64,000 nucleotides of DNA, taken from assembly GCF_003008425.1 (NCBI RefSeq), contig NZ_PXOQ01000007.1, positions 372,001 through 436,000 on the forward strand. The letters are read 5' to 3'. Made by a program: the position numbers and the translations under genes. The stretch is from Aurantibacter aestuarii (GTDB lineage: Bacteria; Bacteroidota; Bacteroidia; Flavobacteriales; Flavobacteriaceae). This document shows, piece after piece, positions 1 to 64,000 of the stretch (positions are counted from its first letter, which is position 1; every line of letters starts with the position of its first letter). Under the pieces are notes generated by a model. The model searched no databases, had not been told where the DNA came from, and saw only the letters and a program-made list of their open reading frames with translations.

Positions 1-747
1 ATGACCACCAATTTCTCAGATGGTTATACAAATTTTGGTGCAGGAACTGCAATAGTAGACTCTGATGATGGTACAAGTTTTTCAGATACTTTTGGTGGCG
101 GACCTTTTACAAAGGAGTTTGTTGTTGGAGGTTATAATGGATCATCAGGAGGAACTGCAATTGCTTTAGGATCTATAGAGTATGTTGTAGATGGAACAAA
201 TGAATTGTTTTATGAAGGCGGCGGATTTAGTCCAATGGACGATTTTAGCTCGGATCTTGGAGCAGATCCATTCTCAGGTACTACAAGACGATGGGATGAT
301 GTTTATGCTGATGATTTTATTACACCTACTAACACCTATTCTAGAACTACAGGAAAATTATCTACAACCAAAGATTTAAATAAGGGATTATCTACAATAA
401 TGCAATTAAAACCAATTAGCTACAAAGACCAAATGACTATAAAAGGTAAATCAATTCCTGAAAACACAAAAGAAGACAAACTAGGTTTTTTTATTGAAGA
501 ATTATGGAGTGTACTACCAGAAGCTGTTAAAACTTCAGATTGGGTTAGTTTGGACGAATCTGGAGATAAAACTCATGTAGTTTACAATAAACCTAGTGGA
601 ATAAAATTCACACAAATAATTCCTGTTACAGTAAAAGCAATTCAAGAGCAACAAACTCAAATAGAAAATTTAAATTCTGAAGTTCAAAGTTTAAAAACTG
701 AACTTGCTCAGATTAAAGAGTTACTTTTAAATCGTTCAAAAAACTAG
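1..747 (+). CDS. Surface/fibre-like protein with S74-type chaperone C-terminus (5' end probably outside window)
   Basis: The frame is open from the first base of the window, so the ATG there may be an internal methionine and the protein may be longer. The first ~95 residues are Gly/Ser/Asp-rich and look like beta-structured fibre repeats. From RRWDDVYADDF (about residue 96) onward it resembles the intramolecular chaperone domain of tail-fibre/adhesin proteins (peptidase S74 family): a short linker, a KLGFFIEELWSVLPE block, a VTVKAIQEQQ helix, and a final heptad coiled coil that would trimerise. The usual SDxRLK autocleavage segment is replaced by TTGKLSTTKDL, so self-cleavage is doubtful. No phage genes are nearby, so a cell-surface protein is more likely than a prophage tail fibre. 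Its stop overlaps the stop of the convergent gene by 4 bp. Confidence 0.6.
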   Translation: MTTNFSDGYTNFGAGTAIVDSDDGTSFSDTFGGGPFTKEFVVGGYNGSSGGTAIALGSIEYVVDGTNELFYEGGGFSPMDDFSSDLGADPFSGTTRRWDDVYADDFITPTNTYSRTTGKLSTTKDLNKGLSTIMQLKPISYKDQMTIKGKSIPENTKEDKLGFFIEELWSVLPEAVKTSDWVSLDESGDKTHVVYNKPSGIKFTQIIPVTVKAIQEQQTQIENLNSEVQSLKTELAQIKELLLNRSKN

Positions 748-1760
748 TTATTTAATACTGTTTCAAGACATGTGATAACGGTTGTTGGACTAATAGTTCC
801 AGCAACGGTTTTATAGTTTTCTGGTACATTTTTTCCAAAAATACTAGTTGGAATTAATGGGTAATTTTCGCGGTTTGGCACTAATTGATGACTGTCTGGC
901 TGGTTAAATGGCACAAAGCCAGCATAAGGATGCGTATTTCCCCAAATGGTAATCACCTTTACACCAAACATAGCCGCTAAGTGTCCATTTCCAGAATCCA
1001 TACTTAACATGAGGTCAAGATTTGAAATTATAGCTAATTCTTGAGTAAAAGTAAATTTGCCTACCACGTTAAAGATATTGGAATCATCTTTCTCAATAAA
1101 CTCTAATTGCTCTTGCTCTTTTGTCCCACCACCAAATAACAAGATATTATAGTCTTTACTTAATAAATTAATTACAATTTTCATTTGGTCTAAGGGATAT
1201 GTTTTAGACTCGTATTGTGCAAATGGCGCAATTCCTATTAGTGGTTTGTGTTTAAATTCTTCTGGAAAACCAACTGGAAATTGTTGTGAAGGTTCTATAA
1301 TTGGATTAGTCAAATCCAATTGATAACCTAAAGCTCTAAAGACGTCTGCATATCGTTCGTGAGATGATTTTAATGGCTCAAAAATTTTTCCTGAAACTAA
1401 TGCCTTTTTTTCAGCTCTACCTTTATCAATTTGCACACATTTTGTTCCAAAAAGAAATGTTTTTAGAATATTTGTACGCAACACATTATGTAAATCGGCT
1501 ATTTCTGTAATACCTAATGCTTTTAATTGTTTTGATAACTTATATAAGCCAAAAACACCTTTATGTTCACCTTTCAAATCGGCTTTAAAAACTGATACGT
1601 TGGTGATATGTTCAAATATTGGTGCAAAAAAAGTTCGAGTTAAAACTGTAATTTTTACATCGGGATTTTTTTCGGTGAATGCCCGAAGCACAGGTACAGA
1701 AATAGCAACGTCTCCCATAGCAGAGAGACGTATTACTAAAATATGTTTTTGTAAAGGCAT
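744..1760 (-). CDS. Glycosyltransferase family 9 (heptosyltransferase-like)
   Basis: This 338-residue protein resembles ADP-heptose:LPS heptosyltransferases, cytoplasmic GT-B enzymes that build lipopolysaccharide inner core. The N-terminus carries the LSAMGDV motif (residues 12-18), the family variant of RxxxxGD. The C-terminal half has MDSGNGHLAA followed by VKVITIWGNTHP, which matches the family's donor-binding DSGxxHLA...GxTxP block. It lies 9 bp downstream of the DUF4254 gene and is probably co-transcribed with it. The actual sugar donor cannot be told from sequence. Bacteroidota often carry such genes with DUF4254, which suggests an envelope-sugar role. Confidence 0.85.
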   Translation of the reverse strand: MPLQKHILVIRLSAMGDVAISVPVLRAFTEKNPDVKITVLTRTFFAPIFEHITNVSVFKADLKGEHKGVFGLYKLSKQLKALGITEIADLHNVLRTNILKTFLFGTKCVQIDKGRAEKKALVSGKIFEPLKSSHERYADVFRALGYQLDLTNPIIEPSQQFPVGFPEEFKHKPLIGIAPFAQYESKTYPLDQMKIVINLLSKDYNILLFGGGTKEQEQLEFIEKDDSNIFNVVGKFTFTQELAIISNLDLMLSMDSGNGHLAAMFGVKVITIWGNTHPYAGFVPFNQPDSHQLVPNRENYPLIPTSIFGKNVPENYKTVAGTISPTTVITCLETVLNN

Positions 1761-1769
1761 GAAAACTGA

Positions 1770-2381
1770 CTATTTCTGACCTCTTAACACGGGATTAAGT
1801 TCGTCGTCATTATACATTTTCATTTGTTTATATACTTTCATGTATTTATCTCCATTTTCAATATCTAAAAGCAGCTCTTCTATTGCGGTACTTAAATCTA
1901 TTCTTTGTTCTAGAAGCACATCTAATTTTTTCTTACAAGCTTGCTTATGAGCTTCTGTAGCATCTGGACGTCTTGCTTCTTCGTCCATATGATAAATTTT
2001 AAGAGCCAGAATAGATAATCTATCTATTGCCCAAGCAGGACTTTCAGAATTAATCTTTGCCGAAGGTTTTGGAGTGATATGCGCGTATTTTTTTAAAAAA
2101 TAACTATCAATATACTCAACCATATCAGTTCTATCTTGGTTAGAAGCATCAATTTGTCGCTTTAACGTTAAAGCCGCTACAGGATCAATTTCTGGGTCTC
2201 TAATTATATCTTCGTAATGCCACTGTACGGTATCTATCCAACATTTTCTGAATAACAAATGCTCGATTAACTGGTCATTTTCAATATACGGATTGCTAAA
2301 CGACTGGTCTACTGTATTTATAACATGATACTTATTTATAACTTCTAAAAAAATAGCATTTGCTGTTACTGTAAAACTCAT
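1770..2381 (-). CDS. DUF4254 domain-containing protein
   Basis: This 203-residue, mostly helical cytoplasmic protein has no signal peptide or membrane segment. The whole chain matches what I recognise as the DUF4254 family of Bacteroidota, with a central SPAWAIDRLSILALKIYHM segment and a basic C-terminus. No catalytic motif is evident and its function is unknown. It is the first gene of a two-gene unit with the GT9 enzyme, and a TAnnTTTG element lies about 20 bp upstream of its ATG. The consistent pairing with a heptosyltransferase-like gene suggests a link to envelope glycan synthesis, but that is inference. Confidence 0.75.
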   Translation of the reverse strand: MSFTVTANAIFLEVINKYHVINTVDQSFSNPYIENDQLIEHLLFRKCWIDTVQWHYEDIIRDPEIDPVAALTLKRQIDASNQDRTDMVEYIDSYFLKKYAHITPKPSAKINSESPAWAIDRLSILALKIYHMDEEARRPDATEAHKQACKKKLDVLLEQRIDLSTAIEELLLDIENGDKYMKVYKQMKMYNDDELNPVLRGQK

Positions 2382-2400
2382 AGATGATGTATTTAAAACA

Positions 2401-2408
2401 CAAATATA
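2401..2408 (-). promoter_or_regulatory. Promoter -7 element upstream of the DUF4254 gene
   Basis: Read on the minus strand this is TATATTTG, an exact match to the Bacteroidota -7 consensus TAnnTTTG, 19 bp before the ATG. I see no convincing -33 TTG at the usual spacing. Confidence 0.45.
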
Positions 2409-2451
2409 CTTTAAATTAACGACTTTTTTAAGCCTTAAACTCTAGTCTAAG

Positions 2452-3372
2452 CTATATAAAAATTAAATATAGTGATAGTATTATCCACAAAACAAGTAAT
2501 ATGTTCTTAAACCATTTATCTGAATTTTTTTGAAAGTAATTAGCAGAAATAATGGCAAAAGGCATAGATAAAATTATAAATTCTGAAATCACTTTTTCAG
2601 CCTTAAAAAAGAAAACAATTACCGCAACACATAAATATATAAACACTAATTTATAAGCAGGCCACTTAACTCGTTTTCGTTTCTTAATTGATGACACATA
2701 GTAAAATGAAAACCAAACACTTAGTCCAAATATTAAAGTCAATGCTATAATAATTTGAGTATTATTATAAATAGAAAAGTCCAATCCAAGACCTTCCATA
2801 CTTAAATTAATAGAAAACCAAGTTGGATATAAAAGATATATAGCATAAACAATAATAGCAACAGATAAAAAACCAATTATAGGCAGTAACCAATAATTTA
2901 AACGCCGTTCAGAATGTAGGTAAATTGCAATTAATGGTAATATAAGAAACCAAACAGACCATATATAGCAAATTGAAGCTAAAGCAATTAATATTCCCGA
3001 GTCCAAAAGTTTTTTTATAGTATTTTTTTGAGAGGATAAACTAACCAATCGTCTTACAGAGAATAACACAAACAAGTTTGACAACAACAGTTTTGTACTA
3101 AAAAAAACTTGAGGCAAGAGCAATACAAATAAGGAAAATATAAAAACTGCAAAGGTGTTATCCTTTGAAAGAGCATTTTTAGTTACAATAAAATTTAAGG
3201 TAAATACAGTAACAAGAACTACTATAAAATTAAACACTAAATGACCAATGTTATAAAGATTTAAACTTTGAGTGTAGTAGTTAAAAACAGCAATTAAAAA
3301 AGCAAAAACCAGTATAAAAAATATAATGATATAATTAATTGGTCTAGATTTACTAAATATTGTTGTTATCAT
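2452..3372 (-). CDS. DUF6427-type polytopic membrane protein
   Basis: This 306-residue hydrophobic protein has roughly nine to ten predicted transmembrane helices, a SKSRPIN motif at residues 8-14 and a KKRKR loop near residue 231. Composition and position match the flavobacterial DUF6427 family, which commonly sits beside the small DUF6341 gene and purD. Function is unknown. Polytopic folds of this shape resemble lipid-linked sugar transferases or polymerases, but no catalytic motif supports that. It is transcribed divergently from the DUF6341 gene, whose predicted promoter overlaps this gene's first codons. Confidence 0.65.
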   Translation of the reverse strand: MITTIFSKSRPINYIIIFFILVFAFLIAVFNYYTQSLNLYNIGHLVFNFIVVLVTVFTLNFIVTKNALSKDNTFAVFIFSLFVLLLPQVFFSTKLLLSNLFVLFSVRRLVSLSSQKNTIKKLLDSGILIALASICYIWSVWFLILPLIAIYLHSERRLNYWLLPIIGFLSVAIIVYAIYLLYPTWFSINLSMEGLGLDFSIYNNTQIIIALTLIFGLSVWFSFYYVSSIKKRKRVKWPAYKLVFIYLCVAVIVFFFKAEKVISEFIILSMPFAIISANYFQKNSDKWFKNILLVLWIILSLYLIFI

Positions 3373-3392
3373 TAGTACTTTTTGTATTTTTG
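3363..3392 (+). promoter_or_regulatory. Predicted sigma-A promoter of the DUF6341 gene
   Basis: A TTG at 3363-3365 is followed after 19 bp by TATTTTTG at 3385-3392. Together these match the Bacteroidota pattern of a -33 TTG and a -7 TAnnTTTG at normal spacing. It overlaps the start codon of the divergent membrane-protein gene. Confidence 0.55.
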
Positions 3393-3440
3393 CTTTTTTA
3401 AATAAGACTTTATATCTTACAATTTATAAAATTAAACCTA

Positions 3441-3668
3441 ATGAAAGATTTATTTCAATTTATAGAAAATTTATTTACAGATGTTTTATTTGCGCCTTTT
3501 CATGCATTAAGAGCACTGGAGTTAGAAAATTGGTGGGCTGCAAATATTTTTTCTTGGATTTTTATGCTAATTGGTATGGTAGCTTTTGTATACTGGATGT
3601 TACAGTTAAAAGAGCATCATCAAAATGGTGAAGAAGACAAAAGTATTACTTCTCACTCTTTCCTATAA
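3441..3668 (+). CDS. Small DUF6341-type membrane protein
   Basis: This 75-residue protein has an amphipathic N-terminus (MKDLFQFIENLFTDVLFAPF), a conserved ALELENWWAAN segment (residues 25-35), one transmembrane helix at about residues 36-56 and an acidic tail ending in SHSFL. It matches the small flavobacterial family DUF6341. Relatives have sometimes been labelled uracil phosphoribosyltransferase, but nothing here supports that: no PRPP-binding motif is present and the chain is far too short. It has its own promoter and is followed by a strong hairpin. Function is unknown. Confidence 0.75.
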   Translation: MKDLFQFIENLFTDVLFAPFHALRALELENWWAANIFSWIFMLIGMVAFVYWMLQLKEHHQNGEEDKSITSHSFL

Positions 3669-3675
3669 TAATTTA

Positions 3676-3705
3676 ATAGGATTCGATTTATAAATCGAAT
3701 CCTAT
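3676..3705. terminator. 30-bp perfect palindrome between convergent genes (bidirectional terminator candidate)
   Basis: ATAGGATTCGATTTA is followed directly by its reverse complement, giving a 15-bp inverted repeat. It begins 8 bp after the DUF6341 stop and covers the last codons and stop of purD on the other strand. There is no long T-run, so termination would depend mainly on the hairpin. Confidence 0.6.
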
Positions 3706-4959
3706 ATCTTTTCTATAATACATCTTATCAAACTTGATTTTGTCAATACTTTGGTAAGATTTTTTTATGGCTTCTTTATAAGTATCTCCATAACTTGTAA
3801 TTGCCATGACACGACCTCCAGAAGTTACAACCTCATCTTGATCTAATTGTGCTCCGGCATGAAAAACAATGGAGTTTTCAATATCACTTAATCCTGTTAT
3901 TTTTTTAGATTTCTCATAAGATTCTGGGTAACCACCAGACACAAGCATAATAGTTGTTGCTGCACGCTCATCAACTTCAATGGTGATGTCATCTAAAGTC
4001 TGGTTAGACATAGCTTCAAATATATCTACTAAATCATTTTTTAAACGTGGTAGAACCACTTCCGTTTCTGGATCGCCCATTCTCACGTTATATTCGATTA
4101 CAAAAGGATCTTCTCCTACCTTTATTAATCCAATAAAAACAAAACCTATATAAGGTAAATTATCTTTTTGAAAACCATCTATTGTTGGTTTTACTATACG
4201 CTCTTCAATTTTATTTAAAAATTCTGGGGTAGCAAAAGGTACTGGAGAAACTGCGCCCATACCACCAGTGTTTAATCCGGTATCACCTTCACCAATACGT
4301 TTATAGTCCTTTGCAGTTGGTAAAATTTTATAGTTTTTACCATCAGTTAACACAAAACAACTTAATTCAATACCATCTAAAAATTCTTCAATAACCACCT
4401 TTTTACTTGCTGTTCCAAACTTGGCTTCTACAAGCATGTTTTTTAGCTCCAACTTAGCTTCATCTAAATCGTTTAAAATTAAAACACCTTTACCAGCCGC
4501 TAAACCATCCGCTTTAAGCACATATGGCGGCTTTAAACTTTCAAGAAATTTATAGCCTTCTTCTACAGAGTTGGCATCAAAACATTTATAAGCAGCAGTA
4601 GGAATATCGTGTCTAAACAAAAATTCTTTTGCAAAATCTTTACTGCCTTCTAACTCTGCAGCTGCTTTCTGTGGACCAATAACCGCTACATTTTTTAATG
4701 CATTATCTTCTAAAAAATAATCATGAATACCTTGTACTAAAGGGTCTTCTGGACCAACTACAACCATAGAAATTTTGTTGTTTAGCACCACCTCTTTTAT
4801 CGCTGTAAAATCGGTTACGCCAACAGGTACATTGGTAGCAATCTTTGCAGTTCCGGAATTTCCGGGAGCTACAAATAAATTTTTACATTTTGGGCTTTGC
4901 GCTAATTTCCAAGCAAAGGTATGCTCTCTTCCTCCAGATCCTAATACTAAAATATTCAT
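3688..4959 (-). CDS. purD: Phosphoribosylamine--glycine ligase (GAR synthetase)
   Basis: PurD joins glycine to 5-phosphoribosylamine using ATP, the second step of de novo purine synthesis in the cytosol. The 423-residue length is normal. The N-terminal GSGGREH (residues 7-13) is the family signature. The ATP-grasp region includes LKADGLAAGKGV and the metal-binding EYNVRMGDPETE segment. A TAnnTTTG element on the minus strand lies about 20 bp upstream. The gene is monocistronic here, its 3' end lying inside a palindrome shared with the convergent small membrane-protein gene. No other purine genes are in the window. Confidence 0.97.
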   Translation of the reverse strand: MNILVLGSGGREHTFAWKLAQSPKCKNLFVAPGNSGTAKIATNVPVGVTDFTAIKEVVLNNKISMVVVGPEDPLVQGIHDYFLEDNALKNVAVIGPQKAAAELEGSKDFAKEFLFRHDIPTAAYKCFDANSVEEGYKFLESLKPPYVLKADGLAAGKGVLILNDLDEAKLELKNMLVEAKFGTASKKVVIEEFLDGIELSCFVLTDGKNYKILPTAKDYKRIGEGDTGLNTGGMGAVSPVPFATPEFLNKIEERIVKPTIDGFQKDNLPYIGFVFIGLIKVGEDPFVIEYNVRMGDPETEVVLPRLKNDLVDIFEAMSNQTLDDITIEVDERAATTIMLVSGGYPESYEKSKKITGLSDIENSIVFHAGAQLDQDEVVTSGGRVMAITSYGDTYKEAIKKSYQSIDKIKFDKMYYRKDIGFDL

Positions 4960-4979
4960 TGTTGTGTAGTTGTTTCAGG

Positions 4980-4987
4980 CAAAAATA
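4980..4987 (-). promoter_or_regulatory. Promoter -7 element upstream of purD
   Basis: The minus-strand sequence is TATTTTTG, matching TAnnTTTG, 20 bp before the purD ATG. No clear -33 TTG was seen. Confidence 0.45.
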
Positions 4988-5056
4988 ATGGGTTTTAACT
5001 TTATAATAGAATTATTCCTTAAAGAATTAATTACATTTACTATAGATTTTTAAAAA

Positions 5057-6364
5057 ATGAAATTATTTAGTTGGTCCTTACGTTTTAATGGCTTTCCTAT
5101 GAAAAGGGCAAAAGCCGATTTTGAAGCTATAAAATCTATTCCCGAAGAAGAATTTGAAGACTATATTAATATAAAAAAACGTGCTATTTTAGATTTTCAT
5201 TTGGAGCACAATTCATTTTATAAAAATCATTTAAAAGAAATTTCTACAGAGCATTGGAATGCAATTCCTATTCTAAGTAAAAAAGATTTTCAACAACCTT
5301 TAAAACAGCGTCTAAGTGAAGGCTATCATTACAGAAACCAGTATGTAAATAAAACCTCTGGGTCTTCTGGAAATCCGTTTATTTTTGCAAAAGATAAATA
5401 TTGCCATGCACTCACCTGGAATGAATTTATGGATTGCTATTCTTGGTATGATATAGATTTAGACGATTCTTATCAAGCGCGATTTTATGGAATACCTTTA
5501 CAAAAAGTGTCTTATTATAAAGAACGTTTTAAAGACTGGTTAAGTCATCGATATCGTTTTTCGGTCTTTAATCTAAGTGCAGACGCGATGAAGGAAAACC
5601 TTAATTTATTTAAGTATCAAAAGTTTGAATACATTAACGGTTACACCAGCGCAATTGTACAATTTGCTAAGTATCTAGAGCAAGAAAACGTTATTTTATC
5701 TCAAGTTTGCCCAAGTTTAAAGTGTTGTATTGTCACTTCTGAAATGCTTTATGAGAAAGACAGACTTTTATTGGAAAAGCAGTTTAATATTCCTATTGTT
5801 AATGAATATGGTGCTGCTGAAGTAGGTTTAATTGCTTTTAAAAATCCAGATGGTACTTGGAAAGTAAATAGCGAAACTATTTTGGTTGAAATTTTGGACG
5901 AAAACAATAAAGTTTTGCCTTATGGTGAGGAAGGAAAAATCGTTATAACCTCTTTATACAATAAAGCACATCCTATTATAAGATATGAACTTGGCGACAT
6001 TGGAGTTTTAGATGAAAAAAGCACTCCTAAATATCCTATTTTAAAAACCCTATTGGGCCGAACTAGTGACTTAATTACATTACCAAGTGGAAAGAAAGCT
6101 GCTGGGCTTACATTTTATTACATTACAAAAACCGTAATAGAAGATGAAGCTCATGTTAAAGAATTTGTTATTACACAACTAGAACAAGATCTTTTTAAAA
6201 TTACTTATGTGAGCTCTGAAACATTAACAGAATTACAAAAAAAAGATATTTATAAGGCTGTAGAGACCTATCTAGAGTCTGGGCTAAGATTAGAATTTGA
6301 AAAAGTAACCGAATTAAAACGTTCGAAAAGTGGTAAACTAAAGCAGTTTACATCTTTAGTCTAA
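5057..6364 (+). CDS. CapK / phenylacetate-CoA-ligase-like adenylate-forming enzyme
   Basis: This 435-residue member of the ANL (acyl-adenylate) superfamily is of the type found in capsule loci as CapK. Visible motifs are NKTSGSSGNP (residues 98-107, the phosphate-binding loop), NEYGAAEVGLI (the aromatic/ATP-binding A5-like motif), IRYELGDIG and a C-terminal LGRTSDLI hinge. True phenylacetate degradation genes are absent. The gene sits convergently at the distal end of the glycan locus and its 3' end overlaps the GT2 gene by 9 bp. A role in activating an acyl or amino-acid substituent for the glycan is plausible, but substrate and acceptor are unknown. A weak TACATTTA element precedes the gene. 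Confidence 0.8.
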   Translation: MKLFSWSLRFNGFPMKRAKADFEAIKSIPEEEFEDYINIKKRAILDFHLEHNSFYKNHLKEISTEHWNAIPILSKKDFQQPLKQRLSEGYHYRNQYVNKTSGSSGNPFIFAKDKYCHALTWNEFMDCYSWYDIDLDDSYQARFYGIPLQKVSYYKERFKDWLSHRYRFSVFNLSADAMKENLNLFKYQKFEYINGYTSAIVQFAKYLEQENVILSQVCPSLKCCIVTSEMLYEKDRLLLEKQFNIPIVNEYGAAEVGLIAFKNPDGTWKVNSETILVEILDENNKVLPYGEEGKIVITSLYNKAHPIIRYELGDIGVLDEKSTPKYPILKTLLGRTSDLITLPSGKKAAGLTFYYITKTVIEDEAHVKEFVITQLEQDLFKITYVSSETLTELQKKDIYKAVETYLESGLRLEFEKVTELKRSKSGKLKQFTSLV

Positions 6365-7132
6365 TTTTTTTATAAATCGTGTTTTTATAAATACATGCTC
6401 TATTAAAAAAACAGTGGTTCTCCAAACCGATTGTAAGGTTGTAAAATTTAAGCCTTTCTTATAAACCCAGTAATTATATTTAACTAAACCTAATTTATTA
6501 GCAGATATGGATTGAGACCTCACTCTATAATGTGCCAAAGGTTCTAATACCCCAATTGCAGGATGTTTAGAAACTTTTAAAGCTTGTAACCAGAGCAGCC
6601 AATCTTGTCTTTTACGCAAGTTAGGTGATGTGATTTTTCCTAAACTTTTTACACTATAAATACCCGTTAAATTCCCTATATAATTACTTTTTAAAAGTTT
6701 ACTGTAGGTTAGCTTAGGTAAAGCATTAATTAAAGCTACTTTTTTAGTTCCAGATTCATTAATTTGATAGTAACTTGAAAAACATACTTCACACTGAGAG
6801 TTGAGTAAAACAGAAACTTGAATCTCTAGTTTATTTGGCAGCCATAAATCGTCCGCATCTAAAAAAGCTATAAAATCTCCAGACGCATAAGAAATCCCTA
6901 AATTTCTAGCAACTGCAGCTCCAGAATTTATAGCATTTTTAATTAATATTATTCTGGTATCTGATTCTATAAAAGGCTGTACAATTTGCAAAGTTTGATC
7001 TGTAGAAGCATCGTCAATTAAATATAGTTCCCAGTTTTTGTAAGATTGAGACTGTATACTTTTTATGCAATCGGCTATGAAGCTTGCCGAGTTAAACATT
7101 GGCGTTATAATAGAAACTAAGGGTTGTTTCAT
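6356..7132 (-). CDS. Glycosyltransferase family 2
   Basis: This GT-A fold glycosyltransferase starts VSIITPMFN and continues with LYLIDDASTDQT, then FLDADDLW, which holds the metal-binding DxD, and RQDWLLWLQA, typical of the acceptor region. I place the start at the ATG at 7130-7132, one base after the stop of the upstream gene. The longer frame to 7180 would need a TTG inside that gene and adds a non-homologous extension. The resulting 258 residues are typical for this family. It is the last minus-strand gene of the glycan locus. The transferred sugar is unknown. Confidence 0.88.
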   Translation of the reverse strand: MKQPLVSIITPMFNSASFIADCIKSIQSQSYKNWELYLIDDASTDQTLQIVQPFIESDTRIILIKNAINSGAAVARNLGISYASGDFIAFLDADDLWLPNKLEIQVSVLLNSQCEVCFSSYYQINESGTKKVALINALPKLTYSKLLKSNYIGNLTGIYSVKSLGKITSPNLRKRQDWLLWLQALKVSKHPAIGVLEPLAHYRVRSQSISANKLGLVKYNYWVYKKGLNFTTLQSVWRTTVFLIEHVFIKTRFIKKLD

Positions 7133-7133
7133 T

Positions 7134-8543
7134 TTAATACGCTTCTTTTTGACCACGAAACATATTAGTAGCTGTTTCAAAAATAATTTTTATATCTAAA
7201 AACAAGCTCCAGTTTTCAATATAAAAATTATCGTATTTGATGCGGTTTATAATATCCTCCTTAGTTTTTATTTCTCCTCTGTAACCTTTTATTTGCGCTA
7301 AACCTGTGATACCTGGCTTGACATTATGCCTAAATATAAAGTTGTATTTATTGATTTGTTTTGAATAGTCTTCAGTATAAGATAACATGTGCGGTCTTGG
7401 CCCAACAACACTCATATCTCCAACTAAGACATTGTAAAACTGAGGCATTTCATCTAAACTGGTACGTCTTAAAAATTGACCTATTTTAGTCACTCTATCG
7501 TCATTTTGAGTTACATAAGTACCTTGAACTTCTTTAACGGTTTTTAAGGATCTGAATTTATAACAGGTAAATTCTTTATAGTTTATACCATTTCTTACAT
7601 GTTTATAAAATACAGGTCCTTTAGATTCTAATTTAATTAAAATGATTAAAATTGGAGTTAACCAAGACATGACAAATAGAATTACAAAAAAAGAAAATAG
7701 GATATCGAATATTCGTTTTATGATTTTATTTAAGTCGTTATTAATTGGTACTTCCTGTAGAGAAAGTACAGGTAAATAGTTGTAAAAATCGGTTTTAAGT
7801 CTTTTTGTGATTGAGAGTTTTGATTCCTGTAAAAACTTAAGATTAAAGTGATTTAGTTCTGCAAGTTTTACTAATTCGTTTATTTCGCTTTCCGAAAATT
7901 CATCAATAGAACAGTAAATTTCATCAATACCATCTTCTGTTTTTAAATACTCAAAACAGTCCTTTGGTTTGCCTTTTAAATTTTTAAATTTGTAATCGCT
8001 AAAAGTTGCTTTAATACGATAACCTAAATCCTTTTTAATAGTTGCTAGTTTGTGCATTTCTTGTGCACTTTCAGAATTACCAATAATTACTATTTGCCTT
8101 AAGTTTCCACGCCAAATTTTTCTAAAAAATTTCAACAAATAATAACTCACAAATTTAGCTACACCAATAACTAAAAATGTGACCATTAAAAACATAATGG
8201 CTTCAAAAACTTGAATATCTATACTTCTAAATGCCCCAATAAATGCAAAAAATATAAATGTAAACGTTAAAAACTGCTGTATTAAAAGTGTTAGAATATT
8301 TATTGGTGAGGTATAGCGATAAACTTTATAAAATTTTAAAACAGAGCTCGATAAAAGCCAGAGAGCTACTGAATATAATAAAAACAAAAAGTGTTTATTA
8401 TTTAATAGCTCATTTGAGAAAAAATATAAGCTTTGCTGATTGAAATTAAAAAAGGAATACGCAAATCCGTTAATAACACAAAGGTCAAATCCAATTAATA
8501 ATGGTCTTATTACCCATGAATATCTTCCTTTTGTGTACTCCAT
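7134..8543 (-). CDS. Polyprenyl glycosylphosphotransferase (WcaJ/WbaP-like, initiating sugar transferase)
   Basis: This inner-membrane enzyme transfers a sugar-1-phosphate from a UDP-sugar to undecaprenyl phosphate and so starts glycan assembly. The 469 residues comprise four to five N-terminal membrane helices (to about residue 130), a Rossmann-like domain (VIIGNSESAQEM near residue 150), another membrane segment (about residues 280-300) and the catalytic domain. That domain carries CYKFRSLKT, RRTSLDEMPQFYNVL (Asp-Glu dyad), MSVVGPRP and VKPGITGLAQI. It lies 6 bp after the UDP-xylose synthase gene and probably shares its transcript. It is one of three initiating enzymes in the locus. Confidence 0.92.
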   Translation of the reverse strand: MEYTKGRYSWVIRPLLIGFDLCVINGFAYSFFNFNQQSLYFFSNELLNNKHFLFLLYSVALWLLSSSVLKFYKVYRYTSPINILTLLIQQFLTFTFIFFAFIGAFRSIDIQVFEAIMFLMVTFLVIGVAKFVSYYLLKFFRKIWRGNLRQIVIIGNSESAQEMHKLATIKKDLGYRIKATFSDYKFKNLKGKPKDCFEYLKTEDGIDEIYCSIDEFSESEINELVKLAELNHFNLKFLQESKLSITKRLKTDFYNYLPVLSLQEVPINNDLNKIIKRIFDILFSFFVILFVMSWLTPILIILIKLESKGPVFYKHVRNGINYKEFTCYKFRSLKTVKEVQGTYVTQNDDRVTKIGQFLRRTSLDEMPQFYNVLVGDMSVVGPRPHMLSYTEDYSKQINKYNFIFRHNVKPGITGLAQIKGYRGEIKTKEDIINRIKYDNFYIENWSLFLDIKIIFETATNMFRGQKEAY

Positions 8544-8549
8544 TTAATC

Positions 8550-9536
8550 TTACTTATTAAATTTTGTAAAATCTTTATGCTCGCTTTTATAAAGTTCCTC
8601 CTGAGTTAAACTTTTAAAGTAATCAAATGTTTTTTTCATACCTTCTGCTCTGTCTACTTTAGGTTCCCAGCCTAAAATAGATTTAGCCTTGTCAATATTT
8701 GGCTGACGTTGCATCGGGTCGTTAACAGGCAGATCTTTATAAATAACTTTTTGAGTAGTTCCTGTAAGTTTGATAATTTCTTCAGCAAAATCTCTTATAG
8801 AAATTTCATGCGGATTACCAATGTTAACTGGTAGTTCATAATCGCTTAACAACAATCTATAAATACCTTCAACTTGATCGGTGACATAGCAGAATGAGCG
8901 TGTTTGAGAACCATCTCCAAACACTGTTAAATCTTCTCCACGAAGGGCTTGACCCATAAATGCTGGTATTACACGACCATCGTTAAGTCGCATTCGTGGT
9001 CCATAAGTGTTAAAAATTCTTACTATGCGAGTTTCTAATCCATGAAAGGTATTATAAGCCATGGTTATAGACTCCTGGAAACGCTTAGCTTCATCGTAAA
9101 CACCTCTTGGTCCAATTGTGTTGACATTGCCGTAATACTCTTCGGTTTGAGGATGCACTAAAGGATCTCCATAAATTTCTGAAGTTGATGCAATAAGTAT
9201 TCTTGCATTTTTTGCTTTAGCTAAACCCAATAAGTTATGTGTTCCTAAAGAACCTACTTTTAAAGTTTGAATAGGGATTTTAAGATAGTCTATTGGACTA
9301 GCTGGTGAAGCGAAATGTAAAATATAATGGATGTCTTCTTCTATAGTGATGTGCTCTGTAACATCATGATTTATAAAGTTAAATTGAGCTTCATGGTCTA
9401 AATGCTTTAGATTTTTTTGATCTCCGGTAATAAAATTATCCATACCGATAACTTTATAACCTTCGGCTATAAAACGATCGCATAAATGAGATCCTAAAAA
9501 TCCTGCTGCACCTGTAATTAAAACGGTTTTCTTCAT
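8550..9536 (-). CDS. uxs: UDP-glucuronate decarboxylase (UDP-xylose synthase)
   Basis: This short-chain dehydrogenase-type enzyme would convert UDP-glucuronate to UDP-xylose in the cytosol with bound NAD. The 328 residues have the Rossmann motif [10 protein letters not shown] (residues 8-17), an [10 protein letters not shown] serine region and [12 protein letters not shown] holding the YxxxK catalytic pair. The GPRxxYDExKR pattern is characteristic of UXS enzymes as opposed to generic epimerases. It is separated by one base from ugd, which makes its substrate, so the two form a UDP-xylose module. The alternative, an epimerase with another substrate, is less likely given this pairing. Confidence 0.88.
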
Positions 9537-9537
9537 A

Positions 9538-10836
9538 TTATCTTCCTATTGAAAGGTATGTAAAACCTTCATTTTTTACATCGTTTACATCATATAAATT
9601 TCGACCATCAAAAATAACAGGATGATTTAACAAAGATTTAATTTTAGAGAAATCTGGTGTTCTAAAAATACTCCATTCCGTACAAATTATTAATGCATCT
9701 GCACCTTCTAAAGCTTCGTACATGCTTTTAGAAAAGGCTATTTTATCATCATACCTACGTTTAACGTTAGGCATGGCTTCAGGGTCGAACGCGGTAATAT
9801 GTGCTCCTAATTGTAATAAATTATCTATAGTATATAATGCAGGAGCTTCTCTAATATCATCCGTTTCTGGTTTAAACGCTAAGCCCCAAACCGCTATTTT
9901 TTTTCCTTTTAAATTATTATTAAAGTAATCTTTAATTTTAGGTATAAGTTTAAGTTTTTGTTCCTGATTAACATTAACTACTGCATCTAAAATTTCAAAA
10001 TTATAATTATGGTCTTTACCAGATTTATGTAATGCTTTAACATCTTTTGGAAAACAAGAGCCTCCATAACCAATTCCTGGAAACAAGAATCTTTTCCCAA
10101 TACGAGAATCGGTTCCCATACCTATACGTACTTTATCGACGTCTGCACCAACTTTTTCACAGAAGTTGGCAATCTCATTCATAAAGGTAATTTTTGTTGC
10201 TAAAAAGGCATTAGCTGCGTATTTGGTTAGTTCTGCAGACTTCTCGTCCATGATAATAATTGGGTTTCCAGAACGCACAAAAGGTTTATAAAGTTTTTCC
10301 ATGAGCTGCGTTGCTTTTTCGCTGCTAGAACCTACAACAATACGCTCTGGTTTAAGAAAATCGTCTACTGCAAACCCTTCACGCAAAAACTCTGGATTAG
10401 AAACCACATCAAATTCCACTTTGGCATTTTTTGCTATAGCTTCTTTAACTCGGTCTGATGTTCCTACAGGCACTGTACTTTTATCTACAATGACCTTATA
10501 ACTTGTAATTAATTTCCCTATATCGTCTGCAACACCAAGAATGTATTTTAAATCGGCAGACCCATCTTCGTCTTCTGGAGTTGGTAATGCTAAGAAAATA
10601 ATGTCTCCATAATCTAATCCTTCTTTTAAGCTGGTCGAAAATCGTAAACGGTTGGCTTCAATATTACGTTCAAATAAATTTTCTAAATGAGGTTCATATA
10701 TAGGCACCACACCAGATTGCATTTGTTTTACTTTTTCTTCATTTATGTCGATACATAGTACTTCATTCCCTGTTTCTGCCAAACAAGTTCCTGTCACCAA
10801 CCCTACGTATCCTGTTCCTATTACTGCTATTTTCAT
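9538..10836 (-). CDS. ugd: UDP-glucose 6-dehydrogenase
   Basis: Ugd oxidises UDP-glucose to UDP-glucuronate with two NAD+. The 432 residues show the N-terminal [15 protein letters not shown] dinucleotide site, the STVPVGT block, the NPEFLREG segment and the catalytic cysteine in [10 protein letters not shown] (Cys261), followed by the C-terminal [17 protein letters not shown] domain. Lys205, in the [14 protein letters not shown] helix, is the expected structural lysine. It opens a transcript with uxs, the sugar transferase and the GT2 gene: a TAnnTTTG element lies about 40 bp upstream, in the 83-bp gap before the PglE-like gene. Confidence 0.96.
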
Positions 10837-10877
10837 TGTTTATCTTTCTGATTTCTATTAACTAAACCATCTTTTGA

Positions 10878-10885
10878 CAAATATA
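10878..10885 (-). promoter_or_regulatory. Internal promoter -7 element upstream of ugd
   Basis: The minus-strand sequence is TATATTTG, an exact TAnnTTTG match in the 83-bp gap before ugd, about 41 bp from its ATG. It suggests the ugd-uxs-transferase-GT2 segment can be transcribed independently of the rest of the locus. Confidence 0.45.
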
Positions 10886-10919
10886 AATAAACCGAATGTA
10901 TTATATTGAAAGAAGAAAT

Positions 10920-12047
10920 TTAAATGTAAAAGGATAGAGCATTTACAATTCTTTTCTTGTCTTCTTCCGAGAGACTAGAACCAGATGGCAAACAAACCCC
11001 ATTATTGAAAAATTCTTCTGAAATATTTGAACCATAAAACAAGTCATCCTTATACACGGGTTGCAGGTGCATCGGTTTCCATAAAGGTCGAGATTCTATA
11101 TTGTATTTTGAAAGGTGATTTATTACATCCAAATTAGAAAAACTAGCTGATTTACTAATAATAACTATATTGAGCCAAAAATTACTATCATAATCTTTAT
11201 TTGGATTTTTATGTAAAGAAAAATTTAATGAATTTTTAAATAGATTTTTATAAAAATTATGGTTTTGTTTAAGTTTTTCTAAATGGGAATTTAACACCTG
11301 CATTTGACCTCTTCCAATACCCGCTAGTATGTTACTTAACCTATAATTATAACCAATTTTACTGTGTTGATAATGTATATCTAAATCTCTAGCTTGACTT
11401 GCCAAGTGAATGATTTCTTTTTTTTCTTCAATTGTTTTTACTAAAAGTGCACCACCTGAGCTGGTAGTTATAATTTTATTACCATTGAAAGATAATATTC
11501 CAAATTCCGCCAATGCTCCACACAATTCGTTTTTATATTTAGACCCTAAAGCTTCTGCCGCGTCTTCGATTATTGGAATACCATAATTTTTAGAAATTTC
11601 TTTAATAGCCTTCATGTTTGCGGGCATACCAAATAAGTGTACTACAATAATAGCTTTAGGTTTTACCCCATGTGTTAATCTATCTTTTATTGCGGCTTCC
11701 AAATAAGTTGGACACATATTTAAAGTTTCTGGTTCACTATCTATAAAAATTGGTTTTGCATTTAAATATTTTATAGGATTTGCTGAGCCACAAAATGTAA
11801 AACTTTGACACAAAACTTCATCCCCAGGATTAACATTTGATTTAATAAGTGCCAAGTGTATTGCAGATGTACCTGAATTTAAAACAATAACTTTGCGTGA
11901 AGATTCAAAAAACAATTCTAAATCACTTTCAAAGCCATCTACATTTGAGCCAGCCGTAGTTAACCAGTTTTCTTGAAATGCTCGATTAATAAAATTTTGC
12001 TCGGTGTGACCCATGTGTGGCGGAGACAACCATATTTTTTTATTCAT
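10920..12047 (-). CDS. PglE-like UDP-4-keto-sugar aminotransferase (DegT/DnrJ/EryC1/StrS family)
   Basis: This PLP-dependent enzyme would aminate C4 of a nucleotide 4-keto-6-deoxy-sugar. It resembles Campylobacter PglE closely along its length: LSPPHMG at the start, EDAAEALGS, the PLP lysine in FNGNKIITTSSGG, YNYRLSNILAGIG, and ESRPLWKPMH near the C-terminus. I use the ATG at 12045-12047, because the longer frame starts at TTG and the shorter start aligns with PglE. It overlaps the upstream sugar transferase by 8 bp. PglE normally follows a retaining dehydratase (PglF), which is not in the window. An alternative substrate is the dTDP-4-keto-6-deoxyglucose made by RfbB. Confidence 0.85.
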   Translation of the reverse strand: MNKKIWLSPPHMGHTEQNFINRAFQENWLTTAGSNVDGFESDLELFFESSRKVIVLNSGTSAIHLALIKSNVNPGDEVLCQSFTFCGSANPIKYLNAKPIFIDSEPETLNMCPTYLEAAIKDRLTHGVKPKAIIVVHLFGMPANMKAIKEISKNYGIPIIEDAAEALGSKYKNELCGALAEFGILSFNGNKIITTSSGGALLVKTIEEKKEIIHLASQARDLDIHYQHSKIGYNYRLSNILAGIGRGQMQVLNSHLEKLKQNHNFYKNLFKNSLNFSLHKNPNKDYDSNFWLNIVIISKSASFSNLDVINHLSKYNIESRPLWKPMHLQPVYKDDLFYGSNISEEFFNNGVCLPSGSSLSEEDKKRIVNALSFYI

Positions 12048-12642
12048 AAAGACCAAAAATAGTTTTATAAATATATTTAAAGTCGGCTAATAAAGTATAA
12101 TTTTTAATGTAAGCTTTGTTTATGGATACTTTTTTTGGCCATATAATTGTTTTGTTGTATAGTTCTGGATTTATCTGGTTTGACAGTATTTTAGATTCAT
12201 TTTTAAAATATAGCTGTGCAGGCCCTGTTATTCCCGGCTTGACATCTAAAACAATTCTATCTTCTCCTTCTAATTTATCTGCATATCCTTGCACATCTGG
12301 ACGTGGACCTACAAAACTCATATCGCCTTTTAAAATATTAAATATTTGTGGTAATTCATCTAACTTATAATTTCTTAAAAACAATCCAAATTTGGTAATA
12401 CGCTTATCTTTATATAATGTAATTGTTGATCTGTTATCCGACCTTTTCATGGTTCTAATTTTATGAATTTTAAACAATTTACCTTTATAGCCAACCCGTT
12501 TTTGTTCAAACAACCCAAACCTTTTGGTATCTATTGTTGCCAACACAATTAATAAAATAATAGGTAAAAATAAGCCCATTAAAAGGCTAATAGCTAATGC
12601 ATAATCAAAGAGTTCTTTTAAAATTTTATGATGATTTTTCAT
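12040..12642 (-). CDS. Small initiating sugar transferase (PglC-like phosphoglycosyl transferase)
   Basis: This 200-residue monotopic membrane enzyme belongs to the bacterial sugar transferase family and consists of little more than the catalytic domain. It has one N-terminal reentrant hydrophobic helix (about residues 12-34), then KIHKIRTMKRS, a YKLDELPQIFNILKGDMSF segment with the Asp-Glu pair, VGPRPDV and VKPGITGPAQ. It would load a phospho-sugar onto undecaprenyl phosphate. Its coupling to the PglE-like gene downstream (8 bp overlap) suggests a 4-amino or 4-acetamido sugar substrate, as in Pgl systems. That is inference. It overlaps the upstream WecA-like gene by 17 bp. Confidence 0.9.
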   Translation of the reverse strand: MKNHHKILKELFDYALAISLLMGLFLPIILLIVLATIDTKRFGLFEQKRVGYKGKLFKIHKIRTMKRSDNRSTITLYKDKRITKFGLFLRNYKLDELPQIFNILKGDMSFVGPRPDVQGYADKLEGEDRIVLDVKPGITGPAQLYFKNESKILSNQINPELYNKTIIWPKKVSINKAYIKNYTLLADFKYIYKTIFGLYE

Positions 12643-13723
12643 TTAAATCATCATTTGGGTCTACGGAAGTATTTTCAGTAAACTTAGAATTGAGTTTATA
12701 AAAAATAAATATGATTATAAAAATAAAAACAACCCCAAAAGCAATTAAGAAATATTGTTTAGATGTACTTGCTAAATAGATAAAAAGTACTACAAACAGT
12801 AAATTAGAAATGGTTAGTACAATAGAGGCTTTTAAATGACTAAAACCCATTTTAATTAAAATATGGTGAAGATGATTTCTATCGGCAGAAAAAGGGCTTT
12901 TTTTATTTAAAAGCCTTATGGCAAAAACTCTTGTAGTATCAAATAAAGGTACAACTAATATGGCTAAAGCTACTAATGGAATATTTTCTATTAATAATGG
13001 AAAGTCTGAAGATTCTATATAATTTTTTAAACTTAGTAATTTAATTGTAAATACTCCTAAAATAAAACCGACAATTAAAGACCCTGTATCTCCCATAAAT
13101 ATTTTGTTATATCTTGAAAGATTATACCTTAAAAACGCCAACAAAATAGCAATTAGAATTAATGACAGATACACATAAAATTCCATTTTTAAAAAATAGA
13201 ATATTACCAAATAAACAGAGGAAATCACAATGCCAATTCCAGCCGCTAATCCATCAATACCATCTATTAAATTATAAGCATTAATAACTAAAATCATTAA
13301 AAATCCACTTATAAAAAATGCTATCCAATTAGGAATTTCTTGTAAGGTTAAAAACCCGTTTAAAGAGTTAATTAGAAAAGAATCATTTATTAAAATAAAA
13401 CTTACAGCAACAATTTGAGCAAATAATTTTGCAATTGGAGATAATATAACCAAATCATCTTTTAATCCAAAAATAAATAGAATCGTTAACCCTGGAATAA
13501 TATTATAAACCACTTTTGTAACATCGTAATCTTTTAGAAAAAAAAGAGAAAACATTAAGGTAAAATAAAATGCTATACCACCTAACGTTGGTGTGTGCTT
13601 AAGGTGAGAACTTCTAACATTAGGAGCATCTAATAAATCTTTATACTTTACCAAAGCAATAATTTTTGGTATGGTAAAGTACGTAAGTAAAAAAGCACCT
13701 GCAAATATTAATATAGCTTCCAA
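12626..13723 (-). CDS. WecA/MraY-like undecaprenyl-phosphate sugar-1-phosphate transferase
   Basis: This polytopic inner-membrane enzyme (365 residues, about eleven helices) belongs to glycosyltransferase family 4 in the Pfam sense. Visible motifs are TPTLGGIAFY, the Asp-rich GLKDD, NLIDGIDGLAAG, FMGDTGSL and the cytosolic DRNHLHHIL, which together define the WecA group. It would make a polyprenyl-PP-HexNAc. The start codon is TTG at 13721-13723. No ATG is available before the first conserved motif, and an in-frame stop lies just upstream. A promoter element 22 bp upstream supports this start. It is the third initiating enzyme in the locus. Confidence 0.9.
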   Translation of the reverse strand: MEAILIFAGAFLLTYFTIPKIIALVKYKDLLDAPNVRSSHLKHTPTLGGIAFYFTLMFSLFFLKDYDVTKVVYNIIPGLTILFIFGLKDDLVILSPIAKLFAQIVAVSFILINDSFLINSLNGFLTLQEIPNWIAFFISGFLMILVINAYNLIDGIDGLAAGIGIVISSVYLVIFYFLKMEFYVYLSLILIAILLAFLRYNLSRYNKIFMGDTGSLIVGFILGVFTIKLLSLKNYIESSDFPLLIENIPLVALAILVVPLFDTTRVFAIRLLNKKSPFSADRNHLHHILIKMGFSHLKASIVLTISNLLFVVLFIYLASTSKQYFLIAFGVVFIFIIIFIFYKLNSKFTENTSVDPNDDLNEKSS

Positions 13724-13744
13724 AAAATCAGATTAGGTTATAAA

Positions 13745-13752
13745 CAAAACTA
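13745..13752 (-). promoter_or_regulatory. Internal promoter -7 element upstream of the WecA-like gene
   Basis: The minus-strand sequence is TAGTTTTG, matching TAnnTTTG, in the 74-bp gap after the GT4 gene. It suggests a separate transcript for the WecA-like, PglC-like and PglE-like genes. Confidence 0.4.
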
Positions 13753-13797
13753 ATGATTTTTTTATTGATTTAACTATTAATAGACTATATAAAGCTA

Positions 13798-14892
13798 TTA
13801 CAGCTTTTTATTGATATAGTCTTCAAACTCTTTTTCAAAACGTTCTTTAGAGAATCTTAAAGCATTTTTTCTTATAATGTTTGGATCTAAATTTAATTTT
13901 TCAAACTTACTAACCGCCTCTATTATTGATTGAGGTGTTTGCTCGTAAAAGAATAATCCTGTTGCATTATTTATAATAGTTTCAGCACAACCTCCTTTTC
14001 CTAAGCTAATTACTGGAGTACCACAAGCTTGAGCCTCTACAGGTGCAATTCCAAAATCCTCTTCGGCAGCAAATACAAACGCTTTTGCTTTTTGTAAATA
14101 CATTATTAATTCTTCTGATGAGACATGACCTAAAAATATAATATTTGGTGTTGCAAATGTCTTTATTTCTTTTAGCTCTGGACCATCTCCAAGTATTAAT
14201 AATTTCTTGTCTGTTAATTTAGAAAAAGCTTGGGCAATTATTTTAACTTTTTTATGAGGAACTAATCTAGATGCAGTTATATAGTAATCCTCTTTATTAG
14301 TTTCTAAAGAAAATTTATTAGTATCTACTGGCGGATAAATAACATCTGCATCTCTATTATATAATTTTTTTATTCGCTTTGCTATATGGTTTGAATTTGC
14401 AATAAAATGATCTACTCTATTAAGGGATGCTATATCCCATAATCTTAATTTATGAAGCACATATTTTGCATACATACTTTTTAGACCTCTATCTAAACCA
14501 ACATCTCTTAAATAACTATGGTATAAATCCCAAGCATATCTCATTGGTGAATGGCAGTAACAAATATGGGTTTGGTTTTGATGAGTTAAAACTCCTTTTG
14601 CCACAAAACCCGATGATGAAACTATTAAATCGTATTCTGATAAATCAAATTGTTCGATTGCATATGGAAATAATTGTAAAAATTTACGATGATTAGATTT
14701 TGCTGTAGGTAAATTTTGAATAAAACTAGTCGTCGCTTTTTTCCCATTTAAAATGAACTTTCTATCTTCTTCATTTAAAAAATCTATTAACGAAAAATGA
14801 TCGAAATCATCATAAACATTATTTATAGAATGGATTACTTTCTCTGCACCACCATTTACATAATACCAGTCTTGGACTAAAGCCTTTTTCAT
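13798..14892 (-). CDS. Glycosyltransferase family 4 (GT-B, mannosyltransferase-like)
   Basis: This 364-residue cytoplasmic GT-B enzyme has an N-terminal VQDWYYVNGGAEKV acceptor-domain motif, HICYCHSPMRYAWDLY (a segment typical of the WbaZ/mannosyltransferase-like branch), YPPVDTNKF, a TASRLVPHKK donor-domain start, LGDGPEL, and an EX7E-type motif in EDFGIAPVEAQACGTPVI. These are the standard GT4 donor-binding elements. The gene overlaps the upstream polymerase-like gene by 4 bp (ATGA type), so they are translationally coupled. Donor sugar is unknown. GDP-mannose synthesis genes are not present in the window. Confidence 0.9.
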   Translation of the reverse strand: MKKALVQDWYYVNGGAEKVIHSINNVYDDFDHFSLIDFLNEEDRKFILNGKKATTSFIQNLPTAKSNHRKFLQLFPYAIEQFDLSEYDLIVSSSGFVAKGVLTHQNQTHICYCHSPMRYAWDLYHSYLRDVGLDRGLKSMYAKYVLHKLRLWDIASLNRVDHFIANSNHIAKRIKKLYNRDADVIYPPVDTNKFSLETNKEDYYITASRLVPHKKVKIIAQAFSKLTDKKLLILGDGPELKEIKTFATPNIIFLGHVSSEELIMYLQKAKAFVFAAEEDFGIAPVEAQACGTPVISLGKGGCAETIINNATGLFFYEQTPQSIIEAVSKFEKLNLDPNIIRKNALRFSKERFEKEFEDYINKKL

Positions 14893-16145
14893 TTGTTTGA
14901 TATATTGTATTTAATTTGGGTAAAAGCTATTAGAATTAAAAAAACTTGCAAATAAAATTCTACGCCAGATGCTAAATTAAATATAGGCATTATAAGGTTA
15001 ATACATAATGTGAGAACCCATAATACCATTATAAATGGATTTTGTTTTGCAAAAGAAACAATCAATTTTTGAAACATTCCATAAATAAAAAAAATAATTA
15101 GCGAAAACCAACCAAAATCTATAAAAAAAGATCCAAAAAAAGAGACATAGACGTAATCTCTAGGATGATATGTTAAAGTATTAGCATCATCAGTTCCTAA
15201 ATTAAATCTTCCAAGTGCTTTAAAAATTGGATTAAAAGAGTATTTTCCATAAGCTCTTGGTAAATTGTTATTTATAATATAGTCTAACTCATAAAATCCA
15301 TGCACAACATACTGTCCTGTATGTATAAGCATTAACTCAGTTTTTGTTTTAAGGCTATTAGGTGATTTCTTAAAATCATTAAGTTTTGAAGTTTTTATGG
15401 GTACAAAATCATTATACCTTGAATTAACAACATCTATTAATTTTATATTTTTTACCGGTACTTCTGTTACTCTTTTATTTAAAATAAAATAGGAAAAAAA
15501 ACCTAAACCAATAGTTGTGAAGACTAATAAGCCTATAGTATATTTATTTAGTAGTTGTTTATAGTTTTTAACTGTTAGACCTAACGTTATTAAAATTAAA
15601 ATGAGTAAATGGAATAAAGGTTTTCTTGTTCCAAATAGTAGTATTTCTATACTAAACAATAGTAAAATTGTTATTGAAATAATCCACAAACTTTTGTTTT
15701 TAGATTTTGTTACTATTAAATAAAGTATCGGAATATAGCATAAAGCTCGTAATGTACCTAAAAGTGTAACAATTAAAGGTGTGTATTGACTATTGTTTAA
15801 TGAAAGTATTTTATTTTGATAATACGGATTAGAAAGTGATAAATTTCTAAAATAAAATAAATCTATATATCTAAATAGGAGACCAACACATAAAATTACT
15901 ATTAAAAATTTAAAAAAAAATTTATGTGGTAACCATACAGTTTTTTCAATGTTTTTAATTTTAACAATGTGGTAACCTATAGTTAATGAACTAAAGGAAA
16001 GGCATATGTAACAAAAGGTTTCTAAAGATAAGGGCGTTGTATTTACAGGTAAAATTAACCATGTAATAAACCATATAATTAAACCGAATAATAAGCTTAA
16101 ATAAAATGTCGAATATAAAAAATTGGCTTGGTAAAGTTTACTCAC
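14889..16145 (-). CDS. wzy: Wzy-type O-antigen/oligosaccharide repeat-unit polymerase (copy 1)
   Basis: This 418-residue polytopic membrane protein has about ten helices and a large periplasmic loop around residues 220-320. Features shared with oligosaccharide polymerases are a FGTRKPL segment near residue 170, HTGQYVVHGFYELDY in the loop, and VSFFGSFFIDFGWFSLI at the start of a late helix. The last two have clear counterparts in the gene at 19712-21037, so the two are homologues. The start codon is GTG at 16143-16145, 11 bp after the previous stop, with an in-frame stop upstream. It would polymerise lipid-linked repeat units on the periplasmic face. Assignment rests on topology, context and the G-R loop. 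Confidence 0.7.
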   Translation of the reverse strand: MSKLYQANFLYSTFYLSLLFGLIIWFITWLILPVNTTPLSLETFCYICLSFSSLTIGYHIVKIKNIEKTVWLPHKFFFKFLIVILCVGLLFRYIDLFYFRNLSLSNPYYQNKILSLNNSQYTPLIVTLLGTLRALCYIPILYLIVTKSKNKSLWIISITILLLFSIEILLFGTRKPLFHLLILILITLGLTVKNYKQLLNKYTIGLLVFTTIGLGFFSYFILNKRVTEVPVKNIKLIDVVNSRYNDFVPIKTSKLNDFKKSPNSLKTKTELMLIHTGQYVVHGFYELDYIINNNLPRAYGKYSFNPIFKALGRFNLGTDDANTLTYHPRDYVYVSFFGSFFIDFGWFSLIIFFIYGMFQKLIVSFAKQNPFIMVLWVLTLCINLIMPIFNLASGVEFYLQVFLILIAFTQIKYNISNK

Positions 16146-16156
16146 TAAGTACTGGT

Positions 16157-17419
16157 TTAATTAAAAAACGCATCTTTAAAATTATTAGTATGTGATGACT
16201 TTTCTAAATTATAAAAAAGCGCAATAAAAAAAGCTCCAAACATAATACCATGATGCCTATAAAAGTAGGATTCTGTTAAACACACAAGACTTATATAAAT
16301 TACGACGTAAAATAATAGTCTTTTTTCTTTTAAGGATTTATAAAATGTAAACCCAAGTAATAATGTAAACGAAATTAGACCAAAAACACCTGTTTTTGTA
16401 GCTTCTTCAAAATACTGATTATGACAATTAAAGTTTTCTAAAATACCAGCTCTAAAATTTAATTTTTGATATTGATTTTGCATCTCTACACGGTTATCTC
16501 CGGTGCCAACACCAATAATATTTTCCTTAAAAATTTGAAAACTACAATAGTTAATTAAAACTCTATATTCAATTGAATTTCTAGTTATTGAAATTTGATT
16601 TTTAGTAAGAATAGTTTCAAAATCAAAATCCATTGTTCTTGCGGTAATATCTACTTTCTTTTTTATTTGTGGTATTTGATAAGCTGCAATGCTAGTTACA
16701 AGTACAGTGCAAATAATTAAAATTGTTTTTTTTGAAAAATCGTTTTTTTTAAAATTTACAAATCGAATAAAAAATAAAGTCAAAGAAATTAAAGTAATAA
16801 CTAAACTTATTCTGGCGCCTAATAGGATTAAGAAATAAACAAAAAATAGTATTAATCCTATATCCAATAAATTTCTAAATTTTTCATGCCTTAGGTGAAA
16901 AAGTATTGTTATAATATTTAAATATATAAATGCCGAAAAATAAAATGTACTAATATCCAAAGCTTCGAATAATTGATGCTCAAATCGTATAAAATTTCCG
17001 TTAATGGTAAATTGGGCTATTAAAAGTCCAATTAATAATAAAAACATAAATATACAATTAGCATAAAGTAGTGTTGCGCATTTTTTAGCTTGAATAGGTT
17101 CACTTAATAAAGTTAATGGTAATACAAGAAACGGTAGAAAATTCTGTATTAATTTTAATCCTCTGTTAAAGTCTTGAGTATAAAATAATCCTATTAATTG
17201 TACTAAAAAAAACAACAGGAAAAGTAAAAATAACTTATTACTCTTTAATCGTTTTAATTTCAGTGAAATGTTTGCTGTTTTATCTATAAAAAAAAATACC
17301 CCTATTAAAATTACCGATATAGAATTTAACCCATAAGAAATAGGAAGTGTTATTAAAAATAAAGCTAACACACTTAAAAAATAATCTTCTCTTTTAAACT
17401 TAATATCCTTTATAACCAT
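16157..17419 (-). CDS. O-antigen ligase / Wzy_C-domain membrane protein
   Basis: This 420-residue polytopic protein has the Wzy_C hallmark in the large periplasmic loop: NFNCHNQYFEEATKTGVFGL (about residues 325-345), preceded by a GVGTGDNRVEMQ segment. This H-N...E...G-x-x-G pattern is found in WaaL-type ligases and in some polymerases and protein O-glycosylation ligases. It would transfer undecaprenyl-PP-linked glycan to lipid A core or to protein, or polymerise it. Motifs alone do not separate these roles. It overlaps the upstream flippase gene by 10 bp. With two other polymerase-like proteins in the locus, a ligase role is the simplest reading. Confidence 0.75.
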   Translation of the reverse strand: MVIKDIKFKREDYFLSVLALFLITLPISYGLNSISVILIGVFFFIDKTANISLKLKRLKSNKLFLLFLLFFLVQLIGLFYTQDFNRGLKLIQNFLPFLVLPLTLLSEPIQAKKCATLLYANCIFMFLLLIGLLIAQFTINGNFIRFEHQLFEALDISTFYFSAFIYLNIITILFHLRHEKFRNLLDIGLILFFVYFLILLGARISLVITLISLTLFFIRFVNFKKNDFSKKTILIICTVLVTSIAAYQIPQIKKKVDITARTMDFDFETILTKNQISITRNSIEYRVLINYCSFQIFKENIIGVGTGDNRVEMQNQYQKLNFRAGILENFNCHNQYFEEATKTGVFGLISFTLLLGFTFYKSLKEKRLLFYVVIYISLVCLTESYFYRHHGIMFGAFFIALFYNLEKSSHTNNFKDAFFN

Positions 17420-18657
17420 ATAAAACTTATTAAGGATATAATTAATGTAAAGGCACTAATTAAGATAGTATTTTTAAGGAACATTTTTTTGTATTGATAA
17501 AGTATAAAAAACTGAATAGCAGTTGCAATTATAACTAAAACATACAATATTAATACTGTTTGATAAAACGATACTACGTCTTTTATAAAGTATGATACTA
17601 TAAAAAAGAGAATTAGTAATACACTAAAGCCATAATTCATTTTAGAAGCTAAATTTTCCCTATAAATAACGCTTTCATTATTAGCTAAAACAATCCAAAA
17701 AAACATCTGAAAGCATAAAATGTTATAACTTAATTTATATGTTTCGAATGTTTCAAATAATTTAAAAAAATGGATTCCAAATAATGGAACTACAAAAAAA
17801 GTTATAATAACTGAACATAAAATAATAATCAAAAAAACCGAAAAAAAACGGTCTAATTTTTTTAATGAAAATGTATATATCTTTTTAAAATAAATAATAG
17901 ATAAAACTTGGTGTATAATTAATACAAATGATGCCATTCTAAAGTAAAAACTAAAAATGGCAATTAGATTTTTATCATTAAAAATATACTCAACTAATAA
18001 CCTTCCAGAGTTAGCTACTAACAATATTAAACAACCAGAAATCATAACGCTTTTTCCGTACTTTACTAATTTTAGGTATCTTTTAATATTATGTGAATTA
18101 AGCTTTACAGCATTTTTTAAAGTTAATGTAATGTAGAAAACACTATAACAAATTGAAAAGTAGAATACAAAATTTATATTGCTCCTTTGTGTAAAGTACA
18201 TAAACACATAAGCTAGTAATAATACTATGTAAAACATAGAGTCTGTAATAACTGCCTTTATAATGTTTTCATTGGTTTTGTCTATTGTGGAGTACATCAT
18301 TTGATTACTTAATGTGTACATAAATAAAACGGATAAAATAAGTTCGAATGAATTATGAAATAGTAAAATGATGCAAAGAAGTATTAAGCTTGACACTAGC
18401 AAATACATATAGAAAACTTTAAAGCCAACAAATATGGTTTTTAGATTTCTTTTAAGCTTAAAATATGGATAAGCACTTGTTACACCTAAACTAATTATGG
18501 AAGCTGCAATAAATGCTATGTTTAGAGCATATTCAAAAGAGCCATAATCTGTCTTTGTAAGTTGATTAGAAAGTAATAATGGGGCAAAAAAAACAGTTGC
18601 TTTTGAAAATCCAAAAGCAACCAAAAATAATAGTCTTTTTTTTAAAATTGATTTCAA
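17410..18657 (-). CDS. wzx: Wzx-like polysaccharide flippase (MOP superfamily)
   Basis: This 415-residue protein has about twelve predicted transmembrane helices and the flippase signature at the N-terminus: KKRLLFLVAFGFSKATVFFAP followed by LTKTDYGSFEYALN near residue 35. It would move undecaprenyl-PP-linked repeat units across the inner membrane. The start is a TTG at 18655-18657, two bases after the beta-helix lipoprotein stop. No ATG lies before the conserved segment. It is the only flippase in the window, so it probably serves the whole locus. Confidence 0.85.
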   Translation of the reverse strand: MKSILKKRLLFLVAFGFSKATVFFAPLLLSNQLTKTDYGSFEYALNIAFIAASIISLGVTSAYPYFKLKRNLKTIFVGFKVFYMYLLVSSLILLCIILLFHNSFELILSVLFMYTLSNQMMYSTIDKTNENIIKAVITDSMFYIVLLLAYVFMYFTQRSNINFVFYFSICYSVFYITLTLKNAVKLNSHNIKRYLKLVKYGKSVMISGCLILLVANSGRLLVEYIFNDKNLIAIFSFYFRMASFVLIIHQVLSIIYFKKIYTFSLKKLDRFFSVFLIIILCSVIITFFVVPLFGIHFFKLFETFETYKLSYNILCFQMFFWIVLANNESVIYRENLASKMNYGFSVLLILFFIVSYFIKDVVSFYQTVLILYVLVIIATAIQFFILYQYKKMFLKNTILISAFTLIISLISFIWL

Positions 18658-18659
18658 TA

Positions 18660-19715
18660 TTATTTAACTACTTTTCTAATAACACAGTTACTAAGTTCAT
18701 TGGCAAAAATCGGCAATTTCTTGTCTCCACCAATTAATGTCACTTTTTCTATTGTGGTTGGCTCTCCAATATTACCTTCATCTAACCAAACTGAATAGGT
18801 TCCTTTAGAATCATTTGTATTAATAGTTACAGAACCTATAGAACTATTATTACATTTGTTAAGCCATAGACCTGTAATTTTTTGAGTATCTCCTTTCTCA
18901 GAATCCTCTAAATCACTAACATTATTATAGTTTCCATTACCATAATTATCTATATTTATGTTATTTATTATGTGGTTATTACCTGTTAAATAAATAGCAT
19001 GCCTATCACAATTTGTAATAGTAATTTTATTTATTTCTAAATTTGATGGATTATTATTCCAACCGTGTACTTGTAAAGCAGCTCTCGTTAAAGTATGATT
19101 ATCTGCAGAAGAACCCACACCATTAATTTCTAATTCATTTATATAAACATAATCTACGCCAGCGTATATGTCGCAACCCATAGATGATGATTTAATACTG
19201 TTTTTAGAAATATCTGAGGTAATTATTAACTTATCAAACTCTATGTCCTTTGAGTTTCTCATAAAAACTTTATAATATGTTGTGATAACTCCAGAGACCT
19301 TTATGTCCTTTGATTTTTTTAAAGAATCATTATCTATAATATAGATTGGTCCTGTAAATTTTGCATTTTTTGATATTATTTCAACATTTTCTAACCCCTT
19401 AATAAAAATACCAAAATTGTAAGTCCCTTCTGGAAACAGGATTGGGAATTTATATTTAGATGATATTTCTAAAACAGTTTCAATAGTAGATTTTTTACTG
19501 TAAGGATGTATTTTATCATTTTCTCCAATAATAATTCCATATCTTCTTACATCACCAATTTCATAGACGTCATTAATTGCATAATTTTTTTCAATTACTT
19601 TCCAGTTTGTACTATTTTCTTTATCCTGTACTTTATCTATTTTTATTTCTTTATTTTCTTCTTTACAGGATATTGTTATAATAATTAAAACAATTATGTA
19701 TATAGTATTTTTCAT
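18660..19715 (-). CDS. Predicted lipoprotein with right-handed beta-helix fold
   Basis: The 351 residues begin with a lipoprotein signal (hydrophobic residues 4-15, lipobox ITISC, Cys17) and a charged KEENKEIKIDK linker, so the protein is tethered to a membrane outside the cytoplasm. The rest reads as parallel beta-helix rungs with many short Asn/Asp/Ile repeats such as ITNCDRHAIYLTGNNHIINNINIDN (described, not a single motif). This fold is common in pectate lyases, polysaccharide epimerases and phage depolymerases. No specific catalytic residues can be assigned. It overlaps the upstream polymerase by 4 bp, so its product is made together with the polymerase. Binding, trimming or epimerising the glycan is inference. 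Confidence 0.65.
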   Translation of the reverse strand: MKNTIYIIVLIIITISCKEENKEIKIDKVQDKENSTNWKVIEKNYAINDVYEIGDVRRYGIIIGENDKIHPYSKKSTIETVLEISSKYKFPILFPEGTYNFGIFIKGLENVEIISKNAKFTGPIYIIDNDSLKKSKDIKVSGVITTYYKVFMRNSKDIEFDKLIITSDISKNSIKSSSMGCDIYAGVDYVYINELEINGVGSSADNHTLTRAALQVHGWNNNPSNLEINKITITNCDRHAIYLTGNNHIINNINIDNYGNGNYNNVSDLEDSEKGDTQKITGLWLNKCNNSSIGSVTINTNDSKGTYSVWLDEGNIGEPTTIEKVTLIGGDKKLPIFANELSNCVIRKVVK

Positions 19716-21037
19716 TTAAAAAAGCGTATTTGTTTTCTTTCATTATTTACCTGAAATATGATTTTACTTGATGCTAATTTAAATAAAAAAATGAATAGCA
19801 AAAGTGAAAATATAGTATAAAGTCCTTGTGCAGAGTCTATAAAATTAATTACAGGAATAAAAAAATCTATAATTAGGAAGTAAAACAACAAAGGAATGTA
19901 TTTAAAATTTCCTTTTAATATTTTATTATATACTATACTTTGTAATATACCAAAAAAGAACATAAAAAAAGGAGCTAACCATCCAAAATCTATATATGTT
20001 GGCCCAAAAAAAGTTGTATATATACCAGTTCTTGGGGCGCTATTCTGTATTTTATTTAAATCTATATTTGTTCCTAATATAATATTTGTAAACTTAAATA
20101 TTATACCAAATGTAAAAGCTCCATAGTAATGTGGGTTTTCATAATTTTTTTGTAAATAAGCAAACTCAAATATTCCATGACAATAATATTGTGCTACATT
20201 CATATGAGTAAGCTTTGCCATTTTTAGTGTTTTTATTTCGGTATTAATAATATTATCTCTTGCTTTTTCAGTGGGTTCTAATGTAAAATTGTAAACTGCG
20301 TTTGTTAATATATGTTTTATTGCTCTTTCATCTGTAACCATATATTCTTTAGTTCTTTCAACAAAAAATCTTGTTGTAATCAACAAACCTATAAATAAAA
20401 ATATTCCAATAATTAAAGTTTTTGATAGAGTAAATTTTATTAGTTGAAAATAGCTAACAATTATTGCGAAAAATATAATTACGATAAATATACCAGACCT
20501 AGAACCCATTATTAAATTATCGAAAACTGGTAAGAAAAAAACTACAAGACAAATTAAACCAAAGAATTTTGACTTTAATTTTAAAAAATGAAATAAAAAA
20601 AATGGAATATATGAAAACGGAGTCATCATGGCTGACAAGACCCCAAAAATACTTGGTTTTATAGCCACTAGTAACTTTCTGTTTTCTATAGTTGTATCTC
20701 CAATTACAATTTGTCTTATTACTAATTTATCTATTAGTCTAAATACAAAACCTAATATGGCTACTGTAATAAAAATATATAATAGTAGTAAAACTGTTTC
20801 TTTTTTTGGAATAAACTTCTTATTAATAGTTACTGGGGTTTTTCTAATAAGAAGAAAACCCGTGAACAAGGCAATATAATTTATAAAAATATATAAAATA
20901 CTTACAAAAGAGGCTGGTTCTTTAATTTGCATTGAGGCAGAAAAAAAGAAAAAAAGCCACAAAAGAATACCGAAAAATGTAACTCTTTGGGGGTTGAATT
21001 TTTTTAAAAAAGTAGTATTTATAAGCTCAAAATTCAT
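19712..21037 (-). CDS. Wzy-type O-antigen/oligosaccharide repeat-unit polymerase (copy 2)
   Basis: This 441-residue polytopic protein (about ten helices) shows the same landmarks as the protein at 14889-16145: a MGSRSGIF segment near residue 177, HMNVAQYYCHGIFEFAY in the periplasmic loop, and TTFFGPTYIDFGWLAPFF before a late helix. The two are clearly homologous but divergent, so this is an old duplication or two separate acquisitions. It would join repeat units in the periplasm. The ATG overlaps the upstream acyltransferase by 4 bp and it is followed with another 4-bp overlap by the beta-helix lipoprotein. Confidence 0.7.
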   Translation of the reverse strand: MNFELINTTFLKKFNPQRVTFFGILLWLFFFFSASMQIKEPASFVSILYIFINYIALFTGFLLIRKTPVTINKKFIPKKETVLLLLYIFITVAILGFVFRLIDKLVIRQIVIGDTTIENRKLLVAIKPSIFGVLSAMMTPFSYIPFFLFHFLKLKSKFFGLICLVVFFLPVFDNLIMGSRSGIFIVIIFFAIIVSYFQLIKFTLSKTLIIGIFLFIGLLITTRFFVERTKEYMVTDERAIKHILTNAVYNFTLEPTEKARDNIINTEIKTLKMAKLTHMNVAQYYCHGIFEFAYLQKNYENPHYYGAFTFGIIFKFTNIILGTNIDLNKIQNSAPRTGIYTTFFGPTYIDFGWLAPFFMFFFGILQSIVYNKILKGNFKYIPLLFYFLIIDFFIPVINFIDSAQGLYTIFSLLLFIFLFKLASSKIIFQVNNERKQIRFFK

Positions 21038-21771
21038 TCTTTAAGATACACTTTATCAATCACATCTGGATTATCTAACCTTTTTAATTTTCTCTTTACC
21101 ACTTCAATATCATTATCTAAATATCTTAGCGGTTGATTTACATACATTCCAGATTTTTTAAGGTTTTTTGATAAAATACTTCCAGATCCAACAGAAATAG
21201 CATTTAATATCTTTACACCAGGATTAAATATACAACCCGATCCAATATATACATTATTACCTATCTCTATCTTACCATCTATTCTAACTCGATCTTCTCC
21301 TGTGTTAGCATGCATGTAGCCATGCGTCCATATTTGGGATCTAATACCTGCAAGTGTTGTAAAATTACCCATAGTTATACTATTTGTAAGATCTAAATAA
21401 TGTTCTGATGTTACTTTTGAAAGTTCTCCAAGTTTTAGAACGCTTTTACCATAAGTTACACCTAAATTCGCTCTCACTAATTTATTTGAATTTCCAATTG
21501 CTGAGCGTTTACCTAGCTCAATATCAAATGGTCCTTTTATTTTATTTAAATGACCTATATAGCTTTGATCTTCTAAGTACAACTTATCGCATTTAATAAA
21601 ATTAAAGTGTCCAATTTTACTATTCCCAATCATATTAATATCTGATAGTAAAATAATCGAAAAACCAATTTTAGCCTTGTTTGTTATATTTACTCCAAAT
21701 AATCTTAAAAAAAAATTAGGTAGTTTAAAAGGCAGTAGGCATAATAATGCGAAAAAATATTTTTTAATCAT
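21034..21771 (-). CDS. Left-handed beta-helix (hexapeptide) acyltransferase-like protein
   Basis: These 245 residues contain irregular hexapeptide rungs from about residue 40 to 210, with a mid-protein SQIWTHGYMHANTG segment holding candidate catalytic histidines and a late ITIGNNVYIGSGC-like run (here EIGNNVYIGSGCIF). The N-terminal ~35 residues are hydrophobic and basic and may touch the membrane. Proteins of this shape acetylate or otherwise acylate sugars from acyl-CoA. It overlaps its neighbours by 4 bp at both ends, so it is coupled to a second hexapeptide acyltransferase upstream and a polymerase downstream. The target sugar is unknown. Confidence 0.75.
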   Translation of the reverse strand: MIKKYFFALLCLLPFKLPNFFLRLFGVNITNKAKIGFSIILLSDINMIGNSKIGHFNFIKCDKLYLEDQSYIGHLNKIKGPFDIELGKRSAIGNSNKLVRANLGVTYGKSVLKLGELSKVTSEHYLDLTNSITMGNFTTLAGIRSQIWTHGYMHANTGEDRVRIDGKIEIGNNVYIGSGCIFNPGVKILNAISVGSGSILSKNLKKSGMYVNQPLRYLDNDIEVVKRKLKRLDNPDVIDKVYLKE

Positions 21772-22265
21772 AATACTCTGTTTTTTGCGCCTACAATTAT
21801 TTCACTTTCATTAACATTTTTAGTAATCACAGCTCCTGCCCCAATTATTGCATTTTTTCCGATGGTAACACCTCCTAAAACCATAACATTCGTTCCTAAC
21901 CATACACCATCTTCAATAACTATTGGTTTTGATATATGTTTATAAGGTTGTTGTGTTGAAAAATCTAAACCAGCCGTTTCTAATATCACACCTCTTGAAA
22001 GCGTTACATCATTACCAATTGTTATAGGACTCATAGCACCTAAGCTAGAGTATTTACCAATTCTACAATAATTACCAATAGTAATATTTTCTCCATGCTT
22101 TATTTCTGTTGTGTAATGACATAAGCTATCTCCAGAATTCTTTACTAAAGCTTTAAATTTAAGATTACTTAATACTCTAACAAATAAAGACTGAATTCTT
22201 ATAAAGAATAATACAGTATATCTAACAAAAAATATTGAAGAAAAAAATTGTGCTATTTTTCTCAT
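21768..22265 (-). CDS. Hexapeptide O-acetyltransferase (maltose/galactoside acetyltransferase-like)
   Basis: This 165-residue left-handed beta-helix protein has clear rungs: HGENITIGNYCRIGKYSSLG, then ITIGNDVTLSRGV, IVIEDGVWLGTNVMVLGGV and ITIGKNAIIGAGAVITKNV. This matches the NodL/LacA/WbbJ type that moves acetyl from acetyl-CoA to a sugar hydroxyl. The protein is short and contains little beyond the catalytic helix and a basic, hydrophobic N-terminal segment. It is coupled to the second acyltransferase (4 bp overlap) and starts on the last base of the PhyH gene stop. O-acetylation of the glycan repeat is the likely role. Confidence 0.85.
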   Translation of the reverse strand: MRKIAQFFSSIFFVRYTVLFFIRIQSLFVRVLSNLKFKALVKNSGDSLCHYTTEIKHGENITIGNYCRIGKYSSLGAMSPITIGNDVTLSRGVILETAGLDFSTQQPYKHISKPIVIEDGVWLGTNVMVLGGVTIGKNAIIGAGAVITKNVNESEIIVGAKNRVL

Positions 22266-23143
22266 TATTTGACAATTAATCTATTAATATATTTACTGTA
22301 CATAAAATCTTTAACTTTTACTGGCGTATATTCTTCTATTCCAATATCTTGTAATGAGTATTGAACTTGAAGTAACAACCTCTCCTCTTTTTCAGGCAAT
22401 AGACCTTTATGAAAACCATATGTATTTACCATAAACATACTACCTTTATCTCCTGTAAAATATAACACGTTTTCTTTTCCAAAATGATTTTCTATTTCCT
22501 TATCACTATACCTTTTTATTTTGGTTAAAGTATTACTTGAAACCGAGTTTTGTACATAAACATGTGGTCCACTTTTTAATGTTACGTCTGTTAAATATAA
22601 AAAAAGCTTGCAAAACTTATAATCATCTACATCTCTATGAAAGAATTGTGCTTGTTCCGCTTGATCTTTGTTAGGCATAGACCACCAGCAATTTATATTA
22701 CTTATAGTAGGTTTTGCTCCTAAAAAATTTTGAGTTAATTTTAAAATTTCTGGGTCGTTAGCTATATCCATTATTTCAGGAATTTTAGCTAAGTCTGATC
22801 TCTTGTAATTGGCAACATGAACAGCACTCGGGATATCCTTATGTAAAAAATCTCCAAGCTCTGGCCTGTAAGGGTCACAACACTTTAAGCCCAATAACTT
22901 TTTTTTAATATTATTAACCTCTTCTATATTTATAATTTTTCCAAAGTCTATAAAGCCTAAAGAGTTTAAGCTGTTATTGTACTCTTTGTCTAAAATTGAA
23001 GATCCCGAAAAATTTTCTTTACCAATTTTAGATGCTATTTTTTTACTTATTTGTTCTCTTTTATCAAAATCTTGAACGCTTCTTTGATAATAAAATTTAA
23101 TTTTTGATAAAGATCCAAATCGATTTATTAATTTTCTTATCAT
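22265..23143 (-). CDS. Phytanoyl-CoA dioxygenase (PhyH)-family Fe(II)/2-oxoglutarate oxygenase
   Basis: This 292-residue protein has the non-haem iron facial triad expected of PhyH enzymes: HxD in QFFHRDVDDYKF (about residues 175-185) and the distal His in NTYGFHKG near residue 246, followed by the 2-oxoglutarate-binding Arg in ERLLLQVQYSL. The intervening SGPHVYVQNS strand is also typical. Such enzymes hydroxylate small molecules or glycan substituents using O2. It sits directly between a predicted glycosyltransferase and the acyltransferases, with single-base overlaps on both sides, so a substrate in this glycan pathway is likely. Which group is hydroxylated is unknown. Confidence 0.8.
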   Translation of the reverse strand: MIRKLINRFGSLSKIKFYYQRSVQDFDKREQISKKIASKIGKENFSGSSILDKEYNNSLNSLGFIDFGKIINIEEVNNIKKKLLGLKCCDPYRPELGDFLHKDIPSAVHVANYKRSDLAKIPEIMDIANDPEILKLTQNFLGAKPTISNINCWWSMPNKDQAEQAQFFHRDVDDYKFCKLFLYLTDVTLKSGPHVYVQNSVSSNTLTKIKRYSDKEIENHFGKENVLYFTGDKGSMFMVNTYGFHKGLLPEKEERLLLQVQYSLQDIGIEEYTPVKVKDFMYSKYINRLIVK

Positions 23144-24450
23144 TATTTTTCTATGATTTCATTAAAAGCACTCACAATTAAATTAATATTATCCTCATCT
23201 AAACAATTAGGATCATTAAAAACATCTGAGACATTTCCTTCATAACTTGTCCGGTTTAATAGATTTATGAGACCTATTTTTTCATCTAAAGTTGCTTTAG
23301 GAAAGCTATCGTTTTTAACATTTAATATGATGTCTTCTAAGTTATCTAGTTTTTCTAAATAAATACAATTTTTTACTGTATTATTTAAAGTCTTTATAAG
23401 TGTAACTACAGGTTTATTTGCCAATATACTTTCTATGGCTACTGTTCCTGTGACTGTTATAATTAAATCAAAATCATTAAAAACTTCTGTCATTGAGGTT
23501 GAGTGACTAATCATTTTTATTTTTTTATGATTAGAAACAAAATGAATCATATCGCCATCCACCTCATATCTTGGTTTAGGATTTGGCTTTACATATAGTA
23601 TAGCATCTTCTGGCAGGTTTTCAACAATTTCCTGTATTACTTTTAATTGGTTTCTTCTAGGTCTTCCCCAAACATCTATATTTTCTTCAGGTTGAACTTG
23701 TAGGGGATATAAAACTTTAAAACCATCTGTTTTATCTACTCCTTCTTGGGCTAAAACGTCCCATTTTTGTTTATTCTGGTTTTTAGTTTTTTCAATTTTT
23801 AATTTTACAAAAGGGCTTGGTGTATTATATTTTTCACCTAAATAATAACCTCTCGTTTTATATAATTTATCTTGAAGTTTCTCAAACTTAGTTTTTACTA
23901 ACGGCTTCATATAATCTGGAGCAATCACTCGTCCATTTATATTGTCTATAATTTCTATCGCTTTTTCTCTAGGAAGATCTTTATTGCAACCACCATAAGA
24001 TTCCATTGTATGATAAAGGTAAAAGGTAAATTTATTGGTTGGGTAACGACAAGGTAGTGGGTTTAAATATTTAATTCCAAGTTCTTTACAGTGTTTTGCA
24101 ATTAATAACTCATGAAATAGCGTACACTCTCCAAAAATAAAATCTGGATGAATCTCATGAACTAACTTTTTTAACACCTCGGAATAATAATAAAAATGGC
24201 TTTTATCTTTATACTCGAAGTAATTCATGTTACGATCGGATTCTATAATGTAGTCTATAGATTTATCTGGCGTATAAGTTTTACTATTTTTTTTGGGATA
24301 CGGAATTATGTGTGTGTTAAATTTACTTTTAGGTGCAAATTTTTTGTTTTGAACAATCCAAAATATATCATGTCCTTGCTCTTGAAGTTTTAATGCTATA
24401 GCTTCAAAGAAAAAGGTTTTATATTGATTTTCTACAAATAGTAATTTCAT
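23143..24450 (-). CDS. Capsule-type (KpsS/LipB-like) GT-B glycosyltransferase, candidate pseudaminic acid transferase
   Basis: These 435 residues have two Rossmann-like halves. The N-terminus (KLLFVENQYKTFFFEAIALK) and the C-terminal VTGTVAIESILANKPVVTL block match the capsule-polysaccharide-synthesis glycosyltransferases, whose GT...E...KPV motif binds the nucleotide. Members of this broad group use CMP-activated acidic sugars such as Kdo, and some relatives transfer nonulosonic acids. The gene directly follows pseI with a 2-bp gap, at the end of the pseudaminic acid genes. Transfer of CMP-pseudaminic acid or its derivative is therefore a reasonable inference, not shown by motifs alone. Confidence 0.65.
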   Translation of the reverse strand: MKLLFVENQYKTFFFEAIALKLQEQGHDIFWIVQNKKFAPKSKFNTHIIPYPKKNSKTYTPDKSIDYIIESDRNMNYFEYKDKSHFYYYSEVLKKLVHEIHPDFIFGECTLFHELLIAKHCKELGIKYLNPLPCRYPTNKFTFYLYHTMESYGGCNKDLPREKAIEIIDNINGRVIAPDYMKPLVKTKFEKLQDKLYKTRGYYLGEKYNTPSPFVKLKIEKTKNQNKQKWDVLAQEGVDKTDGFKVLYPLQVQPEENIDVWGRPRRNQLKVIQEIVENLPEDAILYVKPNPKPRYEVDGDMIHFVSNHKKIKMISHSTSMTEVFNDFDLIITVTGTVAIESILANKPVVTLIKTLNNTVKNCIYLEKLDNLEDIILNVKNDSFPKATLDEKIGLINLLNRTSYEGNVSDVFNDPNCLDEDNINLIVSAFNEIIEK

Positions 24451-24452
24451 TA

Positions 24453-25469
24453 TTATTTTATTAATTCTAAACTTAAAGGAGTCCCTTTTTTATAATCTTC
24501 TAAAAAGGTTTTTCCTAAAACCTCATCGTAATATTTAGGGTGCAAACCAAAACTTGGTCTAACAGATTTAATGTTTTTCTCTGAAAGTGTTTGACCAGCT
24601 CTAACATCTTCAGCGATAAAAAGTGACCTAGAAAATTCTCTGCTAGACTTCTTTTTTTTAGTCATTTCATAATCTACTTTGCCCATCATCTTTTCTGTTA
24701 GCCGCACAGCATTTACCATTTGGGTAAACTCTTGCTCGTCTAATGAAAAGTGAGCATCTGCTCCGCCAATAGATTTATCTAAAATAAAATGCTTTTCTAT
24801 AACTGTTGCCCCTAAAGCAACTGCGACTACTGGAGTTTCTGTACCTAAAGTATGGTCCGACAAGCCAGATTTAACTTTAAACCTATTTACAATATCTGGT
24901 ATGGTTAATAAATTTGCATCTTCTGGCTCGGCAGGATAAGCAGATGTGCATTTTAAAATAGTTATATCATTATTACCTTGTGCTTTACAAGTTTTTATAG
25001 CTAATTCAATATCCTCAATAGTTGCAATACCAGTAGAAATAATAACAGGTTTTTGTTTTGATGCCACATATTTAATAAGTGGTATATCTGTAATTTCAAA
25101 AGAAGCAATTTTATATATAGGTGCTTCAAGCGTTTCTAAAAAATCTACCGCAGAAATATCAAAAGGCGAAGAAAAACAAACTAAACCTTCTTCTTTTGCT
25201 AATTGAAATAATTCCTTATGCCATTCCCAAGGTAAAGAGGCTGTTTTATATAAATCATGTAAATATTGCCCATCCCAAGAGGTGCCTTGAGAAATTTTAA
25301 ATAAATCACTTTTTACATCTAGTGTAATGGTATCTGCCGTATAGGTTTGCAATTTAATTGCGTCTGCACCAGCACGTTTTGCCGCTCTAACGGTTTCTTT
25401 AGCTATATTTATATCTCCACCGTGATTTGCTGAAAGTTCTGCAATGATAAAGCACTTTTGAGTGTTCAT
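24453..25469 (-). CDS. pseI: Pseudaminic acid synthase
   Basis: PseI condenses 2,4-diacetamido-2,4,6-trideoxy-L-altrose with phosphoenolpyruvate to give pseudaminic acid. The 338 residues form a NeuB-type TIM barrel (IIAELSANHGGDINIAKE at the start, DAIKLQTYTADTITLD, KIASFEITDIPLI, SGLSDHTLG, VIEKHFILD) and a C-terminal SAF domain from about residue 285 (SRSLFIAEDVRAG). The SANHGG start and length favour PseI over sialic (NeuB) or legionaminic (LegI) synthases, and the surrounding pse genes agree. It starts one base before the end of the PseG-PseH gene region and is co-transcribed. Confidence 0.95.
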   Translation of the reverse strand: MNTQKCFIIAELSANHGGDINIAKETVRAAKRAGADAIKLQTYTADTITLDVKSDLFKISQGTSWDGQYLHDLYKTASLPWEWHKELFQLAKEEGLVCFSSPFDISAVDFLETLEAPIYKIASFEITDIPLIKYVASKQKPVIISTGIATIEDIELAIKTCKAQGNNDITILKCTSAYPAEPEDANLLTIPDIVNRFKVKSGLSDHTLGTETPVVAVALGATVIEKHFILDKSIGGADAHFSLDEQEFTQMVNAVRLTEKMMGKVDYEMTKKKKSSREFSRSLFIAEDVRAGQTLSEKNIKSVRPSFGLHPKYYDEVLGKTFLEDYKKGTPLSLELIK

Positions 25470-26930
25470 TTATTTTTCGAGTTTATATACAAAACTAACA
25501 TTTCCTTTTATAATTTCCTCTTTTATATACATATATCTCGCATTCTCAAAGGATTTAATAGAGGCTTTATTCTCTTTTTTTATATATGCCCAAATTGGTA
25601 TGTTGTAATTTTTGAAGTATAGCTCTGCACTCTGTTTTAAAAACTCTGGAGCTAATTTTTGACCTCTAAAAATTTTATCTATTAAAATGCCTACTACAGC
25701 GTGGTTTTCATAAATCTCATAACGAACGACTCCTGCTGGTTTATTATCTACTTCTGCTATTAAAAACAATGTGTTTTTATCTTTTATTTTTTTCGAAAAC
25801 CATTCTAAATGATTTTCCCAAATTAAAGGTTCGCTGTTAAATGAAAACTGCCTTACAACTGGTTCATTAGACCAATCAAAAACAAGTTTTGCATCTTGTA
25901 AGTTTACTTTTCTAAATTTTAGGTTTAATTGGTGTATTAAACCTAAAAAACGTGTTTTACTAAATCCATCTATTAACTGCTTTTGTTGATTTAAATACCC
26001 AGAAAAATCATTTTTATTTAAAATAGCTTCAATTTTAAGCTTAAAGTCTGCTATAGAATAATTTGAAAAATCGTCTCCTTTAAAAACAATACCTCTATCG
26101 CTTAAAGCCCTGTATATATATTTTTGATTTTCTACATAATAGCCACTTAAAATTGGCATTTTTACAGCGCACAGTTCGTATAGGATGGTACTTGATGGCG
26201 CAATACCCAACTGGCATTTTTTCATTAATAGACTTAGATGTTCTTCATCTAAGTTAGAGTGAAGTTTAAGGTTTTGAGACGTTTGTTCTAGGTCGTAAAT
26301 ATCAGAATGATTGTAAGCACCTCCTAAAACGACATGAACTTGTTTAATTTTTTCTATTTGAAGTAGAGCTAAAGCTGCTTTATAAGATAAATTATATGGA
26401 TCCGCACCACCAAAACACACAAAAACCTCTTTAATCGTAGAAAAATTATTTTCTAATTGTGCTAAACGGTTAAATTTAGGTCTAAGCATTGCATAAGAGG
26501 TGCCTAATGCAAATTTAGTGTAGTTTTCGCTTTTAAAGTGCTCTTCTTTAGCAAATGGTGAATGATTTACAACAATGTCTGCAAACATATGCTCGCTCAT
26601 TAAGTCGTCTATATAAATTAATTGAAAGCCTTGAGATTTTATTTGCTTTTGGTAAGTTGAATCAAATTGATAACCATCGGCAACTATGATAATATTTTTA
26701 GAGCTGTACTGTTCTTTTATCCAAGTAGCTTCTTGTTCTAAAACAATATGTTCTGGAATTAACTTTGTTGTATAATCTTGAGGGATACTTTTTAAAGTAG
26801 ACGTTTCTCTTGTTAAAAAAATAACTTCAAATGTGTCCTTGTAAAATTCTATTATAGAAAATATACGGTACATATGCCCTAATCCTATTATAGAATTTCC
26901 GTCTGCTCTACATAGAATTTTTAAGGACAT
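25470..26930 (-). CDS. pseG-pseH: Fused UDP-sugar hydrolase PseG and N-acetyltransferase PseH
   Basis: One 486-residue chain carries two pathway steps. Residues 1 to about 330 are PseG, a GT-B-like hydrolase releasing UDP from the di-N-acetylated L-altrose derivative. It begins CRADGNSIIGLGHMYR, with the expected catalytic His19, and has FVCFGGADPYN and the late SSTILYELCAVKMPILSGY block. Residues from about 338 (KFRKVNLQDAKLVFDW) to the end form a GNAT domain like PseH, with WSNEPVVR, GVVRYEIY and an RGQKLAPEFL acetyl-CoA loop. No separate pseH gene exists in the operon, which fits a genuine fusion. In most described pathways the two are separate proteins. Confidence 0.9.
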   Translation of the reverse strand: MSLKILCRADGNSIIGLGHMYRIFSIIEFYKDTFEVIFLTRETSTLKSIPQDYTTKLIPEHIVLEQEATWIKEQYSSKNIIIVADGYQFDSTYQKQIKSQGFQLIYIDDLMSEHMFADIVVNHSPFAKEEHFKSENYTKFALGTSYAMLRPKFNRLAQLENNFSTIKEVFVCFGGADPYNLSYKAALALLQIEKIKQVHVVLGGAYNHSDIYDLEQTSQNLKLHSNLDEEHLSLLMKKCQLGIAPSSTILYELCAVKMPILSGYYVENQKYIYRALSDRGIVFKGDDFSNYSIADFKLKIEAILNKNDFSGYLNQQKQLIDGFSKTRFLGLIHQLNLKFRKVNLQDAKLVFDWSNEPVVRQFSFNSEPLIWENHLEWFSKKIKDKNTLFLIAEVDNKPAGVVRYEIYENHAVVGILIDKIFRGQKLAPEFLKQSAELYFKNYNIPIWAYIKKENKASIKSFENARYMYIKEEIIKGNVSFVYKLEK

Positions 26931-26936
26931 CTTTTT

Positions 26937-27716
26937 TTAGTTTATAGGAATAAATGTTTTTTCTACTAGCCTAACAGGTTTTCCAACCTCTTGGATAGCT
27001 AATTTTAAATCTCTTGGTGTATAACGTGTAAAATGAAAGATACTTGCTGCTGCAACCGCTTCTATATTTGTTTGAGAAAATAACTCTTTAAAATGTTGAG
27101 GTTCTCCAGCCCCACCAGAAACCACAATTGGTACATTTATAATTTTTTCAACTTGTTTTACCAAATCTATATCGAAACCATTCATCATACCATCGTTATT
27201 TACAGATGTTAATATAATTTCGCCAAAATTATAATTCTTAATATCTTCTAAATACTGAAAAAGCGGAATTTTTTTATTTAAGCGATTGTATAAATAATAA
27301 ATTCCATCGTCTTCTTTTAAGGCGTCTATAGCTAGAACTATACACTGATTGCCAAATATTTCTGAAGCTTGATTTATAAACTCCGGGGTTTCAATAATTT
27401 TATTTTTTAAAACAACTTTATCTGCACCAATAGCTAATAAATCGTTAATATCTTCAATAGTTTTTATACCTCCACCTAAAGCTACTGGCATAAAACATTC
27501 GTTTATAATTAAACGAGCCATTTGAAGGTTCATTTTCCTGTTTTTATCAGACGCATAAATGTCTAAAAAAACCAATTCATCTACATTTCTTGCATTGTAA
27601 ACTTTTGCCGCTTGTACTGCATTACCCACCATACGTGCATTACCAGCATAGCCTTTTGTTTTTACTAAAGCAAAACCATTAAACGTTAAAACTGGAATAA
27701 CTCTACATTTAAGCAT
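26937..27716 (-). CDS. HisF-like cyclase subunit of a sugar amidation complex (WbuZ-like)
   Basis: This 259-residue TIM barrel is related to imidazole glycerol phosphate synthase HisF: RVIPVLTFNGFALVKTKG, DELVFLDIYASDKNR, PVALGGGIKTIEDIN, GADKVVLKN, ILTSVNNDGMMNGFD and PIVVSGGAGEP are visible. Several positions depart from histidine-pathway HisF, no other his genes are present, and the HisH- and PP-loop partners are adjacent. This matches the WbuX/WbuY/WbuZ arrangement used to turn an N-acetyl group into an acetamidino group on sugars. It overlaps the HisH-like gene by 8 bp. The barrel would pass ammonia from the glutaminase to the amidotransferase, by analogy with HisF. Confidence 0.85.
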   Translation of the reverse strand: MLKCRVIPVLTFNGFALVKTKGYAGNARMVGNAVQAAKVYNARNVDELVFLDIYASDKNRKMNLQMARLIINECFMPVALGGGIKTIEDINDLLAIGADKVVLKNKIIETPEFINQASEIFGNQCIVLAIDALKEDDGIYYLYNRLNKKIPLFQYLEDIKNYNFGEIILTSVNNDGMMNGFDIDLVKQVEKIINVPIVVSGGAGEPQHFKELFSQTNIEAVAAASIFHFTRYTPRDLKLAIQEVGKPVRLVEKTFIPIN

Positions 27717-28329
27717 ATTGATCTATAATTGTTTTTAATAATAATAAACCTACTTCTTGACTTTTCTCTGGATGAAATTGCATGGCATATATATTATCTT
27801 TTTGTAATCCTGCAACCATTTCTAAATCGTAATTTACAGTAATGCAAACATCTTCTATAGCTTCTGCCTTAAAGTGATAACTATGTATAAAGTAAAAGTC
27901 TTGTTTGTTAAATGGTTTATATAGCTCACTTTTTTGATTAGAAACTATATTAAGACTATTCCACCCTAAATGTGGTACTCTTAAATTTTTAGGCGAATTA
28001 ATTTTTATAACTTCTCCTTTTATAAAGTTTAAACCCTTAACTTTAGTAGGTTCATTACCGTATGTAGCCAAAAGTTGCATCCCTAAACAAATTCCTATAA
28101 ATGGCTTTTTTTTATTTAAAACTTCTTCATTTAAAACCTCTATTAATCCATATTGTTTTAAATTCTCCATCCCTTTTTTAAAAGAACCAACGCCTGGTAG
28201 TAAAATTAAATCGGCATTACGTATATCTTCAGCATAATTTGTAATAATACTGTTGTAACCTAGTTTCTTGAGCACTTTTTGTACAGAAGCAACATTACCC
28301 ATGCCATATTTAATAATTGCAATAGTCAT
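27709..28329 (-). CDS. HisH-like glutaminase subunit of a sugar amidation complex (WbuY-like)
   Basis: This 206-residue class I glutamine amidotransferase has the full triad: Cys81 in FIGICLGMQLLA, and His186 and Glu188 in MQFHPEKS, with LILLPGVGSFKKGM forming the oxyanion region. It would hydrolyse glutamine and deliver ammonia to the HisF-like partner encoded by the next, overlapping gene. The setting inside the pseudaminic acid operon argues for sugar amidation, not histidine synthesis. Its start codon shares a base with the stop of the amidotransferase gene upstream. Confidence 0.88.
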   Translation of the reverse strand: MTIAIIKYGMGNVASVQKVLKKLGYNSIITNYAEDIRNADLILLPGVGSFKKGMENLKQYGLIEVLNEEVLNKKKPFIGICLGMQLLATYGNEPTKVKGLNFIKGEVIKINSPKNLRVPHLGWNSLNIVSNQKSELYKPFNKQDFYFIHSYHFKAEAIEDVCITVNYDLEMVAGLQKDNIYAMQFHPEKSQEVGLLLLKTIIDQYA

Positions 28330-29480
28330 TAATTTATCTCAAAATTACGTATTAGGTTACCATCATTATCTCTAGCAAACGAGCCGTCATCATTCATTTT
28401 AAATAATACAGGATTGGTATATGAGTCTAAGATTTGATCTATTTCCCTTTTTGTCATACCAGAATACTCAATAAATGCATTTACCGAAAGATGTGGGTAT
28501 TTACCATCAAATTTTTTAACAAGCTCTAAGCCTTCTTCTCTTGTAAGTCTTTTATTTCTTATATCTATACAAGCATGGTCTGTTGCTCTACCAAAACCAT
28601 ATTTTACGAACTTCAAATAATCATGAAGACCTACAATTTGTTCATCTATATTTTCATAATTTGTATAAGTTCCTTCTACTGGCCCATCTTCTTTAACCTC
28701 AAAACCATGCTTTTTAATAATTTCTAGTTGCTTTCTAGCATCCCAAAAGAAATAATGTCCTAAAAAGATACTGGTTATTCCTGTTTTTTCAATTTCTTCG
28801 TCTGATGGGTAAAAATATGGTGTTAATTCTTTAGCTGTTAAACCATCTACACCAATCATATCTTGAATTCGATTTCCTAATAATCCACCAAATTCTTCTA
28901 ACCAGCTTCTAGTTAATTTATTATTCTCTATACTTTCAAGTGGACCGCCATATTCTTGTTGTGAATTTTCTCCCCAAATAATTAAGGGAATATTAAATTT
29001 TACAGCTATGTTAATTGGAATGGTAAAAATACCAATATGGTTTGGCCACATTTCATCACCAACACGAATAAACCCTTCCTTTACCATAGATTTATAAGCA
29101 TTGTAATTTTTTTTAAAATGGATAACATCTATACCCATTTTAGAAATATTATCTAAATTTCGACGTCCTATTTCTGTCACCATTGTAGTTTCAAAACAAA
29201 CACAAAGGGGATTCATACCCCAAACTTCTTTCATAAAATAAGCTTGGTATGTTGAATCTTTTCCGCCACTAACAGGTATTAAACAGTCGTAGCCAATTTC
29301 ATCATCTTTAAGTTTAAATTTATCTATAATTGTTTTAAAATCTGCTTCTCTCTGTTTCCAATCTATCCCTTTATCCTTAGACTCTGCAGCAATACAAGCA
29401 GAACAAACACCATTATCGTTAAAGTACAAATCAGGCTTTGTTTCAGGAAAAAGGCAAACATTACAATAATTAATTTCCAT
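28329..29480 (-). CDS. N-acetyl sugar amidotransferase (WbuX/PseA-like, PP-loop ATPase)
   Basis: This 383-residue PP-loop enzyme activates a sugar amide with ATP so ammonia can replace the oxygen, giving an acetamidino group. The PP-loop SGGKDS is at residues 71-76. Four cysteines at 6, 9, 26 and 29 (CNVC and CSAC) form a probable zinc knuckle. IWGENSQQEYGG and the LGHYFFWDARKQLE segment are typical of this family. It was described as PseA in Campylobacter flagellin glycosylation and as WbuX in O-antigen loci. With the HisH/HisF-like genes it should form a three-protein complex modifying pseudaminic acid or another HexNAc in this locus. Confidence 0.9.
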   Translation of the reverse strand: MEINYCNVCLFPETKPDLYFNDNGVCSACIAAESKDKGIDWKQREADFKTIIDKFKLKDDEIGYDCLIPVSGGKDSTYQAYFMKEVWGMNPLCVCFETTMVTEIGRRNLDNISKMGIDVIHFKKNYNAYKSMVKEGFIRVGDEMWPNHIGIFTIPINIAVKFNIPLIIWGENSQQEYGGPLESIENNKLTRSWLEEFGGLLGNRIQDMIGVDGLTAKELTPYFYPSDEEIEKTGITSIFLGHYFFWDARKQLEIIKKHGFEVKEDGPVEGTYTNYENIDEQIVGLHDYLKFVKYGFGRATDHACIDIRNKRLTREEGLELVKKFDGKYPHLSVNAFIEYSGMTKREIDQILDSYTNPVLFKMNDDGSFARDNDGNLIRNFEIN

Positions 29481-30109
29481 TATTTATTTTTTTTTAATAA
29501 AAACCACGTGATATCATCTTGAGGGAAATTCACATCTCTTTTATATGAAAACCCATAATCTATTAGTTCTAATGAAGGATATTTATCTAACATTTCTCCT
29601 GCAAAATCTCGTTTATACAATCTATCTGAATGACCTCTATAACTAATAGTTACTGGAGAAGGGTTATAATATTCGCCAATTAATATATATTTTTTAGAGC
29701 TGTTAAATAATTTTTCATAGACTACAGAAAGCATATCTGGATTAATATGAATTAAAACACCTTTTATAAAACTTACATCAAACTGTTCTTCCGATGAAAA
29801 ATCGAATATAGATTGATTAAACACATTTTGCTCTCCAATAGTTTCTTTAAGTATAGCTGCTGCTTTTTCGTTAATTTCCACTGCTTTTATTTGAGTTCCT
29901 GGAAATAATAACTTTAAAGCTTTTGAGTTCATTCCAATATTTGCACCAAATTCTATAAACGATTCTGGTTTAACTACACTAGATAAAGCTTTGTTAAAAA
30001 AATTAAGATTAGAGGCTAATAGTTTTTCTCCTTTATTTCTGTCTATATATTGCTCGCCAAATTCTCCTGCCCAGAATTCTTCTTGGTCTGTTTTATACGT
30101 TTTTTTCAT
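29480..30109 (-). CDS. Pseudaminic acid biosynthesis-associated methylase
   Basis: This 209-residue class I SAM-dependent methyltransferase has motif I in FIEFGANIGMNSKAL (about residues 52-66), QIKAVEINEKAA as the acidic loop, and the VSFIKGVLIHINPD segment. The opening TDQEEFWAGEFGEQYI is characteristic of a methylase family found next to pse genes. It would methylate a hydroxyl or amidine/amine of pseudaminic acid or its precursor. The exact site is unknown. The gene overlaps pseF by 17 bp and shares a base with the amidotransferase gene, so it is translationally tied to both. Confidence 0.88.
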   Translation of the reverse strand: MKKTYKTDQEEFWAGEFGEQYIDRNKGEKLLASNLNFFNKALSSVVKPESFIEFGANIGMNSKALKLLFPGTQIKAVEINEKAAAILKETIGEQNVFNQSIFDFSSEEQFDVSFIKGVLIHINPDMLSVVYEKLFNSSKKYILIGEYYNPSPVTISYRGHSDRLYKRDFAGEMLDKYPSLELIDYGFSYKRDVNFPQDDITWFLLKKNK

Positions 30110-30797
30110 TATGTAAATTTTTATAATTATATTTTATATTAAGCATTTGCCAATCTTCTAATGTATCGACATCCTGAGCTTCATGTTCTTTTAATTCTAT
30201 AAACCCTGTTTTATTTGAAAATATCGTTTTTTCATTCAAAAAGTCTTCAACATTTAGCCAGTAAAACTGACCAGAATCGTGATAATGAGTTTCTAAATCT
30301 TGAGATCTTGTATTGATATGTTTAGGTTCTCTAAGTTTTAAAATGCCCTTTTCTGCTTTAAAAGCTCTTTGAATAGGGTAACTAAATGCTATAACTGGGA
30401 CTACTGTATTTAAATTTTTATTTTTTAAAAGGTCAAAGCCTTCTTTTATTTTTGATGGTAAAATTAATGCAGCTGTAGGCAACATACAACATACGTGTTC
30501 AAATTGTTTTCCTTGTTGTTTATACATGCTTAAAACTTCCAATATAACCTGAGATAGCGTCGCAAAATCATTTGCGCTTTCTTCATTTCTAAGAAAAGGA
30601 ACTTTTGCTCCCAATGTTTCAGCTATATTTTTAATTTCTAAGTCATCTGTTGAAACCATGACCTCATCAAATAAATTTGAGTTTTTTAAGGTCGTGATCG
30701 TATATTCTATAATCGGTTTATTATGGAATAATTTAATGTTTTTTTTTGGAATACGTTTGCTTCCGCCTCGTGCTGGTATGATTGCTAAATTAGCCAT
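30093..30797 (-). CDS. pseF: Pseudaminic acid cytidylyltransferase
   Basis: PseF activates pseudaminic acid with CTP to CMP-pseudaminic acid, the donor for glycosyltransferases. The 234 residues show IPARGGSKRIPKKN (residues 6-19, the CTP-binding loop), FDEVMVSTDD, and the HDSGQFYWLN segment that distinguishes PseF from sialic acid CMP-synthetases. The length is normal. It overlaps pseC by 8 bp upstream and the methylase by 17 bp downstream. Confidence 0.95.
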   Translation of the reverse strand: MANLAIIPARGGSKRIPKKNIKLFHNKPIIEYTITTLKNSNLFDEVMVSTDDLEIKNIAETLGAKVPFLRNEESANDFATLSQVILEVLSMYKQQGKQFEHVCCMLPTAALILPSKIKEGFDLLKNKNLNTVVPVIAFSYPIQRAFKAEKGILKLREPKHINTRSQDLETHYHDSGQFYWLNVEDFLNEKTIFSNKTGFIELKEHEAQDVDTLEDWQMLNIKYNYKNLHNEKNV

Positions 30798-31938
30798 TTA
30801 AAAAAATTAAAACTTTTTCTATAACATAAATCTGCTCATCACTAGTTAAGCTAGGGTACATTGGCAGACTTATGCATTTACTATAGTAATCTTCAGCATT
30901 CTGTAAATTTGCACCTTCGTAACCTATTTGCTTATAATATGGAAGTGTATGTACTGGAATATAATGTATTTGTGCATAAATATTCTCTTCTTTTAAATAC
31001 TCATAAAGCGCTTTACGATTTTGTACCTCAACAACGAATAAATGATGCGCATTATATAAATTCTCTGGTAAATTTTGAAATTTTAATTTACCACTAAACG
31101 CTTTTTTATAATTTGAAGCTATTTCATTTCGTCTTCTTACACCATTCTCATTTTTTGCTAATTGTGTTATACCTAGAGCACTTTGTATATCGGTTAAACG
31201 GTAATTAAATCCTAAAGTTTGCATTTCGTAATACCAAGCCCCATGGTTTTCTGTCATATGGTCTTTAGTAATCCCATGAGTACGTAGAAGATTTAATTTT
31301 TTGTAAAGTTCTTCTGAATTTGTTGTTAACATACCACCTTCTCCACAGGCGATATGTTTAACTGGATGAAAGGAAAACACGCCAATATCTGCATAAACAC
31401 CATTACCACAAAACTGTTTTTCGTTTTTAGAATCTATAAAATAGCCTCCAGGTGCATGACAAGCATCTTCAATAATCCACAAGTTATGTTTGTTTGCTAA
31501 TTCACGAAATAATTCAAGGTTTACAGGCAGACCAGCAAAATCTACTGGAATAATTCCCTTAAAAAAACCCTTGGGTTTACTCTCTATAAGCTCTTTAGTA
31601 CTTTCTAAACTTAACGTGTACGTTTCTCTATCTATATCTGCAAACCAAACTTCGGCACCTGCATAACGTACACAGTTTGCTGACGCCGCAAAAGTTATTG
31701 GTGTAGTTATAACACGGTCTCCAGGTTGTAAATCTAACGCTAAAACAGCTAGATGTAATCCCGCAGTTGCATTATTAACTGCAACCGCATATTTTGAACC
31801 AACATAGTTTGCAAAAGCAGTTTCAAACTCTGCTACTTTTGGTCCTTGTGTTAAATAATCTGAGGTTAAAGCTTGTACAACAGCATCTATATCGTCCTGC
31901 TGAATATTTTGCTTACCATATGGAATAGATTGTTTCAT
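30790..31938 (-). CDS. pseC: UDP-4-amino-4,6-dideoxy-N-acetyl-beta-L-altrosamine transaminase
   Basis: PseC aminates C4 of the PseB product using glutamate and PLP. The 382 residues begin IPYGKQNIQQDDIDAV, with LTQGPKVAEFE, NNATAGLHLA and the PLP-lysine motif FSFHPVKHIACGEGG (Lys194). EDACHAPGG holds the cofactor-contacting Asp158, and FNYRLTDIQSALG follows. The IPYG...ITQ/LTQGP opening and GVFSFHPVKH are typical of PseC. It starts 2 bp after the pseB stop and overlaps pseF by 8 bp. Confidence 0.95.
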   Translation of the reverse strand: MKQSIPYGKQNIQQDDIDAVVQALTSDYLTQGPKVAEFETAFANYVGSKYAVAVNNATAGLHLAVLALDLQPGDRVITTPITFAASANCVRYAGAEVWFADIDRETYTLSLESTKELIESKPKGFFKGIIPVDFAGLPVNLELFRELANKHNLWIIEDACHAPGGYFIDSKNEKQFCGNGVYADIGVFSFHPVKHIACGEGGMLTTNSEELYKKLNLLRTHGITKDHMTENHGAWYYEMQTLGFNYRLTDIQSALGITQLAKNENGVRRRNEIASNYKKAFSGKLKFQNLPENLYNAHHLFVVEVQNRKALYEYLKEENIYAQIHYIPVHTLPYYKQIGYEGANLQNAEDYYSKCISLPMYPSLTSDEQIYVIEKVLIFLNG

Positions 31939-31940
31939 TT

Positions 31941-32960
31941 TTAAGCTTCAAACGTTGCATCTACATGCTCTTTAATTAGTGTTCTTAAACTTTCTACCGT
32001 TTCCCATTTTTCGTTATCTCCAGAATTGTAACTAAAGCCACTTTCTACTTTTTTAGCATCAAAAGCTTGTATAAAATCATCTACACTCCACGATGGGGTA
32101 GCAGGAATAATAGTATAGTACTTTCCTAAATCGTAAGTATAGAAAGAGTCTGAAGCAGTAATCATTTCTTCATGAACTTTTTCTCCAGGACGAATTCCAA
32201 CAACGGGTTTTTCACAATTTGGTCCAATTGCTTCGGCAACATCCATAATTCGATAAGATGGGATTTTGGGCACAAATAATTCGCCACCCCAAGCGTGCTC
32301 TAAAGCATGCATTACCATATCTACTCCACCTTGAAGAGAAATATTGAATCTAGTCATGTTTGGATCTGTTATTGGTAACTTATTATCTTCTTTCTTTTTA
32401 TTAATAAAAAAAGGAATAACAGAGCCATTAGACCCCATAACATTACCATATCTAACGACAGAGAAACGAATTGGATTTTCACCTTTAATATTATTGGCTG
32501 CAATAAATAATTTATCTGAAGTCAATTTAGTAGCACCGTAAAGGTTTATAGGTGCGCAAGCTTTATCTGTAGATAATGCAACGACACGTTTAACCTTAGT
32601 TTTAAAACAAGCATCTACTACATTTTCTGCACCACCAATATTTGTTTTAATACATTCGTCTGGGTTATATTCTGCAATATGTACATGTTTCATTGCTGCA
32701 GCATGTATAACATAATCTACCTTTTGAAATGCACGTTCTAACCTTTCTTTGTCACGAACATCTCCAATAAAATAACGTATTTGAGGGTATTTTGATGCAG
32801 GAAACTCTTGAGCCATTTGAAACTGCTTTTGTTCATCTCTTGAGAAAACAATTAAGCGTTTTAAATTTGGATACTTATGTAATATATGAGTCGTTAAAGC
32901 TTTTCCTAAAGAGCCTGTACCTCCTGTAATTAGTATTGATTTTTCTTTTAAATCTAGCAT
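31941..32960 (-). CDS. pseB: UDP-N-acetylglucosamine 4,6-dehydratase (inverting)
   Basis: PseB makes the first committed intermediate of pseudaminic acid, dehydrating UDP-GlcNAc with C5 inversion. The 339 residues have the NADP site ITGGTGSLGKAL (residues 10-21), GDVRDKERLERAF, AAAMKHVHIAEYNP and NLYGATKLTSDKL with the YxxxK pair. The KHVxxxEYNPxExxxTN block is typical of the PseB/FlaA1 inverting dehydratases and unlike the membrane-bound retaining PglF type. It opens the pse operon: a 41-bp AT-rich gap separates it from the upstream epimerase, with no clear -7 element. Confidence 0.95.
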   Translation of the reverse strand: MLDLKEKSILITGGTGSLGKALTTHILHKYPNLKRLIVFSRDEQKQFQMAQEFPASKYPQIRYFIGDVRDKERLERAFQKVDYVIHAAAMKHVHIAEYNPDECIKTNIGGAENVVDACFKTKVKRVVALSTDKACAPINLYGATKLTSDKLFIAANNIKGENPIRFSVVRYGNVMGSNGSVIPFFINKKKEDNKLPITDPNMTRFNISLQGGVDMVMHALEHAWGGELFVPKIPSYRIMDVAEAIGPNCEKPVVGIRPGEKVHEEMITASDSFYTYDLGKYYTIIPATPSWSVDDFIQAFDAKKVESGFSYNSGDNEKWETVESLRTLIKEHVDATFEA

Positions 32961-33001
32961 TTTTTTATTTTTCTTTTAAAAGGCCAATATAAGTATTTTA
33001 A

Positions 33002-33988
33002 TTAAACATTTTTATTATTAAACCAGTCTAGAGTTATTCCCAACCCTTTCTCTAATTCAAATTTAGGTGTGTAATTTAATAGATTTTTCGCTTTGCTAAT
33101 ATCTGCTAAAGAATCTTTTACATCACCCTGTCTTGGTGAATTATACTTTATTTCACTTTTTGAATTAGTGATTGTTTTTATGGTATTCCATAATTTATTT
33201 ACACTAATCCTATCATTAACAGCTACATTGAATACTTCATGCTGTTCTAAATTAGAAAGTACTGCTTTAATATTGGCTTGCACAACATTTTCTATAAATG
33301 TAAAATCTCTAGTTTGCTCGCCATCACCATTAATTGTAATGGTCTTATTTCCCAACGCACCCTTCATAAATAATGGAATAACCGCCGCGTAAGCACCGTT
33401 TGGATCTTGCTTAGGGCCAAAGACATTAAAATATCGTAATCCGATTGTATGAACACCGTACGTTTTTGAAAATACATCTGCGTACAACTCGTTTACGTAT
33501 TTTGTTATAGCATATGGAGATAACGGTTTACCAATATTATCTTCAACTTTTGGTAACACTTTACTGTCTCCATAGGTACTAGAAGACGCTGCATAAACCA
33601 TTTTTTTAACGGTTTTTGACTCTTTTACGGCTAACAACATATTAAGAAATCCAGATACATTTACATCGTTTGAAGTAATAGGATCGTTTATTGATCTTGG
33701 AACAGAACCTAATGCTGCTTGGTGTAGTACATAATCTATATCTTTAATAGCAGTTTTACAGGTTTCTAAGTTCCTTATATCACCTTCTATAAATTCACAT
33801 TTTGGTGGGTTTACGAAACCTTCTATATTTTTAAAATGTCCATTGCTAAGATTGTCTAAAATAACGACCTTTTTTGCATTATACTTTAATAAATACTCGA
33901 CAAGATTAGATCCTATAAATCCAGCTCCACCTGTAACTAAAAAAGAGTAAGTTGATAAATCGTTTGTATGATAAGGGGTTTCGTACAT
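33002..33988 (-). CDS. UDP-N-acetylglucosamine 4-epimerase (WbpP-like)
   Basis: This 328-residue extended SDR enzyme shows [17 protein letters not shown] (about residues 18-34), ILDNLSNG, LHQAALGSVPRSI, SSTYGD and the YAITKYVNE catalytic pair. The HQAALGSVPRSIxDP stretch is the hallmark of the WbpP/GalE-2 group that interconverts UDP-GlcNAc and UDP-GalNAc or their uronic acids. It follows a WbpO/TviB-like dehydrogenase by 6 bp. Together they would supply UDP-N-acetylgalactosaminuronic acid. The N-terminal ~15 residues precede the usual start and may be a lineage extension. Confidence 0.88.
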   Translation of the reverse strand: MYETPYHTNDLSTYSFLVTGGAGFIGSNLVEYLLKYNAKKVVILDNLSNGHFKNIEGFVNPPKCEFIEGDIRNLETCKTAIKDIDYVLHQAALGSVPRSINDPITSNDVNVSGFLNMLLAVKESKTVKKMVYAASSSTYGDSKVLPKVEDNIGKPLSPYAITKYVNELYADVFSKTYGVHTIGLRYFNVFGPKQDPNGAYAAVIPLFMKGALGNKTITINGDGEQTRDFTFIENVVQANIKAVLSNLEQHEVFNVAVNDRISVNKLWNTIKTITNSKSEIKYNSPRQGDVKDSLADISKAKNLLNYTPKFELEKGLGITLDWFNNKNV

Positions 33989-33994
33989 TTTATA

Positions 33995-35263
33995 TTATAA
34001 TCGTTTATCAATTTTAGTAACATCCAAAGTTCCTTTAACATCGTAAATTACTGCATTTTCTTTTGCCAGTTTTGTGATGTCTAAAGTTTTAAATTTAGTG
34101 TGAGCTACAGTATGAATTATAGCGTCATAGGCTTCATTTAAATTTTCCTTTAAAGTAATTCCATATTCACTTTCTACTTCGTTTTTATCCGCCCAAGGAT
34201 CGTAAACATCCACATTCATATTAAAAGATGCTAAGGTTTTGTAAACATCTATTGCTTTAGTGTTTCTTATATCTGGACAGTTTTCTTTAAACGTAATCCC
34301 TAACATTAAAACTTTCGAATTTTTAACTTCAATAGCTTTTTGAGCCATTAATTTTAAGACTTGTGTTGCCACAAATTCTCCCATAGAATCATTAATACGT
34401 CTTCCTGCTAAAATAATTTCTGGATGGTATCCAACTTCCTGAGCTTTTTGGGCTAAATAATATGGGTCTACGCCTATACAATGCCCACCAACTAAACCTG
34501 GTTTAAATGGTAAAAAATTCCATTTTGTTCCTGCAGCTTCTAAAACTGAATGTGTATCAATGTCTAATTTATTGAAAATTTTTGCTAACTCATTAACAAA
34601 TGCAATATTAATATCGCGTTGGGCATTTTCAATAACTTTAGCAGCTTCTGCTACTTTAATACTTTGCGCCAAATGGGTTCCTGCAGTTATTATTGATGCA
34701 TAAACTGCATTTACTTTTTCACCAATCTCTGGCGTAGAACCTGATGTTACTTTTTTTATTTTCGTAACCGTGTGTGTTTTATCACCAGGGTTTATACGCT
34801 CTGGAGAATAGCCGCAATAAAAATCTTTATTAAATTGAAGTCCGCTATTTTTTTCTAAAATAGGGACACAAACATCTTCAGTAACACCTGGGTAAACGGT
34901 AGATTCGTAAACCACAATGTCATTAGGTTTTAAAACCTGTGCAATGGTTTCTGATGCTTTAACTAACGGAGTTAAAATTGGCATTTTATTATCGTCTACT
35001 GGTGTAGGTACGGTTACAATATAAAAATTGGCTTCTTTTAAATCATCTATACTTGATGAAAAAACCAAGCCTAATTTTTCCTGATTCAAAACTGACTGTA
35101 GCGCCTTTTTAGAAACCTCTAAGGTATGATCTTCCCCTTTATTTAATTCTGAAATACGGCTTTGATTAATATCGAAACCTATAACTTGATACTTTTTTGC
35201 AAACTCCACAGCTAAGGGCAATCCAACGTAACCTAAGCCTATTATAGCTATTTTAACTTCCAT
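33995..35263 (-). CDS. UDP-N-acetyl-hexosamine 6-dehydrogenase (WbpO/TviB-like)
   Basis: This 422-residue nucleotide-sugar dehydrogenase oxidises C6 of a UDP-HexNAc to a uronic acid. Seen are [38 protein letters not shown], the [13 protein letters not shown] block and the catalytic Cys262 in [13 protein letters not shown]. The [11 protein letters not shown] and PERINPGD motifs place it with the WbpO/TviB (UDP-GalNAc/GlcNAc) group, distinct from the UDP-glucose dehydrogenase at 9538-10836, which has GGSCFPKD. Its neighbour is the matching 4-epimerase. Confidence 0.9.
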
Positions 35264-35282
35264 CTAAAAGATAAATTTTATG

Positions 35283-36131
35283 CTAAAATAAGGCTTTTAT
35301 GCATTTTTTAAGACTTTCCTGCCAATAAGGTATTTCTAAATTAAAATTCTGAACAATTTTTGCCTTATTTAGAACACTAAAATGAGGTCTTTCAGCTGGT
35401 GTAGGATAACTAGATGCTGGTATAGGATTAACTTTAATTGTTGTCTGTGTTAATTCAAAAATAACTTTAGCAAAATCATACCAACTCGCAACACCTTGAT
35501 TACTAAAATGATACAACCCATAATATACTTCAGTAGGTATCATTTTCAAAATAACCTTTGCCAAGTCCATAGCGTAGGTTGGTGTTCCTATTTGATTATC
35601 TACAATATTTAGCTCGTCACGGTTTCTGGCTAAATGAAGCATCCTTTTAACAAAGTTTTTTCCAAATTCAGAGTACAACCAGGACGTTCTAATAATATAA
35701 TACCTTTCTAAAATCTCTTGAATATATTGCTCGGCTTCTAATTTTGTTTGTCCATAAACCGATAAAGGATTGGTTGCGTCTGTTTCTATATATGATATAT
35801 GCTTGGTACCATCAAACACAAAATCTGTTGAAATATGTATTAGAACTGTGTTAAATGTTTTACAGGCTTCTGCAAGATTTTTAGCGCCTTGAGCATTTAT
35901 GCTTTGAGCTTGGTTTACCTCACTTTCAGCCTTATCTACCGCTGTGTAAGCTGCACAGTTAATACAAAAATCGTAGGATTGTGTCTTAAAAACAGAAGTG
36001 ATTTGGTTTGGGTTTGTTACATCTAATTCTTTACTATTTAAAAAAGTAAAGCTATGCTCTGAGGATTGAGCCAGCACTTTTAAACATTGCCCCAATTGAC
36101 CATTTGCACCTGTTACTAAAATGTGTTTCAT
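35283..36131 (-). CDS. rfbD: dTDP-4-dehydrorhamnose reductase
   Basis: RfbD reduces dTDP-4-keto-L-rhamnose with NAD(P)H to dTDP-L-rhamnose, the last step of this pathway. The 282 residues show VTGANGQLGQCL (residues 5-16), ELDVTNPNQI, NCAAYTAVDKAE, the STDFVFDG strand and YGQTKLEAE (YxxxK). GVASWYDFAKVIFEL and the PAERPHFSVLNKAK segment near the C-terminus are standard. One base separates it from rfbC and 19 bp from the dehydrogenase downstream. Confidence 0.95.
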   Translation of the reverse strand: MKHILVTGANGQLGQCLKVLAQSSEHSFTFLNSKELDVTNPNQITSVFKTQSYDFCINCAAYTAVDKAESEVNQAQSINAQGAKNLAEACKTFNTVLIHISTDFVFDGTKHISYIETDATNPLSVYGQTKLEAEQYIQEILERYYIIRTSWLYSEFGKNFVKRMLHLARNRDELNIVDNQIGTPTYAMDLAKVILKMIPTEVYYGLYHFSNQGVASWYDFAKVIFELTQTTIKVNPIPASSYPTPAERPHFSVLNKAKIVQNFNLEIPYWQESLKKCIKALF

Positions 36132-36674
36132 TTAAAACAAATCGTTTATAGATGGTAAAATTTTATCTTTATCTGAAATAATAAAAGTCTCTTCATCTAG
36201 AATCCAATCTATATTTAAGGTAGTATCGTTATAAATAATTCCACCTTCTGAAGGTTTATGATAAACATTGTCACATTTGTAATTAAATACAGCCGTGTTA
36301 CTAAGTACAATATAACCGTGAGCAAAACCTCTGGGTACAAATAATTGTTTTTTATTTTCCGCTGAAAGCTCTATCGAAATATATTCCTTAAAAGTTGAAG
36401 AATCAGGTCTTAAATCAACCGCAACATCTAAAACTTCCCCTTGAGTAACTCTTACTAGTTTGGCTTGAGCATACTCTCCTTTCTGAAAATGTAAACCACG
36501 TAAAGTGCCTTTTGTGGAATACGCCTCATTATCCTGAATAAAATCCGGGTTTAGACCTGTTTCTTTTTCAAAATTAGTCTTGTTATACGATTCAAAAAAA
36601 TAACCTCTTTGATCGTCAAAAACTTTAGGCTCTATAATAAAACAATGGTTTAATTTGGTTTTTGTAACTGTCAT
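36132..36674 (-). CDS. rfbC: dTDP-4-dehydrorhamnose 3,5-epimerase
   Basis: RfbC inverts C3 and C5 of dTDP-4-keto-6-deoxyglucose. The 180-residue cupin has FDDQRGYFFESYN, the catalytic-His motif LRGLHFQKGEYAQAKLVRV, VAVDLRPDS, and LFVPRGFAHGY in the C-terminal half. The length is standard. It lies in the order rfbB-rfbA-rfbC-rfbD on one transcript, with 1-2 bp gaps throughout. Confidence 0.95.
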   Translation of the reverse strand: MTVTKTKLNHCFIIEPKVFDDQRGYFFESYNKTNFEKETGLNPDFIQDNEAYSTKGTLRGLHFQKGEYAQAKLVRVTQGEVLDVAVDLRPDSSTFKEYISIELSAENKKQLFVPRGFAHGYIVLSNTAVFNYKCDNVYHKPSEGGIIYNDTTLNIDWILDEETFIISDKDKILPSINDLF

Positions 36675-36675
36675 T

Positions 36676-37536
36676 TTAACTTAATAAGCTCATTAAATGC
36701 TTTCCGTAACCGCTTTTTAGAAGTGGTGTTGCCAATGCTTCCAATTGTTTAGATGTAATGTATCCCATTTTATATGCCACACCTTCTATAGCGCCAATTT
36801 TCAAACCCTGACGTTCTTCGATAACCTCAACAAACTGAGAAGCCTGCATAAGTGAATTAAAAGTTCCTGTGTCTAGCCACGCAGTTCCTTTGTCAAGAAT
36901 ACTCACTTTTAATTTACCTTGCTCTAAGTAAGCTTTATTTACATCTGTAATTTCAAGTTCTCCTCGATGACTTGGTTTTATAGATTTTGCAATATTTACA
37001 ACTGTATTATCATAAAAATAGATTCCTGGTACCGCAAAATTAGATTTTGGATGTTCTGGTTTTTCTTCTATTGAAAGTACTTTTCCACTTTTATCAAAAT
37101 TTACCACACCATAACGCTCTGGATCTGTAACGTGATATGCGTAAACAATACCACCATCCGGATCATTGTTATCCTGAAGTAACTCTGATAATCCTGTGCC
37201 GTAAAAAATATTATCGCCCAAAATTAAAGCCACTTTATCGTCTCCAATAAAATCTGCACCAATAATAAAAGCTTCGGCTAAACCATTAGGGTCTTTTTGT
37301 ACAGCATATTCAAATGTGCAGCCCAAATGAGAACCATCTCCTAATAATTGTTTAAATAACGGTAAATGTTCTGGGGTTGAAATAATTAAAATTTCATTTA
37401 TACCAGCTTCCATTAATGTTGAAAGCGGATAATAAATCATGGGTTTATCATAAATAGGCATAAGCTGTTTACTCAAAACCTTTGTTAGTGGATGTAATCT
37501 TGTTCCCGATCCACCTGCTAAAATTATGCCTTTCAT
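36676..37536 (-). CDS. rfbA: Glucose-1-phosphate thymidylyltransferase
   Basis: RfbA makes dTDP-glucose from dTTP and glucose-1-phosphate. The 286 residues open with [18 protein letters not shown], followed by [19 protein letters not shown] and the metal-binding [10 protein letters not shown], then [11 protein letters not shown] and [16 protein letters not shown]. These are diagnostic for RmlA. It is placed between rfbB and rfbC with 1-2 bp gaps. Confidence 0.96.
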
Positions 37537-37538
37537 AA

Positions 37539-38549
37539 TTAATTATATTTTTTTAAGTACCAGTTTATGGTCTTCTCAATCCCAGACTCAAAATTTTCAT
37601 CGGCTTTCCAGCCTAATTCCTTTTCAAGTTTATTAGCATCTATAGCATATCTAAAATCGTGTCCTGGTCTATCGGTTACAAAAGATATTTGCTCTTTATA
37701 ACTTTTTTTAGAAGGTTTAATTTTATCTAAAATACTACAAATGGTATCTACAATATATAAGTTGTTCCGTTCATTTCGACCACCAATATTGTAAGTTTCC
37801 CCAGCTTTACCTGTTTCAAAAACCAAGTCTATACCTTTACAGTGGTCTAATACGTATAGCCAATCTCTTATATTTTTTCCATCGCCATAAATAGGAATTG
37901 CTTCTCCATTTAAGGCTTTTCTAATAATGGTTGGAATTAATTTTTCATCGTGCTGTTTTGGACCATAATTGTTAGAACAATTTGTGGTAACTACATTCAT
38001 CCCATAAGTATGAAAATAACTTCTCACGACAAAATCACTAGCCGCTTTTGAGGCACTATATGGACTGTTTGGTGCATATGGTGTATCTTCTGTAAACAAA
38101 CCTGTTTCTCCGAGAGTACCGTATACCTCATCTGTAGAAATGTGGTGAAATCTTGCGTGTTCAAATTCTTGTTTATAGGTATTAGGAGCAGACATCCAAA
38201 AATTTTTGGCAACATCTATTAAGTTAAATGTACCTGTAATATTCGTCTCTATAAACGCACCCGGATTTTTAATAGAGTTATCTACATGAGACTCTGCAGC
38301 AAAGTGAATAACTCCGTCAAACTGATGTTTCTCAAATAATTTTTCAATCAAGTCTCTATTACAGATATCTCCTTCTACGAAAGTATAATTAGATTGATTA
38401 ACTTCTTTAAGATTCTCAAGATTTCCAGCGTAGGTTAATTTATCTAAGTTAACGTAAAAGGTATCCGGGTTTTTAACTACAATATATTCAACAAAGTTTG
38501 CCCCTATAAAACCTGCTCCACCTGTAATTAAAACACATCTATTTTTCAT
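37539..38549 (-). CDS. rfbB: dTDP-glucose 4,6-dehydratase
   Basis: RfbB converts dTDP-glucose to dTDP-4-keto-6-deoxyglucose using bound NAD. The 336 residues show [16 protein letters not shown] (residues 8-23), [24 protein letters not shown] with the Thr-Asp-Glu dehydration triad, and YSASKAASD (YxxxK). [14 protein letters not shown] is typical. It overlaps the Wzz-like gene by 11 bp. Its product could also feed the PglE-like aminotransferase further down the locus. Confidence 0.96.
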
Positions 38550-39591
38550 AATTAAGTGTGAACTTTATAAACTGTTTCACAAAAAAGAAAATACAAATAA
38601 AGAAAAAAGCTAAAATGGGAAATAGGTATATATATCCTCTAAACCATGGTGATACTTTATTTCCGACTTTTTGAAAACCAGAAATAACGTCAAAATATTC
38701 ATTTTCTTGTATACGCTGCTCTTCTATAGCTTTCAATTGATCTCTAATTCGTTGTTCTTCTAAAAACAAATCGTACTCTTTAGTTGTTTGTCTATCGGTA
38801 GAAAATGAAATACCTCCTAAATCTACGTTACTTTTTATTTTTTTCGATTCGTCCTTAAGGACCTCGATATAAATGTTTTGAAGAGAATCAATTTGTTTAA
38901 GTTGGACAATTAAATTTCTTTTTTGTATGGCCAACAACGTATCTCTTCGTTGTCTCGATTTTCTAGAGAAATCGTTAGTAAAAGATGCTACAATACCGTC
39001 TTCTAATTTGTTAAATATGTTATTTTTTTTAGTATAAGCAGTTATATTAAAAAGCTTACCAGAATAAATACTTCTATTCTCTACAAACTCTTCATAAGAA
39101 TATTCTTTTGCTCTTGTACTGTCTAATAATTTTAAAAAATCTTCATATTGAAGTTTACGGTCATTTTCAGTTTCAGGACCTGGTTTTATTTCAAATCTTA
39201 CAATTTGTTTAACAACATCCTCCTCAATATCGAATATATCTTTTAGAGTTTCAATATTTCTACTTGCAATAAGAGCATTAAAATATTCAATATTTGTAAC
39301 TAATTGATATTTGGTATCAAAATAAGGTTCTACAAGCATAGATGTTTGATACGTACTTGTTCTATTTTTATCAAAAAAGTAACCTAAAATTATAGCAATA
39401 ATTAAAACACTTAAAATAATCTTCCAGCTCTTAAAAAGAACCTTAAATATATATATTATACTAGAAAACAGATACTTTAGGATGTTTCCTACAAATCTAA
39501 ATAATCTACTAAGTGCATCCCCTATGTAATTAAAGAATACTATTAAATCTACCTCTTCGGTATCTTTATTATTTTTTTGTTCTGTGCTCAT
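38539..39591 (-). CDS. Wzz-like chain-length regulator / polysaccharide co-polymerase
   Basis: This 350-residue protein has two membrane segments, about residues 53-70 (WKIILSVLIIAIILGYFF) and 320-342 near the C-terminus, flanking a ~245-residue periplasmic domain rich in charged helices. That is the classic Wzz topology. No tyrosine-kinase domain follows, so it is the O-antigen type, not the Wzc capsule type. An acidic N-terminal stretch precedes two extra hydrophobic patches near residues 20-50. It would set glycan length together with the Wzy polymerases. It is the first gene of the continuous glycan operon and directly abuts the DUF6909 gene. Confidence 0.7.
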   Translation of the reverse strand: MSTEQKNNKDTEEVDLIVFFNYIGDALSRLFRFVGNILKYLFSSIIYIFKVLFKSWKIILSVLIIAIILGYFFDKNRTSTYQTSMLVEPYFDTKYQLVTNIEYFNALIASRNIETLKDIFDIEEDVVKQIVRFEIKPGPETENDRKLQYEDFLKLLDSTRAKEYSYEEFVENRSIYSGKLFNITAYTKKNNIFNKLEDGIVASFTNDFSRKSRQRRDTLLAIQKRNLIVQLKQIDSLQNIYIEVLKDESKKIKSNVDLGGISFSTDRQTTKEYDLFLEEQRIRDQLKAIEEQRIQENEYFDVISGFQKVGNKVSPWFRGYIYLFPILAFFFICIFFFVKQFIKFTLNYEK

Positions 39592-41283
39592 CTACTGTTT
39601 GAATATTTGTTCTAAAATTTTTCTTGTAATAACATATGTTGGCTTGACTCCTGAAGTTCCTAAGCCTCCAGAAGCTAAAGTACTTCCAGTTTCCAAAGGA
39701 TTATCACTTGCATAATAGGCATATCTTACTTTTACCTTTGGATTTATACTCTTTCTTACTTTTGAAGCCGATTGAATAGCTTTTTGGTAATGCGCTCCTT
39801 CCATTTCTAATCCTATCACATTCCACGTGGAATTGAAAAAGAATTTTAAAATATCTTTATTTTGAAGCGATGTCCCTAGTACCGTAATCATAGAACCTTC
39901 AAAAACATTTAAATCTTCATTTTTAAAGTCGGATTTAGATAACTCGTTTTTAAATGGGTAATTATCTGCAGTACCTTCAAAAATATGTGCTGAAGGTATC
40001 ATAATATCTCCTTTTTTTCCTTCTAAAATTCCTGCTTTACCCATAATAGAGATAGATTCAATATTTAAACTTACTGTTTTATCTTCTATTTGGTATGGCT
40101 TTAAAAGCTCATCTATAACTTCATAAGCCTGCTCTCCAAATGCATAATCCATGACAAATATAATAGGATTTTTAAGCTTATTGGAGTCTAAAGTTAGTTT
40201 AATATCTAATTTAGAGACATCAATTTTATTAGAATCAAAAATTTGTACATCAATATTTGTCCCTGAGGTATCTTTAATATTTATCATACCATTAGCCAAA
40301 GCAATTTTTTCTACTTTTTGACGTAATTTATCATTTGCTTTTAAACTTAATGCTTCATAAGTAGTAAATACACCATTTTTAATTTCACTTGGAAGAGCTT
40401 TTGGGGCATATAATGTGTTCATAACACTATGAAGATTAGCACTTATAATATGAATTGGTCGGTCTTCAAATTTATTTTCAACTAAAATGGTTTTAATATG
40501 GTCCGACCAGATTTCTCCATGAATATGATGACCTAAACGTTCACGTAACACCTTACTAAATGTAACTATTCGTTTTTCATTAGTTAAATGCTCCTTTATC
40601 GCCAGATGACCTAACCAATATATGATTTCAAGGAAACGTTCCGGTTTTTTATCTGTTGCAAAATTTGTATATAATTCTGATATTTCTTTAAACGTATGCC
40701 CTAAAATATTTGCGGTGTGTGTAATAGCAATCTCGCGTTCTTGTTGGCTTAATTCCTCAGTGTTTAAAATGGCATTTTCAAGCTTTTGCCAATCTCTAGA
40801 AGTTGTACCATTTTCGTCAATTAAAACACGCTTACAAATCTTTTCAGATTCTATAAACAAAAAGGTAAGATGTGTTAGAATATCATAAATCTCACTTCTT
40901 CCACGTGTAATTTCGATATTCATTTGTTCTTTATCGATGCGATAACAATGCCTGCGTCGTTTTTCTGGAATTATTGGCGTAAAGTGAGAATTTTTATAAC
41001 CCTCATCACTTGTAAGGTTTATAAAACGACACTCTTCTATTCCTATTGGCAAGCGGTCTATTACATATTTTAAACCTACTAATTCTGTTTTGTCTTCGGC
41101 TATATAACCATATATTTCAGGTCTTAAAACCAATAGAGATTCTCTTAATGTTTCTCCAGAAACACCCATAGGTTTATAGAAACCTCTGTTAAAGAGATGA
41201 CGCATTGTAATGTACAAACGCTCTATAGCACTGCTACTTTCTTGAGCGCGTGTGCGTTCTAATATATTTTTATTCGGTTTCAT
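39592..41283 (-). CDS. DUF6909 family protein with nucleoside-phosphorylase-like C-terminal region
   Basis: This 563-residue cytoplasmic protein has no signal peptide. The N-terminal part (RTRAQESSSAIERLYITMRHLFNRGFYKP) and overall length fit what I recall as the Bacteroidota family DUF6909. The C-terminal ~200 residues resemble nucleoside phosphorylases/MTA nucleosidases: MGKAGILEGKKGDIMIPSA (from residue 414), then GLEMEGA (491-497) and YYASDNPL (523-530, candidate acid Asp527). In those enzymes the MEG glutamate binds ribose and the SD aspartate protonates the base. Function is unknown. It abuts the Wzz-like gene and lies 31 bp after the GH3-family gene. Its DNA contains a parS-like palindrome core at 39821-39832. 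Confidence 0.65.
   Translation of the reverse strand: MKPNKNILERTRAQESSSAIERLYITMRHLFNRGFYKPMGVSGETLRESLLVLRPEIYGYIAEDKTELVGLKYVIDRLPIGIEECRFINLTSDEGYKNSHFTPIIPEKRRRHCYRIDKEQMNIEITRGRSEIYDILTHLTFLFIESEKICKRVLIDENGTTSRDWQKLENAILNTEELSQQEREIAITHTANILGHTFKEISELYTNFATDKKPERFLEIIYWLGHLAIKEHLTNEKRIVTFSKVLRERLGHHIHGEIWSDHIKTILVENKFEDRPIHIISANLHSVMNTLYAPKALPSEIKNGVFTTYEALSLKANDKLRQKVEKIALANGMINIKDTSGTNIDVQIFDSNKIDVSKLDIKLTLDSNKLKNPIIFVMDYAFGEQAYEVIDELLKPYQIEDKTVSLNIESISIMGKAGILEGKKGDIMIPSAHIFEGTADNYPFKNELSKSDFKNEDLNVFEGSMITVLGTSLQNKDILKFFFNSTWNVIGLEMEGAHYQKAIQSASKVRKSINPKVKVRYAYYASDNPLETGSTLASGGLGTSGVKPTYVITRKILEQIFKQ
39820..39833. other. parS-like core palindrome inside the DUF6909 gene
   Basis: ATTCCACGTGGAAT is a perfect 14-bp palindrome sharing the 12-bp core TTCCACGTGGAA with the two full sites near mnmG, but differing at the outer positions. 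It encodes Asn-Ser-Thr-Trp-Asn, so it could be a coincidence of coding. It may be a weak ParB site. Confidence 0.3.
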
Positions 41284-41314
41284 TTAGGCTGTTAGTGTTA
41301 TTATTAACGACAAG

Positions 41315-42811
41315 TTACAATAAATATTTTGTAAGCTGGTTTGCTATAGTCCTATCGTTTGTTAATCTTGGAATTTTATTTTGCCCACCTAATTTACCTT
41401 GCGACTTCATATAATTTTGAAATGCATGCTTTTTAAGTGAACTTATTTTTAAAGGTTGAAGTACTTTTCCTTCAATTAAATCGAAATAATATGAGTTTTG
41501 TTTTTGTAAAGATTCATCAATATACTTAGAAAATTCTGTGAAGTCTTTGGGTTTATTTTCAAATTCAATAAACCATTCATGATAAGGCAAACCGGCTTCT
41601 GGGTTAATTTGCGGAGCTACAGTAAATTCCGAAACTCTAACTTGAGGAAATACTTGTAGAGCTTCTTTTAAAGCATATTCCACCTCTTTCCCTATCACAT
41701 GTTCTCCAAAAGCAGAGATAAAGTGTTTAATACGTCCTGAAACAATAATTCTATATGGTTTTAAGCTGGTAAACATTACAGTGTCTCCAATATTATAAGC
41801 CCAAAGTCCTGCATTTGTAGAAATAATCATAACATAATTAACGTTTTTCTCTACATCTTTAATGGTGATTCTTTCAGGGTCTTCATCAAAAAAATGATCT
41901 GCTTTTATAAACTCATAAAACATACCAGAATTGAGTTGAAGTAACATCCCATTTTCATTTTGTTTGTCTTGATAAGCGAAAAAACCTTCGCTAGCAGGAT
42001 ATAACTCGATACTATCTACTTTTCGACCTATTAAATTCTCAAATTTAGCACGATAAGGTTCATAATTAACGCCACCGTAAATAAATAAATTGAAATTTTT
42101 AAAAACGTCTCCAACTTTTTTATTTGTGGTTTGCTGAATTTTTTCAAAATACATCTGTACCCAAGAAGGAATACCTGAAATAATACTCATGTCTTCTTGC
42201 AGGGTTTCTTCAACTATAGCATTGACTTTAGTTTCCCAATCTTCAATACAATTGGTTTCCCAGCTTGGCATGCGATTTTTTTGTAAGTATGCTGGAACAT
42301 AATGTGCCACAATTCCAGATAAGCGTCCTAATTGAATGCCATTCTTTTCGGTTAAAATAGGGCTACCTTGTAAAAAAATCATTTTTCCATTAACCACACT
42401 ACTATTACCGGTTTCTGCAATATAAAGTAATATCGCATTTCTTGCAGCTTCAATATGATTAGGCATACTTTCTTTAGTTAGCGGAATATATTTAGCTCCT
42501 GAAGTAGTGCCTGAAGTTTTTGCGAAATATAATGGTTTTCCTTTCCACAAAACGTCTTCTTCACCGTTTACTGCTCTATCTACATAGGCTTTTAAGCCTT
42601 CATAATCTCGAACTGGAACACGCTTTTTAAAATCTTCGAAAGTATGAATAGAATTAAAATCATGATCTTTTCCAAAAGCGGTTTGAGAAGCTTGTTTTAT
42701 AAGTTCTTTAAATACTTTTTCTTGTGTTTTCACTGGGTTATTAGCCCAATTATTCACTTTAAATTTTATATAAGTCGCAAATGGTTTTGCTAAAATTGCT
42801 TTTAAACCCAT
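41315..42811 (-). CDS. GH3 auxin-responsive promoter family protein (acyl-amido synthetase-like)
   Basis: This 498-residue protein belongs to the GH3 branch of adenylate-forming enzymes, which in plants conjugate acyl acids to amino acids. It shows YFAKTSGTTSGAKYIPLT (about residues 95-112, the ATP phosphate loop), LYPASEGFFAYQD, and LWAYNIGDTVMFTS followed by GRIKHFISAFGEHV. The family is widespread in Bacteroidota but its substrates there are unknown. It lies one base after the M23 peptidase gene and upstream of DUF6909, so it is likely in the same transcript. A link to the glycan locus is possible but unproven. Confidence 0.88.
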   Translation of the reverse strand: MGLKAILAKPFATYIKFKVNNWANNPVKTQEKVFKELIKQASQTAFGKDHDFNSIHTFEDFKKRVPVRDYEGLKAYVDRAVNGEEDVLWKGKPLYFAKTSGTTSGAKYIPLTKESMPNHIEAARNAILLYIAETGNSSVVNGKMIFLQGSPILTEKNGIQLGRLSGIVAHYVPAYLQKNRMPSWETNCIEDWETKVNAIVEETLQEDMSIISGIPSWVQMYFEKIQQTTNKKVGDVFKNFNLFIYGGVNYEPYRAKFENLIGRKVDSIELYPASEGFFAYQDKQNENGMLLQLNSGMFYEFIKADHFFDEDPERITIKDVEKNVNYVMIISTNAGLWAYNIGDTVMFTSLKPYRIIVSGRIKHFISAFGEHVIGKEVEYALKEALQVFPQVRVSEFTVAPQINPEAGLPYHEWFIEFENKPKDFTEFSKYIDESLQKQNSYYFDLIEGKVLQPLKISSLKKHAFQNYMKSQGKLGGQNKIPRLTNDRTIANQLTKYLL

Positions 42812-43681
42812 TTATTTAAAATCTATGAAATTATTTGGATTTACCGGATAACCATCACTCCAAAGCTCAAAGTGTAAATGAGGTCCAGTAGACAACTCGC
42901 CTGTACTGCCTGAAATAGCAATAACTTCTCCTGCTTTAACTAAATCTCCTTGTTTTTTAGTGAGTTTAGAGTTGTGTTTATATACAGATATTAAACCATA
43001 TTTGTGTTCTATAATAACTACATATCCGGTTTGTGTTGTGAAGTCTGAAAAAACAACTGTTCCATCTGCTGTTGCCTTAACAGGTTCATCTTTTGTTACA
43101 GAAATATCTACTGCAAAATGTTTTTCTTTGATATTAAAATTTTCGGTAATAGTTCCTTTTACAGGTCTAAACAAAATAAAATTTGCTTTTGTTTGTGCGG
43201 CATCAAAAATACTGTACTTATCTTCTTTATCTACTTTTTCTCTTAACGTAGAGTCTTGAGCATTCGGTTTAAAATTAAGTTTACTAGCTTCTAACTTTAC
43301 TGAAGCAATAATAGAATCTTTAGAAACGTCTTCAGCTTTTAAATCGCCAGACAAGACTTGTTTTATAGACTCATAATATTTCTCATTAACATTTATGACA
43401 TCTTGTAAAGAGTCGGTTTTTAGGGTTAATAATGTTGCCTTCTTTTTTAAAGATCTTGATGAGTATCCTGGAATATATTCTTTTAAAGGTGTAAATACAA
43501 TAAGTAAAGTAGTTGCTGCAACCAGAAAAATAGAAGATAATGAAACTAGAATAAAGACGTTTAGTAGGTTTAATCTTAATGAAAACCTTTCTTCAAACGT
43601 ATCTTGATTTAATAGTAATAACCTATAGTTGTGTAGCAATTTCTTGCTAATTTTTCTACGGGGTTTTCTCTTTTTTGCCAT
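42812..43681 (-). CDS. M23-family metallopeptidase (membrane-anchored peptidoglycan endopeptidase)
   Basis: The 289 residues have a basic cytoplasmic N-terminus (KKRKPRRKISKK), one membrane helix at about 41-64, a coiled region to ~130, and a C-terminal LytM/M23 domain. The zinc ligands are complete: His188 and Asp192 in HFAVDIS, His268 and His270 in GPHLHFELW. An intact site means it can probably cut peptide crosslinks in peptidoglycan, unlike degenerate NlpD/EnvC activators. It heads a transcript with GH3 and DUF6909; a TAnnTTTG element lies just upstream, divergent from tatA. Confidence 0.92.
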   Translation of the reverse strand: MAKKRKPRRKISKKLLHNYRLLLLNQDTFEERFSLRLNLLNVFILVSLSSIFLVAATTLLIVFTPLKEYIPGYSSRSLKKKATLLTLKTDSLQDVINVNEKYYESIKQVLSGDLKAEDVSKDSIIASVKLEASKLNFKPNAQDSTLREKVDKEDKYSIFDAAQTKANFILFRPVKGTITENFNIKEKHFAVDISVTKDEPVKATADGTVVFSDFTTQTGYVVIIEHKYGLISVYKHNSKLTKKQGDLVKAGEVIAISGSTGELSTGPHLHFELWSDGYPVNPNNFIDFK

Positions 43682-43688
43682 ATGCTAA

Positions 43689-43696
43689 CAAAAGTA
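43689..43696 (-). promoter_or_regulatory. Promoter -7 element upstream of the M23 peptidase gene
   Basis: The minus-strand sequence is TACTTTTG, matching TAnnTTTG. It lies only 8 bp before the ATG, which would give a very short leader. It is divergent from the tatA promoter. Confidence 0.35.
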
Positions 43697-43772
43697 ATTA
43701 AATTATAAGTGTTTTATAGGTCCAACAGATGCTAAAGTTAGTATTTAAACGTTAATATTAAACTTAAATTAC

Positions 43773-43780
43773 TAACTTTG
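43773..43780 (+). promoter_or_regulatory. Promoter -7 element upstream of tatA
   Basis: TAACTTTG matches TAnnTTTG, 20 bp before the ATG. A GTTA at the -33 position is a weak match. Confidence 0.45.
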
Positions 43781-43799
43781 TATCCTAAATTTTTTAGAT

Positions 43800-43988
43800 A
43801 TGATTTCAGCAAGTATATTTTTAGGAATGATTGGAGTACCTCAAGTCATTTTAGTAGTTGTGGTTTTATTACTTCTTTTTGGTGGTAAAAAAATTCCAGA
43901 ATTAATGCGTGGTCTTGGTAGCGGAATGAAAGAATTTAAAGACGCTAGTAAGGATGATGATGATAAAAAAGAAGTAAAAAAAGATTAA
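43800..43988 (+). CDS. tatA: Sec-independent (twin-arginine) translocase subunit TatA/TatE
   Basis: TatA oligomers form the pore for folded proteins with twin-arginine signals. The 62 residues show one N-terminal membrane helix (about residues 4-26), the Phe-Gly hinge in [24 protein letters not shown], an amphipathic helix and a charged Asp/Lys tail. All are diagnostic. It is monocistronic, between its own promoter and a hairpin terminator. tatC is not in the window. Confidence 0.95.
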
Positions 43989-44016
43989 TTATATCATTTT
44001 ACTATAAATAAAAAAA

Positions 44017-44034
44017 CCAACGCATTTGCGTTGG
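44017..44034. terminator. Rho-independent terminator between tatA and the DUF4837 gene
   Basis: CCAACGC, loop ATTT, GCGTTGG, flanked by A-runs before and T-runs after. It is suited to terminate tatA on the plus strand and the convergent DUF4837 gene on the minus strand. Confidence 0.85.
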
Positions 44035-44059
44035 TTTTTTTATTTAATTTATTTAGATA

Positions 44060-45040
44060 TTATTGCAAAAAGCGAATTGACTTGATAATAGCTTCAAGCT
44101 CGAACATATAATCTCTTTTATTTACAGATGGTGCAAATGTAAATCCTTCTGCTATTAGGTAACGGTTATTCTCGTCATCTCGTATAACATAAGTTACAAA
44201 AGGACCTGCCATAAAAGCGTCTTTAACATCCCATGTGGCACGCATTTCAAAAGCTGGCTTGCCATCTAAAATAGTTGTGTAAAAAAATGGTGAATAAGCT
44301 TCCTCCGTTTTCATGAAGGTACCATCGGTGGGACCTGGAATATATTTTTCGCCAATACTGTCTCTAATTTTAATTATTTGCTGTACTAAAGTAGTATCAA
44401 TGGTTAACTGGTCTAGAGGAATTTCGTACAACATTATATTTGTTGTACCTGTTGTAATATCTTTTCTTAACCAGAAAAAATTATTTTCTTCTTTTGCTGT
44501 TCTATAAACAGAAGGATATTTAATGGTAATTCCTAAACGCTCTTTAATAGCTTTATCGCTACTTAAAGATTTTGCAATTTGGCGTTTTCGTTCTTTAATT
44601 TCTACATCTTTAAAGGCTGTAATAATTTTACTAGCATTTTCTTTTAAGACTTCAATAATTTCTGTTTTAGAATTTCCTTTAACTACAACTACTTTCTGTG
44701 GTTTTGCATAAGTATTGTTATTAAAATCTACACCTTTTGAAGGATTTTTATCGATTTTTAGTATAAGTCGATTTTTAGTTGCAAAATCTGAAAAAACAGC
44801 TGTTGGAATTTGATTAATATTAAATAATGGCTCCTTTTGCGGCAAGCCATCTACAGGAGCAGCAAAAATATTGCGAATACTTTCGCCTATTTCAGAGTTC
44901 CAAGCATCGTTGTCTACAACAACAGAAAGGTTATTTAAATTTCCTGAAGAGTCCGACAGGATGCGATTTTTTTTCTTATCTCCATCATTACATGAGGTTA
45001 AAAAAACAAGAATTAAAAAAAATTGAATACAATATTTCAT
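44060..45040 (-). CDS. DUF4837 family lipoprotein
   Basis: The 326 residues begin with a lipoprotein signal (lipobox LTSC, Cys17) and an Asn/Asp/Lys-rich linker, so the product is exported and lipid-anchored. The mature part contains the DUF4837 features I recognise, including NLSVVVDNDAWNSEIG and GTFMKTEEAYSPFFYTT. Function is unknown, and the family is largely restricted to Bacteroidota. It lies 4 bp downstream of the LysM transglycosylase gene and is probably co-transcribed with it, which suggests an envelope role. It ends near the shared hairpin with tatA. Confidence 0.82.
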   Translation of the reverse strand: MKYCIQFFLILVFLTSCNDGDKKKNRILSDSSGNLNNLSVVVDNDAWNSEIGESIRNIFAAPVDGLPQKEPLFNINQIPTAVFSDFATKNRLILKIDKNPSKGVDFNNNTYAKPQKVVVVKGNSKTEIIEVLKENASKIITAFKDVEIKERKRQIAKSLSSDKAIKERLGITIKYPSVYRTAKEENNFFWLRKDITTGTTNIMLYEIPLDQLTIDTTLVQQIIKIRDSIGEKYIPGPTDGTFMKTEEAYSPFFYTTILDGKPAFEMRATWDVKDAFMAGPFVTYVIRDDENNRYLIAEGFTFAPSVNKRDYMFELEAIIKSIRFLQ

Positions 45041-45044
45041 GGTG

Positions 45045-46598
45045 TTAGCTTTTAGAGACTTTAAGTTTCATTCCTAATTTAAGTTTAGTACCACTAATAT
45101 TGTTCCACTTTTGAATATTTTCTACAGAAACTCCAGGAAATTTTTGTGAGATGCTCCAAAGCGAATCTCCAGATTTCACTGTGTAAATTTTTCCTGAGCT
45201 TGTTTTTGAAGATTTTTCAGTACTATTACTACTAGCAACTGTGGTTTTAGAAGGTATGTTCCGCGTGTAAATGGTTAGTCTTTGCCCGATACTAATATTA
45301 TTATTTCTTAAACCATTCCATTGCTTAAGCTGGCTTATTCTAACATTATATTTTCTTGCAATTTTACCTAAATAATCTCCAGCCCTTACCTTATATCTAA
45401 TTTTATTTTCAGATTGCACCAATTGAGGTAAAGGTTTTTCTCTCTTATCTTCTTCCTCTTTGACATAAGCATATATTTGCTCCTCATTAGCTACAAAAAT
45501 GGCCATATTTTCTTTTGGAAGTGTTAATGTGTAGTTTTTGTTTTTTACAAAAGGAATAATGTCTAGTTTATAAGTAGGGTTTAAATACTGGATCTCTTCA
45601 ATATCCACACCAGTCACTTCAGAAATCTGATCGAAAGAAATGGTACGTTTAATATGAATGGTATCGGTTTCAATATGTCTGTATTTAGGCTTATGTTTTA
45701 TAAACCCATGTTCTTCGGCATATTCAAAAATATACATAGTCGCTAAAAAAGCTGGTACATATCCGGCTGTTTCACGTGGTAAGAAAGGTCTCAAGTTCCA
45801 GTAATTTTTATAACCACCAGAACGTCTTATTGCTTTTAATACATTTCCTGGACCTGAATTATAAGCAGCTAGAGCTAAATCCCAATCGCCAAAAATATCA
45901 TATAAACGAGATAAATATACTCCTGCTGTTGTAGTTGATTTTATAGGGTCGCTACGCTCATCTACATAACTAGACACATCTAAACCATACTGCTTTCCTG
46001 TAGCATACATAAATTGCCATAAACCTGTAGCTCCAACACGAGATTTTGCTTTTGGTTTAAGTGCAGATTCTACAATTGCAAGATATTTCATTTCTAGTGG
46101 AATATCTAAATTGTCAAATTCTCTCTCGAACATTGGAAAATAATAGGTACTTAACCCCATTAAACGCTCTAAAGATTGATGCCTGTTTTTCAGAAAGTTT
46201 TTAATTACACTTTCAAGTTCTGCGTTATATTCTACATTAAAAGGTGTTCTTGCTTGCAAGCGTTGCAGTCGCGCTTTTAAAGTGTCTGTAGGCAATTCTG
46301 GATAATAAACCGCTTCATACTTTAAACCTGTTACATCCCTGTATATAGTATCGAATAAGGTATTACTATATAGTTCCTCTTTCCATTTCTCTTCGAAAGC
46401 TTCAGCTATTTGATTATCTAAAAGTGTTTGTGTGCTATCGGAAAGAATTTCTGCTGTAATGGTTTTAGTTTTAAAATCTATACCACCCACTTTCTCGGTT
46501 AACACTACTTTTTTTGTAGTTACCTGAGTTGTATCCTGTGCATTAATGGTATTAAAAGTCAGAACAAAAAGAAAAATAAAGAAATACTTAATAGTCAT
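45045..46598 (-). CDS. Lytic transglycosylase with two LysM domains (MltD-like)
   Basis: This enzyme cleaves peptidoglycan glycan strands to 1,6-anhydro products in the periplasm. The 517 residues have a signal peptide (residues 1-20), an SLT domain with the catalytic Glu177 in LAIVESALKPKAKS, GATGLWQFM, and AYNSGPGNV at about 245. Two C-terminal LysM repeats follow: KVRAGDYLGKIARKYNV... and TVKSGDSLWSISQKFPG..., which bind GlcNAc chains. Domain order and length match MltD. It is upstream of the DUF4837 lipoprotein gene. Confidence 0.94.
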   Translation of the reverse strand: MTIKYFFIFLFVLTFNTINAQDTTQVTTKKVVLTEKVGGIDFKTKTITAEILSDSTQTLLDNQIAEAFEEKWKEELYSNTLFDTIYRDVTGLKYEAVYYPELPTDTLKARLQRLQARTPFNVEYNAELESVIKNFLKNRHQSLERLMGLSTYYFPMFEREFDNLDIPLEMKYLAIVESALKPKAKSRVGATGLWQFMYATGKQYGLDVSSYVDERSDPIKSTTTAGVYLSRLYDIFGDWDLALAAYNSGPGNVLKAIRRSGGYKNYWNLRPFLPRETAGYVPAFLATMYIFEYAEEHGFIKHKPKYRHIETDTIHIKRTISFDQISEVTGVDIEEIQYLNPTYKLDIIPFVKNKNYTLTLPKENMAIFVANEEQIYAYVKEEEDKREKPLPQLVQSENKIRYKVRAGDYLGKIARKYNVRISQLKQWNGLRNNNISIGQRLTIYTRNIPSKTTVASSNSTEKSSKTSSGKIYTVKSGDSLWSISQKFPGVSVENIQKWNNISGTKLKLGMKLKVSKS

Positions 46599-46623
46599 AG
46601 GTCTATTTAATTGTCATGTTTTA

Positions 46624-46637
46624 ACGCCATGAGGCGT
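46624..46637. repeat. Short inverted repeat between pgk and the transglycosylase gene
   Basis: ACGCC, loop ATGA, GGCGT, flanked by T- and A-runs. It lies 26 bp upstream of the transglycosylase start and could form a hairpin, possibly a weak terminator or an operator. No further evidence. Confidence 0.3.
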
Positions 46638-46660
46638 AAAATCGTATATTTATTATATAA

Positions 46661-46689
46661 AAAAGGGCTACTTATGAGGCAACCCTTTT
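46661..46689 (-). terminator. Probable terminator downstream of pgk
   Basis: AAAAGGG and CCCTTTT arms are separated by 15 bp that pair imperfectly. On the minus strand a run of T follows the second arm. It lies 13 bp after the pgk stop. Confidence 0.6.
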
Positions 46690-46701
46690 ATAAATGCTTT
46701 T

Positions 46702-47889
46702 TTATTTTTGTATTGCTGCAATTCCAGGTAATGTAATACCTTCAAGACTTTCCAGCATTGCACCACCACCTGTACTAACGTAACTCACTTTATGTTCAAA
46801 ACCAAATTCTTTAACTGCAGCTACAGAGTCTCCTCCGCCAACTAAAGAAAAAGCTCCGTTTTTGGTTGCTTCTGCAATAGAGTTACCCAAAGCGATTGTT
46901 CCTGCTGCAAAATTTTCCATTTCAAAAACGCCTAATGGTCCATTCCATAAAATGGTTTTACATTGTTTTACAACTACATTGAAATTTTCTCTAGATTTTG
47001 GTCCAGCATCAAGTCCTTGCCAACCATCTGGGATTTCTTTAATATCCACAACTTGCGTATTGGCATTGTTATTAAAGTCGTCTGCCGCAATAACATCTAC
47101 AGGAATATGAACTTTAACATTTTTAGCTTCGGCTTGCTTTAAAATATCTAAAGCCAATTCCATTTTATCGTCTTCACAAATAGAATCTCCTACTTTACCT
47201 CCTTGAGCTTTAATAAATGTAAAAGACATTCCACCACCAATAATTAAATGGTCTACTTTGTCTAAAATATTTTCAATAATAGTAATTTTAGAAGACACCT
47301 TTGCTCCTCCCAAAATAGCTAAAACAGGTTTTTCGCCTGTTTTCATAACTTTATCGATACTTTTAATTTCCTGTTCTAATAAGAAACCAAAACATTTGTT
47401 ATCTGGGAAAAATTCTGCAACAATGGTTGTAGAAGCATGTGCTCTATGAGCAGTTCCAAATGCGTCATTAACGTAAATATCTCCTAATTTTGATAATTGT
47501 TCTGCAAAGTCTCTATCGCCCGCAGTTTCTTCATCGTGAAATCTTAGATTTTCTAAAATTAAAATTTCTCCAGGTTTTAGGTTTGCTGCGGCTGCTTCAA
47601 CTTCTTCCCCAACACAGTTATTTACAAATTTGGTCTCTACACCAACAACATTTTCGACTTCGTCTACAATATGTTTTAATGAAAATTCTTCTTGAACGCC
47701 TTTTGGACGACCTAAATGTGACATTAACACACAGCTACCGCCATCTTCTAATATTTTTATTATAGTAGGTTTAGCGGCCTTGATACGAGTAGCGTCGGTA
47801 ATTTTAAAATCTGCATCTAAGGGCACATTAAAATCTACTCTTATTAGTGCTTTTTTATCTTTAAAGTTAAAATCATTCAGGGTTTTCAT
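46702..47889 (-). CDS. pgk: Phosphoglycerate kinase
   Basis: Pgk transfers phosphate from 1,3-bisphosphoglycerate to ADP in glycolysis. The 395 residues are standard: [12 protein letters not shown] near the start, [29 protein letters not shown], the hinge [10 protein letters not shown], and the C-terminal [16 protein letters not shown] with [12 protein letters not shown]. It is monocistronic, with a TAnnTTTG element 27 bp upstream and a terminator behind it. It is divergent from holB. Confidence 0.98.
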
Positions 47890-47915
47890 TCTTTTTAAGT
47901 TAAGTAGTTATGTTT

Positions 47916-47923
47916 CAAATATA
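47916..47923 (-). promoter_or_regulatory. Promoter -7 element upstream of pgk
   Basis: The minus-strand sequence is TATATTTG, an exact TAnnTTTG match 27 bp before the ATG, in the divergent pgk/holB gap. Confidence 0.45.
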
Positions 47924-47989
47924 ACAAAGTCGATAAACTTTTTATATATTTAAAAGACATATTATAACAACTATAATTTTTAAGTCTTT

Positions 47990-47997
47990 TATATTTG
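47990..47997 (+). promoter_or_regulatory. Promoter -7 element directly upstream of holB
   Basis: TATATTTG matches TAnnTTTG and ends 4 bp before the ATG. If used, transcription would begin at or next to the start codon, giving a leaderless or nearly leaderless mRNA. Confidence 0.45.
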
Positions 47998-48001
47998 CTT
48001 T

Positions 48002-49156
48002 ATGTTATTTAAAGATGTTTTAGGGTTAAATTATATTAAATCTCACCTTATTAAAAGCGTAGATCACGGAAGGATTCCACATGCTCAATTATTTGTGGGT
48101 CCAGAAGGATCTGGAACTCTAGCTATGGCGATTGCTTATGCGCAATACGTGTTATGTCAAAATACCGATGGGGAAAATAATACGGGAAATGCAGCTTGTA
48201 ATTTAAAGTTTGAACAGTTTTCTCATCCAGATTTGCATTTTGCATTTCCAGTAACAACTACAGACCAAGTTAAAAAACATCCGGTCTCATCTCACTTTTT
48301 ACCAGAATGGAGAACCCTTTTAAAAGAACAACCCTACGGTAACCTTTATGACTGGTATAAACGTTTAGGCGTTGATAATAAACAGGGACAAATTGGTGTA
48401 GATGAAGCTTTAGATATTATTAAAGCTTTAGCTTTAAAGTCTTACGAAGGTGGCTATAAGATTATGTTAATTTGGATGGCTGAGAAAATGAATACTGCTG
48501 CTGCTAATAAATTACTTAAACTAATTGAAGAACCACCAAATAAAACTATTTTCCTTTTAATAGCTGAAGATGAAGAGCAAATTATAAACACTATTAGATC
48601 ACGTTGCCAAATTTTACATTTTCCTCCATTGGCAGAAGAAGATATTAAAAACGGCTTGGTCAAACAGTATAGTATTTCTGAAAAAGATGCTTTAGCTATA
48701 GCAAGACAATCGGATGGTAATTACAATAAAGCTTGTGATTTAGTTTATCAAGACAGTGAAGAGATTCAATTTGAAACTTGGTTTATTACTTGGATAAGAA
48801 GTGCCTTTAAAGCCAAAGGAAACAAAACGGCTATTCATGATTTAATTAGTTGGAGTGAAGAAATTGCTAAAACAGGACGAGAAACTCAAAAACTATTTTT
48901 AAATTATTGTATTAATTTTTTTAGACAAGCTTTATTACTTAATTATAACGCTAGCAGTTTAGTATATTTTGATATTAAAACGAAAAATTTTGACTTAGCT
49001 AAATTTGCGCCATTTGTACATAATAATAACATTTTAGATATTTCTGAAGCTTTACAAGATGCAATTTACCATATTGAAAGAAATGGAAATTCTAAAATTA
49101 TTTTAACGGATTTATCAATAAAACTAACCCGATTACTTCACGCTAAACAAGACTAA
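48002..49156 (+). CDS. holB: DNA polymerase III subunit delta'
   Basis: This clamp-loader subunit helps load the sliding clamp. The 384 residues show HAQLFVGPEGSGTLAMAIAYAQ (a degenerate P-loop lacking the GKT/S lysine, normal for delta'), then YKIMLIWMAEKMNTAAANKLLKLIEEPP and TIRSRCQILHFPPL, the sensor/SRC segment shared with DnaX. The protein should not hydrolyse ATP itself. It is followed after 2 bp by a DoxX-family gene, so the two probably form an operon ending at a strong hairpin. Confidence 0.93.
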   Translation: MLFKDVLGLNYIKSHLIKSVDHGRIPHAQLFVGPEGSGTLAMAIAYAQYVLCQNTDGENNTGNAACNLKFEQFSHPDLHFAFPVTTTDQVKKHPVSSHFLPEWRTLLKEQPYGNLYDWYKRLGVDNKQGQIGVDEALDIIKALALKSYEGGYKIMLIWMAEKMNTAAANKLLKLIEEPPNKTIFLLIAEDEEQIINTIRSRCQILHFPPLAEEDIKNGLVKQYSISEKDALAIARQSDGNYNKACDLVYQDSEEIQFETWFITWIRSAFKAKGNKTAIHDLISWSEEIAKTGRETQKLFLNYCINFFRQALLLNYNASSLVYFDIKTKNFDLAKFAPFVHNNNILDISEALQDAIYHIERNGNSKIILTDLSIKLTRLLHAKQD

Positions 49157-49158
49157 CT

Positions 49159-49557
49159 ATGAAATTTATTTTATTTAATACTACAGAAATTATATTACTA
49201 TTATTTTTAGTAATAACTTTTTTACAATCCGGAATAGACAAAGTTATAGACTGGAATGGGAATATCTCTTGGCTTAAAGAACATTTTAAAAGTACATTTT
49301 TAGGTAAAATCGTGCCTTTAAGTGTAGGTATTATTTTAGCAACTGAAATTTTTGCAGGATTGCTTTGTACTATTGGTATAATTGAAATTCTAGCTTATGG
49401 CACGCGCTATTTTGCAACTATGGGAACCGTTTTATCTTGTGTAACCTTACTGTTATTATTATTTGGTCAACGCCTAGCTAAAGATTATGAAGGTGCAAAA
49501 ACCATAGCTGTTTACTTTATACCTGCTATATTTGCTTTGTATATATTTACATCTTAA
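49159..49557 (+). CDS. DoxX-family small membrane protein
   Basis: This 132-residue protein has four predicted transmembrane helices (residues ~8-24, 50-72, 78-100, 110-130). The DoxX-like start FLVITFLQSGIDKVIDWNGN and ATEIFAGLLCTIG are family features. DoxX relatives are associated with redox or thiol homeostasis in some bacteria, but function here is unknown. It is co-transcribed with holB (2 bp gap) and ends 8 bp before a strong terminator. Confidence 0.75.
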   Translation: MKFILFNTTEIILLLFLVITFLQSGIDKVIDWNGNISWLKEHFKSTFLGKIVPLSVGIILATEIFAGLLCTIGIIEILAYGTRYFATMGTVLSCVTLLLLLFGQRLAKDYEGAKTIAVYFIPAIFALYIFTS

Positions 49558-49565
49558 CTAAAAAA

Positions 49566-49587
49566 AGGCTCAACTTATGTTGAGCCT
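49566..49587. terminator. Bidirectional terminator between the DoxX and OmpH-like genes
   Basis: AGGCTCAAC, loop TTAT, GTTGAGCCT, a 9-bp perfect stem with an A-run before and a T-run after, between converging genes. Confidence 0.9.
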
Positions 49588-49612
49588 TTTTTTATAATTA
49601 GATTAAAAGTAT

Positions 49613-50122
49613 TTACTTTTTTTCATTAAATTTTTTGATAATCTCTTCTGTTAAATCCTCTCCTTCAGGTCCGTACATTACACTTGCAGTATTATCGCTA
49701 GTTCCAAAAATATAATCGTAACCATTAGATTTACCATATTCCTTTACAAACTTCTTAACGTTAGAAATTAACGAATCAACTTCTGTTCTGTACTCGTTAG
49801 CTAACTGCTGCTTTTCACCTTGTAACATACGACTTAAATTATCGTTTTTCTGTTGTAAGTTTTGAGATAATTCTTGAATACGAGATTCACTTTTTAAAGT
49901 TGCTGCTAATTCACTAGCCACTTTAACCTCTTCCTGAAAAGAGCGCCCTAAACTATCAGCTTTTTTATTTAATTTTTCTTCTCTGGCAGTAAATTTAGTT
50001 TCTAAATCTTTTTTGAAATTTACTTCATTGATAACTTTAGTATTATTTACAAAACCAAATTTTTGTTTTTGACATGAGCTTAATGCTAAAGCTGCAACTA
50101 AAATTAAACCTATTTTTTTCAT
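49613..50122 (-). CDS. OmpH/Skp-like periplasmic chaperone (lipoprotein)
   Basis: These 169 residues carry a lipobox (ALSSC, Cys17). The mature part has the Skp pattern: a short beta strand (KFGFVNNTKVINE), a long charged coiled coil (about residues 35-120) and a C-terminal YDYIFGTSDNTASVMYGPEG segment that closes the trimer base. Skp carries unfolded outer-membrane proteins. A lipid anchor is unusual compared with the soluble E. coli Skp. It is monocistronic with a TAnnTTTG element 27 bp upstream. Confidence 0.88.
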   Translation of the reverse strand: MKKIGLILVAALALSSCQKQKFGFVNNTKVINEVNFKKDLETKFTAREEKLNKKADSLGRSFQEEVKVASELAATLKSESRIQELSQNLQQKNDNLSRMLQGEKQQLANEYRTEVDSLISNVKKFVKEYGKSNGYDYIFGTSDNTASVMYGPEGEDLTEEIIKKFNEKK

Positions 50123-50148
50123 TTTATTATCTTTTATATTTTAAGCTG

Positions 50149-50156
50149 CAAATGTA
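50149..50156 (-). promoter_or_regulatory. Promoter -7 element upstream of the OmpH-like gene
   Basis: The minus-strand sequence is TACATTTG, an exact TAnnTTTG match 27 bp before the ATG. Confidence 0.45.
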
Positions 50157-50339
50157 ATGTAAACCTAAGACATGATGAAAAAATATTAATCATAAGAATT
50201 AATTATTATAATTTTATATGTGATAGTTTAATCTTATCATAAATATGTTATTTTTAAAGGTTCTAAGAGCGTAATTTTAGAATCTACACAAACTCCCTAG
50301 AAATGGTTTAAAAAAGGCTTAAAACTTTTTAAAATACGT

Positions 50340-51182
50340 TTAATTGTGCTTTATTGTATAAATGAGTGAAGAAAACTCTTTATTACGTAAACTTTTTAAG
50401 TTAGATCGCAATCCTATCCAAAATGATTTTAAAAAGTTGGATTGACCTGTTTTATATTTTTCAGATAATAAAGAAACATAAAAAGCATCAAACCACATGG
50501 GTTTAGTTTGAGTAAGTTTAAGATTGAAAGCTTTAGATAAAGCATTTATACTTTTTTTGTCAAAATGCCATAAGTGTCTTGGCACATCATATGCAGCCCA
50601 ATATTTTCCGTAATAAGATGCATCATCACTTTTGTAATTAGGTACCGCAACTATTAAAATGCCATCTGGCTTTAATAAGTTTTTAAATTGTTGCATATGA
50701 TGTTCTAAATCTGGTAAATGTTCTAAAACATGCCATAATGTAATCACATCAAAACTAGAAGGTTTTAATTGAAATAGCTCTTTAGAATCTAATATGTTTT
50801 TTTTTGTTAGTTGACTTGCAATAGTTCTGGCTTGTGGATTTGGTTCCACTCCAGTAATATTCCAACCTTCATTTAAACAAGATTTTAAAAAATGTCCTGT
50901 TCCGCAACCAATATCTAAAATATGTTTTTGATTAGATTCATGTTGCGATTTTATAAGATTAATTTTTTGCTTAAGAGTTATTTCTCGAACAGTATGATAT
51001 ATTTTTTCAAATAAATTTCTTTTACTATTGGTATGCGAAATATAATCGGTTGACTCATAATATGACGCTAAGTCATTTAATTTTGGCTGAGGTGTTGTTT
51101 CTAAATAACCATATTTATTATTTTTAACCAGAGTAAAAATTTCATTAGAAACGGAATAATCTTTTACTTTTAAATTAATCAT
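50340..51182 (-). CDS. Class I SAM-dependent methyltransferase
   Basis: This 280-residue methyltransferase has motif I HILDIGCGTGHFLKSCL, WNITGVEPNPQARTIA, FDVITLWHVLEHLPD and LKPDGILIVAVPNYKSDDA. The last two are typical of UbiG/Coq-like and glycan-associated methyltransferases with an N-terminal YGYLETTPQP segment. I use the ATG at 51180-51182; the longer frame begins with TTG nine bases upstream. It overlaps the previous gene by 8 bp and is the last gene of the DUF4175-ybeY-mnmG group. The substrate is unknown. Confidence 0.85.
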   Translation of the reverse strand: MINLKVKDYSVSNEIFTLVKNNKYGYLETTPQPKLNDLASYYESTDYISHTNSKRNLFEKIYHTVREITLKQKINLIKSQHESNQKHILDIGCGTGHFLKSCLNEGWNITGVEPNPQARTIASQLTKKNILDSKELFQLKPSSFDVITLWHVLEHLPDLEHHMQQFKNLLKPDGILIVAVPNYKSDDASYYGKYWAAYDVPRHLWHFDKKSINALSKAFNLKLTQTKPMWFDAFYVSLLSEKYKTGQSNFLKSFWIGLRSNLKSLRNKEFSSLIYTIKHN

Positions 51183-51603
51183 AATCTTCAAAAGGGTTAT
51201 ACAAATCTATATGTAATAAATGACTTAGTTGAGATGCTAAATTAGATACATAAAAATAATCTTTATGAATTACAATTATCTCATATTCTTTATCGGTTCC
51301 AATTCTTAATTCATATTTAGTATCCTGAACAGCTTTATGTATTAATAAGTAATTTGCAGAATGTTCAAATATTGAATTTTCATTAAGTTTCAAACCCAGA
51401 AACCTAACTTGAACCAGTTGTTTTTTAAATTCGAAAATATAATATTTCCTAAAGCCTAAACAGATTAAAATAAGTACACATTTTAAAATTACAGGCCAAT
51501 CAAAATATAAAGTAAAAACAGGATGTATTGGAAATAACGCAATTAAAACCGCAGTTATAATTTTATAAATATCTTTATTTTTCTTTAAAACTATAGATTC
51601 CAT
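51175..51603 (-). CDS. Small membrane protein of unknown function
   Basis: The 142 residues contain two adjacent hydrophobic helices at about 14-31 and 35-50, joined by a short turn, followed by a basic stretch (RKYYIFEFKKQLVQVRF) and a soluble beta-rich tail ending in NPFEDYD. The helical hairpin plus small beta domain resembles bacterial PH-like/YdbS-type membrane proteins, but I cannot assign a family. It sits between mnmG and a methyltransferase gene. The 30-bp gap to mnmG contains a full parS-like palindrome. Confidence 0.6.
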   Translation of the reverse strand: MESIVLKKNKDIYKIITAVLIALFPIHPVFTLYFDWPVILKCVLILICLGFRKYYIFEFKKQLVQVRFLGLKLNENSIFEHSANYLLIHKAVQDTKYELRIGTDKEYEIIVIHKDYFYVSNLASQLSHLLHIDLYNPFEDYD

Positions 51604-51609
51604 TCCGGA

Positions 51610-51625
51610 TGTTCCACGTGGAACA
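51610..51625. other. parS-like ParB-binding palindrome downstream of mnmG
   Basis: TGTTCCACGTGGAACA is a perfect 16-bp palindrome in the 30-bp gap between mnmG and the next gene. It matches the bacterial chromosomal parS consensus tGTTnCACGTGnAACa. An identical copy lies on the other side of mnmG. Confidence 0.8.
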
Positions 51626-51633
51626 CTTTAAAA

Positions 51634-53505
51634 TTAACGCCCTAAATAAACTAATAAAACAGAAATATCACTAGGTGATACACCACTAACTCTACTCGCT
51701 TGAGCAATGGTAACAGGTTTAATGTTTTTAAGCTTTTCTCTAGCCTCTAAACTCATTGATACTAACTTAGAGTAATCAAAATCTTGTGGAATTTTAATAT
51801 ATTCTAGACGAGTTAATTTATCGGCATTAGCACGTTCTCGTTCAATATATCCAGAATATTTAATTTGAATTTCCGCCTGCTCTATTTCTTCGTTAACTAA
51901 ATTATGCTCTTTAATATATTCAGAAACAGATTCAATTTGTTTCATATCTGAGATATCTATATTAGGCCTAGCAAACAGTTTAAACATCTTATCTTTCTGT
52001 CTCACCTCGGCAGAATTTTTAGATACTAAGATCGGATTAACCTCATCTGGTTCCACACTAGTTTCTTTAAAAAACTCCACAAATTGCATAGCTTTATCGT
52101 TCTTTTCTTCCATACGTCTTAAACGTTTTTCGGAAGCTAATCCTATTTCAAAACCTTTTGGCGTTAATCGAACATCGGCATTATCTTGACGAAGAAGGGT
52201 TCTATATTCGGCTCTCGAAGTAAACATTCTGTACGGCTCCTCAGTACCTTTTGTAATTAAATCATCTATTAAAACACCTATATAAGCCTCATCTCTTTGT
52301 AAAATAAAAGATTCTTTTTCATGTATTTTTAGAGACGCATTAATACCCGCCATTAAACCTTGAGATGCTGCCTCTTCATAACCGGTAGTACCATTTATTT
52401 GTCCAGCAAAATATAATCCTTCAACTAACTTTGTTTCTAAGGTGTGTTTTAATTGTGTTGGTGGGAAATAATCATATTCTATAGCATATCCAGGTCTAAA
52501 AAATTTGACGTTTTCAAAACCAGCTACAGAACTTAAGGCTTTAAATTGCACATCTTCTGGAAGTGAAGTGGAAAACCCATTAATATAATATTCGCAGGTA
52601 TTCCAGCCCTCAGGCTCCACAAAAAGTTGATGCCTGTCTTTATCTGCAAAACGATTAATTTTATCTTCTATTGAAGGACAATAACGCGGACCCAAACTTT
52701 TAATACGTCCATTAAACATAGGACTTCTATCGAAACCTTCCCGCAACAAATCATGGACCTTCTCGCTAGTATATGACATATGGCAAGAACGTTGATGCGT
52801 TAAAGGTTTTGTAATATCGGAATATGAAAACTTTTCTGGGTTTAAATCTCCGGGTTGCTCTGTCATTTTAGAAAAATCTAAAGATCTACCATCTACACGT
52901 GGCGGTGTACCTGTTTTCATTCGGCCAGATTCAAAACCTAACTGAACTAATTGCTCGGTAATTCCAGTTGCAGCTCTTTCTCCTGCTCTACCACCACCAA
53001 AATTTTTATCACCAATATGAATAAGTCCATTTAAAAAAGTTCCGTTTGTTAAAACAACAGATTTACCTTTTACTTTAACACCAAGCGATGTAGTTACTCC
53101 AACTACTTTATGATTTTCAATTAACAAACCTGAAACCATTTCTTGGTAAAAATCTAAGTTTTTAGTTTGCTCAAGCATCATACGCCAATCTTCTGCAAAA
53201 CGCATACGGTCACTTTGCACCCTTGGACTCCACATAGCAGGACCCTTAGATTTATTAAGCATTTTAAATTGTATAGCAGAAGTATCTGAAACAATACCAC
53301 TATAACCACCTAAAGCATCAATTTCTCTTACAATTTGACCTTTAGCAATACCACCCATAGCCGGATTACAAGACATTTGCGCAATGTTTTGTAAATTCAT
53401 GGTTATAAGAAGAGTTTTGGACCCCATATTAGCTGCTGCAGCTGCTGCTTCACTACCAGCATGACCAGCACCAACAACTATTACATCATATTCATCTTGA
53501 AACAT
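51634..53505 (-). CDS. mnmG: tRNA uridine-5-carboxymethylaminomethyl modification enzyme MnmG (GidA)
   Basis: MnmG works with MnmE to install cmnm5 on the wobble uridine of certain tRNAs, using FAD, NADH and methylene-tetrahydrofolate. The 623 residues show the FAD motif VVGAGHAGSEAAAAAANMG near the N-terminus, CNPAMGGIAKGQIVREIDALGG, GLYFAGQINGTTGYEEAA and the C-terminal helical domain ending IAQASRVSGVSPSDISVLL. Length is standard. In many bacteria the gene lies close to the replication origin and the par genes. Here it is bracketed by two identical parS-like sites. Confidence 0.98.
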   Translation of the reverse strand: MFQDEYDVIVVGAGHAGSEAAAAAANMGSKTLLITMNLQNIAQMSCNPAMGGIAKGQIVREIDALGGYSGIVSDTSAIQFKMLNKSKGPAMWSPRVQSDRMRFAEDWRMMLEQTKNLDFYQEMVSGLLIENHKVVGVTTSLGVKVKGKSVVLTNGTFLNGLIHIGDKNFGGGRAGERAATGITEQLVQLGFESGRMKTGTPPRVDGRSLDFSKMTEQPGDLNPEKFSYSDITKPLTHQRSCHMSYTSEKVHDLLREGFDRSPMFNGRIKSLGPRYCPSIEDKINRFADKDRHQLFVEPEGWNTCEYYINGFSTSLPEDVQFKALSSVAGFENVKFFRPGYAIEYDYFPPTQLKHTLETKLVEGLYFAGQINGTTGYEEAASQGLMAGINASLKIHEKESFILQRDEAYIGVLIDDLITKGTEEPYRMFTSRAEYRTLLRQDNADVRLTPKGFEIGLASEKRLRRMEEKNDKAMQFVEFFKETSVEPDEVNPILVSKNSAEVRQKDKMFKLFARPNIDISDMKQIESVSEYIKEHNLVNEEIEQAEIQIKYSGYIERERANADKLTRLEYIKIPQDFDYSKLVSMSLEAREKLKNIKPVTIAQASRVSGVSPSDISVLLVYLGR

Positions 53506-53521
53506 AATTGTTCTCCATTAA

Positions 53522-53549
53522 TTATAATGTTCCACGTGGAACATTATAA
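53522..53549. other. parS-like site within a 28-bp perfect palindrome between ybeY and mnmG
   Basis: The core TGTTCCACGTGGAACA is at 53528-53543. The flanks extend it to a perfect 28-bp palindrome whose left half is TTATAATGTTCCAC. It fills most of the 38-bp gap and includes the ybeY stop codon. The core is identical to the copy at 51610-51625. Confidence 0.85.
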
Positions 53550-53978
53550 AGTATTTGTATTAAATTTACTTTTATAAAGACTTAACGCCTCGTTTTCTTT
53601 ACTACGCATAAGGACTGCATCTTCTTCAGATTTATCTTTGTAGCCACAAAAATGAAATAAACCGTGACACATTACTCTTAGTAATTCTTCATTAAAAGAA
53701 ACCTTAAAATCATTTGCATTATCTTGAACACGTTCTATAGAAATAAAAATATCTCCTTGTAGGTTTTTACCTACACAATAATCAAAACTAATCACATCGG
53801 TTAAGGTATCGTGATCAAGAAAATCCACATTTAATTTATGAAGATAATCATCATCACAAAAAATATAATTCACCTCATTTAAAACACATCCTTCATCTTG
53901 AATAATTTGTTGTAACCAATTAGAAATTTGAGTTTTTAAACCTAACTCAAAATCTGTTTCGTAATGAAATTCAATCAT
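53544..53978 (-). CDS. ybeY: Endoribonuclease YbeY (rRNA maturation factor)
   Basis: YbeY is a zinc-dependent RNase acting in 16S rRNA 3'-end maturation and ribosome quality control. The 144 residues have NYIFCDDDYLHKLN, DVISFDY and the metal site CHGLFHFCGYKD. His105 and His109 are present, but the third ligand, His in most bacteria (HxxxHxxGYDH), is replaced by Lys-Asp, so Asp115 may serve. The gene overlaps the giant DUF4175 gene by 8 bp upstream. Confidence 0.94.
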   Translation of the reverse strand: MIEFHYETDFELGLKTQISNWLQQIIQDEGCVLNEVNYIFCDDDYLHKLNVDFLDHDTLTDVISFDYCVGKNLQGDIFISIERVQDNANDFKVSFNEELLRVMCHGLFHFCGYKDKSEEDAVLMRSKENEALSLYKSKFNTNTL

Positions 53979-56900
53979 CTTTTAAATTAAAATACTGTTG
54001 CACTTTTTCTTTATAAACTGGCTGCAAAGGTAAGTTTTGTTTATTTAAAATTTCAGTGGTATTAAAATAAGATTTCGCTTTACGAATTGAACTATCTGGT
54101 GGATCCTGGAATTCTTTTTTATTTGTGTCCGATTTTCGCTTTGTATCTTCACCTTGTTGTAACACCGCTTTTTCAAGTTTTAAAAGCTGGTGTTTAATAT
54201 TTTTCATTTTTGAAACAGTTTCATCGGTTATTCCATTGTTTAATAAATCCAACTCTAGACGTTCCATATCTTTCAAAAGTCTTGAAGCATCACCATTTTC
54301 TTTTAAACCATCTTTCTCTAAACGCTTATCTAGAGCTTCACGTAATTGCTGTTGCTCTTGGTAAATTTGAAATAATTCACCATTTAATGCCTCATTAAGT
54401 TTTTGTTCTTCACTTAAACCATTTTCATTACCAGAACCTTGTTTACCATTTTTACCTTTAGAACCATCTTTGCCGTTAGTTCCGTTATCTCCGTCTTTAC
54501 CAGAACCCTTTCCATTTTTACCAGATTTACCATTTTTGCCTGAAGAACCATTACTACCACTACTTCCATTTTCGCCTTGTTCACCATCTTGACCTTCTTT
54601 TCCATCCTTTCCAGATTCACCCTTTTCCCCTTGCTCTCCTTCCTGACCTTGGTCTCCTTCTTTGCCTTCCTTACCTTCTTTCCCTTTTTTATTAGCCTTC
54701 TCCATTTTTTTAGCTAATTCTTCCTGACTAATAATAATGTCTGGTAGAGGCATTCCTCCTTCGCCAGAACCAGGTGAGGGCATTCCCATTTGCATATCCA
54801 TAGCATCCAAAGTGTCACTTAACAAATCTGCCAACGTATTAGTAGACGTGATAGCGTATTGCTGGTAACCAACACCTTGGTACAAATCATTTTCTGAAAA
54901 ACGAGCTAAAGCTTTATCGATATTAAAATATATATTTTCTATTTCGGTATTTACTTTTTCTGATATTAAAGGTTGTCTTAATGATAATGCAAATAGACTA
55001 TCATCAATATGCTCAAAATTATTTTTAAGCTCATTTTGGGTTTTAAGCAACTTAGTATATTGGCTATTATTTGTTTTAATTTTAGAAAATTTAGTCATAT
55101 TCTCTTCTTCATTAAAAGAAAATACTAATAAATTGTCTAGGATTTGACGTAACATCTCTCGGTCTTCCTCCATTTGTTCTCCTGCAGAAGATTGCATATT
55201 CATTTTCATGGACATACTCATTTTCTTCATTTGTTGGGCAGCACTTTTTTGTTTTTTCTTAGCTTTAGACTTTGCTTGTTCTTTCTTTTCTTTACTTGAT
55301 GAAGATTCATTTTCTTCTAAAGCTTCAGAAGCTTCTTTTTGCTCTTCAGAGATAGTGTCTTCAGCATTTTCGTTACGATTGGTGTCTAAAGGAGATTTTA
55401 AGTCTTTATTATCCTTCTCTAGTTGATCTAACTCCTTTTTTAAATCGTTAAACGCTTTATTAAGTTTTTCCTGAGAATCTTGTGTGTTTTCTTTATCTTT
55501 TTTAGAAAGCTCATCTTGTTGTTTAGCTAGGTCATCCAACTTTTCAGAAATTTGTTCTAATTTCTTTTTAACATAATAACGTTTTGTCATTTCTAAAATT
55601 TGTTCCAGACTGCGCTTTTGAGATTTTGCTTTTTTAGCTAGCTCATCTAATTTTTCAGTAAACTCTTCTTTAGAAAATTTTTCTTGCAATTTTCGAAGCT
55701 CCTCAAGCAGTTTTTCATCTTTTTTAGCCTGAGCTTCATTTTCTTTTAAACGCTTCTTTAAATCTTCTTTAAATGCGTCTTTTTCCTTCTCTTGAATATT
55801 TTCTTTCTTAAACTCGTCTAAGTTTTTTTGAAGAGATTTATTAATTTGTTGAAGTTCTTTTTTTTGTTCTAACTGACGCTCTAAAAATTGATTTAATTTC
55901 TTTTTGTCTGAAAAATTTAATTCACTTTTTTCTTTTTGAGTTTTAGATAAACTTTCTAAACTTTTTTCTTCTTTTTTAAATTGCTTGATAGATTGCCCTA
56001 AAGCATCAATACTTTTATTCTGATCTTGGAGTTGTTTATCTGTTTCCTCAGATTCTGTTCTCTTACGGTAAGTAAATGTGCTACTTTTTGTGGATTTAGA
56101 GGATAAACCATTATCGAACACCTCAAAATACATTTCATAGGTTTTTCCGGATTCAATAGGAAGATTTTGAGGAAATGTGCTTAAAAATTCAGAAAAATTA
56201 CTTGAAGCTATAGGAATGTTTTTTTTAACAGCTTTGGTTTCTTCTTGAATAGGAAAATACACCAATTGCAAATGTTTTAAACCATAATCGTCCGATGCTT
56301 TGCCATAAAAATAAAGGGTTTGCTGGTCTAAAGAATCTGTCTTTACTTGAACATTTAATTCTGGGAACTGATCCTTTAAAACTTTTAAGTTAAAAGACAA
56401 ATTTTCATAATTTTTCAAGGTTGTATTGCTTGAAGATATGGTATAATCCAAAGGATTATAAACGCGTTTAGACAAATTAAATCTATCTGCTTTAGCTTGA
56501 GTAAAATTTAAAGTATCTGAACTTAAAAGCTGGATTTGATTACTATTGGCACTTTTAATTTCCCAAGTAACTTGAGTTCCTTCTGGCACAACTGCATTAC
56601 CAATACTTTTAAGTGTTTCTCTGGTTTTACCTGTGTAAGCTGGGTAATCTAGAATCATATCAAAACTTACCACTTGTGGCGCATTTATAATTTGGATGGT
56701 ATAAGGACGAGAAGTAACCCCATTGGCAGATAACCGAAATGTGATTGGAGCAGTCAATTGATTAAACGTAAAGGTCGATATCCCAAGCTCTGAACGTTCT
56801 AAAAAATAAGTTTCATTATTATACGAAATACTTATAGTTTCTGGAACAACAGTACCTGCTGTTTCTACTTTAAGCGTAAACGGTTTATTTTCAATAGTAT

Positions 56901-57555
56901 TTAAATCGGTATTTAATACAAAAAATTTAAATGGTGCAGGTGGCTCGTAAGCTAAATTATAATTTACAACACGTGTGTAACTGTCACTAAACCAGTTAAG
57001 CTTACCAGAAAACCAAAAAGCAGTTACAATAAGCACTGGAATAAGCGCATACTTAACATACTTTACATTGGTTTTATAATTTACTGCGTTTTTAAATGGT
57101 ATAGGCTGTAACTCATTAGACTTCTGCTCTATGCTTGCCAGCAGTAAATCCGATTGTTCTGATGTGCTATTTAATTGTAAAACATTTAAAAGCTTATCGC
57201 TAACTTCCGGAAAATGTTCTCCAATAATTTGAGAGGCCTGAGAAAAGCTAATCCCTTTTTTAAGGTTAAAGAGTTTCGCTAATGGTATAGCAACAAACTT
57301 ATAAAGTAACACTAACTCTACACTTATAAACACCCAAAAAAGAAGTGTTCTTAATCCTGAATTTAACCAGAACACATGCTCTATTAAAAGAATAAATATG
57401 ATATATAAAGCACCTAAAGTGAAGAATAATAATCCTCCTTTAATAAGTTCATTTGTGTAATATTTCTTTACAAACTGAACGAGTTTTGATTGTAAGTTAC
57501 TAAATGAATTCACTTTAAAATAAATCTGTTTACATAAATAACCTCTAAAATACAT
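53971..57555 (-). CDS. Giant DUF4175-type membrane protein with coiled-coil and collagen-like regions
   Basis: The 1194 residues have two N-terminal membrane helices (about 39-64 and 69-91) and a third near 167-186. A predicted beta-rich extracytoplasmic part (to ~500) follows, then a very long Lys/Glu/Gln coiled coil (~515-760), a Met-rich linker, a Gly-x-x collagen-like tract (~955-1045) and a C-terminal helical part. This is the architecture of the Bacteroidota DUF4175 proteins. Function is unknown; an envelope-spanning or scaffolding role is possible. The ATG at 57555 gives a 14-residue extension, and a GTG at 57511-57513 is an equally good start because family members begin shortly before the KYYTNELIKGG segment. 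Confidence 0.8.
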   Translation of the reverse strand: MYFRGYLCKQIYFKVNSFSNLQSKLVQFVKKYYTNELIKGGLLFFTLGALYIIFILLIEHVFWLNSGLRTLLFWVFISVELVLLYKFVAIPLAKLFNLKKGISFSQASQIIGEHFPEVSDKLLNVLQLNSTSEQSDLLLASIEQKSNELQPIPFKNAVNYKTNVKYVKYALIPVLIVTAFWFSGKLNWFSDSYTRVVNYNLAYEPPAPFKFFVLNTDLNTIENKPFTLKVETAGTVVPETISISYNNETYFLERSELGISTFTFNQLTAPITFRLSANGVTSRPYTIQIINAPQVVSFDMILDYPAYTGKTRETLKSIGNAVVPEGTQVTWEIKSANSNQIQLLSSDTLNFTQAKADRFNLSKRVYNPLDYTISSSNTTLKNYENLSFNLKVLKDQFPELNVQVKTDSLDQQTLYFYGKASDDYGLKHLQLVYFPIQEETKAVKKNIPIASSNFSEFLSTFPQNLPIESGKTYEMYFEVFDNGLSSKSTKSSTFTYRKRTESEETDKQLQDQNKSIDALGQSIKQFKKEEKSLESLSKTQKEKSELNFSDKKKLNQFLERQLEQKKELQQINKSLQKNLDEFKKENIQEKEKDAFKEDLKKRLKENEAQAKKDEKLLEELRKLQEKFSKEEFTEKLDELAKKAKSQKRSLEQILEMTKRYYVKKKLEQISEKLDDLAKQQDELSKKDKENTQDSQEKLNKAFNDLKKELDQLEKDNKDLKSPLDTNRNENAEDTISEEQKEASEALEENESSSSKEKKEQAKSKAKKKQKSAAQQMKKMSMSMKMNMQSSAGEQMEEDREMLRQILDNLLVFSFNEEENMTKFSKIKTNNSQYTKLLKTQNELKNNFEHIDDSLFALSLRQPLISEKVNTEIENIYFNIDKALARFSENDLYQGVGYQQYAITSTNTLADLLSDTLDAMDMQMGMPSPGSGEGGMPLPDIIISQEELAKKMEKANKKGKEGKEGKEGDQGQEGEQGEKGESGKDGKEGQDGEQGENGSSGSNGSSGKNGKSGKNGKGSGKDGDNGTNGKDGSKGKNGKQGSGNENGLSEEQKLNEALNGELFQIYQEQQQLREALDKRLEKDGLKENGDASRLLKDMERLELDLLNNGITDETVSKMKNIKHQLLKLEKAVLQQGEDTKRKSDTNKKEFQDPPDSSIRKAKSYFNTTEILNKQNLPLQPVYKEKVQQYFNLKDD

Positions 57556-57640
57556 ATTTATTCTGTGCTAAATGATTACAAATGCTTCATTTAACGTAAA
57601 AATGAAGGCTTGTAAAACTTTATAGTTAACCTATAACCTA

Positions 57641-57648
57641 TATCTTTG
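57641..57648 (+). promoter_or_regulatory. Promoter -7 element upstream of gltX
   Basis: TATCTTTG matches TAnnTTTG, 19 bp before the ATG. No clear -33 TTG at standard spacing. Confidence 0.45.
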
Positions 57649-57667
57649 CAGTCTTAAATTCAAAAAA

Positions 57668-59176
57668 ATGACTAAAAATGTACGCGTGCGTTTTGCACCA
57701 AGCCCAACGGGTCCTTTACATATTGGAGGCGTAAGAACAGCCTTATTTAATTATTTATTTGCTAAAAAACATGGTGGAACTTTTATTTTAAGAATTGAAG
57801 ATACCGACCAGAAGCGTTTTGTTGAAGGCGCTGAAGACTATATAACAAAAGCACTAAACTGGTGCCACATGGTGATAGACGAAGGGCCAAAAAATCCTGG
57901 AAATTATGGACCATACAAACAAAGTGAGCGTAAACATTTATATAGACAATATGCCGATCAATTAATTGAAAGTGGAAATGCCTATTATGCATTTGATACG
58001 GCTGATGCATTGGATGCTCATAGAAAAGACCACGAAGAAAAAGGAAAAACTTTTATATATAACTGGCATAATAGAGAGAAACTAGAGAATTCTCTAACAC
58101 TTTCTCCGGAAGAAGTCGCTGCTAAAATGGAAGCTGGTGAGGATTATGTAATAAGATTTAAATCTCCTGAAAATCAAACACTTCATTTAAAAGATATTAT
58201 TAGAGGTGATATAAATATAGACACCAATATTTTAGATGATAAAGTTCTTTTTAAAAGTGACGGTATGCCAACTTACCACTTGGCTAATATTGTTGACGAC
58301 CATTTAATGGAAATTTCTCATGTGATAAGAGGTGAAGAATGGCTACCTAGTTTAGCACTACACTATCAATTATATGATGCATTTGGTTGGGAAAAACCAG
58401 AATTTGCACACCTACCCCTATTATTAAAACCAACAGGAAAAGGAAAATTAAGTAAACGTGATGGCGATAAGTTAGGTTTCCCTGTATTTCCTTTAGAATA
58501 TACTGCTCCAGACGGTACTGTATCCAGAGGTTATAAAGAAGATGGTTATTTTAGTGAAGCTGTAACTAATTTCTTAGCGTTTTTAGGCTGGAACCCAGGT
58601 ACTGAACAAGAAATTTTTACTATTGAAGAACTTATAGCTGCATTCGATTTAAACAAAGTTAATAAAGCTGGAGCACGTTTTGATCCAGATAAAACCAAAT
58701 GGTTTAACCACCATTACATGCAGGAACAAAACAATTACGAACTTGCAGAAACATTTAAAGCGCTATGTCCTGAATTAAAAGACATTGATATTAATTATAT
58801 TGAATTGGTAGTCGATTTAATTAAAGAACGTGCTACGTTTGTAAATGAATTTTGGGGCTTAAGTCATTTTTTCTTTGTTACTCCAGAGCAGTTTGATGAT
58901 AAAGCTTTTAAAAAAGCTGTTAAAGAAGATACGAAACCATTATTACAAGAATTAGTAACGCTTTTGGAAGGTATTTCAGAATTTGAAAAAGAGACCATTC
59001 AAACTACCGTAAAAACATGGATTGGTTCTAAAGACATTGGTTTTGGAAAAGTAATGATGCCATTACGTTTGGCTTTAGTTGGCGAATTAGCTGGTCCAGA
59101 TGTGTTTGATATCATGTTTATGATAGGACAAACGGAAACTATAAAACGTATAAAAAAGTTAATTGAAGCTTGTTAA
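57668..59176 (+). CDS. gltX: Glutamate--tRNA ligase
   Basis: GltX charges tRNA-Glu. The 502-residue class I synthetase shows the HIGH-type motif in RFAPSPTGPLHIGGVRTALF, LRIEDTDQKR, HVIRGEEWLPS, and the KMSKS-type motif in GKLSKRDGDKLGFP. The C-terminal helical anticodon-binding part is present. Length is normal. It is monocistronic: promoter element upstream and a strong hairpin 20 bp after the stop. It is divergent from the DUF4175 gene. Confidence 0.98.
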   Translation: MTKNVRVRFAPSPTGPLHIGGVRTALFNYLFAKKHGGTFILRIEDTDQKRFVEGAEDYITKALNWCHMVIDEGPKNPGNYGPYKQSERKHLYRQYADQLIESGNAYYAFDTADALDAHRKDHEEKGKTFIYNWHNREKLENSLTLSPEEVAAKMEAGEDYVIRFKSPENQTLHLKDIIRGDINIDTNILDDKVLFKSDGMPTYHLANIVDDHLMEISHVIRGEEWLPSLALHYQLYDAFGWEKPEFAHLPLLLKPTGKGKLSKRDGDKLGFPVFPLEYTAPDGTVSRGYKEDGYFSEAVTNFLAFLGWNPGTEQEIFTIEELIAAFDLNKVNKAGARFDPDKTKWFNHHYMQEQNNYELAETFKALCPELKDIDINYIELVVDLIKERATFVNEFWGLSHFFFVTPEQFDDKAFKKAVKEDTKPLLQELVTLLEGISEFEKETIQTTVKTWIGSKDIGFGKVMMPLRLALVGELAGPDVFDIMFMIGQTETIKRIKKLIEAC

Positions 59177-59195
59177 ACAGTACTTTAAAAAGTAA

Positions 59196-59228
59196 AAAGC
59201 GAGTTAAATGAAATCATTAACTCGCTTT
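59196..59228. terminator. Terminator between gltX and the outer-membrane protein gene
   Basis: AAAGCGAGTTAA and TTAACTCGCTTT form a 12-bp stem around a 9-base loop, followed by a T-rich stretch. It can serve both convergent genes. Confidence 0.85.
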
Positions 59229-59250
59229 CTTTATTTAGAACAATATTTAT

Positions 59251-59943
59251 TTAAAACGAAAACATAGCTGTCAAAGCCAGCATACTTTGATTTCCTTTAA
59301 ATTTTTTATCGATATTATCTGAAAAATCGTTGTTATTTAAATTTCCTAAAATATTAGTAAACCCATAAATATATTGGGCTCTAACTTTTAAATGAGAGAA
59401 TCCTGCTGTTATTCCTACAGCACCATTAACATTAAAGTTATTGATATCTTTTATATTATCTGCTGTAACGGTAGTGTAACCATCTAAAATAGCATTTTCG
59501 TAAGTATCATCTTTTATTTCCAAATCGCTATTGTATTGTAACATAGGACCAACATCTAATGTAACATACTCACTCAATAATTTAATATGCCATAAAAAAA
59601 CAACTTGAGCAGTAAACACTTTATAATCAACACTAGTATCGGATAAAGTTAGACCTAAAGGTTTAGAAGCAATACCTATATTATTTTCAGACAGTTGCAT
59701 GCCATAACTTACATTAAACCATTTATGAGGTATTTCTACCGTAGCGCTCATATTTACTATCCATCCATCCTTTTCTATAGTCGAAAAATTATCCGTTAAA
59801 ATATCAAAAGAAGTAATACCACCTCCAATTGAAAAACCATTTACAATATTAACGGTTCCTTTAGCTTTTCGTCTTTGTGCTGAAGAAAGTGTAACAAAAC
59901 ATAGTATAAGTACTACTAATAGGTAATTGCGTTTATTTTTCAT
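59251..59943 (-). CDS. Outer-membrane beta-barrel protein
   Basis: These 230 residues have a signal peptide (MKNKRNYLLVVLILCFVTLSSAQ, described as residues 1-22 with cleavage before the Gln-Arg-Arg segment). Alternating polar/hydrophobic strands and a terminal LTALTAMFSF-like sequence ending in Phe follow, typical of an outer-membrane barrel. I chose the ATG at 59941-59943; the longer frame begins with TTG and would overlap the promoter element at 59965-59972. No specific family is recognised. It may be a porin-like or PorT-like barrel, but the evidence is weak. Confidence 0.75.
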   Translation of the reverse strand: MKNKRNYLLVVLILCFVTLSSAQRRKAKGTVNIVNGFSIGGGITSFDILTDNFSTIEKDGWIVNMSATVEIPHKWFNVSYGMQLSENNIGIASKPLGLTLSDTSVDYKVFTAQVVFLWHIKLLSEYVTLDVGPMLQYNSDLEIKDDTYENAILDGYTTVTADNIKDINNFNVNGAVGITAGFSHLKVRAQYIYGFTNILGNLNNNDFSDNIDKKFKGNQSMLALTAMFSF

Positions 59944-59964
59944 AATAAATAGATCTAGGATGAG

Positions 59965-59972
59965 CAAATATA
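59965..59972 (-). promoter_or_regulatory. Promoter -7 element upstream of the barrel protein gene
   Basis: The minus-strand sequence is TATATTTG, an exact TAnnTTTG match 22 bp before the chosen ATG. It supports the shorter start. Confidence 0.5.
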
Positions 59973-60018
59973 GCGTAAATTAGTAAAGATTTCATTTTAA
60001 CCATTAAAACCAAATACT

Positions 60019-60942
60019 ATGTTATTTATTCCTTTTATTGTTTTAGCCTTAATTATTGTATTTACAGGCCTTTTTACAGTCAAACAACAAAGTGCCGCTA
60101 TTATAGAACGCTTTGGAAAGTTTGAAAGTATAAGACACTCGGGATTAAAACTAAAAATTCCGTTAGTAGACCGTATAGCTGGTCGTTTAAGTCTAAAAAT
60201 TCAGCAATTAGATGTCATTGTTGAAACCAAAACCTTAGATGATGTATTTGTTAAACTTAAGGTTTCTGTACAATACAAAGTAATCTCAGAAAAAGTTTAC
60301 GATGCATTTTACAAGTTAGATTACCCGCACGAACAAATTACATCTTATGTTTTTGATGTGGTGCGTGCCGAAGTACCAAAAATGAGATTAGATGACGTTT
60401 TTGTGAAAAAAGATGATATTGCCTTAGCTGTAAAAGCAGAATTAAACGATGCCATGATGGATTATGGTTTTGATATTATTAGAACATTAGTAACAGATAT
60501 CGATCCAGATCCACAAGTTAAGATAGCTATGAACCGAATTAATGCTGCCGATAGAGAAAAAACTGCTGCACAATATGAAGGTGATGCACAACGCATTTTA
60601 ATTGTAGAAAAAGCTAAAGCTGAAGCAGAAAGTAAACGTTTACAAGGACAAGGTATTGCCGATCAAAGACGTGAGATTGCAAGAGGATTAGAAGAAAGTG
60701 TTGAGGTTTTAAATAAGGTAGGAATAAATTCTCAGGAAGCTTCTGCACTAATAGTAGTCACACAGCATTATGATACATTACAAGCAATTGGTAGTGAAAC
60801 AAATAGTAATTTAATATTATTACCAAATTCGCCACAAGCAGGTAGTAACATGTTAAATGATATGGTAGCAAGTTTTGCTGCTAGTAATCAAATTGGTGAA
60901 GCTATGAAAGAAGCTAAATTAAGACAAGAAAACAAAGACTAA
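60019..60942 (+). CDS. SPFH/Band-7 domain protein (stomatin-like)
   Basis: This 307-residue protein has an N-terminal membrane helix (residues 1-19), then a band-7 domain: TVKQQSAAIIERFGKFE, GLKLKIPLVDRIAGR, VFVKLKVSVQYKV, then DDVFVKKDDIALAVK and DYGFDIIRTLVTDIDPD. A helical EAESKRLQGQGIADQRREIARG region follows, typical of the stomatin/HflK-like coiled coil. Such proteins form membrane microdomain scaffolds and often regulate proteases. No partner gene (NfeD or a protease) is adjacent. It ends before a 30-bp palindromic terminator. Confidence 0.92.
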   Translation: MLFIPFIVLALIIVFTGLFTVKQQSAAIIERFGKFESIRHSGLKLKIPLVDRIAGRLSLKIQQLDVIVETKTLDDVFVKLKVSVQYKVISEKVYDAFYKLDYPHEQITSYVFDVVRAEVPKMRLDDVFVKKDDIALAVKAELNDAMMDYGFDIIRTLVTDIDPDPQVKIAMNRINAADREKTAAQYEGDAQRILIVEKAKAEAESKRLQGQGIADQRREIARGLEESVEVLNKVGINSQEASALIVVTQHYDTLQAIGSETNSNLILLPNSPQAGSNMLNDMVASFAASNQIGEAMKEAKLRQENKD

Positions 60943-60960
60943 TTTAGAATTTATCATAAA

Positions 60961-60990
60961 AAAAAGACCATGAAATTTCATGGTCTTTTT
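60961..60990. terminator. Bidirectional terminator after the SPFH gene
   Basis: AAAAAGACCATGAAA followed directly by its reverse complement forms a 30-bp perfect palindrome, with A- and T-runs at its ends. It lies between the SPFH gene and the convergent small gene at 61001-61213. Confidence 0.88.
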
Positions 60991-61000
60991 TTATGATTTA

Positions 61001-61213
61001 CTATGACTTATTATCTTTATAATTTTTAATTAATTCTTCCAATTCATTCATATAATTCTCTAAACTTTTTGAATCTATTTCAGCATCACTATTATCACCT
61101 TGTGGTAATGTAATTCTAGTCTCATCCAAATATTTCTGTAATTCTGGATATTTAGTTTTAATTTCTGTAGTTAACATTGAAATTTTTGTTAGAACATCTT
61201 GTTGATTTGCCAT
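61001..61213 (-). CDS. Small conserved-looking cytoplasmic protein of unknown function
   Basis: This 70-residue acidic helical protein has no signal peptide or membrane segment. It has LTKISMLTTEIKTKYPELQKYL, a short proline/glycine break (LPQGDNSDAEID) and a second helix ending in YKDNKS. I do not recognise a named family, though the KYPELxKYLDE pattern recalls small Bacteroidota helical-hairpin proteins. The gene has a possible promoter upstream (TTG, 18 bp, TATCTTTA on the minus strand) and a strong shared terminator, which supports it being real. Confidence 0.6.
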   Translation of the reverse strand: MANQQDVLTKISMLTTEIKTKYPELQKYLDETRITLPQGDNSDAEIDSKSLENYMNELEELIKNYKDNKS

Positions 61214-61622
61214 AATTTTAGTTTTTAATAAAGATACAAACCGTATTTTAAGCCCAACTATAGGTTTTATTAAAGGTTTATTAAAATTTTATTCTATTAT
61301 CTTAAAATACTATTTATTAGCGATTTTTTACTACTCAAAATAGAATACCATTATAAAAAACGTCTTAAACCAGTAATATCAACAAAATTTTAATATTTTT
61401 TCTAAATATTTTCAGCTCTAAATTTAACAGTTAATATAAAATTTTACACGACAAACGGTGCTTAAAAAAGGTTAAAGTGTGTTTTATTAAAATTATCAAT
61501 TGGAAATACTTAAAAAAAAGTTAATAAAACTAAACTTTTTACGCTTATCGATTAATTAAGCTGTAGAGCTAAAAATACAATAATTAACTGTTAAACAGGG
61601 TTTTAATAATTATTACTGTATA
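61214..61622. other. Long AT-rich intergenic region
   Basis: About 400 bp without a convincing gene on either strand. It is very AT-rich, with many A/T runs. I see no tRNA-like cloverleaf, no strong hairpin and no tandem repeat. It contains the likely promoter of the small gene at its left end and leads into the promoter of the tandem secreted genes at its right end. It could hold regulatory sites or a small RNA that cannot be recognised by eye. Confidence 0.4.
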
Positions 61623-61630
61623 TATTTTTG
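61623..61630 (+). promoter_or_regulatory. Promoter -7 element for the tandem secreted-protein genes
   Basis: TATTTTTG matches TAnnTTTG and ends 17 bp before the ATG of the first gene. Confidence 0.5.
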
Positions 61631-61647
61631 TATAAAATTACAGTACA

Positions 61648-62247
61648 ATGAATAAAATAATATCCACCATTTGTCTTTTCTCATATCTTGTAGCTTCTGC
61701 ACAAGTTGGGATTGGTACTATTGACCCTAGGGCGGAGTTACATATCGCTACAACAAATAACGGTATACCTGCATTACGCCTAGAACCACAAACTAATCCT
61801 GTAGGAACAGATTCAGGACAGCTTGCAGTAATAGATAATGAGTTATTTCTATACGACCAATCAAGAGGAAAATGGTTAAGTATTGAGGCTAATAAATACT
61901 CATTTGGTCTAGAAGATGGGGCTGATAACGAACCATTAGAATACGTGGGTGACGTACAAAACAATGGTCCAAAAATAAAAGAAAACTCAACCATTGTTTA
62001 TGTATCACTAAATGCACGAAATGGACAAGATGGAAAAATGATACAAATGATTTTAGATAATGTTAACGTTCCATTTAACCCAGATGCTAATGTAAATGGC
62101 TTACTAAGGTTAGACCCATACAGTTATATAAATACTAATTTTAATATGGATATAAATGCCGGACAGGTATTAAAGTTTTTTGTTACAGGTGCAGGTGCAG
62201 CTACTACAGATATTACAGTAGACGTATGGATAAAAAAAAGAAAGTAG
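61648..62247 (+). CDS. Secreted VGIGT-motif protein of unknown function (paralogue 1)
   Basis: These 199 residues have a signal peptide (residues 1-18, ending ...LVASA). The mature protein starts QVGIGTIDPRAELHI, the short repeat-like motif common at the start of Bacteroidota surface fibre and adhesin proteins. A compact beta-rich domain follows with PALRLEPQTNPVGTDSGQLAVI, GKWLSIE and a final TDITVDVWIKKRK strand. I recognise no named domain; the size and beta pattern suggest a jelly-roll-like fold. It is one base upstream of a paralogue with the same layout, so they form a bicistronic unit. Confidence 0.7.
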   Translation: MNKIISTICLFSYLVASAQVGIGTIDPRAELHIATTNNGIPALRLEPQTNPVGTDSGQLAVIDNELFLYDQSRGKWLSIEANKYSFGLEDGADNEPLEYVGDVQNNGPKIKENSTIVYVSLNARNGQDGKMIQMILDNVNVPFNPDANVNGLLRLDPYSYINTNFNMDINAGQVLKFFVTGAGAATTDITVDVWIKKRK

Positions 62248-62248
62248 T

Positions 62249-62851
62249 ATGAAACCACGTATTTTTATTTTATTATTCTTTTTTGTATTGTCTACTTACG
62301 CACAAAAAGTAGGAATAAACACCACGCAACCCCAAGCCAAACTAGATATCAATAATCAAGAAAACGGTTTACCTTCGTTGTACTTAATGCCCCAAACATC
62401 GCCAATAGGTTCAAGTGATGGTGAATTCGCTGTAATTGGTGATAGACTTTATTTATACAGTGCAAGTAAAGGAAAATGGCTTTCTGCAGAAACTAGTTTA
62501 TACTCCTATGCCGAAGATGGAATTGCAGCAACACGTCTGGAATATACCGGTGATGTAGAACTTACAGGGCCTAAAATACCCATAAATGGAACAATTGTTG
62601 AAATTAACATAAGAGCAGAGGTTGCTTCTCCATTAAAAAGAATACAGTTAGTTATTAATGGAATTCCTGTTCCGAACAATGATACTAATCCAAATATTGA
62701 TGGAACTCTCGCTTTAGATGCTAATGGCGAATTTTTTACAAACACCTATAATTTAGATATTAATAGTGGAGACATTTTAACTGTAACTCAAGGTGGCACT
62801 GGAACTTTAGTAAATGTTTTTGTAGATATTGTCATTAAGTGGAGACAATAG
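62249..62851 (+). CDS. Secreted VGIGT-motif protein of unknown function (paralogue 2)
   Basis: These 200 residues have a signal peptide (residues 1-18, ...LSTYA). The mature start QKVGINTTQPQAKLDI matches that of the upstream gene, and aligned blocks follow throughout: LPSLYLMPQTSPIGSSDGEFAVI, SKGKWLSAE, LEYTGDVELTGPKIP and a final VDIVIKWRQ strand. The two are clearly tandem duplicates that have diverged substantially. They could form a heteromeric surface structure. Function is unknown. The start follows the previous stop by one base, indicating translational coupling. Confidence 0.7.
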   Translation: MKPRIFILLFFFVLSTYAQKVGINTTQPQAKLDINNQENGLPSLYLMPQTSPIGSSDGEFAVIGDRLYLYSASKGKWLSAETSLYSYAEDGIAATRLEYTGDVELTGPKIPINGTIVEINIRAEVASPLKRIQLVINGIPVPNNDTNPNIDGTLALDANGEFFTNTYNLDINSGDILTVTQGGTGTLVNVFVDIVIKWRQ

Positions 62852-62858
62852 TAAAATT

Positions 62859-64000
62859 TTAATTTACAAAAGGGTGGCGTTCTTGCCATTCTTTTTTTGG
62901 AGTCATTAGTTTTACACACCATTTTAATATCCTATTAAGAAAGCGATTGGTGTGTTTCATATACATCACCATTTCTAAAGGCTTTGCTCCTACACTACTC
63001 TTTATTTCCATTGCTGTTCTTGCAAAAATAATATGCTTGTAATCTTGCTCTATACCATGCTTAATCATGCGATACAACATATTTAAATAAATTTGATAGG
63101 TATAATTTAACTCGTTATTATAACCTAAAAAATAGGTGTCCAAAGTGTCATTATGTTTTATTAAACTAAAAAAACCAATCAATTTTTCGTTTAAAAAATA
63201 ACCATAAATATAAAAATCCTCTTGAAGAAAATGTTTTAAAGTCGTGAAGTGATGCTCTGGTAATTTAAAGAGGTTTATTGTGGCATTAGAAGCAACTTCA
63301 TTATAAAGTTTAAAAATTTCAGGCTCAAAACGCTCTATTTCAACTTGATTAAGAAGGCGAACACTAAGCGCTTTACCTTTCTTAGATGCTGTGGTAAAAC
63401 GTCTGCGGTATTTTTTATTTAAACCCTTTACATAATCATCAAAACTATTCCATTGAGGTGGAATATTCATCACCATACTAGGCTGAACATTAACCTTAAA
63501 AAAATGATTCTGTTTTAAAAAATTATCTTGAGAATGAATTCTATCGGTAATTTCATAATCCTTTAAAAGAATACATTTAACTCGCTTATTTGTTTCGGCT
63601 TTAATACGTTTTGAAAGTTCATCGATTGCATTATAAACTGTTTCAAAAAATAAATCTAAACTAAAATTAGAGCTTACAAAGTAACTATGCTGTCCAGTCT
63701 GTAGTAAATTTCCTAAAACAATAATTTGTCCTTTCGAAACAAAGTTAACTGCTTTAAAGATTTGTTTTTTTAATGATGAATTGGCTTCATCCAGAGAAAC
63801 ATCCAAATTAAAATCGACATGCTGTAAAATGGCAATTCCACAAAGAGCTTCTTCATTAAAAACCGCTATATAATAGGGTTTAATGGTGTTTGGCATACCT
63901 AACTCTGTCGCTCTTAAAAACCTGGTTTTTAAGAAAAGATCATCATCCTGCAATCCATCCCAAGAATCTGGAACATCGTTAATAGAGCTAATTAAAGTAT
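62859..64000 (-). CDS. GNAT/FemAB-like acyltransferase family protein (5' end cut by window edge)
   Basis: The frame stays open to the last base of the window (upstream codons read ISSINDVPDSWDGLQDDD), so the true start lies outside; the TTG at 63953 is not needed. At least 380 residues are present. The layout is two linked GNAT-like halves: YYIAVFNEEALCGIAILQ, a central FDDYVKGLNKKYRRRFTTASKKG segment, and YGYFLNEKLIGFFSLIKHN near the C-terminus. This is typical of the peptidoglycan-bridge/BioF2-like acyltransferase family. Such enzymes add amino acids or acyl groups to cell-wall or lipid substrates, but the substrate here is unknown. Confidence 0.75.
   Translation of the reverse strand, partial: TLISSINDVPDSWDGLQDDDLFLKTRFLRATELGMPNTIKPYYIAVFNEEALCGIAILQHVDFNLDVSLDEANSSLKKQIFKAVNFVSKGQIIVLGNLLQTGQHSYFVSSNFSLDLFFETVYNAIDELSKRIKAETNKRVKCILLKDYEITDRIHSQDNFLKQNHFFKVNVQPSMVMNIPPQWNSFDDYVKGLNKKYRRRFTTASKKGKALSVRLLNQVEIERFEPEIFKLYNEVASNATINLFKLPEHHFTTLKHFLQEDFYIYGYFLNEKLIGFFSLIKHNDTLDTYFLGYNNELNYTYQIYLNMLYRMIKHGIEQDYKHIIFARTAMEIKSSVGAKPLEMVMYMKHTNRFLNRILKWCVKLMTPKKEWQERHPFVN

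Follow-up and report, generated by a model that had tools for sequence, protein, structure and literature searches.

Gene content and organization of the locus

The window, by which we mean the whole analyzed stretch of 64,000 nucleotides, carries on its reverse strand a pseudaminic acid (Pse) operon in which the genes for a methylase, a PP-loop protein, a HisH-like protein and a HisF-like protein are flanked by pseF on one side and a pseG-pseH fusion gene on the other (Table 1). All four genes were found at the coordinates given in the original prediction, and three of the four proteins were above the cut-off of a family profile. In the profile search PseB, PseC, PseF, PseG and PseI were all above their curated cut-offs, and the pse operon is complete in gene content. 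The PseH domain of the fusion remained under its cut-off, with a GNAT domain present, and because of this divergence the C7 acyl group may be other than acetyl. The overlaps at the pseF/methylase, methylase/PP-loop, PP-loop/HisH-like and HisH-like/HisF-like junctions are 17, 1, 1 and 8 bp, respectively. The proposed overlaps of 1–17 bp are present at these four junctions; the HisF-like/pseG-pseH junction is a 6-bp gap. The gene directly 3′ of pseI scored 21.7 bits with the BFO_1060 family model NF046086 (cut-off 200 bits). TviB/TviC-like genes are located upstream of the operon, at 33002-35263.

Table 1. Genes of the pse operon in the window. Scores are given in bits.
Feature	Coordinates	Strand	Evidence
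pseB, UDP-GlcNAc 4,6-dehydratase (inverting)	31941..32960	-	TIGR03589 501.6, cut-off 407.75
pseC, aminotransferase	30790..31938	-	TIGR03588 469.2, cut-off 423.5
pseF, cytidylyltransferase	30093..30797	-	TIGR03584 278.6, cut-off 205.7
Pseudaminic acid-associated class I SAM methylase (predicted)	29480..30109	-	TIGR03587 303.4, cut-off 112.05
PP-loop N-acetyl sugar amidotransferase, WbuX/WbpG/PseA type (predicted)	28329..29480	-	TIGR03573 382.3, cut-off 203.2
HisH2-type glutaminase, predicted ammonia source	27709..28329	-	TIGR01855 220.3, cut-off 105.4; triad
HisF2-type barrel, predicted ammonia conduit	26937..27716	-	WbuZ best model, under cut-off
pseG-pseH fusion, hydrolase and GNAT acyltransferase in one ORF	25470..26930	-	TIGR03590 178.6, cut-off 153.55; TIGR03585 42.1, cut-off 93.1
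pseI, pseudaminic acid synthase	24453..25469	-	TIGR03586 505.7, cut-off 340.25
Candidate glycosyltransferase directly 3′ of pseI	23143..24450	-	PF05159 Capsule_synth 30.1, cut-off 20; role inferred

Conserved and lost residues in the putative amidation trio

The PP-loop protein passed both sequence tests for the NASAT family (TIGR03573), namely the profile cut-off and the combination of SGGXDS with a CXXC...CXXC zinc motif, as defined in PMC10607449 (this and the other PMC-numbered papers are cited from excerpts). Its cysteines are at positions 6, 9, 26 and 29, and SGGKDS spans 71-76. In a sequence set mixing PP-loop subtypes, SGGKDS was present in 39/39 proteins and each of the four cysteines in 38/39, with one gap. 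The HisH-like protein carries the triad C81, H186 and E188, which was conserved in 65/65 sequences of an aligned set, likewise of mixed PP-loop subtypes. The HisF-like protein was under the cut-off in all of its best models (score/cut-off: WbuZ, 247.7/299.7; AglZ/HisF2, 220.6/310; hisF, 215.8/294.55 bits). It retains D130 and has a threonine at the position of HisF D11, the catalytic residue of imidazole glycerol phosphate synthase, which was retained in just 5 of 65 sequences of the set mixing PP-loop subtypes. A role of the HisH/HisF-like pair in histidine biosynthesis was ruled out, since D11 is lost and separate hisF and hisH genes over cut-off are found elsewhere in the genome (G000:C6:263626-264375 and 265562-266128). 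The residues fit a putative ATP-dependent amidation trio.

The methylase and its link to pseudaminic acid

The name of TIGR03587 derives from gene company only, and a full-text literature search for the full family name returned no paper. The AlphaFold model of the methylase (pLDDT 88.3) was compared with known structures by two tools. VIA-align placed the N-methyltransferase NodS on top (Z 19.0), followed by rows with Z 17.8 to 16.6 in which N- and O-methyltransferases were intermixed; Foldseek ranked ChlM first and NodS second. The sequence had no relative in the PDB at E 0.1, and the assignment of a substrate hence rests on association.

This association was evaluated in genomes with a lone methylase. 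Of the 16 loci that lack both core pse genes and the trio, 15 were used (all but L102), and L053 was added. PseI was over cut-off in 11/15 of these genomes, compared to 56/395 in the phylum sample (Fisher p 8e-7, a guide only because the genomes are related), or in 12/16 if L053, which has pseI in the locus, is counted. The methylase is thereby tied to Pse even when unlinked from pse genes in the genome. Among the 16 lone-methylase genomes tested, none of the 12 that make Pse had WbuX within 10 kb of pseI, the nearest being at ~16 kb (G638).

Distribution and co-occurrence of methylase and PP-loop genes

The methylase was present in 2/249 sampled genomes of Flavobacteriaceae. Its relatives were collected as the best 80 of 227, seeded with two peptides from two methylases, so that the scan leans to close relatives. 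Beyond this genome, pse operons containing the cassette were found in Pseudomonadota, in further Bacteroidota and in a single Cyanobacteriota bin. One cultured species with the cassette is Runella limosa (L089). The recurrence of the block across phyla shows that it is more than a chance arrangement, and for the same reason the suggestion that the combination is special to flavobacteria does not hold. One genome (G125) has the same gene set in slightly changed order, and in L109 the cassette lies on a 14-kb contig on which no pse gene was found. Locus classes were set by our own score limits, L103 and L104 belong to one genome, and counts of absent genes are upper bounds because short contigs may hide genes.

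The methylase occurred without the trio in up to 28 of 55 pse-operon loci, among them L098, which has a broken PP-loop gene. The nearest relative of the window methylase (L036) has the same gene order without the trio. In Ulvibacterium marinum the methylase is present with no trio within 10 kb. Loci with the PP-loop subtype of the window held at least three of pseB/C/F/I in 26/30 cases from several phyla (read by hand from the locus tables, as was a count of 25/55). When the search was started from the PP-loop protein, this subtype was found in 7/395 Bacteroidia genomes at 72–100% identity, the next match being at 40%. A TIGR03587 gene over cut-off was present within ~1.5 kb in 7/7 subtype genomes vs 0/22 other PP-loop loci; the seven genomes span four families, three sharing one family and two of those one genus, and are therefore not seven independent cases. 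The linkage could also have arisen because the genes hitchhike with a conserved operon.

Other PP-loop subtypes also accompany the methylase (G324, G374 and G455), so that the window subtype is not its only partner. A set of 75 Bacteroidota genomes had a PseI above its cut-off; in these, WbuX was located within 10 kb of pseI in 5/8 genomes with the methylase vs 6/67 without it (Fisher p 0.001, or 0.002 if G401 at 10.8 kb is included; positions were compared by eye in related genomes, and the p values serve as guides). Three of those five methylase genomes are the ones carrying another PP-loop subtype, which in G324 adjoins the methylase. A further genome (G481), with WbuX and pseI on different contigs, was left out of the PP-loop sequence set. 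In a quick PP-loop tree of 61 rows, which carries long-branch warnings elsewhere and omits 10 rows shorter than 290 aa (L083, L098, L035_2990, L180, L184, L154 and second copies in L063, L067, L070 and L074), the rows adjoining a methylase fell on the same side of a branch (SH-aLRT 90, 32 rows). On the best methylase tree the trio label changed 11 times, with 3 changes forced by well-supported branches alone. The count of 11 depends on labelling by hand, which placed under the trio label the PP-loop-only rows L069, L092, L106 and L108, the row L098, scored as having none of the trio genes, and L069, L075 and L079, where the PP-loop gene is non-adjacent and of another subtype.

Amidation of the window subtype is thus tied to the methylase mostly one way, which suggests that methylation comes first or is independent of amidation.

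Predicted product and alternative readings

Because an amidation trio lies in the pse operon together with a Pse-associated methylase, an amidino, methylated Pse is the best prediction, and the operon probably makes a CMP-pseudaminic acid tailored with methyl and amidino groups by two modules. This part of the original prediction is retained; the combination is neither special to flavobacteria nor undescribed in kind. From the gene families we infer the following chemistry, step order and acceptor. PseB, PseC, PseG-PseH, PseI and PseF would yield CMP-pseudaminic acid, and the methylase would add at least one methyl group to the Pse unit without needing the trio. After or parallel to methylation, the trio would convert an N-acyl group, most likely N-acetyl, to amidino: the HisH-like protein would hydrolyze glutamine, the HisF-like barrel would conduct the ammonia but not catalyze the cyclization that HisF does, and the PP-loop enzyme, using ATP, would activate the amide so that the ammonia can attack it. 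A glycosyltransferase encoded in the surface polysaccharide locus around the operon would then take over the product. For DMB-labelled sugars, m/z values of 451.18 for PseAc2 and 450.20 for a nonulosonic acid with amidino and acetyl groups are on record (PMC7371886); by calculation, one methyl group together with amidino would give 464.21, and a methyl group without amidino 465.20.

If the methyl group instead went to the new amidine nitrogen, the product would be a Pse with an N-methylacetamidino group, equivalent to Leg5AmNMe7Ac on the Pse backbone. Amidine N-methylation is known on legionaminic acid in L. pneumophila (PMC13306086) and from PtmG/PtmH of C. coli (PMC13317340), and the shared 1 bp of the methylase and PP-loop genes, the structural ranking of NodS and the 7/7 association of the window subtype would all agree with it. 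However, a strict amidine methylase is expected to depend on the trio, and the observed dependence runs the opposite way: the methylase often stands without the trio, as in L036, none of the 12 Pse-making lone-methylase genomes has WbuX within 10 kb of pseI, and it is the PP-loop subtype that came with the methylase in all seven Bacteroidia genomes carrying it. We consider this reading unlikely, and strict amidine methylation is disfavored as the role of the methylase.

Another reading places the amidino group made by the trio on some other N-acetyl sugar in the surface polysaccharide, such as the uronic acid made by the TviB/TviC-like genes, the position of the trio among pse genes being incidental; this appears very unlikely. 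WbuX-type enzymes use several sugars (PMC10607449), L-FucNAm is reported from Flavobacterium columnare (PMC3210612), and the TviB/TviC-like genes lie nearby, but Pse is favored because of the pse genes in 26/30 subtype loci. A cassette that is silent or partly non-functional would be in line with the divergent PseH and HisF-like proteins; yet every ORF is intact, catalytic residues are retained where expected, and G125 keeps the gene set, and we regard this as very improbable.

Returning to the methylated and amidinated Pse, a bolder version is tentative and, in our judgment, rather doubtful: a dedicated amidotransferase subtype, present in Pseudomonadota and Bacteroidota and in one or more members of the Cyanobacteriota, would act only on TIGR03587-methylated Pse, methylation being the obligate first step and the product a widespread methyl-amidino pseudaminic acid not recorded to date. 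Chemistry of both kinds is already known, and the two genes are also paired in bacteria only distantly related to this one. TIGR03587 is a putative sugar methylase of many environmental bacteria, and the present data connect it to Pse even when it is encoded elsewhere, which should improve the prediction of surface nonulosonic acids from genomes.

Comparison with known systems

The Campylobacter PseA pathway, in which PseA is presumably a PP-loop enzyme encoded beside HisH and HisF genes, shares pseudaminic acid amidation with the window. By description, it differs in that the window has a TIGR03587 methylase gene overlapping the PP-loop gene and a fused pseG-pseH. PseA has been named CMP-Pse5Ac7Am acetamidino-synthase (PMC13317340). 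Methyl and acetamidino groups on Pse, as predicted here, are described for C. jejuni NCTC 11168 as di-O-methylglyceroyl derivatives of Pse5Ac7Ac and Pse5Ac7Am (PMC3068675, citing Logan 2009), where, according to the excerpt, the methyls are on the glyceroyl substituent and Cj1295-dependent. C. coli with PtmG/PtmH (PMC13317340) and L. pneumophila with its N-methyl acetimidoyl Leg (PMC13306086) likewise combine amidino and methyl groups on a nonulosonic acid, with the difference, again by description, that the backbone is legionaminic and the methyl is on the amidine. In view of these reports from Campylobacter and Legionella, the expectation of a little-described sugar is not supported as regards the kind of chemistry.

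Within the Bacteroidota, Tannerella forsythia has an amidino Pse, Pse5Am7Gra, and the glycosyltransferase GtfS (445 aa) encoded 3′ of pseI (PMC6120980), similar to the amidino Pse predicted and the candidate glycosyltransferase found in the window. In the excerpted text its amidation is tentatively given to an AsnB-like protein instead of a HisH/HisF/PP-loop trio, and the methyls are on other sugars. The solved relative of the window PP-loop protein is LpNASAT (PDB 8wex, E 4.1e-52), with which it shares the sequence family, the tetracysteine and the SGGXDS motif (PMC10607449).

Gene content of the pseudaminic acid operon

The window (contig C4, 372001-436000, in a 2.9 Mb genome) carries the pseudaminic acid (Pse) operon listed in the table. 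The presence of the trio and methylase genes claimed in the original prediction was confirmed, as were the gene overlaps, which measured 17 bp between pseF and the methylase gene, 1 bp at each of the next two junctions and 8 bp between the HisH-like and HisF-like genes.

Features of the window and their positions
Feature	Position	Strand	Basis or remark
pseB, pseC, pseF, methylase, PP-loop enzyme, HisH-like glutaminase, HisF-like barrel, fused pseG-pseH, pseI	32960 down to 24453	-	Each named by family searches
Candidate polymerase-like membrane protein	14889-16145		By look
Candidate polymerase-like membrane protein	19712-21037		By look; the one of the two compared with a profile
292-aa protein	22265-23143		After a candidate glycosyltransferase

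The PP-loop protein contains an SGGKDS motif and four cysteines; passages of a published account give this type of motif and four cysteines as marks of N-acetyl sugar amidotransferases (PMC10607449). It has one solved relative, the Legionella amidotransferase LpNASAT (8wex). The HisH-like/HisF-like pair most likely feeds ammonia to the PP-loop enzyme, judging by the retained catalytic triad of the glutaminase, the loss of HisF D11 from the barrel (D130 is retained), and the separate hisF and hisH encoded on another contig of the genome. Histidine synthesis by the pair was rejected on account of these dedicated genes and the missing D11. Because the barrel scored under the WbuZ, AglZ/HisF2 and hisF cut-offs, we term it HisF2-like, without family membership.

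The second candidate polymerase scored 52.9 bits against TIGR04370, oligosaccharide repeat unit polymerase (cut-off 40), which suggests that Pse may be built into a polysaccharide that is polymerised for the cell surface. Neither Pfam nor NCBIfam gave a hit for the 292-aa protein at E 0.001; judging by a motif, it may be a phytanoyl-CoA dioxygenase-type oxygenase. Its relatives occur in six of the best 80 of 227 methylase loci (L037, L043, L071, L089, L103 and L114).

Unequal pairing of methylase and trio

The new point of this analysis is that the methylase and trio modules are paired unequally. Within the family of the window, 2/249 genomes had a methylase over the cut-off, 7/249 WbuX and 22/249 PseI, and both methylase-bearing genomes (the window's and G125) hold the entire cassette, with pseF between the methylase and PP-loop genes in G125. 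Besides the full trio, the G125 locus encodes a further short PP-loop protein next to pseI (294 aa; L035 2987-3871; 79 bits to the window's PP-loop protein).

Scanning one genome per species yielded 227 methylase relatives, the best 80 of which were analyzed. At least three of pseB, pseC, pseF and pseI were present in 55 of these loci: 25 had the trio, 2 the PP-loop gene only, and 28 neither (one of them with a broken PP-loop gene). The order pseC-pseF-methylase-PP-loop-HisH-HisF-pseG/H-pseI recurred in Pseudomonadota and, slightly altered, in Bacteroidota and one Cyanobacteriota bin, so a flavobacterial character of the combination is not supported. Near-identical cassettes in two Pseudomonas, Atopomonas and one Ca. 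Accumulibacter bin (L063, L067, L070, L074, near 17260-18800) suggest recent transfer or binning error; all four carry an extra HisH/HisF/PP-loop set of another subtype downstream.

Searching 395 Bacteroidia genomes with the PP-loop protein first gave 7 matches at 72-100% identity, the next being at 40%. A TIGR03587 gene over the cut-off lay within about 1.5 kb in all seven genomes, which span four families and are not fully independent; the methylases of four belong to a quite different TIGR03587 branch. The remaining 22 PP-loop loci of this search lacked a TIGR03587 gene over the cut-off within 1.5 kb, and the 7 of them that were widened to about 8 kb each side lacked one there too. On the PP-loop tree the methylase-linked rows cluster (32 rows, support 90), most of them gathered via the methylase, which makes the PP-loop-first search the fairer test. 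Other PP-loop subtypes also occur in methylase-bearing pse loci (G324, G374, G455).

The reverse pairing is looser. The closest relative of the window's methylase among the best 80 of 227, that of Ulvibacterium marinum (75% identity; sister in a quick tree, support 99), belongs to a pse operon whose genes run in the same order but which has no trio within 10 kb. PseH is there instead joined to a formyltransferase-like domain, together with a deacetylase-like protein (L036 11732-13565), pointing to another N-acyl decoration next to a methylase of this kind. The trio label required at least 11 changes on the methylase tree, well-supported branches by themselves forcing 3.

By gene content, 18 of the best 80 of 227 methylase loci had no core pse gene. 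Lone TIGR03587-type genes were seen in L038, L042, L045, L087, L101, L111 and others, mostly in Bacteroidota that have pseI elsewhere. PseI exceeded the cut-off in 12/16 genomes checked, representing 15 loci without a core pse gene and L053, which has pseI inside the locus. Leaving out L053, the count was 11/15, against 56/395 in the phylum sample (Fisher p 8e-7). WbuX lay within 10 kb of pseI in 0/12 of the PseI-bearing genomes, a count from which short contigs could hide some. The methylase thus tracks Pse and not necessarily amidation.

Role of the methylase

The methylase could act on the amidine, as the Campylobacter coli enzyme PtmH does on legionaminic acid. An amidine methylase should depend on the trio, however, and the opposite dependence was observed, which makes this role unlikely and favours methylation elsewhere on Pse. 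From the gene pairings, the methyl would be placed on the Pse unit away from the amidine, before or alongside amidination. Operon hitchhiking could explain part of the pairing pattern. The methylase was modelled with confidence as a class I methyltransferase fold (pLDDT 88.3), and the first row of its VIA-align comparison was NodS, a sugar N-methyltransferase, so that the enzyme may perform N-methylation.

Comparison with known nonulosonic acids

The predicted amidino, methylated Pse is still the best reading of the operon's product from its genes; its novelty in kind was not supported. The full TIGR03587 family name returned no paper from the open literature, which misses most subscription papers, and a search there for Pse, methyltransferase, amidotransferase and HisH gave the cassette in no title or abstract start among the matches listed. 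Published work describes a Pse-containing O-polysaccharide in Cellulophaga fucicola and acetamidino fucose in Flavobacterium columnare (both PMC3210612), Pse5Am7Gra in Tannerella (PMC6120980), probable Pse plus an O-methylated second moiety on Shewanella oneidensis flagellin (PMC3765264), and a second methyltransferase, its role unclear there, upstream of pseF in Clostridium butyricum (PMC13317340). Amidino and methyl nonulosonic acids are already reported from Campylobacter jejuni, with acetamidino Pse and di-O-methylglyceroyl Pse, the latter also combined with acetamidino (PMC3068675), and from Legionella, with N-methyl acetimidoyl legionaminic acid (PMC13306086).
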